DNA from: Deltaproteobacteria bacterium
GTDB lineage: Bacteria; Desulfobacterota; DSM-4660; Desulfatiglandales; HGW-15
Assembly (NCBI GenBank): GCA_016931115.1
Contig: JAFGFM010000032.1
Location: forward strand, 1-48,946
Direction of reading: 5' to 3'
Length of the DNA stretch: 48,946 nucleotides
Both the position numbers and the translations under genes were made by a program. The notes under the pieces are model-generated. The model saw only the letters and a list, made by a program, of their open reading frames with translations. It searched no databases and was not told the DNA's origin. Positions 1-48,946 of this stretch are shown piece by piece. Each line of letters begins with the position of its first letter. Within the stretch, counting starts at the first letter, position 1.

Positions 1-550
1 TTCCCCAGACCGGACCGGGGATATACTGAATTCGGATGCCCGGCATGCCGTAGTTATAGGCTACCTCTACTTCCTGTGGAGCGAATTCGCTCAGGAGTAC
101 AGGCACTGAAGGTTTTTGTAATTTGGATTCCAAGTCGATTGCGAGGCGAACTGCCCCGGGAGCGCACACACTTCAATGCCCCACCCCGAGAATCACGGCG
201 TCTGCTTTCTCTTTGATCTCCGCCATCACGTTCTGAGGAATGTTGTCCATCCCTGCACGAGACATCACCATGTTAGTTTTCGGATAGTTGTCCTTGAACC
301 AGTTGCCTATCTCTTCCAGAAGGCGTCCAGAATTTGGAAAGCCGGTATTAATCAGGTAGATTGTTTTGCCGTCCAGGGTGTCCAGACGCGGGGCCATCTG
401 CTTTACTTCGATTGGCGGGGGGGTCCCCAAGGGGTTAAGCACCGTTATTACGGGCTCCTTTTCGGTTGCTGCGAGCGCACCTGACGGGATGTTAATGCTG
501 AAAAACATTCCGAGGCAGATGGCTGCAATTAACATTTTACGTAATTTCAT
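1..550 (-). CDS. Exported UGSC-like selenoprotein, 3' end outside the window
   Basis: Starts at ATG 550, with GGAGG at 563-559; an in-frame TTG 15 bases further upstream lacks such a site. Residues 1-28 form a signal peptide ending in ALAA, so the product is exported. The mature part resembles the UGSC family of (seleno)proteins (recognised from memory): LNPLG, then APRLDTLDGKT, a GFPN segment, and DAVILGVGH just before codon 126. Codon 126 is an in-frame TGA (175-173) at the position where the family carries selenocysteine. Reading stays open for 57 more codons to the window edge and gives GVGH-U-SVC-APG, a UxxC redox-like motif where the family norm is UGSC. A conventional gene caller would end the gene at 173. 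Its function is not known to me. The alternative is a nonsense mutation, which the intact, family-like downstream frame makes less likely. A strong promoter lies at 652-680. Confidence 0.8.
140..175 (-). promoter_or_regulatory. Selenocysteine UGA with candidate bacterial SECIS hairpin
   Basis: Minus-strand TGA at 175-173 is followed, 20 bases later, by a small loop AGTTC (152-148) closed by CGGGGC (158-153) pairing with GCCTCG (147-142), one pair being G-U. Bacterial SECIS elements are hairpins within the coding sequence shortly after the UGA, with a G at the start of the apical loop. Here G is the second loop base. A competing lower stem TGCG/CGCA (166-163 with 143-140) is also possible. The structure was judged by eye only. 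Confidence 0.55.
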
Positions 551-651
551 GCCTGATTCCTCCAATAAAAAAGTTTATTTACATTACCTTCTTCGGGTCA
601 TGAGATTTCAATATCTCTAACCCTTTTTTAGGACAAAAATATTTGAGAGGT

Positions 652-680
652 ATAATATTGTTGTAGCTGCTATTTGTCAA
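652..680 (-). promoter_or_regulatory. Sigma-70-type promoter of the selenoprotein gene
   Basis: On the minus strand TTGACA (680-675) and TATTAT (657-652) are separated by exactly 17 bases. This predicts a start of transcription near 645 and a leader of about 95 bases before the ATG at 550. It is one of the best promoter matches in the window. Confidence 0.65.
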
Positions 681-829
681 GCAAGGAAGCATTATGGGCC
701 ATTAATAATAATTTGGAACTAAAAATTAATTTTATTGCCTCGATTATGCAGGTTTTAGTGATAAAATGGCTTAATAAAAACCTGATAAATTAATGCATTT
801 TATTTGTAGAGGCATGCCCACCGATATTC

Positions 830-857
830 GTAGAGACAAGGCATGCCTTGTCTCTAC
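830..857. repeat. 28-base perfect palindrome, family P1, copy 1
   Basis: Two 14-base arms, GTAGAGACAAGGCA followed directly by its reverse complement. The same 28 bases recur exactly at 5762-5789 and with one change at 47589-47616. With no loop it would form a cruciform or a long RNA hairpin. It lies between the SDR gene (ends 910, minus strand) and the selenoprotein promoter, so it could also act as a processing or termination hairpin. Confidence 0.85.
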
Positions 858-909
858 AGTAGCTGCCAGAATCGGATATTTTTATTTCCTGATTTTCGAA
901 ATAAAATAA

Positions 910-1728
910 TTATGCGCCCCAGTTAACCCCGACATTGCTCAGGGCTGCGCCGGAGACATCAACAACAGATGCGCCACCGTCTACCAGTATGGTGGCGGCT
1001 GTCATAAATGATGACTCATCACCAGCCAGAAAATTACATATGCCGCACATCTCTTCGGGTTTTGCCACCCTTCTAAGGGGCAGGGGTTTTGACATAACCG
1101 CAAATGCGCCGTCCAGGTCTGTGTTCATGGCCTTTGCAAGCCCCTGGAGTGAATCTTCAAGCATCTTTGTCCTGGTTGCGCCAGGGCATACAACATTTAC
1201 CCTGATCTTCTGCGGGCCGTAATCAAGGGCAACCTGTTTGGTAAGCATGATAAGGCCAGCCTTTGTTGTGCAGTAGGGTGCCATGCCCGGCAATGCAACT
1301 GTCCCGCCAAGTGATGCAATGTTAATAATGGAACCGCCGCCGTTTGCTATCATGTGAGGAATAACCTTTTTCATGGTTAAAAATGGGCCTGTCAGGTTGG
1401 TATCCATAACCTCCTGCCAAATTTTGGGGTCAAGGTCTACAACCGTTCCACCCGGGTCAATACCTGCATTATTAACGAGGACATCGATCCTGCCGCCAAA
1501 TTTAATGGTTGCATCCATCATCCTCTGGATGTCATCAAGGCTTGTTACACTCCCAGCGCATATTGTTATTTGATCCTTTGGGAAACCTGCTGCAACCTTT
1601 TCAAGTTTATCCTTGCTTCTGCCTGTTATACAGACCTTTGCGCCCTCTTTGATTAATCCACCGGCTATTGCCGTTCCGATACCGGAACCTCCTCCAGTTA
1701 CTAGTGCGGTTTTACCTTTGAGTTTCAT
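910..1728 (-). CDS. Short-chain dehydrogenase/reductase (SDR)
   Basis: A 272-residue classical SDR, expected to be a cytosolic NAD(P)-dependent oxidoreductase acting on a hydroxyl or keto group. Visible motifs are the cofactor-binding TGGGSGIG (residues 11-18), NNAG (86-89), the catalytic Ser139, Tyr152 and Lys156 (YxxxK), and Asn111, in their usual order and spacing. Length is normal for the family. The start is supported by AGGAGG seven bases before the ATG at 1728. GRS at 36-38 after the second strand may favour NADP, but this is weak. The substrate cannot be inferred, since the neighbours (a selenoprotein and a spermidine-synthase-like gene) give no pathway. Confidence 0.9.
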   Translation of the reverse strand: MKLKGKTALVTGGGSGIGTAIAGGLIKEGAKVCITGRSKDKLEKVAAGFPKDQITICAGSVTSLDDIQRMMDATIKFGGRIDVLVNNAGIDPGGTVVDLDPKIWQEVMDTNLTGPFLTMKKVIPHMIANGGGSIINIASLGGTVALPGMAPYCTTKAGLIMLTKQVALDYGPQKIRVNVVCPGATRTKMLEDSLQGLAKAMNTDLDGAFAVMSKPLPLRRVAKPEEMCGICNFLAGDESSFMTAATILVDGGASVVDVSGAALSNVGVNWGA

Positions 1729-1835
1729 TATATTGCCTCCTTTTAAGATTATGCCCGGTGATTAAAATACCCCGGACGTGGTTACAGGGTAATTACCTGC
1801 AGATTGGAAATCTGGGCCTACACTAAACCCAAATG

Positions 1836-1877
1836 ATTCAAAATTCAAGATTCAAAGTTCAAGATTCAAAATTCAAG
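1836..1877. repeat. Short tandem TTCAA-type repeats
   Basis: Six degenerate repeats of about 7 bases built on ATTCAAA/ATTCAAG lie directly after the stop codon of the spermidine-synthase-like gene. Similar TTCAAAGTT/TTCAATGTT sequences recur at 37788-37903 and 43399-43433. No gene is present. Confidence 0.6.
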
Positions 1878-1884
1878 GAAAAGA

Positions 1885-2802
1885 CTAAGAATCCTTAATG
1901 TCAGTAAGTATCTTTGCAGAGATCTTTGGCGCATATCTCGGCCTGAATTGTCTCGCCACAGAGAGCATGCTGAATGAAAAGTGATACAACTCCTGAAGTG
2001 CATGCGCCCTCTCTTCTATGCCCTTTTTAACAATATCAGGGGCATCAGGCGCAGGTGATATAAAGACCGCATTCTGTGCGATGCCGCCCATAAAGAGATA
2101 ACACCTTTTAAATACCCGCCTGTAGGTCTTGAGCATTGAATGGAAGAGCCTGTTATCTATAAGCACATTTGCTGCCACTACACCCTTTGTGTCAAGCACC
2201 TGTATAACCTCCTTTAAAAACTCCTTTGTAATGAGGTGCACGGGTATCGAATTGCTGTTGAATGCATCCAGAATCACCATATCATATCTTTTACCTGAGG
2301 TATCATGAGCCCTGTTTTGTATAAAGGAACGGCCGTCTCCAATATGGATCTTTATCAGTTTGCCGGGGGTGAACATAAAAAAACGTTCAGCCACCTCAAC
2401 CACATCAGGGTCTATATCCACCACATCGATCTGTGCATCAGGGATATACCGGCTTATCGCACGGGGAAGCGCCCCGCCCCCAAGTCCGATAATGAGCACC
2501 TTAAAGGGTTTATCATTTACAAAAAGGGCGGCAAAGATAAGCCTCGTATATTCGAGCAGGAGATAATCCGGGTCATTCAGGTCTATACGGGACTGTTTTC
2601 CATCATCATGGCCGCTGCCAAGGCGTAATGTCCTGATAGACCCCTCTTCATAGACCATAATATGGTGATATTTGCTGATCTTTTCATAGATAAGCTCTTC
2701 ACCTTTTAATCTGAAGGCAAAAAGCATCACTGAAAAAAAGGCAATGGCAATAATCAGTATAGAAAATATAAGTAGATCTGTTGACAAAAGCACCACCGAC
2801 AT
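1885..2802 (-). CDS. Membrane-anchored spermidine-synthase-like protein
   Basis: A 305-residue protein if started at ATG 2802, which has AAGGA about ten bases upstream; an earlier in-frame start at 2898 would run into the start of the divergent mqnL gene. The N-terminus carries one hydrophobic segment (LLIFSILIIAIAFFSVML), followed by a spermidine-synthase/methyltransferase-type Rossmann domain: glycine-rich LIIGLGGGALPRAI, the acidic DVVDIDPDVVEVA strand, and DAFNSNSIPVHLITKEF. The family transfers aminopropyl groups to putrescine, but many membrane-linked members in bacteria have no proven reaction, so polyamine synthesis is only one possibility. It is divergent from the menaquinone operon, with an AT-rich gap of about 70 bases between them. 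Confidence 0.8.
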   Translation of the reverse strand: MSVVLLSTDLLIFSILIIAIAFFSVMLFAFRLKGEELIYEKISKYHHIMVYEEGSIRTLRLGSGHDDGKQSRIDLNDPDYLLLEYTRLIFAALFVNDKPFKVLIIGLGGGALPRAISRYIPDAQIDVVDIDPDVVEVAERFFMFTPGKLIKIHIGDGRSFIQNRAHDTSGKRYDMVILDAFNSNSIPVHLITKEFLKEVIQVLDTKGVVAANVLIDNRLFHSMLKTYRRVFKRCYLFMGGIAQNAVFISPAPDAPDIVKKGIEERAHALQELYHFSFSMLSVARQFRPRYAPKISAKILTDIKDS

Positions 2803-2874
2803 TAAGGTTTTTTCCTTTGCTTTGATATCTACCTTATTATATAAAATTTTCAAAACATAAAATTGAGGAGCCAT

Positions 2875-4320
2875 ATGTCCTTTAAAAACCTGAACCAATT
2901 TATATCTGCCCTTGAGAAGACCGGCGAACTGAGGAGGGTCACAGCAGAGGTGGACCCCTATCTGGAGATAACAGAGATTGCCGACAGGATGAGCAAGATG
3001 AGTGGCCCGGCCATCCTCTTTGAAAAGACAAAGGGCTCAAGCTTTCCCCTGCTGATAAACGCCTTTGGCAGTTTCAGGAGGATGGAGATGGCCTTAAACT
3101 GCACCTCCCTTGATGACATAGGTAAAAGGATAGAGTCTCTTATAAAGATGCAGCCCCCATCAGGGTTGTTTGAAAAGATCAAATTGCTCCTTACACTTAA
3201 GGAGATCGCTGATTTTATCCCGAAAAAGGTAAAACGCGGCCCCTGCAAGGAGAGGGTTTTTGATTCAGAATCTGCTCTTCTTGACATGCTACCCATACTT
3301 ACATGCTGGCCCTCTGACGGCGGCCCATTTATTACCCTCCCGATTGTTATAACAAAAGACCCAGATACAGGTGTACATAACTATGGCATGTATCGAATGC
3401 ACAAGTATGATAAGGCAACAACAGGTATGCACTGGCAGTATAATAAAGATGGCACGCGCCATTTTGACAAGTATAAGAACATGGGTAAAAGGATGGAGGT
3501 CGCAGTTGCCCTTGGCGGCTCTCCTGCGGTTACATATGCTGCATCAGCGCCTTTGCCGCCCGATATCGATGAACTCATGCTTGCAGGGTTTTTAAACTCA
3601 GGACCGGTTGAGATAGTTAAGTGTGAGACCGTTGACCTCTATGTGCCGGCTGAGTCTGACTTTATCATTGAGGGTTATGTTGACACCAATGAGGAGAGGA
3701 TGGAGGGCCCGTTCGGCGACCATACAGGCTTTTATTCTGCGGCAGATATGTACCCGGTATTTCATGTCACCTGCATTACCTGCAGGAACGATGCGGTCTA
3801 TCCTGCAACCATCGTTGGTAAGCCCCCAATGGAAGACTGCTACATGGCAAAGGCCACAGAGCGGATATTTCTGCCTATTATTAAAATGATCCTGCCTGAG
3901 ATAAAAGACATAGAACTACCAATAGAGGGTGTATTCCATAACTGCGCCCTTGTGAGTATTGATAAAAGATATGCCGGTCAGGCTAAAAAGGTGATTAACG
4001 CACTGTGGGGGCTTGGGCAGTTTTCATCAACCAAGTTTATTGCTGTGTTTGACAAGGATATAGACCTGAGGGATTCAGGCACTGTTCTGTGGAAGCTCCT
4101 TAATAATGTTGACCCGGGAAGGGACCTGATCTTTTCACAGGGGCCGCTTGATGCCCTTGACCACTCTGCATCATATGCAAATTTCGGGGGCAAGATGGGT
4201 ATAGATGCCACCAGAAAGAGCCGTGAAGAGGGTATGGGCAGGGAATGGCCGGAGGAGATAGTCATGACCCCCGATGTAAAGGCCCTTGTGGAGAGGCGAT
4301 GGAAGGAATATGGATTTTAA
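2875..4320 (+). CDS. mqnL: UbiD-like decarboxylase of the futalosine pathway (MqnL)
   Basis: A 481-residue UbiD-family protein, normal length. The family uses prenylated FMN to decarboxylate aromatic acids; in futalosine-pathway clusters this member is thought to remove the carboxyl group from the prenylated naphthoate ring on the way to demethylmenaquinone. The signature EGPFGDHTGFY and an N-terminal LRRVTAEVDP segment are visible. The start at ATG 2875 is fixed by GAGGAG at 2865-2870; an upstream in-frame TTG is less likely. It is the first gene of the mqn operon and overlaps mqnP by 11 bases. Its flavin cofactor is made by the UbiX-like gene two places downstream, which supports the role. 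Confidence 0.9.
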   Translation: MSFKNLNQFISALEKTGELRRVTAEVDPYLEITEIADRMSKMSGPAILFEKTKGSSFPLLINAFGSFRRMEMALNCTSLDDIGKRIESLIKMQPPSGLFEKIKLLLTLKEIADFIPKKVKRGPCKERVFDSESALLDMLPILTCWPSDGGPFITLPIVITKDPDTGVHNYGMYRMHKYDKATTGMHWQYNKDGTRHFDKYKNMGKRMEVAVALGGSPAVTYAASAPLPPDIDELMLAGFLNSGPVEIVKCETVDLYVPAESDFIIEGYVDTNEERMEGPFGDHTGFYSAADMYPVFHVTCITCRNDAVYPATIVGKPPMEDCYMAKATERIFLPIIKMILPEIKDIELPIEGVFHNCALVSIDKRYAGQAKKVINALWGLGQFSSTKFIAVFDKDIDLRDSGTVLWKLLNNVDPGRDLIFSQGPLDALDHSASYANFGGKMGIDATRKSREEGMGREWPEEIVMTPDVKALVERRWKEYGF

Positions 4321-5149
4321 GATGTTTTCAGAGCTGATACTTATTGAGCAGACCCTTTTTACCCTCCCCTTTGCATACCTGGGCCTCCTCTTTGCGGGAG
4401 GGGGAACATTTAAGAATTGGCTTCTTGTTACCATTGCACTTCTGGCTGCCCGCACATCCGGGATGTCATTCAACAGGGTGATAGACGTTAATATAGATAA
4501 AGAAAATCCCAGGACAAAAGAAAGGGTGCTGCCAAGGGGTGATGCAAAACCTCTTACTGTCTGGCTGATTGCAATTATATCGGCCCTTGTGCTGATTGCA
4601 GCATCATACATGCTTAACAGGTTCTGTTTTTATCTCTCTTTTTTTGCGGTGTTTCTGCTTTTTACCTACTCTTATCTAAAGAGGTTTTCATCATCCTCCC
4701 ATTTTTACTTAGGTTTTGTGGAGGCGGCTGCGCCCGTTGGGGGGTATCTTGCGGTTACCGGTGCATTTGCATTTACCCCATTTCTCTTAGGATTTGTTAT
4801 AATGGCGTGGATAGCAGGGCTTGATATCATTTATGCCATTCAGGACAGGGAGTTTGATGAAAAGGCAGGGCTGCACTCCATGCCGGTTAAGGTGGGGATT
4901 AAAAATGCAATTAATCTATCCGGGATCTGTTATGCATGCTCATTTGCGGGGATGCTCTTTGCCGGCTTCACGGGTAATATGAAGTGGCCCTACTGGATTG
5001 CAATATTGCCTGTGGGTGTTATATTTGTCTATCACCAGATACTCGGCAGGTCAGGAAGGCTCGGGGAGAGATACTCAAGGCTGTTTAAAAGCAATATGCT
5101 TATTTCGCCTCTGCTTTTAGCCGGGACATGGGCATCCATATTAATATAA
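4310..5149 (+). CDS. mqnP: UbiA-family prenyltransferase (MqnP)
   Basis: A 279-residue polytopic inner-membrane prenyltransferase that attaches the isoprenoid tail to 1,4-dihydroxy-6-naphthoate. The first aspartate-rich motif appears as NRVIDVNID (residues 55-63) and the second as DIIYAIQDREFD (172-183). About eight hydrophobic segments surround them. The start ATG at 4310 lies inside the end of mqnL with AAGGA just upstream, implying translational coupling. The placement between UbiD-like and UbiX-like genes and the mqn genes below favours menaquinone over ubiquinone or heme O synthesis. Confidence 0.9.
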   Translation: MDFKMFSELILIEQTLFTLPFAYLGLLFAGGGTFKNWLLVTIALLAARTSGMSFNRVIDVNIDKENPRTKERVLPRGDAKPLTVWLIAIISALVLIAASYMLNRFCFYLSFFAVFLLFTYSYLKRFSSSSHFYLGFVEAAAPVGGYLAVTGAFAFTPFLLGFVIMAWIAGLDIIYAIQDREFDEKAGLHSMPVKVGIKNAINLSGICYACSFAGMLFAGFTGNMKWPYWIAILPVGVIFVYHQILGRSGRLGERYSRLFKSNMLISPLLLAGTWASILI

Positions 5150-5165
5150 GAGGAAAGGGGCTTAC

Positions 5166-5759
5166 ATGATTGTTGTAGCAATAACAGGGGCAAGCGGGCC
5201 AATAATAGGCATAAGGCTCATGGAAGAGCTCCTTAAGGGGGGCGAGGCTGTTACAGGAATCGCCTCAAAAGGCAGCCTTAAGATCATGGAACATGAGATC
5301 TCCTGCCCCATATCAGATAGCTTCCCTTTAAGCGGGATACTTGAACAAAGGGGAAATGTGGCTGACCTTACAAATTTCAGGGAGTATGATAACAAAAATT
5401 TCAATGCCTCATGTGCAAGCGGGACATCTGCATTTGAGTCAATCGTGGTTGCGCCATGCTCTATGAAGAGCCTTTCTGCCATAGCAAACGGCTATGCTGA
5501 TAACCTCATAACAAGGGCATGCGATGTTGCGCTCAAGGAGAGAAAAAGGTGTATTATTGTGCCCAGGGAAACCCCTTTTAACCTGATCCACCTGGAAAAC
5601 ATGAGAAAGGCAACCCTTGCAGGGGCTGTTATTGCCCCTCCCATACCGGGCTTTTATACAATGCCCCAGACAGCGGCGGATATTGTGGATTTTGTTGTCG
5701 GGAAGATACTTAATCTGCTTGGTAAAAGACATGACCTTTTTAAGGGTTGGGGAGAATGA
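5166..5759 (+). CDS. mqnM: UbiX-like flavin prenyltransferase (MqnM)
   Basis: A 197-residue flavoprotein that makes prenylated FMN from FMN and dimethylallyl phosphate, the cofactor needed by the UbiD-like MqnL. Motifs: GASG (residues 8-11), APCSMKSLSAIANGYADN, RETPFN and the late PGFYTMPQTAADIVDF, all typical of UbiX. The start has GGAAAGGGG just upstream. It follows mqnP by 16 bases. Two bases after its stop lies a perfect 28-base palindrome (5762-5789) that separates it from mqnE. Confidence 0.92.
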   Translation: MIVVAITGASGPIIGIRLMEELLKGGEAVTGIASKGSLKIMEHEISCPISDSFPLSGILEQRGNVADLTNFREYDNKNFNASCASGTSAFESIVVAPCSMKSLSAIANGYADNLITRACDVALKERKRCIIVPRETPFNLIHLENMRKATLAGAVIAPPIPGFYTMPQTAADIVDFVVGKILNLLGKRHDLFKGWGE

Positions 5760-5761
5760 CC

Positions 5762-5789
5762 GTAGAGACAAGGCATGCCTTGTCTCTAC
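5762..5789. repeat. 28-base perfect palindrome, family P1, copy 2
   Basis: Identical to 830-857. It sits between the mqnM stop (5759) and mqnE (5824), inside the operon. As RNA it would form a 14-pair hairpin with no loop to spare, so it might affect read-through or message stability. No U-run follows, and the same sequence occurs elsewhere, so I treat it as a dispersed repeat first. Confidence 0.85.
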
Positions 5790-5823
5790 AATTCAATGAA
5801 TACTATGTGTTTAATTATACGAA

Positions 5824-6942
5824 ATGAATTTAACAGACACTATAAAAGATAAAAGACTTAAAGAAGTTGCTGACAAGGTAGCAAACAGCATACCTGTGGA
5901 TGAAGCAGATGCCTTTGCGATGCTTACAACCAACAGCATACTTGACCTTGGCTCTATTGCGCACTTTATCAGGCAGAAGCTTCATGGCCGCAATGTATAT
6001 TACGGTGTAAACATGAACCTTAACTACACCAACATATGCGAGCTGCGCTGCCCCTTATGCGCATTTTCAAAGGACAAAGAAGAAGATGGGGGCTATACCC
6101 TCTCGCTAATGGAGATAGAAAAAAGGGTTTCAGAGGCGGTTAACGCAGGGATAGATGAGGTTCACATAGTAGGGGGTCTTAACCCTGACCTCAAGCTGGA
6201 TTACTTTGAGGAGATGCTCGCCCGGATCAAAAGGATAAAGCCTGATATCTTCATTGTGGCATTTACTGCTGTTGAGTATGACTACTTTTCAAAGTTAAAT
6301 AACCTGCCCCTTGAAACTGTGTTCAGGCGGCTGATGGATGCCGGGGTAAATGCCCTTCCGGGCGGAGGCGCGGAGATATTTGCACAGGATGTGAGGAACA
6401 TAATCGCCCCAAAAAAGATATCAGGAAAAAGATGGTTAAAGGTCATGGAAACAGCGCATGGGCTCGGGCTCAGGACAAACGCCACCATGCTATACAATCA
6501 CCTTGAACAGCCTCGCGATATAGTTGACCACCTGTTTCAGATCAGGGCGCTTCAGGATAAAACCGGTGGCTTTAAGGCATTTGTCCCCCTTGCCTTTCAC
6601 AAAGAAAACACAGCTATAAAGACAGATCGTTCAGGAACAACAACAGGATATGATGATATAAGGATTTATGCCGCGAGTCGTGTTGTGCTTCACAACATTC
6701 CACACATAAAGGCTTTGTGGATGTATCTTGGTGAAAAGATGGCACAGACAATGCTCCTCTTTGGCGCGGATGAGATGGGGGCTACATACTATAATGAAAA
6801 GGTTGTCCACGCGGCAGGGGCAAAGACACCGGACTTTGGTTCAGAGGGCTTTTTAAAAAGGCTCATAATGGACGCTGGCATGACACCTGTAAGGACAACT
6901 GCAGGCTATGGTGATAGAACAGACAGGGATGAGAGATTATGA
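5824..6942 (+). CDS. mqnE: Aminofutalosine synthase (MqnE), radical SAM
   Basis: A 372-residue radical SAM enzyme that joins 3-enolpyruvylbenzoate to the adenosyl radical, giving aminofutalosine. The [4Fe-4S] ligands are C72, C76 and C79 in CELRCPLC; the C-terminal half carries the MqnE/MqnC-type region ending in GAKTPDFGSEGF. It is distinguished from MqnC by sequence around GGGAEIF and by its position just before mqnA. No clear Shine-Dalgarno site precedes the ATG, and an in-frame TAA lies four codons upstream, so the start is fixed. It overlaps mqnA in an ATGA junction. Confidence 0.93.
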   Translation: MNLTDTIKDKRLKEVADKVANSIPVDEADAFAMLTTNSILDLGSIAHFIRQKLHGRNVYYGVNMNLNYTNICELRCPLCAFSKDKEEDGGYTLSLMEIEKRVSEAVNAGIDEVHIVGGLNPDLKLDYFEEMLARIKRIKPDIFIVAFTAVEYDYFSKLNNLPLETVFRRLMDAGVNALPGGGAEIFAQDVRNIIAPKKISGKRWLKVMETAHGLGLRTNATMLYNHLEQPRDIVDHLFQIRALQDKTGGFKAFVPLAFHKENTAIKTDRSGTTTGYDDIRIYAASRVVLHNIPHIKALWMYLGEKMAQTMLLFGADEMGATYYNEKVVHAAGAKTPDFGSEGFLKRLIMDAGMTPVRTTAGYGDRTDRDERL

Positions 6943-7748
6943 AGCTTGGATATATAGATTATTTGAACTGCTACCCATTTTACTATCACATGTTTGAACA
7001 CAAACCCCTTGAAGGAATTGAGGTTATCTCCAGATACCCAAACGACCTGAACCGTATGATGGTTGAAGGGGAACTTGATATGAGCGCAATATCCGCAGCA
7101 ACATACCCGATTATACAGGATAGGGCAGTGCTCTTGCCTGATTTCTGTCTCAGCTCAATTGGGTATGTGGGCTCCGTTATATTGAGAAGCAACTTGCCGA
7201 TCGAAGAGCTTCACGGGAAACGGGTCGGTCTCACAAGGGCCTCCCATACATCTGTATTATTGCTCAAGATGCTCCTTAAATCCTACTACCATGTTGAGCC
7301 TGAATATGTGCTTACAAAACCCAACCCATCAATGGATGGTCTGGATGCCGTGCTCATGATAGGTAATGAGGCAATGAAAGGAAGCAGCGCACCGGTCTCC
7401 TTTTCCTATGACCTCGGGGAGCTGTGGTTAAGAAAGACAGGTTATCCTGTAGTATTTGCGGTATTTGCCATAAATGAAAATTCCATTGAAAAATATATCG
7501 GCGAAATAGAAAGGGTAATTGAGTCATACCGGATCTCAATTGAATGCCTTGAAAAAGAGGTGGAAAAGGTGGTTGATGCTGCGCAACGTAAATACCCTGA
7601 TATTGCCTATGATGTTAAAGGCTATTATGAAACCTGCCTCCAGTTTAAATTTTCTGAAAGGCTGAAACAGGCACTTAAATTCTATTACGATAAGGCATTT
7701 GAGATGGGACTTTTCGAAGATAAAGTAAAAATTACCTATCTTGAATAA
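6939..7748 (+). CDS. mqnA: Chorismate dehydratase (MqnA)
   Basis: A 269-residue protein of the periplasmic-binding-protein fold that dehydrates chorismate to 3-enolpyruvylbenzoate, the first committed step of the futalosine route. Recognisable segments: N-terminal GYIDYLNCYPFYYH, SAISAATYP, and VGLTRASHTSVLLLK. It lacks a signal peptide, as expected for a cytosolic enzyme. Its ATG overlaps the mqnE stop (ATGA), so the two are translationally coupled. The operon is interrupted right after it by palindromic repeats and a GIY-YIG gene. Confidence 0.93.
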   Translation: MKLGYIDYLNCYPFYYHMFEHKPLEGIEVISRYPNDLNRMMVEGELDMSAISAATYPIIQDRAVLLPDFCLSSIGYVGSVILRSNLPIEELHGKRVGLTRASHTSVLLLKMLLKSYYHVEPEYVLTKPNPSMDGLDAVLMIGNEAMKGSSAPVSFSYDLGELWLRKTGYPVVFAVFAINENSIEKYIGEIERVIESYRISIECLEKEVEKVVDAAQRKYPDIAYDVKGYYETCLQFKFSERLKQALKFYYDKAFEMGLFEDKVKITYLE

Positions 7749-7801
7749 TAAAAGGTTTTATCTGGAAAGGCAAAGACTGGTGGCATCATTGAAATAAAAA
7801 A

Positions 7802-7833
7802 CCTGGATTCCCCGGTCAAGCCGGGGAATGACG
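7802..7833 (-). repeat. ATTCCCC-type palindromic repeat, family P2, copy 1 (inverted)
   Basis: Core arms ATTCCCCGG and CCGGGGAAT around a TCAAG centre (7807-7829). This reads as the reverse complement of the other copies, so it faces copy 3 across the GIY-YIG gene. It resembles in style the neisserial dRS3 repeats (ATTCCC, eight bases, GGGAAT). Confidence 0.8.
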
Positions 7834-7857
7834 AAAAAATGAATTTCGGTTATTATT

Positions 7858-7887
7858 GTCACACCCCAGCTTGACCGGGAAAACCAG
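7858..7887 (+). repeat. ATTCCCC-type palindromic repeat, family P2, copy 2 (degenerate)
   Basis: Contains GTCA, CAGCTTGACCGG and CCAG in the order of the family but has lost symmetry in the left arm. It lies 24 bases from copy 1 in the opposite orientation and ends just before the ribosome-binding site of the GIY-YIG gene. Confidence 0.6.
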
Positions 7888-7901
7888 AAGAGGGGTATCA
7901 A

Positions 7902-8198
7902 ATGGTCGAAAAACAACCCTCTGTCTATATTCTGGCAAGCGAAAGAAATGGAACTCTTTATACAGGTGTTACCTCTGATTTGATTAAAAGGGTATGGGAG
8001 CATAAGAACAACGTAGTAGATGGATTTTCTAAAAGATACAATGTACATATGCTGGTATGGTATGAAATGCATTCAACCATGGAAACAGCAATTAACCGAG
8101 AAAAGAGGATAAAATCCTGGAACAGACAATGGAAACTGGATTTGATAGAAAAAATGAATCCGGATTGGAAAGACCTTTATGAGACAATTATCTCGTAG
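7902..8198 (+). CDS. Small GIY-YIG nuclease-domain protein
   Basis: A 98-residue protein that is almost entirely one GIY-YIG nuclease domain: VYILASERNGTLYTGVT holds the two aromatic motifs, followed by a conserved Arg in LIKRVWEHKN and a Glu in METAINREKRIKSW. Such stand-alone UvrC/URI-type domains are common and mostly uncharacterised; DNA nicking is the family activity. AGAGGGG precedes the ATG at 7902. It is inserted between mqnA and mqnC, has no link to menaquinone, and is bracketed by inverted P2 repeats (7802-7833 and 8237-8267), which suggests arrival as a small mobile or repeat-linked unit. Confidence 0.88.
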   Translation: MVEKQPSVYILASERNGTLYTGVTSDLIKRVWEHKNNVVDGFSKRYNVHMLVWYEMHSTMETAINREKRIKSWNRQWKLDLIEKMNPDWKDLYETIIS

Positions 8199-8236
8199 CA
8201 GCTTGAATACAATTGTTATTATTTTTCCAAACAATT

Positions 8237-8267
8237 CGTCATTCCACGGCTTGACCGTGGAATCCAG
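8237..8267 (+). repeat. ATTCCCC-type palindromic repeat, family P2, copy 3
   Basis: Core ATTCCACGG, CTTGA, CCGTGGAAT: both arms carry the same compensating change relative to copies 1 and 4 (C to A matched by G to T), so pairing is kept. It lies between the GIY-YIG stop and mqnC. Confidence 0.8.
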
Positions 8268-8293
8268 TCTTTGTAGTTGTGATATGAGCAATA

Positions 8294-9373
8294 ATGAATA
8301 ACATGAAACACCATAAAGAAGCGTTAAAAGACAAAATAGAATCAGGGGCGCGTATTTCTCCTGAAGAGGCATTAACTCTATTCTCGTTTGACCTTATTGA
8401 ACTGGGCAGGCTTGGCGACTTGAGGCGGAAGATGATCTTTCCCCATGAACAGGCAGGCTTTATTATTGACCGCATAATAAACTACAGCAACATCTGTGAG
8501 GCCGGATGCGCATTCTGCGCCTATCATGCAAAGGCAAACAGGGTGCCTGCCTATGAGCTAAGTAATGAGGAGATTATAGAAAAGGTAAAATTACTTAAGG
8601 CGGCAGGCGGCAGCCAGGTGATGCTCCAGGGGGGGCTGCATCCAACCTACAGGCTTGATAAATATCTGGAGATGGTTCGCCTTGTAAGAGAGACCTTCCC
8701 TGAATGTTTCATTCACGCATTTTCTCCATCAGAGCTTGTACACATCGGAAAAAAAGAGGACATAGACCTTATCTCCCTAATCGGCATCTTAAGAGATGCA
8801 GGGCTTAATTCAGTACCAGGTGCATCTGACATACTTGTTGACAGTGTACGTGAAAGAGTAAGCCCCAAAAAAATCAAAACAAAAGAATGGTGCACAGTTA
8901 TGGATGCCCTGCATCACCATGGCATGATGTCAAGCGCCACAATGACCTATGGCATGGGGGAGACATATGAAGAGCGGATCGAGCATCTTAGGGTAATAAG
9001 GGAGGTGCAGGACAGGACAGCCATTATAAGGGCATTTATCCCCTGGTCTTTTTCTCCTGCGTCAACACAGATGGATGATATCACTCCTGCCACCGGCATT
9101 GAATACCTCAAGATGGTGGCCATAGGGAGGATCTTTCTCGATAATGTGATATACATACAGGCCGGGTGGCTTACAGAAGGCATGAAGCTTGCCCAGATCG
9201 CCCTTGCCGTTGGTGCAAACGACATGGGCGGTGTGCTCATGGAAGAGGTGGTTGTAAAGGCCACAGGCATAGAGACAAGGACAAATATGGATGAGATGAT
9301 TGCCGTGATCAGAAATGCAGGAAAAAAACCTGTGCTGCGGGATTCTGCATACAGGGTAATAAGGGAGTGGTGA
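8294..9373 (+). CDS. mqnC: Cyclic dehypoxanthinyl futalosine synthase (MqnC), radical SAM
   Basis: A 359-residue radical SAM enzyme that cyclises dehypoxanthine futalosine. The iron-sulfur ligands are C68, C72 and C75 in CEAGCAFCAYH. Typical regions include VMLQGGLHP, SPSELVHIG and the C-terminal GANDMGGVLMEE. ATGs at 8294 and 8303 are both possible; neither has a strong Shine-Dalgarno site, perhaps because the GIY-YIG/repeat insertion ends only 26 bases upstream. It would depend on read-through from mqnA or on a new promoter. Confidence 0.92.
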   Translation: MNNMKHHKEALKDKIESGARISPEEALTLFSFDLIELGRLGDLRRKMIFPHEQAGFIIDRIINYSNICEAGCAFCAYHAKANRVPAYELSNEEIIEKVKLLKAAGGSQVMLQGGLHPTYRLDKYLEMVRLVRETFPECFIHAFSPSELVHIGKKEDIDLISLIGILRDAGLNSVPGASDILVDSVRERVSPKKIKTKEWCTVMDALHHHGMMSSATMTYGMGETYEERIEHLRVIREVQDRTAIIRAFIPWSFSPASTQMDDITPATGIEYLKMVAIGRIFLDNVIYIQAGWLTEGMKLAQIALAVGANDMGGVLMEEVVVKATGIETRTNMDEMIAVIRNAGKKPVLRDSAYRVIREW

Positions 9374-9405
9374 GAAGAAGGGTTTGAGGGTTCGAAGAGA
9401 AACTT

Positions 9406-9436
9406 AGAAGTCAGAAGACAGGAGTCAGAAGACAGA
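9406..9436. repeat. Short direct repeat between mqnC and mqnD
   Basis: The unit GTCAGAAGACA occurs at 9410-9420 and 9424-9434, within a purine-rich spacer. No gene is present; it is another sign of repeat activity within the mqn operon. Confidence 0.6.
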
Positions 9437-9454
9437 GATCAGTGAAAGATGTAA

Positions 9455-10267
9455 ATGTCAAAAAACAATAAAAATATTGATATCGCCTTTTCATCGTGCC
9501 CGAATGATACATTTGTCTTTCATGCCATGCTGAATGGTCTTGTTGACACGCAGGGGCTCTCTTTCAATGCACATATAGATGATGTGGAAAGCCTTAACAT
9601 GAAGGCAAAAAATAGTATATATCAGGTTACAAAGCTTTCATTTGCAGCATGGCTTAAACTTAAGGATAAATATGACCTGCTAGATTCAGGTGCAGCCCTG
9701 GGTTTCGGATGCGGCCCCCTTCTTGTGGCCCGTTCAGAAAATATCTCTATAGATAATGCCCTTATTGCTGTCCCTGGTATTGATACTACAGCCAACATGC
9801 TTTTCAGACTCAGATACCCTCATGCAAAAAACATAACAATCACCAGGTTTGATGAAATCCTTCCAGGCATCAGGGAAAGAAAATTTGATGCAGGTGTGAT
9901 CATCCATGAGGGAAGGTTTGTGTTCAAGGATTACAGCTGTGTGCAGATAATTGATCTTGGGGAATGGTGGGAACATGAGACATCATTACCTATACCCCTT
10001 GGCTGTATCGCCATCAGGAGGGATGCTGAAACAATAGCTCATAAAGATGCAATAGAATCTATAATAAGGGATTCTATAAAGTATGCCTTTGAAAACCCTT
10101 TTGCATCAAGGGAATATGTAAAATCCCTTGCGCAGGAGATGGATGATCAAGTAATTGATCAGCACATAAGGTTTTACGTGAATGAGTTTACCCTCTCCCT
10201 GGGTGAAAAGGGGAGAGAGGCAATAAAGAAACTGGAGAAGATGAGCGGATGCATGAAAACCCTTTAA
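9455..10267 (+). CDS. mqnD: 1,4-dihydroxy-6-naphthoate synthase (MqnD)
   Basis: A 270-residue enzyme of the periplasmic-binding fold that splits cyclic dehypoxanthine futalosine to 1,4-dihydroxy-6-naphthoate. Visible family segments: SSCPNDTFVFHAM near residue 13, VTKLSFAAW, GFGCGPLLV, and VIIHEGRF with a conserved His151, which matches the proposed catalytic histidine of the family. The start at ATG 9455 is the only reasonable one, though its ribosome-binding site is weak. It overlaps mqnB by 19 bases. Confidence 0.92.
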   Translation: MSKNNKNIDIAFSSCPNDTFVFHAMLNGLVDTQGLSFNAHIDDVESLNMKAKNSIYQVTKLSFAAWLKLKDKYDLLDSGAALGFGCGPLLVARSENISIDNALIAVPGIDTTANMLFRLRYPHAKNITITRFDEILPGIRERKFDAGVIIHEGRFVFKDYSCVQIIDLGEWWEHETSLPIPLGCIAIRRDAETIAHKDAIESIIRDSIKYAFENPFASREYVKSLAQEMDDQVIDQHIRFYVNEFTLSLGEKGREAIKKLEKMSGCMKTL

Positions 10268-10887
10268 TATGTCTGGTTGCAGCTACACTTATGGAGGCAG
10301 AACCCTTTATTAGAATCCTTGATATGAAGGAGATCGAAAACAGGCCATTCTTTATTTTTAAGGGAAAAGAGATCATGCTCGGGGTATCAGGCATTGGTAA
10401 GGCAAGTGCGGCCATGTGCACAGCATACTGCTGCATTAAACACCAGCCAAAGATTATCATTAACGCTGGCGCAGCCGGTGCGGTTGATGAAACCCGTGAG
10501 GTTGGAGCTATATTCCAGATTAGAAAGACAATAGAGCCTGACAGGCCACATCTGAGGTCAAACACCCCGTGGGTGCAAACACCTGATACCATTGAAGGGT
10601 TTGAATGCGCTACCCTTGCCACACAGGATAAACCCATTCATGATGTTGATGCATTTAAAGAGCTATCCGCTATTGCAGATTTAGTGGATATGGAGGGTGC
10701 CGCAGTATTGCAGGCTGCAAAAAGATTCACTAAAAAGTGCCACCTTTTTAAATTTGTAAGTGATACCCCCCTTCATGCTGGGCAGGGGCTGATTATAGAA
10801 AACATCAAAAAGCACATCACCCCTTTCTGTGAATATGTGTCAGGCAATGTTATACAGGGTTTGAAAAACAATAGAGATACCCTTTAA
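10249..10887 (+). CDS. mqnB: Futalosine hydrolase (MqnB), nucleoside-phosphorylase family
   Basis: A 212-residue member of the PNP/UDP-phosphorylase fold. GVSGIGKASA, NAGAAGAVDE, VDMEGAAVLQAA and FVSDTP are the purine- and ribose-site motifs. In this pathway the enzyme removes hypoxanthine from futalosine. Its position as the last gene of the operon, overlapping mqnD, fixes the role better than sequence alone, since MTA/SAH nucleosidases share the fold. No aminofutalosine deaminase gene is seen in the window, so it may be encoded elsewhere, or this enzyme may act on aminofutalosine directly. Confidence 0.85.
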   Translation: MHENPLICLVAATLMEAEPFIRILDMKEIENRPFFIFKGKEIMLGVSGIGKASAAMCTAYCCIKHQPKIIINAGAAGAVDETREVGAIFQIRKTIEPDRPHLRSNTPWVQTPDTIEGFECATLATQDKPIHDVDAFKELSAIADLVDMEGAAVLQAAKRFTKKCHLFKFVSDTPLHAGQGLIIENIKKHITPFCEYVSGNVIQGLKNNRDTL

Positions 10888-10966
10888 AGCTGCACAGATA
10901 AAAACAATTTATATTATCCTGATATTTCAAGTAGTTAATTTAGTAATAAGGTGAGGATCTACCTCT

Positions 10967-11007
10967 ACGAAATATTTCGTTGACAACTACGAAACAGTTC
11001 GTATATT
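10967..11007 (+). promoter_or_regulatory. Promoter overlapped by two palindromic operators (BlaI type)
   Basis: TTGACA (10980-10985), 16 bases, TATATT (11002-11007). One palindrome, ACGAAATATTTCGT (10967-10980), abuts the -35 box; a second, TACGAAACAGTTCGTA (10988-11003), fills the spacer. Both are built on TACGAA half-sites. BlaI/MecI repressors bind paired palindromes of this layout, usually with a TACA-type half-site, over their own promoters. A BlaI-family gene lies two places downstream, so it is the likely ligand. Confidence 0.75.
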
Positions 11008-11074
11008 ATTTCCATAAACAAAATGGTTAGTTTTGAAGATTATTATTAAACCTTATAGATAAGGAGAAGATAAA

Positions 11075-11491
11075 ATGAAAAAGATCATTAAATATGCTGT
11101 TTTGTTTTTTATAACCCTTGTATTTGCTGCATGCGCAACAACTAATTTTAAGGTGGCAGACAAATACAACCTTGATAATGAGCTGAAAGAGGCGACAGAG
11201 GTTAACAGCTTCAGGATAGACAGCTGGGAATCAATAGATTTACAGTCCCTGATACTGAAGGCAGATTTTAATAACTACTATCTGGTTATCCTGAACCGAC
11301 CGGCCATAGCCCTCCCATCCAGCGAAAGCATTGGTTATACAGTATCCATTGACAGGGTAAAGAAGGGTTTTGACAGTATTGTAGTTGCAGACTCCAGTGG
11401 CACTGAGTCCTATATTATCCATAAGATATATAAACTCGACAGCAGGAAGCAGGCGACTGAAATAAAAAACAGACTTAAAAAGAACATGTAA
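11075..11491 (+). CDS. Lipoprotein with DUF6491-like domain
   Basis: A 138-residue lipoprotein: hydrophobic signal and lipobox AACA with Cys at about residue 21. The mature part (FRIDSWESIDLQSLIL, then YYLVILNRP, then GFDSIVVAD) resembles the DUF6491 family, recognised from memory. AAGGAGA precedes the ATG. It is the first gene after the BlaI-type promoter/operator and is followed by a BlaI-family repressor and an M56 protease. The extracytoplasmic end of that protease shows the same pattern (IHRIDNIDVLDQYTIL, MYLTRLSDPC, SKFDHIQAI), so this lipoprotein may be its ligand partner or its regulated target. Function unknown. Confidence 0.8.
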   Translation: MKKIIKYAVLFFITLVFAACATTNFKVADKYNLDNELKEATEVNSFRIDSWESIDLQSLILKADFNNYYLVILNRPAIALPSSESIGYTVSIDRVKKGFDSIVVADSSGTESYIIHKIYKLDSRKQATEIKNRLKKNM

Positions 11492-11508
11492 AGCCAAATT
11501 GTATAAAA

Positions 11509-11533
11509 TGTGCCGGTATACTTAACCGGCACA
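11509..11533 (+). other. Intercistronic hairpin
   Basis: TGTGCCGGT pairs perfectly with ACCGGCACA around a 7-base loop, between the lipoprotein and the BlaI-like gene. No U-run follows, so it is more likely a message-stability or partial attenuation element than a full terminator. It would allow more lipoprotein than repressor to be made. Confidence 0.5.
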
Positions 11534-11558
11534 ATAATAAAGTAATCAGAGGGTAAAT

Positions 11559-11972
11559 ATGAATACAGAAGAGGCACCCATACCAACTGAAATGGAGCTG
11601 GAGATACTGAATGTATTATGGCATGAAGGACCATGCACTGTACGAGAGGTGCAGGCTATACTCAATAAGACAAAAAACACAGGCTATACAACCGTGCTCA
11701 AGATGCTTCAGATCATGACACAGAAAAGGCTCGTAACACGTGATGAATCAAACCATGCGCATGTTTATGTGGCAGGCTGTTCAAAACAGAACACACAAAA
11801 AAGGCTGGTAGATAATCTACTTGTAAAGGCATTTGGAGGTTCACCAGTACAGCTTGCAAGCACACTCTTTTGCTCAGAAAAACTGACAAAGACAGAGTTT
11901 GAAATCTTAAGAAACGAAATTCTCACGCTTCAAAAAGAGGAGAATGAAAATGTGGATAGCAAGGCTTACTGA
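11559..11972 (+). CDS. BlaI/MecI-family transcriptional repressor
   Basis: A 137-residue winged-helix repressor. PTEMELEILNVLWHEGP, TVREVQAILN and GYTTVLKMLQIM form the N-terminal DNA-binding domain in the usual order; the C-terminal half is the dimerisation and cleavage region. AGAGGG precedes the ATG. BlaI proteins repress their own operon and are inactivated when the partner M56 membrane protease senses a signal. Here that partner is the next gene, overlapping by 23 bases. No beta-lactamase or PBP gene is nearby, so the regulated function is not obviously antibiotic resistance. Confidence 0.92.
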   Translation: MNTEEAPIPTEMELEILNVLWHEGPCTVREVQAILNKTKNTGYTTVLKMLQIMTQKRLVTRDESNHAHVYVAGCSKQNTQKRLVDNLLVKAFGGSPVQLASTLFCSEKLTKTEFEILRNEILTLQKEENENVDSKAY

Positions 11973-13854
11973 ACAGGTTATTGAATACCTGCTTATATCA
12001 TCAGCCCTGCTTTTTTTGCTGGGCATAATGAGCCTTTTTGCGGTTCAATTATTCAGAATAAAGGGCAAAACGAAAATATGGATATATGCCCTTATATTTA
12101 TACTGCCCGTTGTCTACCCTTTCCGCTCCATTTTACCTGAATCAGTCAAAATTACTGTCCCTCTGCAATCGGAATATCTGAAGCCATTAAAAGGTGTTTC
12201 TCTATTAACCCCTGTTTCAACAGAAACATCTCTCTCTCATGTTGTCCCTGTGGTTACAGATAAGATTGCTGGCAGCAAAATTAATGATACTGAGATAAAG
12301 AAATCTCCCGGTGAGTTTAGAGAACATGCCATTGATACTGCATCCATGTTATTTGCTAACTGGAAACTGGTTGCAGCAATGCTTTGGATGATGGTCTTTT
12401 CCATCTTTCTTATCCGTCTGATTGCAGCCACGCATACCATAAAAAGGCTTCTCAGGATTTCAACCCCTGTAACAGACCAGAGGGTCATTGAACTGCTTCG
12501 TCAGTGTGCCTCGGATACCGGTCTCACATATGTGCCTTCGCTTTATGAAGTTCAGGGTCTTTCCACTCCCATGTCAATGGGTTTTATAAGGCCTGTAATA
12601 GTGCTCCCTGGCCACCTCCTCGCAGGGGAATCCATAGAGCATTTGAGGTTCACACTGCTTCATGAACTGAAGCATATAGATCAGCGCCATAACCTGTGGC
12701 TTTTAATAGAATCAATAATTGGTGCAATATATTTTTTTCACCCGGTTATACACTGGGCCAAAAGAAATATACATGAAGAGATGGAGCATATCTGCGATGG
12801 GCATGTTATAAAGGTTACCCAAAAAAGTATCACATATGCTGATTTTTTACTTAATGAGATCTGGCAGAATAGCCCTGGCAGACACCCCGCTTTCTCCCTG
12901 CCCTTTATATCATCTGCCTCAAAAACAGCAGATCGTATCCGTTTAATACTTGAAAACAGGGTTGCCTCTGCCTCTATGCCTGCCCGCGAGGTAATTGTGG
13001 TGGCATCGGTTTTTATACTCTTTTCATCCTTTATCTTTTTTACAGGCGCCGCCAGGGTGCAGGGGCCGGAAAAGGTGACACCCCCCATATCATCATTTGA
13101 TATAGTTGAAAGGGTAGCTGAACCTCTTCTGCCCTTGGGTATTGAGAATATAAATGGCTCTTCAATAACTACCCCCTTACCCTTTTCTGAAGATAACAAG
13201 GCAATGGAGAGAGATGAGACTGCTACCAGTCTGATCAATTCTGAAACACCAGTCAAAAAGGAATATGTTGCAGAAAACCCCGGGACAGCCACTAATAAAC
13301 AGATGAACTTAACCGCTGATAATACAAGGCTGGAAAAGGCCATTCAACCCGCGGGCCTTCATGCTGAAGAGCCTGATAATATATTGGATGACAAAAGTGA
13401 TATCAGTATGAACCTCTCCCAGGTAGATAATAATCAGTTAACAGAGACCCTTAAAGAAACATTAGAAATCCCGGTGGAGACCTCTGCTCAAAAATACCTT
13501 GGTGCCCCGGTCAAGGAGCTGACGATCCATCGTATAGATAATATAGATGTGCTTGATCAGTATACCATCCTTTTTATCATGCGCGGGGGAGATATGTATC
13601 TGACCAGGCTTTCAGACCCATGCCTGGAGCTTTTATATGCAAACGACTTTAACCTGCCCTCAACTACCGGGAGAATCAGCAAATTTGACCACATTCAGGC
13701 AATATCAAATAACCAGATTATGGGTACAACAGGCATGCTCGGGGAATTTTATCCATACAGATATGAGGGGACTAAAGGGGAGGCGATTAAAATTCTTAAA
13801 AAATCTCTTTTAAAGGATCTTGTAGCAGAAAGGGCTTTTAAAGAATTCCAATAA
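11950..13854 (+). CDS. BlaR1/MecR1-type M56 membrane metallopeptidase with DUF6491-like sensor
   Basis: About 634 residues. The ATG at 11950 is spaced correctly from GAGGAG (11937-11942); one at 11944 is too close. Counting from 11944, hydrophobic segments lie near 14-36, 45-60, 140-160 and 350-368. The zinc protease domain carries HELKH (240-244) with the third ligand region NIHEEMEHICDGH (275-287). In BlaR1 the periplasmic end is a penicillin-binding domain; here it is replaced by a Thr/Glu-rich linker (about 375-515) and a terminal domain (525-605) with the same pattern as the operon's lipoprotein. It would relay an envelope signal to the BlaI-like repressor. Confidence 0.85.
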   Translation: MWIARLTEQVIEYLLISSALLFLLGIMSLFAVQLFRIKGKTKIWIYALIFILPVVYPFRSILPESVKITVPLQSEYLKPLKGVSLLTPVSTETSLSHVVPVVTDKIAGSKINDTEIKKSPGEFREHAIDTASMLFANWKLVAAMLWMMVFSIFLIRLIAATHTIKRLLRISTPVTDQRVIELLRQCASDTGLTYVPSLYEVQGLSTPMSMGFIRPVIVLPGHLLAGESIEHLRFTLLHELKHIDQRHNLWLLIESIIGAIYFFHPVIHWAKRNIHEEMEHICDGHVIKVTQKSITYADFLLNEIWQNSPGRHPAFSLPFISSASKTADRIRLILENRVASASMPAREVIVVASVFILFSSFIFFTGAARVQGPEKVTPPISSFDIVERVAEPLLPLGIENINGSSITTPLPFSEDNKAMERDETATSLINSETPVKKEYVAENPGTATNKQMNLTADNTRLEKAIQPAGLHAEEPDNILDDKSDISMNLSQVDNNQLTETLKETLEIPVETSAQKYLGAPVKELTIHRIDNIDVLDQYTILFIMRGGDMYLTRLSDPCLELLYANDFNLPSTTGRISKFDHIQAISNNQIMGTTGMLGEFYPYRYEGTKGEAIKILKKSLLKDLVAERAFKEFQ

Positions 13855-13856
13855 GA

Positions 13857-13955
13857 TTTTTCAATTACATATATTCATTTCCATATGAAAATGAGCTTGA
13901 GCTGCAGGAAAATGTTATTGATGGTTTTATATATAATTACAGGAAGGCATTATAG
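13857..13955 (+). other. Short coding-like fragment after the M56 gene
   Basis: A frame without a start codon reads FFNYIYSFPYENELELQ and on to a stop at 13955. It has coding-like composition but is too short to assign, and could be a gene relic. The rest of 13956-14129 shows nothing recognisable. Confidence 0.2.
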
Positions 13956-14129
13956 AAGGGTACTAACCCGGTATAATATTCAGACATCTGGCTGATCATA
14001 GCAGTAAGAAACCTTACGACTTTTTTTGCCTAATTTACTGTAGGTAAAATATTGGGGCTTTAAGAAAAGGCGTAGATGTGATAATATCCTGTTTTTCAAA
14101 TAGCCCAATCAACACATAGGTAACTAAAT

Positions 14130-14384
14130 ATGCCTTTGAATTTAATACAAAAAGAGCTGAGACAAATAGCAAATCCTGTACCCCGATTTACCGGTGGTTG
14201 ACAGAGAAGACCTTATACAAAAGGCAATTGGCTGGATGCTTAGAGAGATCGGTAAAAAAGATATCAAAGAAAAAAAATAGTTCTTGATAAACATTACAGG
14301 AATATGCCAAGAACTATGTTGCGTTATGCAATAGAAAGGTTTCCCGAAAGGAAGAGGCAAAGTTATTTGAAAGGCCTTGTTTAA
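14130..14384 (+). pseudogene. Remnant of an AlkD-like DNA alkylation repair gene
   Basis: Three pieces of one gene are visible. MPLNLIQKELRQIANPV (14130-14180) is a typical N-terminus of AlkD-like DNA glycosylases. DREDLIQKAIGWMLREIG (14200-14253) and, after a frame change in the A-run near 14271-14278, LDKHYRNMPRTMLRYAIE with RFPERKRQSYLKGLV and a stop at 14384 are the family's C-terminus. Well over one hundred central residues, including the DNA-binding HEAT-like core, are missing. The gene is therefore inactive through a large deletion plus a frameshift. The intact family removes alkylated bases such as N3- and N7-methylpurines. Confidence 0.85.
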
Positions 14385-14410
14385 CTAAACATATTAGAAG
14401 GAGAAAACTT

Positions 14411-14806
14411 ATGAAAACCAAAGCATTTTTGATGATGTTTTTTTTACTGGCCCTGTCTGCTGTGGCGTTCGCCCAGGATACTACAGGGATAAGCGTTGAA
14501 GATATCCAGATCGCTACATCTATAGAAAACAGGGAGCCTGCAGGGGCTGATGTCAGTTTTTCAGCCGATGTGGAAAAACTCTACTGCTTCACAAAAATAA
14601 AGAGTGAACAGGAAGAGGAGACGATTTATCATGTATGGCTTTACAATGACCGTGTAATGGCAAAGATAGAGCTTTCAGTAAAGGGAAAAAGCTGGCGGAC
14701 ATGGTCAGCAAAAAATATACTGCCTGCACATACAGGTAAATGGCGTGTGGATATAGAGTCCCCTGAAGGGACACTTATTACAAGCAAGGAATTTGAGATA
14801 AAGTAA
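14411..14806 (+). CDS. Exported DUF2914 protein
   Basis: A 131-residue protein with a signal peptide (MKTKAFLMMFFLLALSAVAF, cleaved after FAQ or nearby) and a C-terminal DUF2914-like domain: HVWLYNDRVMAKIEL, SWRTWSAKNI, GKWRVDIESPEG. The domain is of unknown function and is usually periplasmic or membrane-linked. AGAAGGAGA precedes the ATG. It stands alone, followed by a strong hairpin at 14818-14852. Confidence 0.85.
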   Translation: MKTKAFLMMFFLLALSAVAFAQDTTGISVEDIQIATSIENREPAGADVSFSADVEKLYCFTKIKSEQEEETIYHVWLYNDRVMAKIELSVKGKSWRTWSAKNILPAHTGKWRVDIESPEGTLITSKEFEIK

Positions 14807-14817
14807 GTTGTGTCTAA

Positions 14818-14852
14818 TGTCCATCCAGAAGGAAATACTTTCTGGATGGACA
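14818..14852 (+). terminator. Strong hairpin after the DUF2914 gene
   Basis: TGTCCATCCAGAA pairs perfectly over 13 bases with TTCTGGATGGACA around a 9-base loop, beginning 11 bases after the stop codon. Only TTT follows, so intrinsic termination is probable but not textbook. Confidence 0.6.
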
Positions 14853-14920
14853 TTTGGGGCACGGAAAATTCCAAAATACCATTCACCACGGCGGCCGTGG
14901 TGAAAATTTTTTGCCCCAAA
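14853..14920. repeat. Nested inverted repeat
   Basis: Outer arms TTTGGGGCA (14853-14861) and TGCCCCAAA (14912-14920) enclose a perfect inner hairpin with 11-base arms TTCACCACGGC and GCCGTGGTGAA around a single G (14882-14904). Directly adjoining the previous hairpin, it could be a miniature palindromic element or part of a bidirectional terminator. Confidence 0.6.
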
Positions 14921-15334
14921 CAGCCAGTTGTTACTCTTAAAATCCCCATAGAGTTTACCCGTTCAGGATGATCTTTCTATTCACTTGTTTTTATACCTGT
15001 TTTTTTGCTATAATTTTGTACAAATAAACATCCGTTTGAACCAAATAACATTATTTTAAAGAGATAGTTATTAATGAAATACAATTGGTACAAAGTAATC
15101 ATAAATTTATTGAGGGGGAAAAATATCTTATTAAAGGTATCACCTTCCCAAGGCATACAAAGCCAATGCCGTTGTACCAGAGACTCCTTCCCAAAATAGA
15201 ATTACACTAAACTACAATCCTGACAACATCTTCAGCCTGTTCAGTATTGTTAAGGTCTAGGATAAAAGGTCAGAAAAATATTGATAATGTTTATACCATT
15301 AGTTATGCTTCTTGCCATAATGGAGATATTACTT
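14921..15334. other. Intergenic stretch with an orphan reading frame
   Basis: Besides the promoter candidate it contains an open frame at 15049-15210 with no start codon (NEIQLVQSNHKFIEGEKYLI and on to PLYQRLLPKIELH). The composition looks coding, but I recognise no family; it may be a relic of a lost gene. Nothing else is seen. Confidence 0.3.
14985..15014 (+). promoter_or_regulatory. Candidate extended -10 promoter
   Basis: TTGTTT (14985-14990), 18 bases, then TATAAT (15009-15014) preceded by TGC, an extended -10 motif. The nearest genes downstream are the relic frame at 15049 and the antitoxin-like gene at 15335. Confidence 0.35.
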
Positions 15335-15589
15335 ATGGCAAATATCAAGACTGAAATATCAATCGACAAACCCTTATTTGATCAACTTGGCGATTTAGCA
15401 CAGGAATTGAATACTTCTCGCAGCCGAATTTTCACATTGGCTGCTACAGAGTTCATTCAGCGTCATAAGAATTTAAAGCTGCTCGAAGCTATTAATGATG
15501 CTTATGATGATTTTCCAGACGAAAAGGAATCATCTTTTCATATCGTAATGCGTTCAAAACATATCAAAATGGTTAATGACCAATGGTAA
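15335..15589 (+). CDS. Ribbon-helix-helix (CopG-like) antitoxin-type protein
   Basis: An 84-residue protein started at ATG 15335, which has GGAG about ten bases upstream; ATGs up to 54 bases earlier only add a hydrophobic stretch with no good site. KTEISIDKPLFDQLGDLAQE followed by LNTSRSRIFTLAATEFIQRH is the beta-strand and two helices of an RHH DNA-binding domain. The C-terminal tail would bind a toxin in MazE-like antitoxins. No toxin gene overlaps or follows, so it is an orphan antitoxin or a stand-alone regulator. Confidence 0.75.
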   Translation: MANIKTEISIDKPLFDQLGDLAQELNTSRSRIFTLAATEFIQRHKNLKLLEAINDAYDDFPDEKESSFHIVMRSKHIKMVNDQW

Positions 15590-15630
15590 ATTATCACAGT
15601 AAATAAAAATGATTTGTTGGAGGAAGAATC

Positions 15631-15961
15631 ATGAAATCCAGTTTGATTATTATCTCTCTGTTTTCTGTTTCCATCTCAATCCAGGCCGCGATACCGACCT
15701 TGCAAAGCTGCGCTGCTATTGAAAATCCGGTCGAGTGCCTTTCCTGCTACGACAAGGTGTCCGGTCGTTTGGCTGATGACGCGATTAAAACAAATGATAC
15801 AGCGCCCAGCACAGTTGATTCTGTGGCATCAAACCGAAGGCGTCAGTTTCAGTTTCAATGACCCGGAGCAGCGGGTAGTTATTTCCCGCGGCGTTCTGGG
15901 TTCATTCTTTCTAAAAGAGCCAGAAGGTGGCAGACGGATACGTGTAATGCGAGTTAAATAA
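15631..15961 (+). pseudogene. Frameshifted small exported protein
   Basis: Frame 1 begins at ATG 15631 after GGAGGAAG, with a signal peptide (MKSSLIIISLFSVSISIQAA) and a Cys-containing LSCYDKVSGRL segment, and runs to a stop at 15861. The continuing domain is in the next frame: WHQTEGVSFSFN, then VVISRGVLGSFFLKE and RRIRVMRVK to the stop at 15961. The two halves fit a single small exported protein split by one frameshift near 15820-15835. The family is only loosely familiar (C..CYD proteins ending in SIRVRRV) and its function is unknown. A sequencing error could equally explain it. Confidence 0.6.
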
Positions 15962-16072
15962 CGTGGGCAGCGTGGGTATTGCATGGAATAAATGATGAGC
16001 TGACGCAGAGCATCAAGGCATGATTCCTATATAGGCTGCGTGGTAACAGGATAATGATAGTCGTGTAGAAAA

Positions 16073-16912
16073 CTAATATTTCTCATCAAGGGTTACTGTT
16101 TCAAAAGCTGGCATGGGTTTAAGGGTGAAGATCTCATCAGGGATCTCTTTATTGAATACAACCTTTTTTCTTTTAAGTGTCATATCCCTCTCTTCCTTTT
16201 TGTCTTCAAGAAGGGTGTTAATAGCATAACTGATATCCCCTGCCATGTTAAAATCGTTGAAAACCATGACGGGTGATCCGGGAGAAAAGAGCGCCACCTC
16301 TTCTATCTCTTTTAGAGTAGAGAGGGTTATAACGCCTAAGGTTTTTTTGTCAGCACCCTTTAATATCAGCACACCTCCTCTTTCTTCAAAGATGTCGGAT
16401 ACCCCGGGGTATATCGGGTAGCCCCTTAAAAATGACCAGATCATATCAGGTGAACAATCCATCTCCGGTAAAAATCTTGAGAGATTTGCTGATGTGAATT
16501 CCCCATCATAACGCCTCTTTTCCATGAAATCGATGATCGATAGCCTGCCGTCCCTGATCAATAGATAAAAAAGCGGCTTTCCCCATGAGTGGTTGATCTC
16601 CATCTTGATCGTGAGGGGATCCTTTATTCCGGCGATTAAGATATCAGCTGACCTATCTATAATCCACCCATCAATGGATAATTGCCCGGTAAACCAAAAT
16701 TCAGAGACCATCTCTTCCTGCGCCTTTGCCTCTGCCATAATATCTTGTATCTCTTCCGCAGACAGGATCTTTTGCTGCCTGTAGGGCGCAAGGGATGCGC
16801 ATCCGGCAAGAAAAAAGGCAAATACAAGCAGCGTAATTATCAGAATAAGGGGTTTTGGCGGAAACAGGTCAGCGGGGTGATAATGGGTTGTGGCTATAGC
16901 TATTTCCTGCAT
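16073..16912 (-). CDS. LolB/DUF4292-like outer-membrane lipoprotein
   Basis: A 279-residue lipoprotein. A long N-terminal extension precedes the hydrophobic segment LILIITLLVFAFFLAGC, whose lipobox LAGC fixes the lipidated Cys at about 38. The remainder (FWFTGQLSIDGWIIDRSADI, IKMEINHSWGKPLFYLLIRD) is the curved sheet typical of the LolA/LolB superfamily. It is the last gene of the minus-strand envelope operon, five bases after the TPR gene, and its start overlaps no other frame. A role in lipoprotein or lipid handling at the outer membrane is inferred from fold and context only. Confidence 0.7.
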   Translation of the reverse strand: MQEIAIATTHYHPADLFPPKPLILIITLLVFAFFLAGCASLAPYRQQKILSAEEIQDIMAEAKAQEEMVSEFWFTGQLSIDGWIIDRSADILIAGIKDPLTIKMEINHSWGKPLFYLLIRDGRLSIIDFMEKRRYDGEFTSANLSRFLPEMDCSPDMIWSFLRGYPIYPGVSDIFEERGGVLILKGADKKTLGVITLSTLKEIEEVALFSPGSPVMVFNDFNMAGDISYAINTLLEDKKEERDMTLKRKKVVFNKEIPDEIFTLKPMPAFETVTLDEKY

Positions 16913-16917
16913 GAAAA

Positions 16918-18717
16918 TTATTCCAGCTTCTTTTTCACATCTTCTATCTTCTTGTTGATGGCATCCGGGTACTGATGCTTAAGGCCAAGTGCCTTCTGAT
17001 ACATCTCAAGGGACATCTTAAAATTTTCAAGTTTCATGTAAACATCCCCGAGGTGTTCTGCTATTGTGGGATCTCCCCCTTCAACAAGGGAAAATGCCCT
17101 TTCAAGGGAGGTAAGCGCAAGGTCATATTGGCCCTGCCGATAATATACCCAGCCCAGGCTGTCTATATAGTAGCCGTTATCAGGCTTGATATCGATGGCC
17201 TTCTGTATAAGCGTTAATGCCTCATCAAGGTTGACACCCTGTTCCGCATAGGTGTAGCCGATGTAGTTCATGGCATCTGCATTATCAGGTTCTAGTTCAA
17301 GCACCCTTTTCATCTGCGCAATGGCTTCATCCTTGTTCTCTTTCCTGTCAAGGAGTGTCCCGAGGCGGTAGATCAGGTCAATATTCTCCCCTTCAATTGC
17401 AAGCCCTTGATCCAGTGCCTCTCGCGCCTTTACATAATCCTCCTTTGATTCATATATAGAGGCGAGCAGGGTGTAGAAATCAATTTCATCCCTTTTATAC
17501 TCAATCCCATTTCTCAGTACCTCTATAGCATCATCAGTCTTTTTCATCCTGTTAAGGAGGTATGCCATGTGCAGTCTGGCGTTTATATAGAGTTCATTTC
17601 CCTCTTCTATCATCCTGAAATGATAGAGCGCCTCCTCAGACTGGTTGTTCTGCTCATAGGCAAGGGCCAGGTAGTAGCGGGATTTCTGGTCATCAGGCCA
17701 CGCGGTTACAATCATATCAAGCTCATTTATGGATTCAGATAGCCTTCCGTTCTGAAGATAAAATAGCCCTATTGCCTGGCGGCTCTGGTCTCCAGGTGAG
17801 GAGTTCTCTTTTATCTCATCCATCATGGATGCGAGATCCTCCTTTTTGCCCAGGAGTTCATAAATCCCCAGCAGGCGCTCTCTTGCGATCCTGTTTGCCG
17901 GGTCCATATTTAAAAGGCCCTTGTAGGTATTGGCTGCCTCTTCAAGTTTTCCCTGTATGTAATAGAGCCCTGCAAGGTCAAAAAGGGCGGGCTCCAGGGC
18001 CTCGTTTATGGAGAGGGCAGCAAGGTACTCCTTTTCTGCCATCTCGAAATTATTCATTGCCTGATATATCTTTGCCTTGTAGTAATGGGCAAAAAACATT
18101 TCAGGGTCTTTTTCTGTAAGGGTGTCAAGCTGATCCATTGCTTCATCGAGCATGCCCATCCTGGCAAGGACAGTGGAGTATGCCATCCTTACCCTGAAGT
18201 TTTCAGGGTCAATGGCTATGACCTCCTTGTATTGCGCTATGGCCTTTTCTGTATCTCCACCCATACCGTAAAGGTCGGCAATGAGGAGCCTTGTCTCAAT
18301 ATCATCCGGATTGATTTGCAGGCTTTCTTCCGCATATTTAAGGGCCAGTTCAGGATTTCTTGTCTCGCTCAAAAGAAGTGCCATTCTTTTTTTCAGGTAT
18401 GCAGACTCAGGGTTATACTCAATCACCTTATTAAGGTTTTCAATGGCCGTAATATAATCACCATTTGAGATATTAATGGTTGAAAGCATGAAATTTATAT
18501 ATGCGAGCTGTTTATCGTCAGGGGTTTTCAAAACTGAATTTGCATATTTAAGGTCATATACATCGGGATCGGTCTGAATATTTTGGGGCGCAGGCACAGC
18601 CCCCTTGTCTGACTCTGCATAGACAAAAGAGGGGCCTGTAAAAAAACAGGCAAGAAGAAACAGGGCTGTTAAAGGTTTTTTTAGATAGACCTCTTTAGCT
18701 TTGTGTAAGATAACCAT
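16918..18717 (-). CDS. Exported tetratricopeptide-repeat (TPR) protein
   Basis: 599 residues. A signal peptide ends near residue 34 (FVYAES); the rest is a nearly continuous array of TPR units, roughly fourteen, recognisable by the repeated pattern W/Y-x2-L/G-x2-A-x3-A with P at the end (for example NPESAYLKKRMALLLSET and DNADAMNYIGYTYAEQG). TPR arrays scaffold protein complexes. The start has AGGA seven bases upstream and lies eight bases after the rpoH stop. Linked to the LolB-like lipoprotein below it, it likely acts in the periplasm on envelope assembly. Confidence 0.85.
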   Translation of the reverse strand: MVILHKAKEVYLKKPLTALFLLACFFTGPSFVYAESDKGAVPAPQNIQTDPDVYDLKYANSVLKTPDDKQLAYINFMLSTINISNGDYITAIENLNKVIEYNPESAYLKKRMALLLSETRNPELALKYAEESLQINPDDIETRLLIADLYGMGGDTEKAIAQYKEVIAIDPENFRVRMAYSTVLARMGMLDEAMDQLDTLTEKDPEMFFAHYYKAKIYQAMNNFEMAEKEYLAALSINEALEPALFDLAGLYYIQGKLEEAANTYKGLLNMDPANRIARERLLGIYELLGKKEDLASMMDEIKENSSPGDQSRQAIGLFYLQNGRLSESINELDMIVTAWPDDQKSRYYLALAYEQNNQSEEALYHFRMIEEGNELYINARLHMAYLLNRMKKTDDAIEVLRNGIEYKRDEIDFYTLLASIYESKEDYVKAREALDQGLAIEGENIDLIYRLGTLLDRKENKDEAIAQMKRVLELEPDNADAMNYIGYTYAEQGVNLDEALTLIQKAIDIKPDNGYYIDSLGWVYYRQGQYDLALTSLERAFSLVEGGDPTIAEHLGDVYMKLENFKMSLEMYQKALGLKHQYPDAINKKIEDVKKKLE

Positions 18718-18725
18718 GGAAAATC

Positions 18726-19673
18726 CTATTTTATAAAATCAGAGTATTGTTCTTCAAAGTCAGGGATCTCATCTGAGAGCCACTGTTTAATATTGGTTAC
18801 TATCCTTGCCTGTATCTGCCGCACCCTCTCCCTTGAGATATTATATTTATCACCGAGTTCCTGAAGCGTAGCCGGTGTATCAGTCATTATGCGGTTTTCA
18901 AAGATATCAAGTTCCTTTCCCTTGAGGGTCTTTCTGTATTCCTCCAGCTTTGCAAGAAGCACGTTCCGGCCCTGCATCTCGGAAAGCTGGTCATCGGTAT
19001 CCAGCCTTTCATCGGGCAGAAAAGAGCTGTACTCTTCCTTTCCGCCATCACCCACAGGGGCATTGATGCTCACCTCGCCACCCCCGAGCCTCTGGGTCAT
19101 TTCATTAATATCCTCCTCCTTAACGCTGAGGCGTTCAGCCAGCAGTCTGGTCTCCGGCACCATGCCCTGTGACAGGAGCTTTTCTCTTTCCTTTGCAAGG
19201 TTATAGAACAGCTTTCTCTGTGTCTGCGTGGTGCCTATCTTTACAAGCTTCCAGTTTTTCATGATAAAGGAGAGCATGTATGCCTTTATCCAGTAGGATG
19301 AGTAGTATGAAAACTTGATACCCCTGTAGGGGTCAAATTTCCTGACTGCCTGAATAAGGCCCAGGTTTCCCTCCTGGATCAGGTCAAGAAGGCTCTTGGT
19401 CCAGTACCTGTGAAAATCCATTGCAATTTTTACAACAAGCCTGAGATTGGAGGTAATAAGCCGGTAGGCCGCATCCTCATCATTATTCTCTTTAACCCTT
19501 ATTGCAAGCTCGGTCTCCTCCTCCTTGGTAAGGAGTCTGTATTTTTTTATCTCATAAAGGTATAGCTGAAGCGGGTCATATGGGACAAGCGCCCTCTCCT
19601 CACTCGGTATTGCAAGGGGCAGATCCAGCCCTTCCCCTTCTTCCGATGCCTGTTCAATTATATCCTGAGTCAT
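18726..19673 (-). CDS. rpoH: RpoH-type (sigma-32) RNA polymerase sigma factor
   Basis: A 315-residue sigma-70-family factor. Region 2 contains NLRLVVKIAMDFHRYW and LIQEGNLGLIQAVRKFDPYR; the diagnostic RpoH-box appears as QRKLFYNL (152-159). Region 4 ends in LQELGDKYNISRERVRQIQA. Region 1.1 is absent, as in heat-shock sigmas. AAGGA precedes the ATG by about eight bases. It sits in one operon with periplasmic chaperones, tyrS and TPR/lipoprotein genes, so heat-shock control may be tied to envelope biogenesis here. No leader thermosensor was judged. Confidence 0.88.
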   Translation of the reverse strand: MTQDIIEQASEEGEGLDLPLAIPSEERALVPYDPLQLYLYEIKKYRLLTKEEETELAIRVKENNDEDAAYRLITSNLRLVVKIAMDFHRYWTKSLLDLIQEGNLGLIQAVRKFDPYRGIKFSYYSSYWIKAYMLSFIMKNWKLVKIGTTQTQRKLFYNLAKEREKLLSQGMVPETRLLAERLSVKEEDINEMTQRLGGGEVSINAPVGDGGKEEYSSFLPDERLDTDDQLSEMQGRNVLLAKLEEYRKTLKGKELDIFENRIMTDTPATLQELGDKYNISRERVRQIQARIVTNIKQWLSDEIPDFEEQYSDFIK

Positions 19674-19776
19674 ATTTTTTATCCTTTTATAAATCCATTT
19701 CCGGGATTCAATATGGCCATTATTAAATTATGATCCTTCTCCCTTAACCTGCCTGGGCGTACAGGGATGTACAGTT

Positions 19777-21021
19777 TCAGGATATGGATACCTTCATGTA
19801 ACGTTTTTTCCCGGCCCTTAAAAGCATTGCCCCATCCTTCTCATTCGTAAGGTTAATAATCTGGTCAAATGCCTCGATCTTTTCATTATTGATGTACCCG
19901 CCTCCCTGCATGATGAGGCGTCTGGCATCTGACCTGGTATTGCAGAGGCCGGATTGTTCAAAAAGGATAAATGCAGGTATCCCCTTTTCAAGATCAGCCT
20001 TACCTATAGGGTACTCGGGGACAGAATCGCTTATCCCCTGCTCACCTTTTCCAAAAAGTTCCTTTGCCGCATTCCTGGCCTTAACAGCCTCTTCTTCGCC
20101 GTGGCATATCTTTGTCGCCTCAAAGGCAAGGATCTCCTTTGCCTGCCTTATATCTGCACCCTCAAGGCCCCCCAGCCTGTTTACTTCATCGACCGGAAGG
20201 AAGGTAAAAAGCAAAAGAAATCTTTTAACATCTGTATCTTCCTGGTTGATCCAGTACTGGTAATATTCATAAGGGCTTGTCATTTCAGGGTCAAGCCATA
20301 CCGCTCCCTTGGCGGTTTTGCCCATTTTAGCACCGGAGGCAGTAGTAATAAGAGGAAAGGTGATGCAGTGCGCTGTATCCCTTTCAAGCCTCCTTATAAG
20401 GTCTGTGCCGGCAACAATGTTGCCCCACTGGTCGCTGCCCCCCATCTGGAGCCTGCAATCATGATGCTTGAACAGGTGCCAGAAATCATAGGCCTGAAGG
20501 AGCATGTAATTAAATTCAATAAAGCTTAAGCCTGTCTCAAGCCTCATCCTGTAGCTTTCCGCTGTAAGCATCCTGTTTACGCTGAAATGCCTGCCTATAT
20601 CCCTTAAAAAATCGATATAGTTCAGCTTTGTAAGCCAGTCTGCATTATTTACCATCAGCGCCCTGTCATTCTCAAAATCCAGGAACCGCATGAGCTGTTT
20701 CTTTATGCTCCGGGCATTACTCTCTATCTCTTCCCTTGTCATGATTGGCCGCATCTCTGTCTTGCCGCTCGGGTCGCCAACAAGGGTTGTCCCTCCGCCA
20801 ACAACCGCAATGGGCCTGTGGCCCGCTCGCTGCATGTGTGTAAGGGCCATCACAGGGAGCAGGTGCCCTATATGCAGGCTCTTTCCAGTGGGGTCAAATC
20901 CTATATAGCATGTTACAGGTTTTTTAAATAATTCCCTAAGATCTCCCTCATCAGTATGCTGTTCGATGAAGCCTCTTTCCTTAAATATGTCAAATATCTC
21001 TTTCACTTTTATTCTTCCCAT
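19777..21021 (-). CDS. tyrS: Tyrosyl-tRNA synthetase
   Basis: A 414-residue class I synthetase that charges tRNA-Tyr. HIGH motif intact (residues 50-53, in GKSLHIGHLLP); the KMSKS loop appears as KMGKT (232-236), a normal TyrS variant. MGGSDQWGNI and the tyrosine-site region FIEFNYMLLQAYDF are present, and the C-terminal 70 residues form an S4-like RNA-binding domain. Its ATG lies inside the last codons of the RodZ-like gene (13-base overlap). No T-box leader is evident upstream, as expected for an internal operon gene. Confidence 0.95.
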   Translation of the reverse strand: MGRIKVKEIFDIFKERGFIEQHTDEGDLRELFKKPVTCYIGFDPTGKSLHIGHLLPVMALTHMQRAGHRPIAVVGGGTTLVGDPSGKTEMRPIMTREEIESNARSIKKQLMRFLDFENDRALMVNNADWLTKLNYIDFLRDIGRHFSVNRMLTAESYRMRLETGLSFIEFNYMLLQAYDFWHLFKHHDCRLQMGGSDQWGNIVAGTDLIRRLERDTAHCITFPLITTASGAKMGKTAKGAVWLDPEMTSPYEYYQYWINQEDTDVKRFLLLFTFLPVDEVNRLGGLEGADIRQAKEILAFEATKICHGEEEAVKARNAAKELFGKGEQGISDSVPEYPIGKADLEKGIPAFILFEQSGLCNTRSDARRLIMQGGGYINNEKIEAFDQIINLTNEKDGAMLLRAGKKRYMKVSIS

Positions 21022-22025
21022 GTAGTCTGAAAATCATCAGGGAACCGCATTCTTTTTACCTCTCCGGTCTCCCCGAGATTATTGATTGTTTCGCCATTAA
21101 ACAAAAATTCTATGCCGCCGGCATTCCCTACCGTAACATAAAAACCTCTTTCAGCTCTCCATGAATGCGTTGTCCCCGGCTGAAATATATATTCCTTTGG
21201 GGGTGTATCATCTGCTATTATTTTAACCCACGTCCTCATGTTCACTTTCGCAGTAAGGGTCTTACCTGTTTCTGCCTGATTAAGAGGGGCATTTTCAGGC
21301 TGGGCAGTTTCCTGAGCCGGGATATTTTCCACTGGAGTTGAATCCTCTGACCTGAGGCCCGGCGCTGGAACCATAACCTCAGTTGTTATTACTTCTGGCC
21401 TGGCGCCTTCAGGAGGTGTATCAGCCGGGGCTGCTTTTACAACATCTGTTTCTGCCTGAACCACTGGTGCGGTCTCTGTGGTTTGATATGGGCTGTCAGC
21501 TACAGGTTCTACAGGGGCTGGTAAAGGCTCCTCAACCTTTACCAGCGGCAGATACCCTGTATCAGGTTCTGTAACAGTGGCCGGCTGCTCGCTTTCAGGC
21601 TGAGGGGCTGTATCCACATTATCCATCTTTCCATGTAAGCTGAGAAGATAGAGCACTGCTGCAAGTAATAATAACAGGATAATGACATAATATATGCCCT
21701 TCCCTTTTTTTGTCTTATGTGCAAGGGGTCTCACATTCTCTTCACCCCTTTGGGGCACACATTTTTCAAATAGTTTTATTGCCTTTCTGGTATCACACCC
21801 GACAGCAATAGTGTATGAACGTATAAACCCCTTGATCAGAACCCTGGCAGGCAGTTTGTCCCACTCCTCATTTTCAAGGGCAACAATCACCTGCTCCCTT
21901 ATTTTTATGGTCTCAGACAGGTCGCTTATGGATATTTCCCTTTTTTCTCTTTCAGACTTAAGAAGCGGGCCTATGCTGATCTCTTCCCTGCCGGTGTTTT
22001 CTTCAAGATTGTTTTCTGTTTCCAT
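21009..22025 (-). CDS. RodZ-like membrane protein (HTH, TM, DUF4115)
   Basis: A 338-residue bitopic protein. An N-terminal Xre-type helix-turn-helix (about 17-80: LLKSEREKREISISDLSE, WDKLPARVLIKGFIRSYT) is followed by one membrane segment (IYYVIILLLLLAAVLYLLSL, about 111-130), a Pro/Glu/Thr-rich linker, and a C-terminal DUF4115 sheet (NMRTWVKIIADDTPPKEY to GGIEFLFNGE). This is the RodZ architecture, which links the MreB cytoskeleton to cell-wall growth. Some such proteins outside enterics have uncertain roles, so no symbol is given. Confidence 0.85.
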   Translation of the reverse strand: METENNLEENTGREEISIGPLLKSEREKREISISDLSETIKIREQVIVALENEEWDKLPARVLIKGFIRSYTIAVGCDTRKAIKLFEKCVPQRGEENVRPLAHKTKKGKGIYYVIILLLLLAAVLYLLSLHGKMDNVDTAPQPESEQPATVTEPDTGYLPLVKVEEPLPAPVEPVADSPYQTTETAPVVQAETDVVKAAPADTPPEGARPEVITTEVMVPAPGLRSEDSTPVENIPAQETAQPENAPLNQAETGKTLTAKVNMRTWVKIIADDTPPKEYIFQPGTTHSWRAERGFYVTVGNAGGIEFLFNGETINNLGETGEVKRMRFPDDFQTTWEE

Positions 22026-22076
22026 ACCTGTAAGTTCCCTAAAATGCCTGTTGACTATTAAAAAACCGTTTTGCTG

Positions 22077-23039
22077 TTACAGTATCTTTTTTATGTAACT
22101 CTCTTTTTTCAGTGTGTTCATGTACTCTTTATAGCGTCTCTCCATCTCATTATTGTAGAGGGTTTCATGTATTTTGTCCCTTAACTCTTCAATGGGGGCG
22201 TATCCTGTGTCGACCTTTTTAATCAGCTTTACAATCTGGATCCTGTTGCCCATGTTAATCGGGTTGCTTACCTCACCATCCTTAAGAGAATTGATTACAT
22301 CAAGTATCTTCTTATCAATATCGGTTAAGGGGATGTTTCCTAGGTCTCCGCCATCATTTGCGCCTGGCCCGTTTGAAAACTCCTTTGCCAGATCTTCAAA
22401 CTTCTCCCCCTTTGAGATTCTTTCTATAATGGTCTCTCCTTTTTTCTTCAGTTCATCAAGCTCTGACGCTGAACCCTGGGATGCAGGCACAAGAAAAATG
22501 CTTGCAATATGCGCTGATCCGGGCCTTTCATAATTTTTTTTATTTGCCTCATAATAGGCAGCGATCTGTTCCTCGGTTACTATCATCTTTAACCTGATTT
22601 CATTATCAACAAGGTTGCGCCGTTCAAGGTCTTCCTTTACCTTTTCCCTGAATTTTTCAAGAGATAACCCTTCATGTTTGAGCTGCTCAACAAGCTCCTC
22701 CTGGGTAAGCTTGTTTTCCTCTTTTATATATTCCACATATTCATCTATCTGTTCCGTGGTTGCCTGCAGATCCTCTAGTTCTTTTATCTTTGACTTCACT
22801 ATCCTCTCTTCGATAATGATATCCAGGATCTGTTCCCTGATCTTGAAAAAATCCTGTTCCGTTGAACCCTTAAGCTCCTCGCTTTTCTTACCGGTCAGCT
22901 CTTCTATCCTGCTGTTCAGTTCATAAAGGGTTATTACATCGTCATTCACAAATGCCACGGCCCTGTTGTCCTCTTCTGCGAAAAGACCCTGAGCAAGTAA
23001 TAATAATGAAATAACCACCGAAGAAATAATGATTTTCAT
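22077..23039 (-). CDS. SurA-like periplasmic chaperone/parvulin
   Basis: A 320-residue exported protein: signal peptide (MKIIISSVVISLLLLAQGLF, cleaved after FAEE or nearby), SurA N-terminal domain (VAFVNDDVITLYELNSRIEE through about residue 145), one parvulin domain (about 175-275, SAHIASIFLVP to IQIVKLIKK, with FEDLAKEFSNGPGANDGGDLG) and a C-terminal helix. E. coli SurA has two parvulin domains, so this is the shorter one-domain form. Outer-membrane protein folding in the periplasm is the family role. It follows the parvulin lipoprotein by six bases. Confidence 0.88.
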   Translation of the reverse strand: MKIIISSVVISLLLLAQGLFAEEDNRAVAFVNDDVITLYELNSRIEELTGKKSEELKGSTEQDFFKIREQILDIIIEERIVKSKIKELEDLQATTEQIDEYVEYIKEENKLTQEELVEQLKHEGLSLEKFREKVKEDLERRNLVDNEIRLKMIVTEEQIAAYYEANKKNYERPGSAHIASIFLVPASQGSASELDELKKKGETIIERISKGEKFEDLAKEFSNGPGANDGGDLGNIPLTDIDKKILDVINSLKDGEVSNPINMGNRIQIVKLIKKVDTGYAPIEELRDKIHETLYNNEMERRYKEYMNTLKKESYIKKIL

Positions 23040-23045
23040 TGCCTT

Positions 23046-23996
23046 TTAATCCTCCATTTTCATGTCTGCAAGTATCTCCATTTCCTTAATGCTTACAGGA
23101 AATTGCATTCTAAGGCCATCAAGCCATTTTGTATACATTAATTCTCTATTTTCCATGGTAATTTTTGACTCTATCTCCTTTATTGAATCAGGGAGTGCCC
23201 TTATCCCCTCTTCCTTTACAGATATGACCTCGAAAACATGAAAGCCATATGGGGATTCGATTATTTTACTTACCTCTCTCTGTTTCAGGGCGAATACCGA
23301 TTTTTCTATGGTCTCTTCCAGATCCCCTGATGCAAACCATCCCAGGAGCCCGCCCTTTTCTGATTCAGGGGCTATGGAAAATTTTCTTGCCAGTTCAGCC
23401 ATATCCTCCCCCTTGCTGAGGAGGGCAAGGATATTGTCCATCTCCTCCCTGGTTCTGGTGACGATCTGTCTTATCTCAAACCTGCGCGGCTCTCTGAACT
23501 CTTCCATGTGGCTTTCATAGTAGGTCTTTACCTCATCAAGCGTTACCATTTTAATATCAGCAAGTGCTGTATCAACTATTTTTTTAACGAGCAGTTCATC
23601 ATGCAGATTTTTTTCCCATTCATTGATATCTATATATCTTTTCAGGAGCACCTCATTGAGTAAATCACCGGGGTAATCCTGCCTGACCTCATTGACCGCG
23701 GTCCTGAACTCCTCTTCTGATATTGAGATCCCGTTTCTCCTGCCGTATTCAAGGATCAGGTTTTTTTCTACGATTTTGTTGATTATAGAGTCGATCCCCT
23801 CCTGGACCTCCAGCGCGGTTAACCCCATATCATATTTGATGTGTTCTATCTCATGCAGCACCTCTTTTTTGCTGATGGCGGTCTCACCAATAGTGATTGC
23901 CGCCTCTTCATCCTCTGGCACAACCCCGCATGAAAATATACAGAGCAGAGAAGATATGATAAGAAGATAATAGTTTTTTAAGTACAGATTAAACAC
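23046..23996 (-). CDS. PpiC-type parvulin lipoprotein
   Basis: A 316-residue lipoprotein with lipobox FSCG (Cys at about 23). The N-terminal part is SurA_N-like (ITIGETAISKKEVLHEIEHI), followed by one parvulin domain (about 172-265: FEIRQIVTRTREEMDNIL, FSIAPESEKGGLLGWF, FHVFEVISV). It is similar in plan to its downstream neighbour, so the pair probably arose by duplication, one being soluble and one lipid-anchored like PrsA. It is the first gene of the minus-strand envelope operon. Confidence 0.85.
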   Translation of the reverse strand: MFNLYLKNYYLLIISSLLCIFSCGVVPEDEEAAITIGETAISKKEVLHEIEHIKYDMGLTALEVQEGIDSIINKIVEKNLILEYGRRNGISISEEEFRTAVNEVRQDYPGDLLNEVLLKRYIDINEWEKNLHDELLVKKIVDTALADIKMVTLDEVKTYYESHMEEFREPRRFEIRQIVTRTREEMDNILALLSKGEDMAELARKFSIAPESEKGGLLGWFASGDLEETIEKSVFALKQREVSKIIESPYGFHVFEVISVKEEGIRALPDSIKEIESKITMENRELMYTKWLDGLRMQFPVSIKEMEILADMKMED

Positions 23997-24479
23997 CTTC
24001 CCTTCAGACCTGTTAATTCTTCCTAACTGCTTAAAATACCCGCAAATTCCAGAGTTTCATAAACTAACAGTTCAGGGAAAAAATGCAAGCAATAAATTAC
24101 CTCAAGTTCATTTAGCAGGATGTTAATTTTGCGAATAAAAATAGATAAAATAAAATTGCCAATTCATGGTTTTTATAATATTGGTATATGAAATCACACA
24201 AATTTTTTCCAGGCCTTATAAAAATTATTTAACCGGGTCTCATCTGTGGTCATATTTACCATTCATAGGCTGTTCTCGCTAATGGATGCTGGCGGATATC
24301 CGGTCATTATTATTTTATCGAATATAACTTGTTGATAAAACAGGGTAAATATTCTGTTAACTATTGCGGCACAATATATGCTTACTGAGCCATATTCACA
24401 AAAAATAATTTTTTATGAAACCTTTTACCGGGGTTTTAAGTATACATATAAATAAACAAGATGATCAGGGAGTTATTCA
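23997..24479. other. Divergent AT-rich intergenic region
   Basis: It separates the minus-strand envelope operon from the plus-strand transporter cluster. A promoter candidate for the latter lies at 24424-24452. No gene, RNA or repeat was recognised in the rest. Confidence 0.5.
24424..24452 (+). promoter_or_regulatory. Candidate promoter of the transporter cluster
   Basis: TTTACC (24424-24429), 17 bases, TATAAA (24447-24452), placing transcription start near 24459, about 20 bases before the ATG. AGGGAG (24467-24472) then serves as ribosome-binding site. The -35 match is only four of six. Confidence 0.4.
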
Positions 24480-25412
24480 ATGGGTGAAAGAGAGAGGGAT
24501 ATTTCAATAAGTATCCAAAAGGTCAGGCATGTTTATAAAGGCGGAAACCCTGCCATCAATGGCATGAGCCTTGATATCCATACAGGGCTTTTCGGCATGC
24601 TGGGCCCTAACGGCGCAGGCAAAAGCACATTGATGCGTATTATTTGCAGCCTGCTTGTGCCAACAGAGGGGCGTGTTATTGTGGGGGGGCATGATGTGGT
24701 AAAGGAGCGCAGGCATGTAAGGAGGCTGCTTGGATATCTTCCACAGGATTTCAATGCATGGCGGCTTCACAGGGTGGAGGAGGTGCTTGGAACACTCGCT
24801 ACCCTTTCAGGCCTTGAGAATAATTCTGAAAGGAGGGCAAGGGTTGCTGAGATACTTGAACTGGTGGGTCTCCTCGATGTCTCCCACAGAAAGGTTAAAA
24901 GCCTGTCTGGCGGTATGGTCCGAAGGCTCGGTGTGGCCCAGGCCCTTATACATGACCCAAAGATTTTGATTGTTGATGAACCCACAGTTGGGCTTGACCC
25001 TGAAGAGCGCATACATTTCAGGCAGCTCATGGCAAAACTTGGAAAGGATAGGATCATTATCCTTTCCACCCATATAGTTGGTGACCTGGGTGCAGGATGT
25101 CATGACCTGGCCCTTATTGACCGCGGCAGGCTTGAGTTCAGGGGAAGCCCTGAAAAGCTTATAGCGCACGCAAAGGGGTTTGTTTTTGAGATACACATGG
25201 AGGGAAACAGGGCTGAACCTTCTGATCAATATGAGGTCGTATCCCAGGAACAGAAACTCGGGCGAACCATTATCCGCGTAGTATCCAGGATGGGAGAGAT
25301 CCCGGATGGCGCAGTCCCGGTTGATAACCCGACACTTGAGGAGGCCTATCTGGCATTTATGGCCTCAAACAGCGTAAAGCAGGCGGTAAAAGGTGGGGAG
25401 GTGCAATCATGA
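24480..25412 (+). CDS. ABC transporter ATPase (ABC-2/CcmA type)
   Basis: A 310-residue nucleotide-binding subunit: Walker A GPNGAGKST (42-50), Q-loop in YLPQDF, signature LSGGM (142-146), Walker B ILIVDEP (162-168), H-loop His198. The C-terminal 100 residues are the accessory domain seen in drug- and sodium-type exporters. It overlaps the next gene, a very large permease, in an ATGA junction. Its motifs (YLPQDF, VDEPTVGLDP followed by ERI.FR.L) closely resemble the ATPase domain at the end of the RND fusion protein (33024-37787), suggesting common descent of the two motors. Confidence 0.93.
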   Translation: MGERERDISISIQKVRHVYKGGNPAINGMSLDIHTGLFGMLGPNGAGKSTLMRIICSLLVPTEGRVIVGGHDVVKERRHVRRLLGYLPQDFNAWRLHRVEEVLGTLATLSGLENNSERRARVAEILELVGLLDVSHRKVKSLSGGMVRRLGVAQALIHDPKILIVDEPTVGLDPEERIHFRQLMAKLGKDRIIILSTHIVGDLGAGCHDLALIDRGRLEFRGSPEKLIAHAKGFVFEIHMEGNRAEPSDQYEVVSQEQKLGRTIIRVVSRMGEIPDGAVPVDNPTLEEAYLAFMASNSVKQAVKGGEVQS

Positions 25413-28400
25413 TGAATATAAAATCAATTCTATCCATAGCTAGGGCTGAGACACTGGTTATAAGGCGTCTCGCACGCTACTGGCTCTTTCTGGCCATCTC
25501 ATTCCTTTTTGTATTCATTGCATTTATCTACTACTCGGCGCTTCATGGCCTTTATTCATCCCATTCAGCAACAGTAGGCTTACTAAGCCCCAGATTCCTT
25601 GTGACTTCAATAGCCGGTGTATTGTACCTGGTGATATACTCTATCGGGGTGATATTTCTTGCCTTTGATGTGAGGGCAAGGGATTTAAGGGAAAGGATGC
25701 ATGAGGTGCTTGATTCAAGGCCATACAGCAACCTGGAGCTTGTTATCGGCAGGTTCCTGGGTGTCCTGATACCTGCATGGGTGCCTATGCTTTTTCTAAT
25801 AGTGCTGATCCAACTGGTGGGGTTTCTCTTAAAGACAAGCGGTATGCCCATTGGCGAGCCAGCTCAGATTACATCCCTCCTTTCATTTGTCTTTCTGATA
25901 GGGCTTCCTTCATTCGCATTTATAATCTCGATTGTCTTTCTTGTAACCCTTCTTGTAAGGAACAGGCTGGTTGCCTCCATAACACTTTTACTCCTTATAG
26001 CAGCGAGCTTCGGCGGGATGTATTTTTTACCTGTCTACAAGGCACGGGTATTTGATTTTCTTGGATTAATGCAGTCAGGCTACCCCTCTGATCTTACAGC
26101 ATCGTTTATGCCCCTTACCGGGATTATACACCGCGTTGCCACGCTTCTTGCCTCCCTTGGAATCCTGGGCATATGTGCGGCAGTGCATCCCCGTCTTGAT
26201 GACGGGTCGCGCGTGAAGACAGGTTTTATCGGCGCAATAGTAGTGGCAATTGCAGTGGTTATAACAGGGGGCATATTATATGGCCATATGAAGGAGATGA
26301 AAGACCAGGAGAGATGGCTTAAGACACAAATGGAATATCACAAAGCCCCTGTGCCTGACATCACAAAGATTTCTGGCAGGGTAGAGATATCACCCGGAAA
26401 AGAATTTATTCTTGATATAAAAATCGCATTCAGGGTGCCTGCTAACCCAATAAAAACCGCCCTGTTTACCCTGAACCCGGGGCAGAGGGTAGTTGAACTC
26501 CTTGACAGTTCCGGTAAACCATTAAGCTATAAGCATGAAGAGGGGATACTTGATATCACCATGCCTGATACCCTTACACAGGGTGAAGAGGTGGTAATAG
26601 GGCTTAAAACAGAGGGGGTGCCTGATAAACACTTTGCATATCTTAAAAGCGCTGTAAATCCCCTTAAGCTTAAGTCAAAAGATTCCAATACCACCCTTCT
26701 TGGTAATGAAAACTATGTTTTTGACAGGAAGTTTGTGGCCCTGATGCCTGCTGTCAGGTGGTTACCTTTATCAGGTGTAGAGAACAGCATGGAAAACCAG
26801 CAGAACAACCGCGTGGATTTTTTCAATGTTGACCTTACTGTTGGCGTGCCAAAGGGGTGGCTTGTTGCAGGGCCTGGAAGACGCAACAAGGCAGGCGAAG
26901 ATAAGAGGTTTGACCTGTACCGGTTTGCGCCTCCCTCTGTTGTACCGGAGGTGGCCATTCTGGCATCCGAGTATGAGAGCCGTTCATATGAAACAGATGG
27001 CATAGTGATGGAGCTTCTTGTTAATAAAAAGCACATTAAAAACCTTGATGTGCTGTCTGATACAAAAGAGAAGGTCAGGGAATATATTGATACAACCCTC
27101 CGTGAGGCAAAAGAGGCAGGACTTACCTACCCCTATGATGGCTTTTCCCTTGTTGAGGTGCCCACTAATTTACGCACCTATGGAGGAGGGTGGCGTCTTG
27201 ACACGGTTCAGACAATGCCGGGAATCATGCTCTTAAAGGAACTCTCTCTCCCTACCGCCAGGTTTGATTCAGCCTTCAGGAACCCTGACAAGTTTAAAAA
27301 CCAGGAGGGCGGCATAGTCAAGGCCAAGTGGGACAGGCTTATGTCCTATTTCCAGCAGGATTTTTCAGGGGGCAATATCTTTACCGGGGCAGCAAGGAAT
27401 TTTTTCCTCTTCCAGACCGCCGCAGGAGGGCCTGAAGGGATGCCTGTCAATTTTGTGATGGACACCCTGTCAGGTCTTGTTCTGGCAGATACAAAGGGGT
27501 ATTTCTCTGCCCATATATTTGCAGAGGGGAATGCGGTAAACCAGATCATACAGAATGTGATTGTGAGTTATTTCCAGCTCAGAAACGCAGGGATACAGGA
27601 CACTATTTTAAGCTCCACAATACGCACAAGGACATCACGCCCTGTAGTATGGGAAAAGGCACTTGAGTCATCACTTTTAGATATAGACCCCTGGAAAGAG
27701 CCTGCTGATATGGTCGACTATCTTATATTAAAGGGTTATGCGGTTGCAGACTCCATATATAAGACCCTGGGAAGGGAGAAGACTGCCGCATTCCTTGCAT
27801 CCATACGAAAGAATCATACAGGAGGCCAATTTTCGGTTTCAGATATGAAAACCGCCTTGAATGAACAGGGTTATGACATGGATGCATCCCTTGGTGACTG
27901 GCTGGGCAGTACCGGTCTTGCGGGGTTTGTTGTGCCTGAGGCAAAGGCTTACCGTGTAGCAGATGATGCGAACGGGAGCCCCAGGTACCAGCTCCTTTTT
28001 ACAGTAAGGAATGATGAGCCTGTACCTGGTACTTTTTACTTTGCATACTATTATACAGCACAGAACCAGAGGGCTGAGTTGATATCAGGTGAGACTATTC
28101 ACCTTGCAGGAAGACATGCTATCCAGTACGGCACAATAGTATCAAGAATGCCCACCATGTTTTTTCTTGCCCCTGTGCTTTCCTATAACAGGAGCACCTT
28201 TGAACTTAAGATGGCAAATTTTAATCCTGATAAGATAGTCGAGGCGGAGATAATTGAAGGTGTCAGGGATATCCCCTGGGAGCTCCCGGCCTCCGCCTCA
28301 ATAGTGGTGGATGACCTTGATGAGGGGTTCACTATTGTTAATGATAAAGAGGAAACCAAAGGGCTCAGGGTGAAGGCAAAGGCGAAAGACATGAGCAGGG

Positions 28401-28846
28401 ATCTTGATCAGGGGCTGCCCTATACCTCCTATAATGTACTGGTGGGAGGTTTAGGTCTGCCAGCAGAATGGACGCGCATAAGTAATGGCATGACCTATGG
28501 AAAGTACAGACATACAGCCGCATATATCAAGAGAGGCGAAGGGACAAAAAAGGCTGTTTTCAGTAGTGAGTTGCCACAGTCGGGCACATGGGATCTTGAG
28601 ATTTATATACCAATGAGGAATGTCTTTCCTGGTAAAAAATGGGGGAGATGGCATGGTGTTGTAATAGATAGAAATGGAGACAGGCATCAGGTTGAGTTTG
28701 ATTCAAAGACAGGAACTGAAGAGTGGAATCTCGCAGGGAAGTATGATTTTCCACAGGGTAAATGCACCCTGGAACTCTCTGATCTAACCGATGGGGATAT
28801 AGTGGTGGCAGATGCCATACGATGGACACCTTCTGCCGGAAAATGA
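25409..28846 (+). CDS. Giant ABC-2 permease with M1-like and golvesin-like domains
   Basis: 1145 residues. The first 300 form an ABC-2-type membrane domain with six to seven segments and the cytoplasmic DVRARDLRERMHEVLDSRPY coupling region. From about 310 to 830 is an extracytoplasmic part resembling the M1-aminopeptidase-like domains fused to some ABC permeases (DGFSLVEVPTNLRTYGGGW). No HEXXH zinc motif is present, so it is probably a binding rather than a catalytic domain. The last 150 residues (WDLEIYIPMRN to GDIVVADAIRWTP) match the golvesin C-terminal-like fold, often linked to carbohydrate-active proteins. It pairs with the ATPase just upstream. Confidence 0.85.
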   Translation: MMNIKSILSIARAETLVIRRLARYWLFLAISFLFVFIAFIYYSALHGLYSSHSATVGLLSPRFLVTSIAGVLYLVIYSIGVIFLAFDVRARDLRERMHEVLDSRPYSNLELVIGRFLGVLIPAWVPMLFLIVLIQLVGFLLKTSGMPIGEPAQITSLLSFVFLIGLPSFAFIISIVFLVTLLVRNRLVASITLLLLIAASFGGMYFLPVYKARVFDFLGLMQSGYPSDLTASFMPLTGIIHRVATLLASLGILGICAAVHPRLDDGSRVKTGFIGAIVVAIAVVITGGILYGHMKEMKDQERWLKTQMEYHKAPVPDITKISGRVEISPGKEFILDIKIAFRVPANPIKTALFTLNPGQRVVELLDSSGKPLSYKHEEGILDITMPDTLTQGEEVVIGLKTEGVPDKHFAYLKSAVNPLKLKSKDSNTTLLGNENYVFDRKFVALMPAVRWLPLSGVENSMENQQNNRVDFFNVDLTVGVPKGWLVAGPGRRNKAGEDKRFDLYRFAPPSVVPEVAILASEYESRSYETDGIVMELLVNKKHIKNLDVLSDTKEKVREYIDTTLREAKEAGLTYPYDGFSLVEVPTNLRTYGGGWRLDTVQTMPGIMLLKELSLPTARFDSAFRNPDKFKNQEGGIVKAKWDRLMSYFQQDFSGGNIFTGAARNFFLFQTAAGGPEGMPVNFVMDTLSGLVLADTKGYFSAHIFAEGNAVNQIIQNVIVSYFQLRNAGIQDTILSSTIRTRTSRPVVWEKALESSLLDIDPWKEPADMVDYLILKGYAVADSIYKTLGREKTAAFLASIRKNHTGGQFSVSDMKTALNEQGYDMDASLGDWLGSTGLAGFVVPEAKAYRVADDANGSPRYQLLFTVRNDEPVPGTFYFAYYYTAQNQRAELISGETIHLAGRHAIQYGTIVSRMPTMFFLAPVLSYNRSTFELKMANFNPDKIVEAEIIEGVRDIPWELPASASIVVDDLDEGFTIVNDKEETKGLRVKAKAKDMSRDLDQGLPYTSYNVLVGGLGLPAEWTRISNGMTYGKYRHTAAYIKRGEGTKKAVFSSELPQSGTWDLEIYIPMRNVFPGKKWGRWHGVVIDRNGDRHQVEFDSKTGTEEWNLAGKYDFPQGKCTLELSDLTDGDIVVADAIRWTPSAGK

Positions 28847-28859
28847 AAAAGGAGCTTAA

Positions 28860-29960
28860 ATGAAAGAGAATTGTACATTCAGGATACTGGTAATTGTTTG
28901 CATCGCCCTTTCAGGTTTTCTTTCAGGGTGTTCACGTGAGGAGAGCAGTGATGACAAGATAGAATTTCTTGTGCCTGTAACCGTTTCAAAGGTGGATAAA
29001 ATGGATGTTGAAGAGCGGATAACGGCCACAGGCACCCTTCGCACCAGCAAGGTTGCAAGGCTTGAGGTGGAGACTGGCGGCATCCTTGAATTCTTAACAA
29101 ACAGGGATGGTAAACGCTATCGCGAAGGAGACAGCGTAAAGGCGGGTGATGTGATTGCCCGTATTACAGGTGATGACGTGCGCCTTGCAGCCAGAAAAGA
29201 TGCAACCCTCCAGAGGTTTGAGACGGCAAAAGACGATTATGAATCAACAAAAAAACTCTATGATGACGGTTTCAAAAGCAAGTCCGAGTTGCTCAAGGTG
29301 CAGTCAAGCCTTGAGGATGCAAGGGCGGATTATGAAAAGAGCCTGAATTCCGAAAAACGAAGCCAGCTCACCACGCCCATAGATGGCATTATCCTGAGGC
29401 TTGCAAGGGACAGGGACAATCAGAACCAGCCGCTTGCAGTCGGTCAGTATGTGAACCCGGGCTTTGAGGTGGCCCGCATTGCACCTACAGATACACTTAT
29501 TGCAGATGTGGACCTTGTGGCGCAGGATGTTGCAAGGGTCGCCGAGGGTCTCCCTGCAAGGGTGCAGCATTATGCATGGAAGGATGAAAATTTTGAAGGG
29601 AAGGTGGTAAGGCTTGACCCTGTTATAGACCCTACCACAAGGGCGCTCAAGGCAGAGGTGGAGGTTATTAATCATGATGCCAAACTCAGGCCGGGCATGT
29701 TTGTAGAGGTAACCATCATAAAAGATCAGAGAAAGGATGTCCCATGTATCTCCCGTGAGGCGGTTGTGAACAGGGGAGGCAAATGGGTAGTCTTTGTGCT
29801 TAGCGGTCAGAGGGTTAATAAAAAAGAGGTTGTTTTGGGGCTGGGTGATGACAATATCGTGGAGATCCGGTCAGGGCTCTCCGAGGGTGAAAGGGTTGTT
29901 ACAAGGGGCATTGAAACACTTGATGATCAGGTACGTGTCCGCGTGACAGGAAGCAATTGA
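28860..29960 (+). CDS. RND efflux periplasmic adaptor lipoprotein
   Basis: A 366-residue membrane-fusion protein of the AcrA/HlyD family. Lipobox LSGC with Cys24 anchors it to the inner membrane. Split lipoyl halves flank a short coiled-coil hairpin (LQRFETAKDDYESTKKLYDD to KSLNSEKRSQL); TTPIDGIILRLARDRDNQNQ and the beta-barrel and membrane-proximal domains follow. It bridges an RND pump to TolC. AAGGAG sits shortly before the ATG. It is followed, four bases on, by the RND permease. Confidence 0.9.
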   Translation: MKENCTFRILVIVCIALSGFLSGCSREESSDDKIEFLVPVTVSKVDKMDVEERITATGTLRTSKVARLEVETGGILEFLTNRDGKRYREGDSVKAGDVIARITGDDVRLAARKDATLQRFETAKDDYESTKKLYDDGFKSKSELLKVQSSLEDARADYEKSLNSEKRSQLTTPIDGIILRLARDRDNQNQPLAVGQYVNPGFEVARIAPTDTLIADVDLVAQDVARVAEGLPARVQHYAWKDENFEGKVVRLDPVIDPTTRALKAEVEVINHDAKLRPGMFVEVTIIKDQRKDVPCISREAVVNRGGKWVVFVLSGQRVNKKEVVLGLGDDNIVEIRSGLSEGERVVTRGIETLDDQVRVRVTGSN

Positions 29961-29964
29961 TATC

Positions 29965-32900
29965 ATGCTAATACTTACACGATACGCGACGCGACGTCCT
30001 GTTGCTGTAACAGTGGTGGCAGCAGCCATTATCATGCTCGGGTGGATATCACTTAAAGGGCTCCCCCTTGACCTTTTGCCTGATATCCAGAGCCCTACCA
30101 TACTTGTCTCTGTTAAATCAGGTGACAGGCCCCCGACAGAGATGGAGAGGCTCTATGGGAAACAGGTGGAGCAGAGGCTCTTTACAGTAAAAGGGATAAG
30201 GACAATAAACCAGGTGGCCAGGGCCGGGAACCTTATAGCAAGGGTCACCTTTGAGTGGGACGCTGATATGGACCTGGCCCTTGTGGATATCCAGAAGGCG
30301 ATTGCCTCCATTTCTGCGGATGAGGATGTGGATGAGGTGGTGGTAAGGAGGCAGGACCCGCGTGAGCTTCCGGTTATTTCTATAGGTCTTGTTACAAAAG
30401 AGGCGCTTCCCGGCCTTACAGAACTGAAAAAGATTGCAGAAAGGATGATCGCCCCTGCATTTGAGCAGCTTGAGGGTGTGGCAGAGGTGAGGGTAACAGG
30501 CGGCCGTGAGGATGAGGTAAGGATTATTGCTGACCGATACCTGATGGATGCCCACTCCATAACAATGGCAGAGCTTGAAAACCGTATCAGGTCGGCCAAC
30601 ATCGACATAAGCGCAGGGACCCTTGAGGAGGGTGATAAGGTATACCTTGTAAGGGGGATATCCAGATTCAATAATACTGAAGATATTGCCCGCGTTGTGG
30701 TGAAATATGACCGTGATTCCAGTGAAAAATCCATACCTGTAAGGGTTGGAGATATTGCGAAAGTTATAGTTACAGACAAGGAGATCAGCGACCTCGTGCT
30801 TGTGAATGGTAAAGAGGGTATAAGCCTCTCCATCTATAAGGAGGCAGGGGCCAATACAGTAAAGGTATCACGTGATGTGAAGAAGGCCCTGACAGAGCTC
30901 AATAAAGAATTAAAGAATATGGAGTTCAGCGTGGTCAGCGATGAGGCCGCGCTGGTGGAGGATGCTATAAGTGATGTGGAGAGCTCTGCTGTAATCGGTA
31001 TTATCCTCGCAATTATTGTGCTCTGGTATTTTTTAAGATCATTGAGTTCAACAGTGATTGTGGCATCTGCCATACCGGTTTCTCTGATGGCAACCCTTTT
31101 TGCCATGCATTATGCAAAGCAGAGCCTTAACCTTATGACCCTTGGCGGCATGGCCCTCGGTGCAGGCATGCTTGTGGATAATGCCATTGTAGTAATAGAG
31201 AGCATCTTCCGCAGAAGGGAAGCAGGAGACCCTCCGGCAGAGGCGGCCTCAACGGGCACAGCGGTTGTCGCTGGTGCAATCATATCCAGTACCCTCACCA
31301 CAATCGTGGTATTTCTGCCTGTGCTTTTTATAAAGGGGCTTGCCGCAAGGCTTGTATCAGGCATCTCTTTTACAGTAATAGTCTCACTTGTCGCCTCTCT
31401 CGGTGTGGCGGTCTTTCTGATACCTGCTCTCGCAAAATGGTTTTTGCCAAAGGATGCGGCAAAGGAGATAAACCCCGGAAAGACGAAGGTCGAGGCATTC
31501 GTTTCAGGCCTGCTTAAACATCCATATCTGGTGGTTGCAGTATCCTTTATTATTGTTGCCGGGTCTGTATTTACTCTTATGGGTCTTAACAGCGAGCTTA
31601 TGGCCCCTACAGATCCGAGGCAGTTTTCCCTTCGTATCACCGGTGTTCCGGGGCAGAGGGTGGAAGCAACAAGGAACATGGTAACTGTTATAGAGGATAT
31701 AATAAGACAGGCGGCAGGGGATGACCTCAAGGCGATCCTCTCTGAGGTGGGCAGTCTCCCGGAGGATGACCATTTCATACGTGAAGAGCTGACAGGTGAA
31801 AACAGAGCCAGGATTCTGGTTAACCTTTCAACAGATGGAAAAACAGCCGGTCAGGTGGTTAAGCTTGCCTCCCCCATGATATCTGAGCTTAAAAATATCG
31901 AGGTCTCATGGGAACTGGGCACATCGGCTATAGCAAGGGCCATTGGTAATACCGGTCCTCCGATACAGGTTGAGATATCAGGTCAGTCCATCGACGATTT
32001 AAGAAAAACCGCAGGCGAGGTGTTATCAAAACTAACCACACTGCCGGAGCTGTGGAATGTCCGCTCTTCATTTGAAGGGGGGGCGCCCGAGCTTCATATC
32101 ATACTGAATCGAACCCTGTGCGATGGCCTGGGGGTTGATATAGAGACGCTTTCAAGGGTGATTGAGTCAGCCCTTGATGGCAAGGTTGTGACAGAGATGA
32201 CAACAGGGGATGAAGAGAGGGATGTTGTTTTGAAGATTGAACAGGGTAAGGATGCAGGGCTCAAATCCATACCCTTTACCACCTCAAAGGGGGAGCGCCT
32301 TACCATAGGGGATATCGCAGATTTTGTAAATGTAGATGGCGCCCTTGAGATCTTTAGACGTGACCAGAAAAGGGTGGCAATGGTGACTGCGAGGATCAGG
32401 GATGGGGTGGAGTACCCTGTAGCAAAGGCTGCCACAGAATCGGTGATTAACAGCATGGACCCGGGCCCCGGCCTTAGTATGAGGCTCACCGGTGAAGAGG
32501 AGGAGAGGGAGAAGACCTTTTCAGAACTTGAATGGGCAGGCATAATATCTATTATTCTTGTCTTTATGGTGCTGGCCGGCACCTTTGAATCATTCCTTCA
32601 TCCATTCACGGTGCTCTCCTCTATCCCCTTTGCCCTTATAGGGGTGGCGGCTGTCCTTGTACCGGCTGGAAGGCCCATAGGGATCATGGAGGCATTAGGT
32701 CTTATAGTCCTCACAGGTATTGCAGTAAATGATGCGATACTGATGGTCCAGACCGCAACGCAATTGATTCAGGATGGTGTTGAGAGAAAATTGGCCCTGG
32801 CCAAAGCGGCATCCATAAGGCTGAGACCAATTATAATGACATCTGCAACCACTATGCTTGCCCTTCTTCCCCTTGCTCTGGGTATAGGTGAAGCGGCCCA

Positions 32901-33027
32901 GCTCAGGGCGCCTATGGCCATTACAATTATAGGGGGGCTTGCTGCATCCACGATAACCTCCCTGTTTGTAATTCCCTGCCTCTATCTTGTGCTCGATAAA
33001 CTGCGATTCAAACGGGCAAAAGCATGA
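29965..33027 (+). CDS. RND efflux permease (HAE1/AcrB-like)
   Basis: A 1020-residue inner-membrane pump of normal AcrB-family length with twelve expected membrane segments and two large periplasmic loops. In the fourth segment the usual Asp-Asp pair is Asp405-Asn406 (GMLVDNAIVVIES); in the tenth the position of AcrB Lys940 reads Asn922 (GIAVNDAILMVQ). Such variants are common in HAE1 proteins of this type, and Asp923 may compensate. Its stop overlaps the start of the RND-ABC fusion (ATGA), so the two are made together and may form a mixed trimer. Confidence 0.92.
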   Translation: MLILTRYATRRPVAVTVVAAAIIMLGWISLKGLPLDLLPDIQSPTILVSVKSGDRPPTEMERLYGKQVEQRLFTVKGIRTINQVARAGNLIARVTFEWDADMDLALVDIQKAIASISADEDVDEVVVRRQDPRELPVISIGLVTKEALPGLTELKKIAERMIAPAFEQLEGVAEVRVTGGREDEVRIIADRYLMDAHSITMAELENRIRSANIDISAGTLEEGDKVYLVRGISRFNNTEDIARVVVKYDRDSSEKSIPVRVGDIAKVIVTDKEISDLVLVNGKEGISLSIYKEAGANTVKVSRDVKKALTELNKELKNMEFSVVSDEAALVEDAISDVESSAVIGIILAIIVLWYFLRSLSSTVIVASAIPVSLMATLFAMHYAKQSLNLMTLGGMALGAGMLVDNAIVVIESIFRRREAGDPPAEAASTGTAVVAGAIISSTLTTIVVFLPVLFIKGLAARLVSGISFTVIVSLVASLGVAVFLIPALAKWFLPKDAAKEINPGKTKVEAFVSGLLKHPYLVVAVSFIIVAGSVFTLMGLNSELMAPTDPRQFSLRITGVPGQRVEATRNMVTVIEDIIRQAAGDDLKAILSEVGSLPEDDHFIREELTGENRARILVNLSTDGKTAGQVVKLASPMISELKNIEVSWELGTSAIARAIGNTGPPIQVEISGQSIDDLRKTAGEVLSKLTTLPELWNVRSSFEGGAPELHIILNRTLCDGLGVDIETLSRVIESALDGKVVTEMTTGDEERDVVLKIEQGKDAGLKSIPFTTSKGERLTIGDIADFVNVDGALEIFRRDQKRVAMVTARIRDGVEYPVAKAATESVINSMDPGPGLSMRLTGEEEEREKTFSELEWAGIISIILVFMVLAGTFESFLHPFTVLSSIPFALIGVAAVLVPAGRPIGIMEALGLIVLTGIAVNDAILMVQTATQLIQDGVERKLALAKAASIRLRPIIMTSATTMLALLPLALGIGEAAQLRAPMAITIIGGLAASTITSLFVIPCLYLVLDKLRFKRAKA

Positions 33028-36000
33028 GCTGGTATAACATCCCGGTAAAAAGGCCTGTTGCCACAGCCATGTTTTTCTGCGCCATCCTGCTTCTGGGGCT
33101 GGTGGGGTGGGAGCGGATACCTGTTGAGCTTATACCTGACCTTGAGGGTGACAGCATCCATATTGATTTTATGAGGCTTAACAGCGAGCCTGAGGTGGTT
33201 GAGCGTGAGATCCTTATCCCGCTTGAGGAGAAGGCCTCAGCGCTTGAGGGGATAAAAGAGACATTCGGGAGCGTTAATGGCTCAAGAGGCTCCCTGGATA
33301 TTAATTTTGAACCAGGCACAGATATCAAGATCAGGCAGCTTGAGCTCCAGCGTATAGCTGCTGAGCTTAACAGGGAACAGCCAAGGGGCTCAATCATAAA
33401 TGTCGGCGGCCAGGATTTTTCCATGATTAGCCGGATCGTCATGAGTATACAGGTGATTGGCGGTGATGATACAGACAGCCTGAGGAGTTTTGTCGAGGAG
33501 AATATAGAGACACGCATTGCAGCGGTAAATGGTGTGGCCAATGTGTTTGTGATGGGCGGGGCGCCGGAGGAGATAACCATAAGGGTTGACCCTGATAAAT
33601 GCTCTGCCCTTGGTATTTCGCCCCAGGAGGTGTCTTCAACCCTTTCACGTTCTGTTCAGAGACTGAAATTTCTGGGTGGTCTTGAAGAGAGTTCAATGCG
33701 GAGACCGGTTATCCTGGATGGCAGGCCTAAAGGGGTATATGAGCTGGGAGAGTTAAGGATAACTCCCGAAAGATCTGTGCTTATACGTCATGTAGCTGAA
33801 GTGGCTAAGGGTACAGGCAGAAATGAGAGTATATACAGGATAAACAGCAAACCATCGGTTGCACTCGCAGTATTCAAGGAGGAGGGTGCAAACCTTGTTG
33901 AACTGGGTAAAGAGATCAGGGGGCGTCTCACTGAACTTAAAAAGGAGTTTAAGCCCTATGGTATAGATTTTTTAACCGGGTTTGATGCTGCAAAGACAGT
34001 TGAGAAACAGATAGACCGGCTTAAGAAGCTTGCCCTGAGCGGGTTTATTATCTCCCTTGTCATACTCTTTCTTTTTATAAAAAAGTTCAGGGCAATTACT
34101 GTTGTGGCTATTGCAGTGCCTGTGAGCCTTTTATCCTCAATGGCCTTTCTATATACAGGCGGATATACGCTAAATCTTATAACACTCGTGGGGCTCGCTG
34201 TTGGTGTTGGTATGCTTGTAGATAACAGCATTGTTGTCTATGAGGCGGTTCAGCGGAGGCTTGAGAGGGGTGTTGACCCGGACAGGGCCGCAGGAGATGG
34301 TGTGAGGATAACCTTTAAGGCGATCCTTGCCTCAACAATAACAAACGCCATTGTCTTTATGCCCATATTCTTTCTGGTGGAGGATAGCATGCTGAGGGGG
34401 GTGATGAAGCTCCTTGCCGCCGCAATACTTATCCCTTTAGGGGCATCACTGCTTGTAGCCATAGGGCTTGTCCCTCTTTTAGCCAGAAGATTTGCCGCAC
34501 CTGCTGCCATGGATCGGCTTAAGGCAGTGAAAAAACGCAGGGAACTCTTTGCAGGGCTCCATTTACCTGACAGGTGGAGGGATCTGTTTACAGGTCTTTT
34601 GAAAAACTCCATGCGGAACCCGGCAACCTGGATCATGGTTATAACAGCGGCCCTGTTTATTACAATAGTTGTAGGGCTGCCCTGGGTTATGATCGGATCA
34701 AGAAACCAGGAGGCACAGGAGGCGGATGAGATACAGCTTGCCATTGATGTCCCGGCAGGGGATTCCCTTGAGTCAATAAGCAGGGACTTCTATTCACTTG
34801 AACAGGAGGCCCTTAAAATAGAGGGTGTGGAATCTGTTGAAAGCATGATACAGGAAAAGAACAGCACCCTTACCATCAGGTTTGTTGAAAAGGAGATGCG
34901 CCCGCCCGAACTTACTGCCCCTTTTGTGAGAAGTAAGATCAATTTCGCTGCAAAAAAGCTAAAGGGGTTTGATGTCAGTTCACAAAATTCAGCCGGACAG
35001 GGTGGTGGAGGCAGGCGGGGGTCCGGTGCTGCAACCCTCATGGGCCAGGGTGGATCTGAGATTGTTTTATCCGGTGCTGATTCAAAAAAATTGATGGACA
35101 TAGCCCTGTCATTAGAGGAGAGGCTCGAATCCATCCCTGAGATCGGTGAGTATGGAGTGCAGATATCTTCAAGGCCTGGTCAGGATGAGATACACATAAT
35201 CCCCGAGCACAGGATACTTAACAGCCTGGGGCTCTTCTCGGATCAGGTCTTTATCATGCTGAGGCTGGCGCTCTCACGGGAAGGCACACAGATGAGCGCC
35301 GGCACAATAGAGGCAGATGGAAAAGAGATCCCGATTGTTATCAGGAGCAGTGAGACTGAATCAAACAACCTGAGCCAGCGAATGGAGGATCTCAGGGTCA
35401 ATACTTCTGCCGGTGTCATAACACTGGGGTACATATCTGATGCCCGCAAGATGCCCCCGCCAAGTGTGATCGAGCACCATAATGGAAGGCGGGAGATGGC
35501 GGTTAACTACTCATTTAAGAGGGATGCCCCATCCACAGGGCCGGCCCGTGAGGCACTGGATAATGAGATCCTGAGCATGATAGAGTCAGTGCCTGTGCCC
35601 GAAGGTTATATAATAGACCCTACTGAGAATAACGAAACAGCGAGCATGGCAAGGCGTATTCTTATCCCTATTGTGCTTTTACTCTTTGCGGTTCTGGCCA
35701 TTACCTTTGAATCCCTTACCATGCCTGTGCTTGTGCTGCTCGCAGCCCCCCTGACCATCATCGGGGCGGTATGGGCGCTCTGTTTTGCAGGTATGCCCCT
35801 GTTAAGCCCTATGGCCATAGCTGGAATGGTCGTTCTTATGGGGATCATGGTTAACCCGGCGATTCTGCTTGTGGACAGGATGCAGGAGAGGGTGCTTGGA
35901 AGCAGGTGGTCAGCAGGCGCTGCTGCCCTTGCAGCGGTCAGGGAACGGTCAAGGCCGGTACTTATGACAACCGCCACAACCATTGCAGGCCTATGGCCCC

Positions 36001-37787
36001 TTGCCATCTCTACAGGTGCTGAAAATGAGATGTGGCCCCCTTTTGCTGTTGTGATAATGGGAGGGCTTGTGACTTCAAGCCTGCTTATCCTCCTTGTTAT
36101 TCCAATAGGGTTTGTGTTCTTAAGCCGTATAGACAGGATCTTTGGCAGGCTCGGGCCTTGGATAACCCTATCATGGATATGCGCAACGGCTATTTGCATG
36201 ACCCCGCTCATATATTTTGAACAGATAACAACGCTTACATGGCAGGTAACAACCACCATTCTGGTCGCATCGGTATTCTTAGGTATATTTGTGCTCATTT
36301 TCCGCAAACCAGAGCTGCCTCAACCCTCGGAAGGCGTTGAGGTGGAGGTAAAATATATTCACAAGATATATGGCAAACCCGGCCCCATAGGCAAGGCCAT
36401 CAGGGCTGGGGAGCATTTTGCCTTAAAGGTGCTTAACCGCGGAGGAAAGCCATTTTTGCCCTCTGATGTTATCCAGCCCATGATAACAGTTATAGTGCTT
36501 CTTATGGGGGTGTCATATCTTGCCTTTTCACTGAGCACCATCTTCTGGCGTCTCGTCTTTTCATTTGCAGGGGCTGTCCTGCTCATAAGATTACTTGACC
36601 TTATACGAAAACTGCGCGGCGAATGTGATGAAAAGGGGAATGCATTACCGGGCGGGATTGAAAACATGCTCGCCACCCTTATTCCATGGGGTGTTCTTTG
36701 CCTGAATGGGCTGTTCTATTACCTGGCGCCTCTATCTGTTGGTAAGCATCCGCGAATGGCCCTGTTTCCCATGTTGCTCATTGCCCTTCTGATTCTTTTT
36801 ATTCAGGCGGGCAGGAAGACCGCAAAGGATTTTTCATTAGGTAAAGTGAGAAATGGATTTGAAACAGGTTTCAGTTACCGGACAAAACTCCTCTGGCGAA
36901 GTATGTGCCGTCTCCTATTTGGTCTTGATTTGCCAAGGGATGAACATCAGGCCCTTAAGAATATTAACTTCAGGGCGAAAAGGGGCATGATAGGTATACT
37001 TGGCCCAAATGGCGCAGGTAAAACAACACTGTTAAGGGCAATAGCGGGTGTACTTGAGCCAACTACAGGCGCAATAACACTCGGTGGAGTGCCCCTTAAA
37101 AAGATCAGGAGGTACCTCGCCAACTGGGTAGGGTATCTGCCACAGGATTTCGGCCTGCCTAAAAACCTTACAGGCAGGGAATACCTTGAATATTATGCCC
37201 TTTTATACAGGATAGATGAAAAGGATAAGATAATTGAAAGGGTCAATTTTTTACTTACCGAGGTTGGGCTTGCTGAACAGGCGGATAAAAGGATCGGGGA
37301 TTATTCAGGCGGCATGAGGCAGCGTGTGGCGGTTGCACGCACACTCTTAAGGCTTCCTCCTGTGATCATCGTGGATGAGCCGACAGTGGGGCTTGACCCA
37401 AAGGAGCGTATCAGGTTTAGAAATCTCCTCTCAAGACTTGCTGAGACAAGGATAGTGCTCTTTTCCACCCATGTTGTTGAGGATGTTGCCGTGGCATGCG
37501 AGAGGGTTATTGTGCTTTCAAAGGGAGAAAAGGTCTTTGATGGTGAACCTGGGTTGCTCGCATCTGTTGCTGATGGAAAGACATGGGAGATGAGGATCAG
37601 GGAGGGTGAAGAAGATAACCTGCCTGAAAATGCCATTGTGGTGGATCAGGTGCCTGAGGCCGGAGGGACATACCATGTCAGGATACTCTATCATGAGTCG
37701 CCAGCCCCGGATGCAAAGGCTGTCACCCCCAATCTGCAGGATGGGTATTTGGAGCTTGTGGGGACGAGAAGGAAGAGGGTAGTGTAA
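33024..37787 (+). CDS. Fused RND permease and ABC transporter ATPase
   Basis: 1587 residues in one uninterrupted frame. Residues 1 to about 1035 are a complete RND permease (PVKRPVATAMFF start, periplasmic domains, two membrane blocks). About 1047-1267 hold six further hydrophobic segments. Residues about 1290-1587 are a full ABC ATPase: Walker A GPNGAGKTT (1327-1335), YLPQDF Q-loop, signature SGGMRQ (1428-1433), Walker B VIIVDEP (1447-1453), H-loop His1483. The RND relay keeps Asp400 (VDNS) but has Asn944-Pro945 (VNPAIL) in the second half. A Gly/Arg-rich loop (QGGGGRRGSG) lies in the second periplasmic region. ABC-2 permeases flank it. I know of no characterised transporter with this arrangement. 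Confidence 0.93.
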   Translation: MSWYNIPVKRPVATAMFFCAILLLGLVGWERIPVELIPDLEGDSIHIDFMRLNSEPEVVEREILIPLEEKASALEGIKETFGSVNGSRGSLDINFEPGTDIKIRQLELQRIAAELNREQPRGSIINVGGQDFSMISRIVMSIQVIGGDDTDSLRSFVEENIETRIAAVNGVANVFVMGGAPEEITIRVDPDKCSALGISPQEVSSTLSRSVQRLKFLGGLEESSMRRPVILDGRPKGVYELGELRITPERSVLIRHVAEVAKGTGRNESIYRINSKPSVALAVFKEEGANLVELGKEIRGRLTELKKEFKPYGIDFLTGFDAAKTVEKQIDRLKKLALSGFIISLVILFLFIKKFRAITVVAIAVPVSLLSSMAFLYTGGYTLNLITLVGLAVGVGMLVDNSIVVYEAVQRRLERGVDPDRAAGDGVRITFKAILASTITNAIVFMPIFFLVEDSMLRGVMKLLAAAILIPLGASLLVAIGLVPLLARRFAAPAAMDRLKAVKKRRELFAGLHLPDRWRDLFTGLLKNSMRNPATWIMVITAALFITIVVGLPWVMIGSRNQEAQEADEIQLAIDVPAGDSLESISRDFYSLEQEALKIEGVESVESMIQEKNSTLTIRFVEKEMRPPELTAPFVRSKINFAAKKLKGFDVSSQNSAGQGGGGRRGSGAATLMGQGGSEIVLSGADSKKLMDIALSLEERLESIPEIGEYGVQISSRPGQDEIHIIPEHRILNSLGLFSDQVFIMLRLALSREGTQMSAGTIEADGKEIPIVIRSSETESNNLSQRMEDLRVNTSAGVITLGYISDARKMPPPSVIEHHNGRREMAVNYSFKRDAPSTGPAREALDNEILSMIESVPVPEGYIIDPTENNETASMARRILIPIVLLLFAVLAITFESLTMPVLVLLAAPLTIIGAVWALCFAGMPLLSPMAIAGMVVLMGIMVNPAILLVDRMQERVLGSRWSAGAAALAAVRERSRPVLMTTATTIAGLWPLAISTGAENEMWPPFAVVIMGGLVTSSLLILLVIPIGFVFLSRIDRIFGRLGPWITLSWICATAICMTPLIYFEQITTLTWQVTTTILVASVFLGIFVLIFRKPELPQPSEGVEVEVKYIHKIYGKPGPIGKAIRAGEHFALKVLNRGGKPFLPSDVIQPMITVIVLLMGVSYLAFSLSTIFWRLVFSFAGAVLLIRLLDLIRKLRGECDEKGNALPGGIENMLATLIPWGVLCLNGLFYYLAPLSVGKHPRMALFPMLLIALLILFIQAGRKTAKDFSLGKVRNGFETGFSYRTKLLWRSMCRLLFGLDLPRDEHQALKNINFRAKRGMIGILGPNGAGKTTLLRAIAGVLEPTTGAITLGGVPLKKIRRYLANWVGYLPQDFGLPKNLTGREYLEYYALLYRIDEKDKIIERVNFLLTEVGLAEQADKRIGDYSGGMRQRVAVARTLLRLPPVIIVDEPTVGLDPKERIRFRNLLSRLAETRIVLFSTHVVEDVAVACERVIVLSKGEKVFDGEPGLLASVADGKTWEMRIREGEEDNLPENAIVVDQVPEAGGTYHVRILYHESPAPDAKAVTPNLQDGYLELVGTRRKRVV

Positions 37788-37903
37788 AAGATGAACTTTG
37801 AACATCGAACATTGAACGCTCAACGTCGAATGTGACAGGGAATTCAAGGTTTAAGGTTTAAAGTTCAAAGTTGGATGTTCGATGTTGGACGTTCATCTTT
37901 TTA
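37788..37903. repeat. Imperfect long inverted repeat of TTGAACAT type
   Basis: Left arm (37787-37815, AAAAGATGAAC, then CATCGAACAT) and right arm (37874-37903) are inverted copies with local mismatches, separated by about 60 bases. The inner part also matches, inverted, the repeat at 43399-43433. It lies inside the transporter operon between the fusion gene and its small permease. Confidence 0.65.
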
Positions 37904-37922
37904 TGAAAAAGGTGTTTTCAAG

Positions 37923-38618
37923 ATGATCGACAATATAAAAAGATACTTGATGCTGATGAAATACTCTGGTCGCCTTATGGCAGGCAAACGGTTCTGGATA
38001 ATAATATTCCTGCCACTTATCTGGCCTGTTTTACGTGCCCTGTTCATCGGGATCGGATGGAGTGAAACAAAATTTAACCCTGCTGATGCACATATGCTAA
38101 TCTCCCTGCCACTTTCCATTGTCGCAATGGGGCTGGGGTTGCGCATCATAGCAGGGGAGATAGATAGCAGGACACTTGAGATTGCCTACACTGTGCCAGG
38201 CGGGTGTCACAGGGTATGGCTCGCCAAGATAGCAACATGTTTTTGTCTGCTCTTTGCAAGTGAGCTACTGCTTGTTCTTTTTACAATGGTCTTTCTTGTG
38301 TCTGTTTCAATTGGGGCATTCTATGGCGCTCTCCAGGCCGCCATGTTTTATCTTGTTATGGGCATGGGGCTTTCAGCATTTTTCAGGAGTGAGATTACAG
38401 GGGCTATGGCAACTATTGTCTTTTTTGCATTGGGGCTTATGGCCAGTTCGGTCCGCATATCGCCATTTTTTAACCCCCTTGCATTGAGCCCTTCTGAAAA
38501 GGCACAGGCTGTTACCTATGCAATACAGAACAGGATATTTTTTATAATTTTTATTGTGGCAATAACCCTGCTCACCTTCCTGCGTGTGGAAAGAAGGGAA
38601 AAGATGCTGAGAGATTAG
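37923..38618 (+). CDS. ABC-2-type permease
   Basis: A 231-residue integral membrane protein with six hydrophobic segments. The start at ATG 37923 (AAGG upstream) is preferred; an earlier in-frame start would fall inside the inverted repeat. The cytoplasmic loop GEIDSRTLEIAYTVPGGCHR, then VWLAKI, is the coupling motif of ABC-2 exporters. It directly follows the RND-ABC fusion, whose ATPase domain has no separate permease partner, so this protein may supply one. Confidence 0.82.
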   Translation: MIDNIKRYLMLMKYSGRLMAGKRFWIIIFLPLIWPVLRALFIGIGWSETKFNPADAHMLISLPLSIVAMGLGLRIIAGEIDSRTLEIAYTVPGGCHRVWLAKIATCFCLLFASELLLVLFTMVFLVSVSIGAFYGALQAAMFYLVMGMGLSAFFRSEITGAMATIVFFALGLMASSVRISPFFNPLALSPSEKAQAVTYAIQNRIFFIIFIVAITLLTFLRVERREKMLRD

Positions 38619-38882
38619 AAAAACAAAAAATTATGCTGAAGATATTTGGCGTAGACTGGTAATGGTATTAAATATTTTAATAATTGGAAAAAGTTTTGAA
38701 CCCAAATGGTTTTTTTATGTCCATAAAATATGTCTTATATTTTCTGTATTTTTTTGATCAAGTTTTAGGCATTAAAAGATAAAACTGTTACATTTACGAA
38801 AACATTTCATCACCAAGGGAGCATATATCTTTGCAACAATACAGTATCTCTGAAATATCAGTATTTAAGATCGAGGAATTCA

Positions 38883-40157
38883 ATGGATAGAGCAATTGAA
38901 AAAAAGGGATGGCCTCCCAAAAAGCTTATTTTTGTATCTTGTATCTGTGCGATTATTATCTTTCTGGCATATCTTGTAATATCGCGTTCAGGGACAACAA
39001 GACTCACTGTTGACCCCACCAGGATGACCATATCAGAGGTCAAATATGGTGAATTCCGGGAATACTACCCCTTTGACGGTCAGGTGATTCCATTAACCTC
39101 TGTATACCTTGATGTGGATCAGGGAGGAAAGGTGGAAGAACTTTATGTCGAAGGAGGTAAACCTATCGAGAAGGGAGATCTTATCCTGAAATTTTCAAAT
39201 AACAGTGTCCAGATGGATCACATTCGAACGGAGACCGCTCTGTTTGAAAACCTTGATAGCCAGCAAAACACCCAGCTTCTACTGGCCAAGGATAAACTCA
39301 ACAGAAAAGAAACACTGCTGACTTATAATTATGAAATAATCAAGCTTGAAAAACAGTATAACCGTTACAAGGTATTAAAGGCCGAAGAGATTGCCATATC
39401 AGAAGAAGAGTATGAGACGGTTGCTGATCAACTGGAATACAAAAAAGCACAGAGAGAGTTACTCAAGGAGCGTATAAAGCAGGAGGATATCATGGCTGAT
39501 AAGCAACTGGAGCAGGCAGAGAAGGCAATAGAACGCATCAATCTCAGCCTTGATATACTTTCCAAACAGATAGAGAGCATGGTGGTCCGTGCACCCATCT
39601 CGGGACACCTCTCAAGCATAAACGCTGAGATCGGTCAGCAAATCAATCCTGGCCAGCGTATTGGTCAGATAGATATCCTCGATAAATTCAAGATCAGGGC
39701 GGGTGTGGATCAGTATTACAACTCAAAGGTAACTGTCGGGACAAAAGGTAAATTCACCCTTGATAATAAGAGTTATGAAGTTGAGGTCATAAAGATTTAT
39801 CCGGAGATAATTAACAATTTATTTACTGTGGACATGGCCTTTTCAGATGAACCGCCCGCAGGGATCAAACGCGGTCAGACACTTACTGTAGAATTAACAT
39901 TCAGTGAAGCGGAGCAAAGGCTGATGGTGACAAAGGGCGGATTCTTCCAGGAGACAGGAGGCAGATGGGTATACATTGTATCACAGGATGGAGCAACCGC
40001 ACAGCGAGTTGATATCCGCCTGGGCCGTCAGAACCCCCGATATGTAGAGGTTTTGGAAGGGTTAAAGGAAGGAGACATGGTAGTTACATCTGGTTATGAC
40101 ACATTCAAGGAAGCGGACACTTTGATATTTAAGGAGCCAATAAGTCTTGCTCAGTAA
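38883..40157 (+). CDS. Membrane-fusion (HlyD/MacA-like) adaptor protein
   Basis: 424 residues with one N-terminal membrane anchor (LIFVSCICAIIIFLAYLVIS). A split lipoyl domain flanks a long coiled-coil hairpin (about 110-240, KDKLNRKETLLTYNYEIIKL to QLEQAEKAIERINLSLDIL), then barrel and membrane-proximal domains (VRAPISGHLSSINAEIG). Unlike the adaptor at 28860 it is not a lipoprotein. GAGGAATTC precedes the ATG. The gap of 264 bases upstream suggests its own promoter, although none stands out. It forms a MacAB-like unit with the two following genes. Confidence 0.9.
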   Translation: MDRAIEKKGWPPKKLIFVSCICAIIIFLAYLVISRSGTTRLTVDPTRMTISEVKYGEFREYYPFDGQVIPLTSVYLDVDQGGKVEELYVEGGKPIEKGDLILKFSNNSVQMDHIRTETALFENLDSQQNTQLLLAKDKLNRKETLLTYNYEIIKLEKQYNRYKVLKAEEIAISEEEYETVADQLEYKKAQRELLKERIKQEDIMADKQLEQAEKAIERINLSLDILSKQIESMVVRAPISGHLSSINAEIGQQINPGQRIGQIDILDKFKIRAGVDQYYNSKVTVGTKGKFTLDNKSYEVEVIKIYPEIINNLFTVDMAFSDEPPAGIKRGQTLTVELTFSEAEQRLMVTKGGFFQETGGRWVYIVSQDGATAQRVDIRLGRQNPRYVEVLEGLKEGDMVVTSGYDTFKEADTLIFKEPISLAQ

Positions 40158-40190
40158 ATATCATTTATAAACTAAAAGGAGGGTATTCTA

Positions 40191-40859
40191 ATGATTATTG
40201 AAACCAGTAAATTGACAAAGGTTTATCGCACAGATGAAGTTGAAACCACAGCTCTTGACGCAATTGAGTTTAACCTTAAAGAGGGAGAATTTGTATCGGT
40301 CATGGGGCCCTCCGGCTGCGGCAAGTCAACGCTTCTCCACATCCTGGGGTTGATCGATAATCCAACCGAAGGAAGCTACCGGTTTTTGGGAGAAGAGGTA
40401 TCAAAGTATTCCGAATCAAAAAGGGCTTCACTCCGCAAAGCCAACATCGGGTTTGTGTTCCAGAGTTTTAACCTGATAGATGAGTTAACCGTGTATGAGA
40501 ATGTTGAATTGCCGCTGATCTATCTTAAAACCCCATCCAATGAAAGAAAGGCCAAGGTAGATAAAGTTCTTGAGAAACTGGACATGGCCAATCGTGGCAA
40601 ACATTTTCCAAGGCAGCTCTCAGGAGGTCAACAGCAAAGAGCAGCAGTGGCCAGGGCAATTGTTAATGAACCTAATTTAATATTGGCAGATGAACCGACT
40701 GGTAACCTGGATTCAAAAAACAGTATTGAAGTAATGAACATGATGAAAGGCTTAAACGAAGAAGGCACCACCATTCTGATGGTTACTCATTCAGATGAGA
40801 TGGCAAAATTCAGCAGCCGTGTAATACAGTTACTGGATGGTAAAGTCGTTTCACAATAA
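40191..40859 (+). CDS. MacB/LolD-type ABC ATPase
   Basis: A 222-residue ATPase: Walker A GPSGCGKST (39-47), signature LSGGQ (143-147), Walker B LILADEP (163-169), H-loop His200. This is the type that drives mechanotransmission exporters (MacB, LolCDE, FtsEX). AAAGGAGGG precedes the ATG. It is followed after 19 bases by its FtsX-type permease; transport would be periplasm to outside through the adaptor and TolC. Confidence 0.93.
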   Translation: MIIETSKLTKVYRTDEVETTALDAIEFNLKEGEFVSVMGPSGCGKSTLLHILGLIDNPTEGSYRFLGEEVSKYSESKRASLRKANIGFVFQSFNLIDELTVYENVELPLIYLKTPSNERKAKVDKVLEKLDMANRGKHFPRQLSGGQQQRAAVARAIVNEPNLILADEPTGNLDSKNSIEVMNMMKGLNEEGTTILMVTHSDEMAKFSSRVIQLLDGKVVSQ

Positions 40860-40878
40860 ACAATTGAGGAGAGAGTAT

Positions 40879-43308
40879 ATGTCCAGCACCGTTCTCAAGA
40901 CTACAATACGTAACCTCTATCGCGAAAAGGTTTACGCGGTGATCAATATAGCCGGGCTATCCCTTGCAATTGCCTGCTGTCTTATCCTCGGGCTCTATCT
41001 GCGAAGCCAGCTAAGTTATGATAAACATAATACAAAGTACAAACAGATATACAGGGTAGTAAACGAATTCAATTTTGGTGGTAAAATAGACACCTTTGCA
41101 GTAACACCACAGCTATTAGGACAGATGCTTAAAGAAGAGTATGCTGAGGTCAAGGACTACGTAAGATTTATGACAATAAATCAAATGGTTTTAATGCGCA
41201 GCGATAATAATAAGGCCTTTTACTGGGATACTACTGCGTTTGCAAGTAAAAATGTCTTTGATTATTTTGATCATAAGTTTATATTCGGTGACCCTAAGAC
41301 TATTAAAAACGAACGATTTGTTGCAGTGAGTGAATCATTCGCTAAAAAGTACTGGGGCAATGAAAATCCTATTGGAAAGGCAATAACATCTGAGAATAAC
41401 ACTGCAAAGATTACCCATGTCTTTGCTGACCTGCCAAAAAATTCACATTTAAGATACGATGTGCTTCAGTCGGATGATATACCTTTTTTTAACGCCCCTG
41501 AGGATGCAAATCAGCGTCGCCAGACATTGTGGAGCGTTGGCTTTTACACCTATTTAATAATGCCGGAAGATTATGATATCAGCAGGTTCAAGGATATCTC
41601 CGATTCCTTTTATAAGCGTCATATGGAGGATATGGGAACCTCCTTAAAAGCGACATGGAGGGCATGGATCCAGCCCCTGGCAACCATTCATTATAATTCT
41701 GACGTGGGCTATGACCAGCCCACAGGAAATAAACATTATCTTTATGGATTTACAGCAGTCGGGATTTTCATTCTGCTGGTAGCCTGTATCAACTATATGA
41801 ACCTCGCCACCGCCCGTTCCACAAAACGTGCAAAGGAGGTGGGAATGCGTAAAATCCTGGGGTCAGGCAGAAAACGGCTGATCATCCAGTTTATGGGAGA
41901 GGCCATCTTTTTCTCAATAGTTGCCCTGGTATTCGGTTATATACTTGTGATGCTTGCCCTTACTCAGACACCTATAAATGGGCTCCTTGATAATTCCATT
42001 GTATTGAAGGATCTGTATAAACCTCACCTGATACTTTGGATGCTTGGGTTCAGCGTTGCCCTTGGCATTATATCAGGTATTTATCCTGCCCTCTATCTCT
42101 CTTCCATAGCGCCGCTGACTGCCCTTGGGGGAAGCCATAAGGCAGGCAAAGGGAGTATTAGATTGAGGGAAGTACTGGTACTGATCCAATTCATGATATC
42201 TGTTTGTGTAGTTGCCTGTACCCTGCTTATGATCCTGCAGATGAGGTTTGTCTCCAATATGCCCCTTGGTTTTAATAAAGAGAACAGGTTGATTGTTACA
42301 TTAAGGACCGCAGACGTGATCGATAAAGAGCCCACTCTAAAAAAAGAGCTTTTAAAGAATAGTAATATCCTCGGTATTTCATTATCCACTGATGTAATAG
42401 GTAACGTACAAGCTATAAATGCTCTCCAGATAGACAACAAGGACGGAGTAGCTGAATTGGTAACAGTAAAAAATACGCGGGTAGGTAATGATTTTATTGA
42501 TGTTATGGGAATTAAACTCAAGGAGGGCAGGGATTTCTCTAAGAGACTACTGACGGATGTGGGAGAGGCCTATATAGTCAATGCGGCCATGGTAAAGAAG
42601 ATGGGGTGGGACCAGGCATTGGGCAAACATATACAGGGAGGCAAGGTCATTGGAGTGGTAGAAGATTTTCATTATGACTCCCTCAAAAACGCCCTTGATC
42701 CCATTGTACTGCAAAGATATAACGGAACACAGAATATTCAAGCCCAGAACCGTAACCTCGCGATCATGTACCTTATAGTGAACATTAAAGGTGAGAATAC
42801 ATTCAAGACATTATCTTTTCTCGAAGAAAAATTTGCCGAATTTGATCCACAGCATCCATTTGAGTTTGAGTTCATGGATGACTCGCTCAATAAATTATAC
42901 CTTGATGAACAGAAGCAGATGGAACTCATAGGAATTTTTGCGGCCGTCTGCATATTTATCTCATGTATGGGGCTTTTTGGGCTCGCAGCATTCACCACTG
43001 AACAGCGTACCAAGGAGATAGGGATCAGGAAGGTAATAGGTGCGACTACAATGCAGATAATTACCATGCTGGTACGGACCATCCTCCTGCTTGTAGTGGG
43101 CGGGTCTGTAATTGCATCATTGATTGCCTATTATGCAATGGATGAATACTGGCTGATCGATTTTGCATATCGAATAAATATTAACATGTATTTATGGGTG
43201 TTTGTTGTGTCTGCACTTATTGCCGCAACCGTTGCATATCTAACAGTTGCAGTGCAATCCTTTAAAACAGCGCAGGCAAATCCCATAGATGCGCTGAGGT
43301 ATGAGTAA
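40879..43308 (+). CDS. MacB/FtsX-type ABC permease, duplicated form
   Basis: 809 residues. The ATG at 40879 has GAGGAGAG upstream; an in-frame start 42 bases earlier would lie in the ATPase gene. An N-terminal membrane segment (VYAVINIAGLSLAIACCLIL) leads into a MacB-like periplasmic core, then three segments with the FtsX signature MRKILGSGRKRLIIQFMGEA, a second periplasmic core, and three C-terminal segments with KEIGIRKVIGATTMQIITML. This eight-segment, two-FtsX layout is common in Bacteroidetes-type permeases. It works with the ATPase just upstream. Confidence 0.9.
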   Translation: MSSTVLKTTIRNLYREKVYAVINIAGLSLAIACCLILGLYLRSQLSYDKHNTKYKQIYRVVNEFNFGGKIDTFAVTPQLLGQMLKEEYAEVKDYVRFMTINQMVLMRSDNNKAFYWDTTAFASKNVFDYFDHKFIFGDPKTIKNERFVAVSESFAKKYWGNENPIGKAITSENNTAKITHVFADLPKNSHLRYDVLQSDDIPFFNAPEDANQRRQTLWSVGFYTYLIMPEDYDISRFKDISDSFYKRHMEDMGTSLKATWRAWIQPLATIHYNSDVGYDQPTGNKHYLYGFTAVGIFILLVACINYMNLATARSTKRAKEVGMRKILGSGRKRLIIQFMGEAIFFSIVALVFGYILVMLALTQTPINGLLDNSIVLKDLYKPHLILWMLGFSVALGIISGIYPALYLSSIAPLTALGGSHKAGKGSIRLREVLVLIQFMISVCVVACTLLMILQMRFVSNMPLGFNKENRLIVTLRTADVIDKEPTLKKELLKNSNILGISLSTDVIGNVQAINALQIDNKDGVAELVTVKNTRVGNDFIDVMGIKLKEGRDFSKRLLTDVGEAYIVNAAMVKKMGWDQALGKHIQGGKVIGVVEDFHYDSLKNALDPIVLQRYNGTQNIQAQNRNLAIMYLIVNIKGENTFKTLSFLEEKFAEFDPQHPFEFEFMDDSLNKLYLDEQKQMELIGIFAAVCIFISCMGLFGLAAFTTEQRTKEIGIRKVIGATTMQIITMLVRTILLLVVGGSVIASLIAYYAMDEYWLIDFAYRININMYLWVFVVSALIAATVAYLTVAVQSFKTAQANPIDALRYE

Positions 43309-43346
43309 AAAAGGTACAAGGCGCAGGGCGCAAGGTGAAACCTTTT

Positions 43347-43380
43347 CGTAATTCCCCGACTTGATCGGGGAATCCAGGAG
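43347..43380 (+). repeat. ATTCCCC-type palindromic repeat, family P2, copy 4
   Basis: Core ATTCCCCGA, CTTGA, TCGGGGAAT followed by CCAG. It belongs to the same family as the three copies around the GIY-YIG gene, 35 kb away. It lies between the MacB-type permease and the repeat protein. Confidence 0.8.
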
Positions 43381-43398
43381 TTTTTGGTTTTCATTGAA

Positions 43399-43433
43399 AG
43401 TTGGAAGTTGAGCGTTCAATGTTGGAAGTTCAA
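43399..43433. repeat. TTGGAAGTT-type repeat, inverted relative to 37803-37824
   Basis: GTTGGAAGTT occurs twice around GAGCGTTCAAT. Its reverse complement matches the left arm of the inverted repeat at 37788-37903 (ATTGAACGCTCAAC). It lies just before the repeat-protein gene. Confidence 0.55.
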
Positions 43434-43460
43434 GTTTTTCTTCACCTTAAGGAGGAAATG

Positions 43461-45485
43461 ATGAAAAAAATAATAATGTATCTGGTCTTGTTGATGTCTG
43501 TTTTGATAATGAATAACGCTATGGCGGCTGATAATATTACCGGAACATGGCAGGGTAAGCTGATACCGGCTCCCGGCAGTGAACTCATTATCCAGTTTAA
43601 AATAACCCAAAATACCGATGGCACCTATGCAGTTGTGCTGGATTCACCTGATCAGGGCGCCATAAAAAACATCCAGGCCAGTTCAGTTGTGTTCAGTGCT
43701 GGCAAGCTTAACCTCGATGTTAGTGAATTGAGCGGGGCTTATGAGGGAGTTCTTAAAAACGGTGCATTCGAGGGAAACTGGAAACAGGAAGGGACATCAA
43801 TCCCTTTAAACCTGAAACCATATGAAAAGCCTGTATTATCAAAAGCGGACTTGGAAAAACTTGCAGGCAGTTGGTATGGGCCTTTGAAAGTGCCGACAGG
43901 TGACCAGATATTGGCTTTTAGATTCGAGATCAAAGAAAATGGTGAGAATAAAACCTTTTTAGACATCCCTGATTCAGGTTCTAAAGATATACCGGTTTCT
44001 GATGTGGAATTGGCCAATGGCACCCTTATTCTGAAGATATCAGCAATACAGGCGGATTATAAAGGAAAATTTACCGGTGATACGATTGCTGGTGAGTTAA
44101 AAATTCAGGGGCAGTCTTTCCCTTTAACATTGAAAAAGGGAGAATATAAACCTCAGGTAGCCTTGAATCTTACCAAGGAGATTAAGGATAAGCTGTCAGG
44201 TGAGTGGCATGGACAACTGACAACACCAAGAGGTCTTACACATATGGCATTCAGATTTGAGATATCTGCAGAAGACGACTTTATGGGTTTTCTTGATATA
44301 CTGGATCAAAATATTAAGGGATTACCGATCAAAGAGGCGAGCTTTGCCGATGGCAAACTCTCCCTGAAGATAAAGATTGCGAATGCAGAATTTAAAGGAA
44401 CCCTTGCAAATGACATGATGACTGGCGAATGGATGCAGGCAGGACTGAGTAATATTCCATTATCAATGAAAAAGGGGCCGTATATACCTCCTGCATTCAC
44501 TTTGAATCTCTCTAAGGAGACAAAAGATCTTTTAACGGGCGAATGGCATGGACAGCGTAAGATGCCCAAAGGTTTTATTCATGTGTCATTCAGATTTGAA
44601 ACGAATGATAAGGGTGAGTTCCTGGGTTTTTATGATGTACTGGATCAGGGTGTAGCGGGGATACCAATCACAGAGGCTATTTTAAAAGATGGTGACTTTG
44701 TTCTTAAGATGCAAAAAGGCATTAATATAGAGTTCAAAGGGCAACTGGCAGGTGACAAGTTGACCGGACAGGTGACCCAGCAAGGGGTCATTGTTACATC
44801 TTTTTCCATGAAAAAAGGCAAGTATGTACCGCCTGTGTACAGCCTGGATATCCCAAAGGCTATAAAAGATCAATTATCAGGGGAATGGTACGGCGATATT
44901 AAGACACCAACATCAAACGCCACAGTGGTTTTTAATTTTAAAACCAATGATAAGGGTGAATTTTTAGGGAGCGAGGAAATCCCGGAACAAAAAATCAAGG
45001 GGATACTGGTCTCTGAAGCCAGTTTCACTGAAGGTAAGCTTGCTTTCACAGTTACTGATGTGGAGTATAAAGGACAAATAAAAGGCGATGAGTTTGCAGG
45101 AGAGATTAAACAATCAGCGGCTGACAGCAAACCAATACCATTTACACTTAAAAAGGGAAAGTATGTACCGCCGGACTACAGTTTAAATTTTCCCAAGGAT
45201 ATTGTTAACACCCTATCGGGAAGGTGGGACGGAAAACTTGGCAACACTAATGTGGTATTCAGGTTTGATAAAAATGAAAAAGGCAAATTGATGGGCTTTC
45301 TTGATTTCCCTGATTCAAAAATAAAGGACCTGCTGATTTCCGAAGGCAGCATGAACGAAGGAAAACTGGCCTTAAAAATAAAAATTGCAAATATAGAGTA
45401 TAAAGGAAAGTTATCAAAGGACAGCATTGAGGGCGAATGGTTACAGGGAGGGCAGAACATCCCATTAACAATGAAAAAGCAATAA
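43461..45485 (+). CDS. Exported protein of six lipocalin-like repeats
   Basis: 674 residues from ATG 43461, five bases after GGAGG. A signal peptide ends at MAAD. The mature chain is six tandem units of about 100 residues, each with G-x-W-x-G start (GTWQGKL, GEWHGQL, GEWYGDI), a middle F-D-PDQ/D-x-x-K-I segment (LDSPDQGAIK, LDILDQNIKG) and an end of the form G-E-W-x-Q-x-x-x-I-P-L-x-x-K-K. From memory, this beta-rich unit occurs singly before alpha/beta-hydrolases; here no enzyme domain is present. Between a MacB-type permease and a TolC-like gene, it may be a periplasmic ligand carrier or substrate. Confidence 0.8.
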   Translation: MKKIIMYLVLLMSVLIMNNAMAADNITGTWQGKLIPAPGSELIIQFKITQNTDGTYAVVLDSPDQGAIKNIQASSVVFSAGKLNLDVSELSGAYEGVLKNGAFEGNWKQEGTSIPLNLKPYEKPVLSKADLEKLAGSWYGPLKVPTGDQILAFRFEIKENGENKTFLDIPDSGSKDIPVSDVELANGTLILKISAIQADYKGKFTGDTIAGELKIQGQSFPLTLKKGEYKPQVALNLTKEIKDKLSGEWHGQLTTPRGLTHMAFRFEISAEDDFMGFLDILDQNIKGLPIKEASFADGKLSLKIKIANAEFKGTLANDMMTGEWMQAGLSNIPLSMKKGPYIPPAFTLNLSKETKDLLTGEWHGQRKMPKGFIHVSFRFETNDKGEFLGFYDVLDQGVAGIPITEAILKDGDFVLKMQKGINIEFKGQLAGDKLTGQVTQQGVIVTSFSMKKGKYVPPVYSLDIPKAIKDQLSGEWYGDIKTPTSNATVVFNFKTNDKGEFLGSEEIPEQKIKGILVSEASFTEGKLAFTVTDVEYKGQIKGDEFAGEIKQSAADSKPIPFTLKKGKYVPPDYSLNFPKDIVNTLSGRWDGKLGNTNVVFRFDKNEKGKLMGFLDFPDSKIKDLLISEGSMNEGKLALKIKIANIEYKGKLSKDSIEGEWLQGGQNIPLTMKKQ

Positions 45486-45495
45486 CCTTAAGCAT

Positions 45496-45531
45496 GAAGG
45501 GACAACAGGATGAGGTCAGCCTGGTCCCTTC
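45496..45531 (+). other. Hairpin after the repeat-protein gene
   Basis: GAAGGGAC pairs with GTCCCTTC, with an inner CAGG/CCTG extension. No U-run follows; AT-rich sequence leads to the TolC-like gene. It could lower read-through or protect the message. Confidence 0.4.
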
Positions 45532-45636
45532 GATATTAAATAAATTAATATTAAAAAATTCGTTGACCAAAATTTATAAAAACATTTTATCTGGAATTAG
45601 ATTTTTGATTTGAAAGGAAAAAGGAGGAAAAAATAA

Positions 45637-47283
45637 ATGAAACAAAAGAAGAGAGGGAATATCAGGTTTTTACCAGCTATCTTCATAAGCTGTATACTCC
45701 TGTTTAATGGCTGCACATATGTGGATAAGTTTAAAGAGATTAATTCTACCCCGGCTATCATGGTTATTCCTGCTGAAAAGGTGCAGCAGATAGATATGAT
45801 TGAGCTGAAAAAGGCCCCTGATGAGGCGATTGTAAAGCCGGAAACAGTAGAACCTGAAAAGGCAGAGTATACGCTTTCTCTTGAGGAGTGCCGAGCCCTT
45901 ACACTAGAAAATAATCTTGATTTGAAGGCAGAGCTCATTAACCCGACTATTGAAAAAGAAAACCTAAAACAGGCAGAGGCAAGCAAGTTCGAGGCTACAT
46001 TTACCGGGAACACAAGTTATAACAGAGATAATACCCCAACCGATTCACTTCTGGTAGGTTCCAGCAGTGAAAGAGTAAATATCAACCTTGGTGTAGATAT
46101 CCCCATCAGTACGGGCGGAACAGTCTCCTTTGATCTGGCCGATACCCTTAATAAGACCAATTCTACATGGGCAACCCTTAACCCTTCCTATAATTCAGGT
46201 CTTAGCGCCTCCATCAGTCAGCCCCTTTTAAAAAATGCAGGCCGCAGGGCATTTACCCATTCTATCCGCCTTGCCCAGTATAACAGCAGCATGACCGATC
46301 TGAGTACAAAGCTTGCTGCCATGCGTATAATAGCCAATGCAGACAGGGCATACTGGAGTCTTTATTCAGCCAGAAAAATGCTTGATGTAAGAAAACAGCA
46401 GTATGACCTTGCAAAGGCCACTCTTGAGGAGACAGAACGTTTTGTTGAGGTGGGTGTAAAACCCAGGATAGAGATAATAAGGACCAAGAGAGACCTTGCA
46501 GACAAACTTACAGCAATTATAGATGCAGAAAATAATGTCAGGGAAAGGGAGAGGGATCTTAAACGCATGCTCAATAAAAAAGGGCTTGGCATGGAGACAA
46601 AGACTGTCCTGATCCCATCTTCTCTGCCCGATCCTGTTCGTTATGAGCTTGACAGAAACAGGATGGTGGAAAATGCGCTCCTTAACAGGATGGATCTTCT
46701 TGAACTTGAGCTTCAGCTTGAAATGGACAGCATGACTATCGAGTATAACCGCAATCAGACGCTTCCTGACCTGTCATTTGAATACAGATATAATATTGAT
46801 GGCCTGGGCGCTGACAGGGGCGATTCATATGACATGCTCGCAGATAATGATTATCATGATCACCAGGTTGGCATACGTATGAATATACCTATTGGTAATA
46901 AAAGGGCCAAGAGTGAACTCAGGAAGTCCATTTATCAGCGTGCAAAGCACCTTTCTTCAAAAGAGAGTAAAGAGGCTGAGATCAGGAACGATGTCTTGAA
47001 TAATATAGACAAGGTAGAGGCAAAATGGCAGAGCATACTGGCAAGCAGGCAGAGTACAATACTCTCTGATGAACAGTACAGGGCGGAAAAACGGCAGTAT
47101 GAACTGGGGCTTGTGAGTTCAAGGGAGGTCATGGATGCCCAGACCAACCTTGCAGCGGCCCAGAGCGCAGAGATTACCTCTTTAACAGATTATCAGACCG
47201 CCCTTATAGACCTTGCCTATGCAACAGGCACGCTCCTTGGGGCAGCCAAGGTAGAGTGGGCACCTGTTGTGCCAGTGGAATAG
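45637..47283 (+). CDS. TolC-family outer-membrane efflux factor (lipoprotein)
   Basis: 548 residues. AAGGAGG precedes the ATG; the signal peptide ends at NGC, a tolerable lipobox, as in OprM-like factors. Two OEP repeats follow: LSLEECRALTLENNLDLKAE begins the first; the second carries LRKSIYQRAKHLSSKESKEA and ends with YETALIDLAYATG-like sequence (DYQTALIDLAYATG). The trimer would form the outer-membrane channel for the adaptors upstream. Being the only outer-membrane factor in the cluster, it may serve both the RND and the MacAB-like modules. Confidence 0.9.
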   Translation: MKQKKRGNIRFLPAIFISCILLFNGCTYVDKFKEINSTPAIMVIPAEKVQQIDMIELKKAPDEAIVKPETVEPEKAEYTLSLEECRALTLENNLDLKAELINPTIEKENLKQAEASKFEATFTGNTSYNRDNTPTDSLLVGSSSERVNINLGVDIPISTGGTVSFDLADTLNKTNSTWATLNPSYNSGLSASISQPLLKNAGRRAFTHSIRLAQYNSSMTDLSTKLAAMRIIANADRAYWSLYSARKMLDVRKQQYDLAKATLEETERFVEVGVKPRIEIIRTKRDLADKLTAIIDAENNVRERERDLKRMLNKKGLGMETKTVLIPSSLPDPVRYELDRNRMVENALLNRMDLLELELQLEMDSMTIEYNRNQTLPDLSFEYRYNIDGLGADRGDSYDMLADNDYHDHQVGIRMNIPIGNKRAKSELRKSIYQRAKHLSSKESKEAEIRNDVLNNIDKVEAKWQSILASRQSTILSDEQYRAEKRQYELGLVSSREVMDAQTNLAAAQSAEITSLTDYQTALIDLAYATGTLLGAAKVEWAPVVPVE

Positions 47284-47970
47284 TCATTCAGATTGGTAAA
47301 TGTAGGGGCAGGCCTATGTGCCTGCCCGGCGATGGGGGGGGGGGCACCCCTCAAAACACCGGGCGGACACGCAGGTCCACCCCTACGGTGTTAACACTTA
47401 ATGGCAGAGATAAAATCGTTCCCTTTATGTCATCTCGATAGGTAACTGTAGGGGCACGCCGCAGCGTGCCCGTGAAGGCATACGGAGTCATCATATCAGC
47501 CTGGGTATTCTCCTCCGTCGCCAAAGCTATGGCGGGACAAGTGCAGCCATATACATGGTTTTATTATTGGTGGATTATACACCTCCCCGGAGAGACAAGG
47601 CATGCCTTGTCTCTACAGAAGCTCAGATCCGGTATCAATCCCAATGTTGTTGAGGAAAAATACGTTTCCATCTGTGTAGGGGCAGGCCTGCTGCTTGGCT
47701 CGACGAAGCCTTGGCGAAGGCGGCTGCCTGCCCTTTTATTAAGGTTTGCATCCCCAAAAACCGGGTGGACACTCAGGTCCACCCCTACGCAGGCATTCTA
47801 TACCATACCAGTAGGGGCACGCCGCAGCGTGCCCGCGGGCACAGTGCGCTGTGCCCCTTCTACAAAATATTCCTCCCTGAAATATAATCAAAATGCCATG
47901 TTGTTTTTTTCCCATAAATAGATTAATCAGAGAATGATTTCCATATATCTGATATGAAAGGAACCATATA
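47284..47970. repeat. Cluster of dispersed palindromic repeats, families P1, P3 and P4
   Basis: No gene. Family P3: GTAGGGGCA followed by inverted GGCAGGC/GCCTGCC or GCACGC/GCGTGC arms, at 47302-47328, 47448-47472, 47677-47733 and 47811-47863 (the last followed by a second hairpin). Family P4: GGGTGGAC/GTCCACCC-type hairpins ending CCCCTACG, at 47361-47386 and 47761-47789. A P1 copy lies at 47589-47616. A run of eleven G (47334-47344) follows the first. The elements alternate, suggesting repeated insertion at the same spot. Confidence 0.75.
47589..47616. repeat. 28-base palindrome, family P1, copy 3
   Basis: Same as 830-857 and 5762-5789 except that the second base is G instead of T, so the outermost pairs are imperfect while the 24-base core is intact. 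Confidence 0.8.
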
Positions 47971-48771
47971 TTGCCCATGACAGATGAAATATTAGTCCTT
48001 GAAAAATACCTTGAAAGAATAAATTACTCAGGCAGCACAAAGGCAACAGAAGAGACGCTCAGAAATCTGCATATCTGCCACACATTAAACGTGCCATTTG
48101 AAAACCTTGATGTTTTTTACAGCATGCCCCCGCTCCTTGATGAATTCTCTCTGTATAATAAGATAGTCCTTAACAGGCGCGGTGGTTACTGCTTTGAGAT
48201 GAACGGGATATTCTCTATTGTGCTTAAAAAAATGGGGTTCAGGGTTACCGATCTTTTAGCCAGGGTTACAATTGACGGGCTTAACTATACTGCAAGGACC
48301 CATCAGGTGTTGCTTGTTGAAACGGGCAATACCAGATGGCTCGCTGATGTAGGTTTTGGAAACGATGGTATCATTGCCCCACTTCTTCTGGATGATGAGA
48401 AAGGGCAGAAACAGTTTGCCCATGAGTACAGAGTGGTGAAAGAGAACAGATTTAATGGGTTTTTGCTCCAGAAAAGGGCTGGCGATATATTTAACAGCAT
48501 GTATGCCTTTACCATTGAAAGATGCTACCCGGATGATTTTGTGATGTCCAACCATTTTACCGCAACATTCCCCGGCTCATTCTTCAAGATGATGCGCATG
48601 TGCACCATGCCCACAAAGGATGGCCGCATCACCCTTACAGATACCCATTTCAAGGTGGTAAAAAATGGTGATATATCAGAAAAGGGGTTAAAAAATGGGG
48701 AGGAGTTCCAGAATTTTCTGAAACAACATTTCAGTCTTGATCTTGACCATGTAAAGACCGGAAAAGAATAA
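47971..48771 (+). CDS. Arylamine N-acetyltransferase (NAT family)
   Basis: 266 residues from TTG 47971, which is eight bases after AAAGGA; ATG 47977 is the alternative but is spaced about 14 bases from that site. The Cys-His-Asp triad is visible as Cys74 (RRGGYCFEMN), His111 (RTHQVLL) and Asp126 (LADVGFGN). NATs move acetyl or other acyl groups from CoA to arylamines, or serve as amide synthases in secondary metabolism. The length is typical. Its stop overlaps the start of the next gene (TAATG), so the two are co-transcribed. Confidence 0.92.
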   Translation: MPMTDEILVLEKYLERINYSGSTKATEETLRNLHICHTLNVPFENLDVFYSMPPLLDEFSLYNKIVLNRRGGYCFEMNGIFSIVLKKMGFRVTDLLARVTIDGLNYTARTHQVLLVETGNTRWLADVGFGNDGIIAPLLLDDEKGQKQFAHEYRVVKENRFNGFLLQKRAGDIFNSMYAFTIERCYPDDFVMSNHFTATFPGSFFKMMRMCTMPTKDGRITLTDTHFKVVKNGDISEKGLKNGEEFQNFLKQHFSLDLDHVKTGKE

Positions 48772-48946
48772 TGCTCCTCATTCATCCCCCTGTTGCCAAG
48801 CCCTGCGAGCCCCCTGCCGGCATTGCGCGGCTTGCTGCGGCAACAGATGATTATCCTGTATCTGTTATTGATGCTAATCTGGATTTTATCCTGCGTTCAA
48901 TCCATATGGAAATGAACACGGATGATACATGGACACGCAGGGCAAA
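48771..48946 (+). CDS. Start of a B12-binding/radical-SAM-type protein (partial)
   Basis: 58 codons up to the window edge. MLLIHPPVAKPCEPPAGIAR followed by LAAATDDYPVSVIDANLDF is the typical beginning of B12-binding-domain radical SAM proteins, which open with hydrophobic L-I-x-P-P and continue with A-x-L and V-x-V-I-D. The iron-sulfur motif would lie beyond the window. It starts within the stop codon of the NAT gene. The family assignment rests on the N-terminus only. Confidence 0.65.
   Translation, partial: MLLIHPPVAKPCEPPAGIARLAAATDDYPVSVIDANLDFILRSIHMEMNTDDTWTRRA

Follow-up and report, generated by a model that had tools for sequence, protein, structure and literature searches.

A probable BlaI/M56 sensor operon whose membrane protease carries a DUF6491-like head

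Introduction

BlaI/BlaR1 and MecI/MecR1 are the closest described relatives of the operon analysed here. Each pairs a BlaI-family repressor, acting at dyad operators over the promoter of an autoregulated operon, with an M56 membrane zinc protease that carries a C-terminal extracytoplasmic head. The classical bla/mec operator has the core TACA/TGTA. In canonical BlaR1 the head is a class D beta-lactamase-like sensor that induces a beta-lactamase (PMC7593790); the head is related to the type of protein induced. In the SigI/RsgI system, by which Clostridium thermocellum senses biomass, a membrane regulator likewise has an outer domain that shares homology with one of the products under its control: RsgI6 carries a GH10 sensor with 57% identity to Xyn10D, and SigI6 recognises the Xyn10D promoter (PMC4711584). 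RsgI is an anti-sigma factor rather than a repressor-cleaving protease, and its carbohydrate ligands are known (PMC4711584).

Here we describe an operon from a deltaproteobacterial lineage that resembles the bla and mec switches in its repressor, operator layout and protease, and departs from them in its head. We analysed a 48,946-nt stretch of DNA (the window), which is part of the draft genome G000 (5.18 Mb in 240 contigs). The comparison genomes were G001, from the window's genus; G006, from another genus of the same family; and G015, also from that family. A sequence-only reading of the window had proposed a self-regulated BlaI/BlaR1-type circuit whose sensor lacks a penicillin-binding domain and resembles the lipoprotein co-expressed with it. 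It suggested that sensor and lipoprotein might compete for a ligand or signal to each other directly.

Results

The operon spans positions 10967-13854 of the window and encodes, in order on the plus strand, a DUF6491 lipoprotein, a BlaI-type repressor and an M56 (BlaR1-type) protease. The lipoprotein (11075-11491; 138 aa, lipobox cysteine at residue 20) is a clear member of DUF6491 (PF20101, E 1.3e-20, 74.2 bits against a Pfam gathering cut-off of 27.5), and its G001 ortholog is 82% identical with a dN/dS of about 0.19. The repressor (11559-11972; 137 aa; PF03965, E 8e-23) is more tightly kept, at 93% identity to its G001 ortholog and a dN/dS of about 0.07. The protease reading frame (11944-13854; 636 aa; PF05569, E 2e-30) overlaps blaI by 29 nt.

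Two tandem dyads cover the operon's promoter. Dyad 1, ACGAAATATTTCGT, lies at 10967-10980 and dyad 2, ACGAAACAGTTCGT, at 10989-11002, spaced by 22 bp or about two helical turns. Their shared pattern, ACGAAN4TTCGT, occurs twice in the window against 0.02 copies expected from shuffled sequence, is kept in G001 and G006, and differs in its ACGAA/TTCGT core from the bla/mec operator. The plus-strand promoter (10980-11007) has its -35 element, TTGACA, between the dyads and its -10 element, TATATT, over the end of dyad 2; at 11 of 12 consensus positions it is the top match in the region and the sole strong one. This operator-promoter block is near-invariant across G000, G001 and G006 while its flanks diverge, and BlaI would be expected to occupy both dyads. 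Because the tandem arrangement occurs only once in the 5.18-Mb genome, the regulon looks limited to this one operon.

An RNA hairpin separates the lipoprotein gene from blaI. Formed by GTGCCGGT and ACCGGCAC at 11509-11533 on the plus strand, it has a folding z-score of -2.4, and its counterpart in G001 one of -4.1. The hairpin is conserved and strong; on the coding strand it has no T run, and on the opposite strand it looks like a terminator. Possibly it sets unequal levels of lipoprotein and regulators, which is a guess.

The protease has the core of an M56 enzyme. Hydrophobic segments fall at residues 10-41, 45-65, 136-166, 251-269 and 342-372, and both the sequence and a motif scan place an HExxH zinc motif, HELKH, at residues 240-244 (12661-12675, plus strand). 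The third zinc ligand is probably E281 of an ExxCD motif (residues 281-285; 12784-12798). This protease part evolves under constraint between G000 and G001 (dN/dS 0.24). By analogy with BlaR1, the chain from about residue 372 onward would be extracytoplasmic. It begins with a low-constraint linker (residues 371-505; 13054-13458, plus strand) that is 49% identical to that of G001, with a dN/dS of about 0.90.

What follows the linker is not a penicillin sensor. A profile search of the protease returned no transpeptidase, beta-lactamase or penicillin-binding match, and the NCBIfam BlaR1 model NF000326, whose cut-off is 400 bits, scored 87.9, with the match confined to the protease part. Unlike BlaR1 and MecR1, which have a penicillin-binding, class D beta-lactamase-like head, the window's protease ends in a DUF6491-like one; the gene it would induce encodes a DUF6491 lipoprotein of unassigned function, and the regulon holds no beta-lactamase or PBP2a gene. 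We looked for the sensor and the regulon that define a BlaR1 beta-lactam receptor and found neither, so the operon should not be classed as one, though it very likely works like one. Four points of the sequence-only reading stand: the BlaI/BlaR1-type circuit, the missing penicillin-binding domain, the DUF6491-like nature of the sensor, and a DUF6491 lipoprotein encoded with it in one self-regulated operon.

The head of the protease is clearly homologous to the DUF6491 family. It extends from about residue 508 to the C-terminus at 636 (13465-13851, plus strand), longer than the 525-605 first proposed. Single-sequence matches to PF20101 fall below the Pfam cut-off of 27.5 bits: residues 516-590 of the whole protein give E 9.9e-5 (22.8 bits), the head alone gives E 1.3e-5 (25.7 bits), and the G001 ortholog protein gives E 3.9e-4. 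Profile-profile comparison, which the sequence-only reading had named as a check, is significant. With hhalign, a three-row head profile matched five lipoproteins at 92.9% probability (E 3.6e-7) and eleven lipoproteins at 84.8% (E 6.6e-6); the real score was 45.2, against at most 19.5 in 80 column shuffles and at most 13.4 for two reversed profiles. Scanning 142 proteins of these genomes and their relatives, we found DUF6491 lipoproteins at the top after the head's own ortholog and a free G015 protein, and first among them was the ortholog of the operon's own lipoprotein. Direct BLASTP between head and operon lipoprotein was marginal (25% identity over 61 aa, E 0.001 as one comparison).

Selection sets the head apart from the linker that carries it. 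Between G000 and G001 the head is 82% identical, and its dN/dS of about 0.25, against 0.90 in the linker, makes it a module held under constraint at the end of a loose tether. It has one conserved cysteine, Cys560 (13621-13623). AlphaFold2 models built from one or two sequences reached a pLDDT of 52 for the head and 68 for the lipoprotein; these low-confidence models, which show strands followed by a C-terminal helix in a similar order, are too weak for a fold comparison and do not count as evidence here. A sequence search of solved structures gave no convincing relative (best E 0.54), and Foldseek with the low-confidence lipoprotein model returned nothing significant in the PDB (best E 0.15).

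The head belongs to another subgroup of DUF6491-like proteins than its neighbour. The closest relatives we found were the free secreted G015 protein (40% identity) and a protein from a Sphingomonas plasmid (30%), and both score below Pfam's DUF6491 cut-off; a plasmid search with the lipoprotein as query gave no match. The free secreted relatives have extra cysteines in their mature part, whereas the head has Cys560 alone and is fused to a membrane protease. We considered that the head had been copied from the operon's lipoprotein and rejected this, at about 25% identity between the two. Because free secreted proteins of another subgroup are closer, the head probably arose otherwise than by duplication of the neighbouring gene. 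The proposed resemblance between sensor and lipoprotein therefore survives as remote homology across subgroups, not as close kinship.

Both the family and the fusion are rare. DUF6491 scores above cut-off in 3 of 395 genomes of the phylum, and the head was found in 2 of the 395, both of the window's genus (G000 and G001), outside which we found no fused form. Across 84,980 GTDB species genomes, a scan with short patterns, which distant relatives can escape, found one locus, the free G015 protein.

The lineage has several further DUF6491 lipoproteins away from the operon. In each species of the genus, one such gene lies just upstream of genes for a Fur/PerR-type regulator and a catalase-peroxidase resembling KatG (L044:1452-4622, G000:C16; L062, G001:C5; neighbours named by eye), hinting at a tie between DUF6491 and oxidative stress. 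Another single lipoprotein gene is apparently split over two contig ends (L046:14-262 and L047:2-367; G000 C223 and C33).

A second genus keeps the cluster with a different head. G006 has the same operator, a close BlaI, a protease core of 42% identity and a DUF6491 lipoprotein nearby, and its protease head consists of TPR repeats. From the shared operator, BlaI and core we conclude that heads have been exchanged on one chassis. Since G006 pairs a TPR head with a DUF6491 lipoprotein, the cluster can persist without matching domains. A gap of about 280 bp separates the G006 protease gene from the lipoprotein gene downstream, which may not share its transcript. Next in the cluster is a Sel1 protein that is in part 30-33% identical to the protein that G000 and G001 encode after their TPR-headed M56 genes. 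Proteins in that position form a family unmatched in Pfam (L041:2-709, L042:4735-5442, L069:2877-3644 and L049:7061-8389), whose member in G006 is joined to Sel1 repeats in one protein (30-33% identity, lowest E 7e-47).

M56 heads vary widely in these genomes. Elsewhere they include PBP (transpeptidase), TonB_C, SLT and TPR domains. The TonB_C-headed proteins (G000:C181, G000:C189 and G006:C246) share with the window's operon a BlaI and a head of another type than the penicillin-binding one, and in two of the three loci a tonB gene of the same domain adjoins. At G000:C181 the gene follows an ExbB/ExbD/TonB cluster (head against neighbour, BLAST E 3e-16); at G006:C246 it precedes tonB (E 2e-15). 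G000:C189 had no matching tonB neighbour within the stretch read, so matching between head and neighbour is not universal. We found no ACGAA dyads at any of the three loci. We did not count a TPR head next to a TPR or Sel1 gene as a matching pair, because TPRs match one another indiscriminately. In 297 genomes of the phylum, nearly all of the top-scoring M56 matches with head-length frames came from the window's family and from one other genome, whose M56 has, by eye, a penicillin-binding-like C-terminal domain.

Two of these loci are of interest in themselves. At G000:C181 (L039:611-8699) the ExbB/ExbD/TonB-type cluster is followed by a TPR protein and then by BlaI and the TonB_C-headed M56, apparently joining a BlaI circuit to a TonB energy-transduction operon. 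At G000:C218 (L043:659-2673) BlaI precedes an M56 that ends in an SLT lytic-transglycosylase domain (PF01464, E 5.9e-19); this relative of BlaR1 may sense peptidoglycan.

Discussion

We read the locus as an autoregulated operon of BlaI/M56 type in which a DUF6491-like head stands in place of the penicillin-binding one, that is, an envelope sensor with BlaR1 logic and a swapped head; judged from sequence and its conservation, we put the probability of this reading at about 0.55. At rest, BlaI dimers on both dyads would repress all three genes. The DUF6491-like head would meet a ligand or an envelope state in the periplasm and, once engaged, would activate the cytoplasmic zinc protease, which would cleave BlaI directly or indirectly and free the promoter. 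The lipoprotein would then act on that ligand or state, or on a related one, and the signal would drop. By analogy with BlaR1 and RsgI6, what the head detects is probably what the DUF6491 lipoprotein handles. This pairing is not certain, because the two domains belong to different DUF6491-like subgroups.

Several lines of evidence favour this reading. Domain content and order, the homology of head and lipoprotein, the near-invariant operator-promoter block and the single tandem site all fit it, as do a constrained head beyond a free linker, the overlap of the blaI and protease frames and the persistence of the cluster in a second genus. M56 heads do swap, TonB_C heads stand beside tonB in two loci, and BlaR1 and RsgI6 provide precedents. 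Against it count the TPR head of G006, which accompanies a DUF6491 lipoprotein, and the restriction of the fusion to two genomes.

An unlikely alternative is feedback by direct contact, in which the lipoprotein binds the protease head and holds the protease off, as CpxP holds CpxA off. Induction would then follow when the lipoprotein is titrated, damaged or mislocalised, and the operon, improbable as this is, would monitor its own product or lipoprotein traffic. The two homologous domains are both expected in the periplasm, where they could make homotypic contact; the lipoprotein gene comes first behind the shared operator, and with the genome's only tandem operator at this operon the system would be mostly self-regulating. 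Yet the two orthologous pairs offer no evidence of an interface or of co-variation, G006 keeps a related lipoprotein with a TPR head, and the head is nearer to free secreted proteins than to the lipoprotein.

It is equally doubtful that head and lipoprotein have no functional link, with DUF6491-like domains serving as generic periplasmic modules and the head sensing something unrelated to the lipoprotein's task. The lineage's several other DUF6491 lipoproteins, including the one encoded next to Fur and KatG, would suit such a view, as would the different subgroups and the common swapping of M56 heads; but with DUF6491 this rare in the phylum, chance co-occurrence in one operon is unlikely, and a like match of head and neighbour is seen where TonB_C heads adjoin tonB genes. 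Very improbably, the head is a structural tail or its DUF6491 similarity is spurious, as a sub-cut-off Pfam match and a poor model might suggest: in profile-profile comparison shuffles and unrelated proteins score far lower, the dN/dS is low relative to the linker, and the head sits where BlaR1 has its sensor.

The envelope sensor with a swapped head is new in its head and old in its logic. The sequence-only reading had called it a form of BlaR signalling not seen described; a product-like sensor is already known in BlaR1 (PMC7593790) and RsgI6 (PMC4711584), and what is unrecorded is the DUF6491-headed variant of the penicillin-sensing BlaR1 switch. We found no mention of DUF6491 in the literature searched, and a search on M56 head diversity turned up the BlaR1 review alone. 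A broader rule can be stated only tentatively, and we would not yet bet on it: M56/BlaI receptors may have a head of the domain family to which the operon's product belongs, and exchange it as the product changes. Candidate examples under this speculative rule would be a PBP-like head with a beta-lactamase, TonB_C with TonB, and DUF6491 with a DUF6491 lipoprotein.

Work on BlaR1 has treated it almost solely as a receptor for antibiotic resistance. This operon and the variety of M56 heads in these genomes suggest that the protease-repressor pair is a general chassis for envelope signalling with exchangeable heads. If the rule is true, M56 receptors would be a broad class of product-mimicking sensors, the penicillin receptor being one case, and gene neighbours could predict what an uncharacterised M56 receptor senses. 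For DUF6491, a family with no known function, fusion to a receptor opens a reporter-based route to its ligand.

Follow-up and report, generated by a model that had tools for sequence, protein, structure and literature searches.

A conserved fusion of an RND permease with a split ABC ATPase in a six-gene cluster of putative export function

A stretch of 48,946 nucleotides from a deltaproteobacterial metagenome assembly (contig JAFGFM010000032.1 of GCA_016931115.1), referred to here as the window, encodes an RND permease and an ABC ATPase joined in one protein of 1587 residues. Judging from its recurrence among genomes, this RND-ABC fusion is a conserved family and not a one-off. Its part families are known, and their combination, together with the splitting of the ATPase domain by membrane helices, is new as far as could be searched. 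The fusion occurs in dozens of species within the same six-gene cluster, which suggests a type of hybrid export machine not described before.

The fusion protein and its distribution

The fusion is encoded by a single frame that runs from an ATG at 33024 to a stop at 37787 and contains no internal stops. An earlier note on this DNA had described it as a complete RND permease and a complete ABC ATPase in one protein, and both Pfam domains are indeed present in this one frame: the permease part (RND2) has a full-length RND permease domain (PF00873), and the ATPase part (NBD2) has the complete set of ABC ATPase (PF00005) motifs. The intact Walker A, signature, Walker B and H-loop that had been reported were each located in NBD2, with Walker A at aa 1327-1335, the Q-loop region at 1372-1377, the signature YSGGMRQ at 1427-1433, Walker B (VIIVDEPT) at 1447-1454 and the H-loop (STH) at 1481-1483. 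The best ABC models for NBD2 were GldA and DrrA, both scoring below their cut-offs. The count of six extra membrane segments also held, two following RND TM12 (aa ~1045-1064 and 1071-1092) and four at aa ~1146-1271, but the earlier note had overlooked that they are divided two and four by the β1/A-loop of the ATPase itself. The gene and its parts are as follows.

33024..37787, forward strand: RND2::NBD2 fusion gene (1587 aa); its start overlaps the stop of RND1 (gene 29965-33027)
33036..36122, forward strand: RND permease domain, aa 5-1033 (ACR_tran, profile positions 3-1020 of 1021, E 1.7e-146)
36156..36299, forward strand: two predicted extra helices leading from RND TM12 to the ATPase, aa ~1045-1092 (AlphaFold2 model, hydropathy)
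36342..36374, forward strand: displaced β1/A-loop of NBD2, VEVKYIHKIYG, aa 1107-1117 (excision test, KxY in 31 of 31, model strand, VIA alignment)
36459..36836, forward strand: predicted four-helix membrane block inside NBD2, aa ~1146-1271 (model, hydropathy, alignment; homologous in both branches)
36936..37553, forward strand: NBD2 core with Walker A, Q-loop, signature, Walker B and H-loop, aa ~1305-1510 (motifs; ABC_tran at aa 1311-1454, profile positions 1-136 of 137, E 2.1e-29)
37554..37784, forward strand: predicted C-terminal accessory domain of NBD2, aa 1511-1587 (strands and a helix in the AlphaFold2 model)

When the domain fusion was looked for across genomes, as the earlier note had proposed, it was found to recur in related genera, in Acidobacteriota, in a gammaproteobacterial MAG and in a divergent second branch. 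Full-length fusions are present in two genomes of related genera (G001, 89% identity; G006, 61%), and full-length conservation at 50-89% identity extends over genera and phyla. A linker scan of genome contigs yielded eleven loci. Beyond the family of the window, six loci have a fusion frame of 1578-1595 aa, five from Acidobacteriota (L033, L035, L036, L037 and L038, among them a multi-megabase contig of Acidobacteria bacterium Mor1) and one from the gammaproteobacterial MAG (L040); the frame of L036 runs open to the end of its contig. The linker profile matched 32 of 396 sampled Acidobacteriota genomes, some of these matches being partial or at contig ends, 3 of 395 genomes from the phylum of the window, 1 of 53 from the order of the gammaproteobacterial L040 and, as a broken copy, 1 of 245 from the phylum to which L032 belongs. 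The second branch (L080-L084, L154 and G765) has the same architecture, and because a profile of its membrane block also retrieves first-branch members, the block appears to be homologous in both. The profile of clade B (A8) gave no matches in 297 genomes of the window's phylum, a sample that may omit the known positive G077, so that this result is not evidence of absence. No place on plasmids covered 80% of a C-terminal query, and the matches listed were ordinary ABC ATPases. A search confined to RND1 in the order found no unfused form of the cluster.

An artefact of assembly or sequencing is an extremely improbable explanation: the window comes from a MAG of 240 contigs, but the same fusion is present in many independent genomes, including the Mor1 contig. 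Between G000 and G001, dN/dS was 0.04-0.16 in all segments and 0.038 in the NBD, which is under strong purifying selection. Conservation of the full-length fusion and the low dN/dS rule out chance or an error of assembly, a frameshift or chimera is rejected on the conservation, and the uninterrupted frame and cross-genus conservation likewise exclude a stop or frameshift between the halves, the flaw against which the earlier note had cautioned.

Several loci were set aside. That of Moorena bouillonii (L039) was not counted, as it is 100% identical to Mor1 over 4948 bp and is probably contamination, which suggests a contaminated public genome. The Neomarinimicrobiota hit (L032/L178), broken or chimeric, was not counted as a full fusion, since only aa 888-1365 matched. 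An RND permease joined to an OEP domain in another genome (G020:C38) is unrelated to the RND-ABC fusion; its frame (1531 aa in G020:C38, 1518 aa as L155:4710-9263) has a full ACR_tran and an OEP domain that meet at a lipoprotein-like signal, and either a fusion or the loss of a stop could account for it.

A displaced β1/A-loop in the ATPase domain

ABC ATPases require a β1 strand and an A-loop aromatic residue ahead of the core, and in ordinary NBDs the gap from A-loop to Walker A is approximately 25 residues. NBD2 is not continuous in this sense, as four helices intervene. A KxY motif is present in all 31 fusion sequences (L154 included) at 194-220 residues ahead of Walker A, and its K and Y are invariant in an alignment of 30 fusions. 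In an excision test, every 13-mer from the sequence preceding the NBD core was attached to the core in silico and scored against a profile of 38 unfused NBDs. Of the ~250-270 positions scanned ahead of the core, the KxY segment came first in 29 of 29 sequences, gaining 6-10 bits. These 29 are related sequences rather than independent trials, and the two branches concur. In an earlier run with 5 training NBDs, the KxY segment was top within the linker and one RND 13-mer scored marginally higher.

Structure prediction agrees with this placement. An AlphaFold2 model of aa 1030-1587 built from 30 sequences (pLDDT 84) shows aa 1107-1116 as a strand, separated from the next one by four long helices, while in an earlier run with 9 sequences pLDDT was 63 and β1 was not clear. 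VIA-align superposed 226 of the 230 residues of LptB (4p31) on the model at 1.7 Å, over model residues 76-547, and aligned 273 residues with 4yer (Z 30.1, 4.3 Å). Because the β1/A-loop lies approximately 200 residues ahead of Walker A, we conclude from the sequences and the model that NBD2 is a split domain, with four membrane helices inserted within the ATPase and two more joining it to RND TM12. As the six helices are thus divided by the β1/A-loop and do not form a single linker, the ATPase domain is predicted to start near aa 1105 and not at 1305. The ATPase parts would remain cytoplasmic, since the helix counts are even. In these searches, the membrane block was found only in fusion frames or in frames ended by a contig edge.

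The six-gene cluster

The fusion belongs to a recurrent gene order, NBD1 - TMD1 - MFP - RND1 - RND2::NBD2 - TMD2. Its other members in the window, and a candidate outer-membrane channel downstream, are as follows.

24480..25412, forward strand: NBD1, separate ABC ATPase, 310 aa (ABC_tran E 9e-32; tree; synteny)
25409..28846, forward strand: TMD1, 1145 aa, ABC-2-like helices and a large periplasmic part (profile matches)
28860..29960, forward strand: RND-type periplasmic adaptor (MFP), 366 aa (TIGR01730 E 9e-53, above cut-off)
29965..33027, forward strand: RND1, ordinary RND permease, 1020 aa (ACR_tran 3-1020 of 1021, E 2e-202)
37875..38618, forward strand: TMD2, ABC-2-like permease, 247 aa (ABC2_membrane_4 E 2.4e-5, below the Pfam cut-off; conserved beside the fusion)
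45637..47283, forward strand: candidate outer-membrane channel (OEP), 548 aa (OEP E 7.6e-47; 57% identical to L030:240-1880)

Wherever the upstream flank of a first-branch locus was read, NBD1 (~60% identity or more) precedes TMD1; these loci are ten in one set plus L099, L100, L030, L028 and the window. TMD2 lies downstream of the fusion wherever the downstream flank was read, at 1.4 kb in L093 and as a weak match only in L083. In the divergent branch TMD2 is also found in L082, L083 and L154, and NBD1 is present in L082, where it is divergently transcribed; the sequence of G077 stops short of the NBD1 position. Genes for the MFP, RND1 and RND2 sit side by side in the window and at most loci, and a second RND gene stands beside the fusion wherever the contig allows. 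An apparent loss of RND1 in L087 (G804) is no clear exception, the sequence being gapped at the start of the fusion. An outer-membrane factor is encoded within the cluster in L154 and, as the homolog of the window's OEP gene, directly after TMD2 in L030. Some Acidobacteriota loci (L094, L101 and L088) have two TMD2-like genes beside the fusion.

In a tree with 32 other NBDs of the genome, NBD1 and NBD2 fall apart from the rest as sister clades (0.80, moderate support), each of them monophyletic (0.95 and 0.94). Matches of TMD1 and TMD2 to ABC2 membrane Pfam models were below cut-offs, and neither protein had an FtsX or MacB_PCD match. They align weakly with each other (189 columns, hhalign probability 9%, E 0.0037), and similarity of TMD2 to the C-terminal region that contains the inserted block was absent (hhalign probability 0.7%). 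Beside its ABC-2-like helices, TMD1 has an M1-aminopeptidase-like stretch, in which HExxH is absent in 7 of 7 orthologs, and a golvesin C-terminal domain.

The interval from TMD2 to the OEP gene in the window holds a second adaptor, an ABC ATPase and a MacB-like permease (38883-43308); the MacB-like gene at 40837-43308 belongs to this separate downstream set. An ORF of 694 aa at 43401-45485 has no Pfam match. Far upstream, at 2863-10267, UbiD, UbiA and flavoprotein genes, two radical SAM CofH/MqnC-like genes and two VitK2_biosynth genes form what looks like a futalosine menaquinone cluster.

Energy coupling and comparison with known pumps

ABC ATPases work as dimers and need a membrane partner, and the ABC-2 family consists mostly of exporters. 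Because the cluster supplies NBD1 and two ABC-2-like proteins, we favor a composite envelope exporter, in which a heteromeric ABC-2 exporter (NBD1/NBD2 with TMD1/TMD2) is tethered to a two-subunit RND pump, as the probable, if far from assured, reading. The steps of assembly and coupling, all of which we infer, would be the following. NBD2 of the fusion would pair with NBD1 to power TMD1/TMD2, the four together making up a heteromeric ABC-2 exporter. A mixed trimer would form from RND1 and RND2, most simply with RND1 twice and RND2 once on the pattern of MdtB2C, for which the known mixed trimer MdtB2C1 is a precedent (PMC7015380). If by this analogy there is perhaps one RND2 per trimer, each trimer would carry one NBD2, and hence one ABC exporter would be tethered to each RND pump. 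The ABC half would use ATP to move substrate from the cytoplasm or inner leaflet and hand it to the RND, adaptor and outer-membrane channel, to be expelled with the ion drive, while the 2+4 extra helices would hold the ATPase at the membrane beside the RND bundle. That ATP hydrolysis and the ion-driven RND cycle are, in addition, mechanically coupled through the one polypeptide, giving a dually energised envelope pump, is a more tentative idea and on balance doubtful; here the split ATPase would pass motion into the membrane via its four inserted helices.

The proton relay bears on the source of energy. By motif alignment, RND2 keeps D400, R975 and T982, the equivalents of D407, R971 and T978 of AcrB, and has N401 and N944 at the positions of D408 and K940, so that the complete AcrB-type relay (D407, D408, K940, R971 and T978) is absent from RND2. 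Similar replacements at the D408 and K940 positions occur in unfused RND pumps of the order, and therefore the sequence gives no indication that ATP has taken over from the ion drive; the relay of the fusion appears not to be specially altered, with no sign of lost ion drive beyond the norm of the order.

The earlier note had suggested that ATP hydrolysis might drive or gate an RND trimer, or that a three-motor ring might sit beneath it. A direct action of the fused ATPase on the trimer, with the fusion as a homotrimer or with NBD2 homodimers between trimers and no ABC-2 partner, draws on the covalent link, on the two helices beside RND TM12 and on a membrane-anchored split NBD that could transmit motion. 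It is nevertheless unlikely, as NBDs need a dimer, the loci examined have NBD1, TMD1 and TMD2 alongside the fusion, every contig long enough to show it has a second RND gene as the neighbor, and the relay resembles that of unfused relatives. Because the cluster encodes a second RND permease, a fusion homotrimer is not obligatory, and the three-motor ring becomes the less likely arrangement given the sister NBD1, two ABC-2-like proteins and second RND. What stands of the earlier suggestion is the covalent join.

The ABC part might instead be regulatory or mechanotransmitting in the manner of FtsEX or MacB, moving the periplasmic part of TMD1 to gate or remodel the RND/adaptor assembly, while the ABC half itself would carry no substrate. 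The very large periplasmic part of TMD1, with its M1-like region devoid of HExxH and its golvesin domain, would suit such a role, but TMD1 and TMD2 resemble the mostly exporting ABC-2 family and not FtsX or MacB, and we consider this quite unlikely. Two independent transporters in one operon, with the fusion setting only their ratio or location and the ATP and ion cycles uncoupled, are very unlikely even though each part is complete by itself, for the fusion persists over phyla with a conserved 2+4 helix anatomy, and a mere co-expression device should often be lost or split, whereas no split copy was seen.

The composite exporter that we favor has partial counterparts among known pumps. Like MdtABC and MuxABC, it combines genes for two different RND permeases with one adaptor; those systems have no ABC ATPase, ABC-2 genes or fusion, and here RND1 and RND2 are only ~28% identical. 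In MacAB-TolC an ABC ATPase works with an adaptor and an outer-membrane channel, components also found alongside each other here, although MacB is FtsX-like and has no RND part, whereas the membrane partners here are ABC-2-like and RND. Resemblance to GldA/DrrA-type ABC-2 exporters lies in the sub-threshold matches of NBD2 to the GldA and DrrA models and in the weak matches of TMD1 and TMD2 to ABC-2 membrane families; the differences are that NBD2 is joined to an RND permease and that ~200 residues with four membrane helices come between its A-loop and Walker A. RND2 itself resembles AcrB-type HAE1 permeases in its full ACR_tran domain and in three relay residues, and differs from them in its two Asn replacements and in the six helices and ATPase beyond TM12. 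The covalent RND-ABC join is real, and a characterised example was not found in the open-access literature that was searched. The portion consulted of a review of tripartite pumps of the ABC, RND and MFS types contains no RND-ABC fusion (PMC8277102).

Annotated domain by domain, this protein would pass as an RND permease or as an ABC ATPase, and the composite would be overlooked. The predicted anatomy of NBD2 raises a structural question, namely how an ABC motor can accommodate a membrane domain placed between A-loop and Walker A. By convention, RND and ABC pumps belong to distinct superfamilies, each with an energy source of its own. With a conserved protein that joins the two within a six-gene cluster, whether ATP and ion gradients drive one export machine becomes directly testable, and dual-energy coupling, if true, would constitute a kind of pump not previously described.
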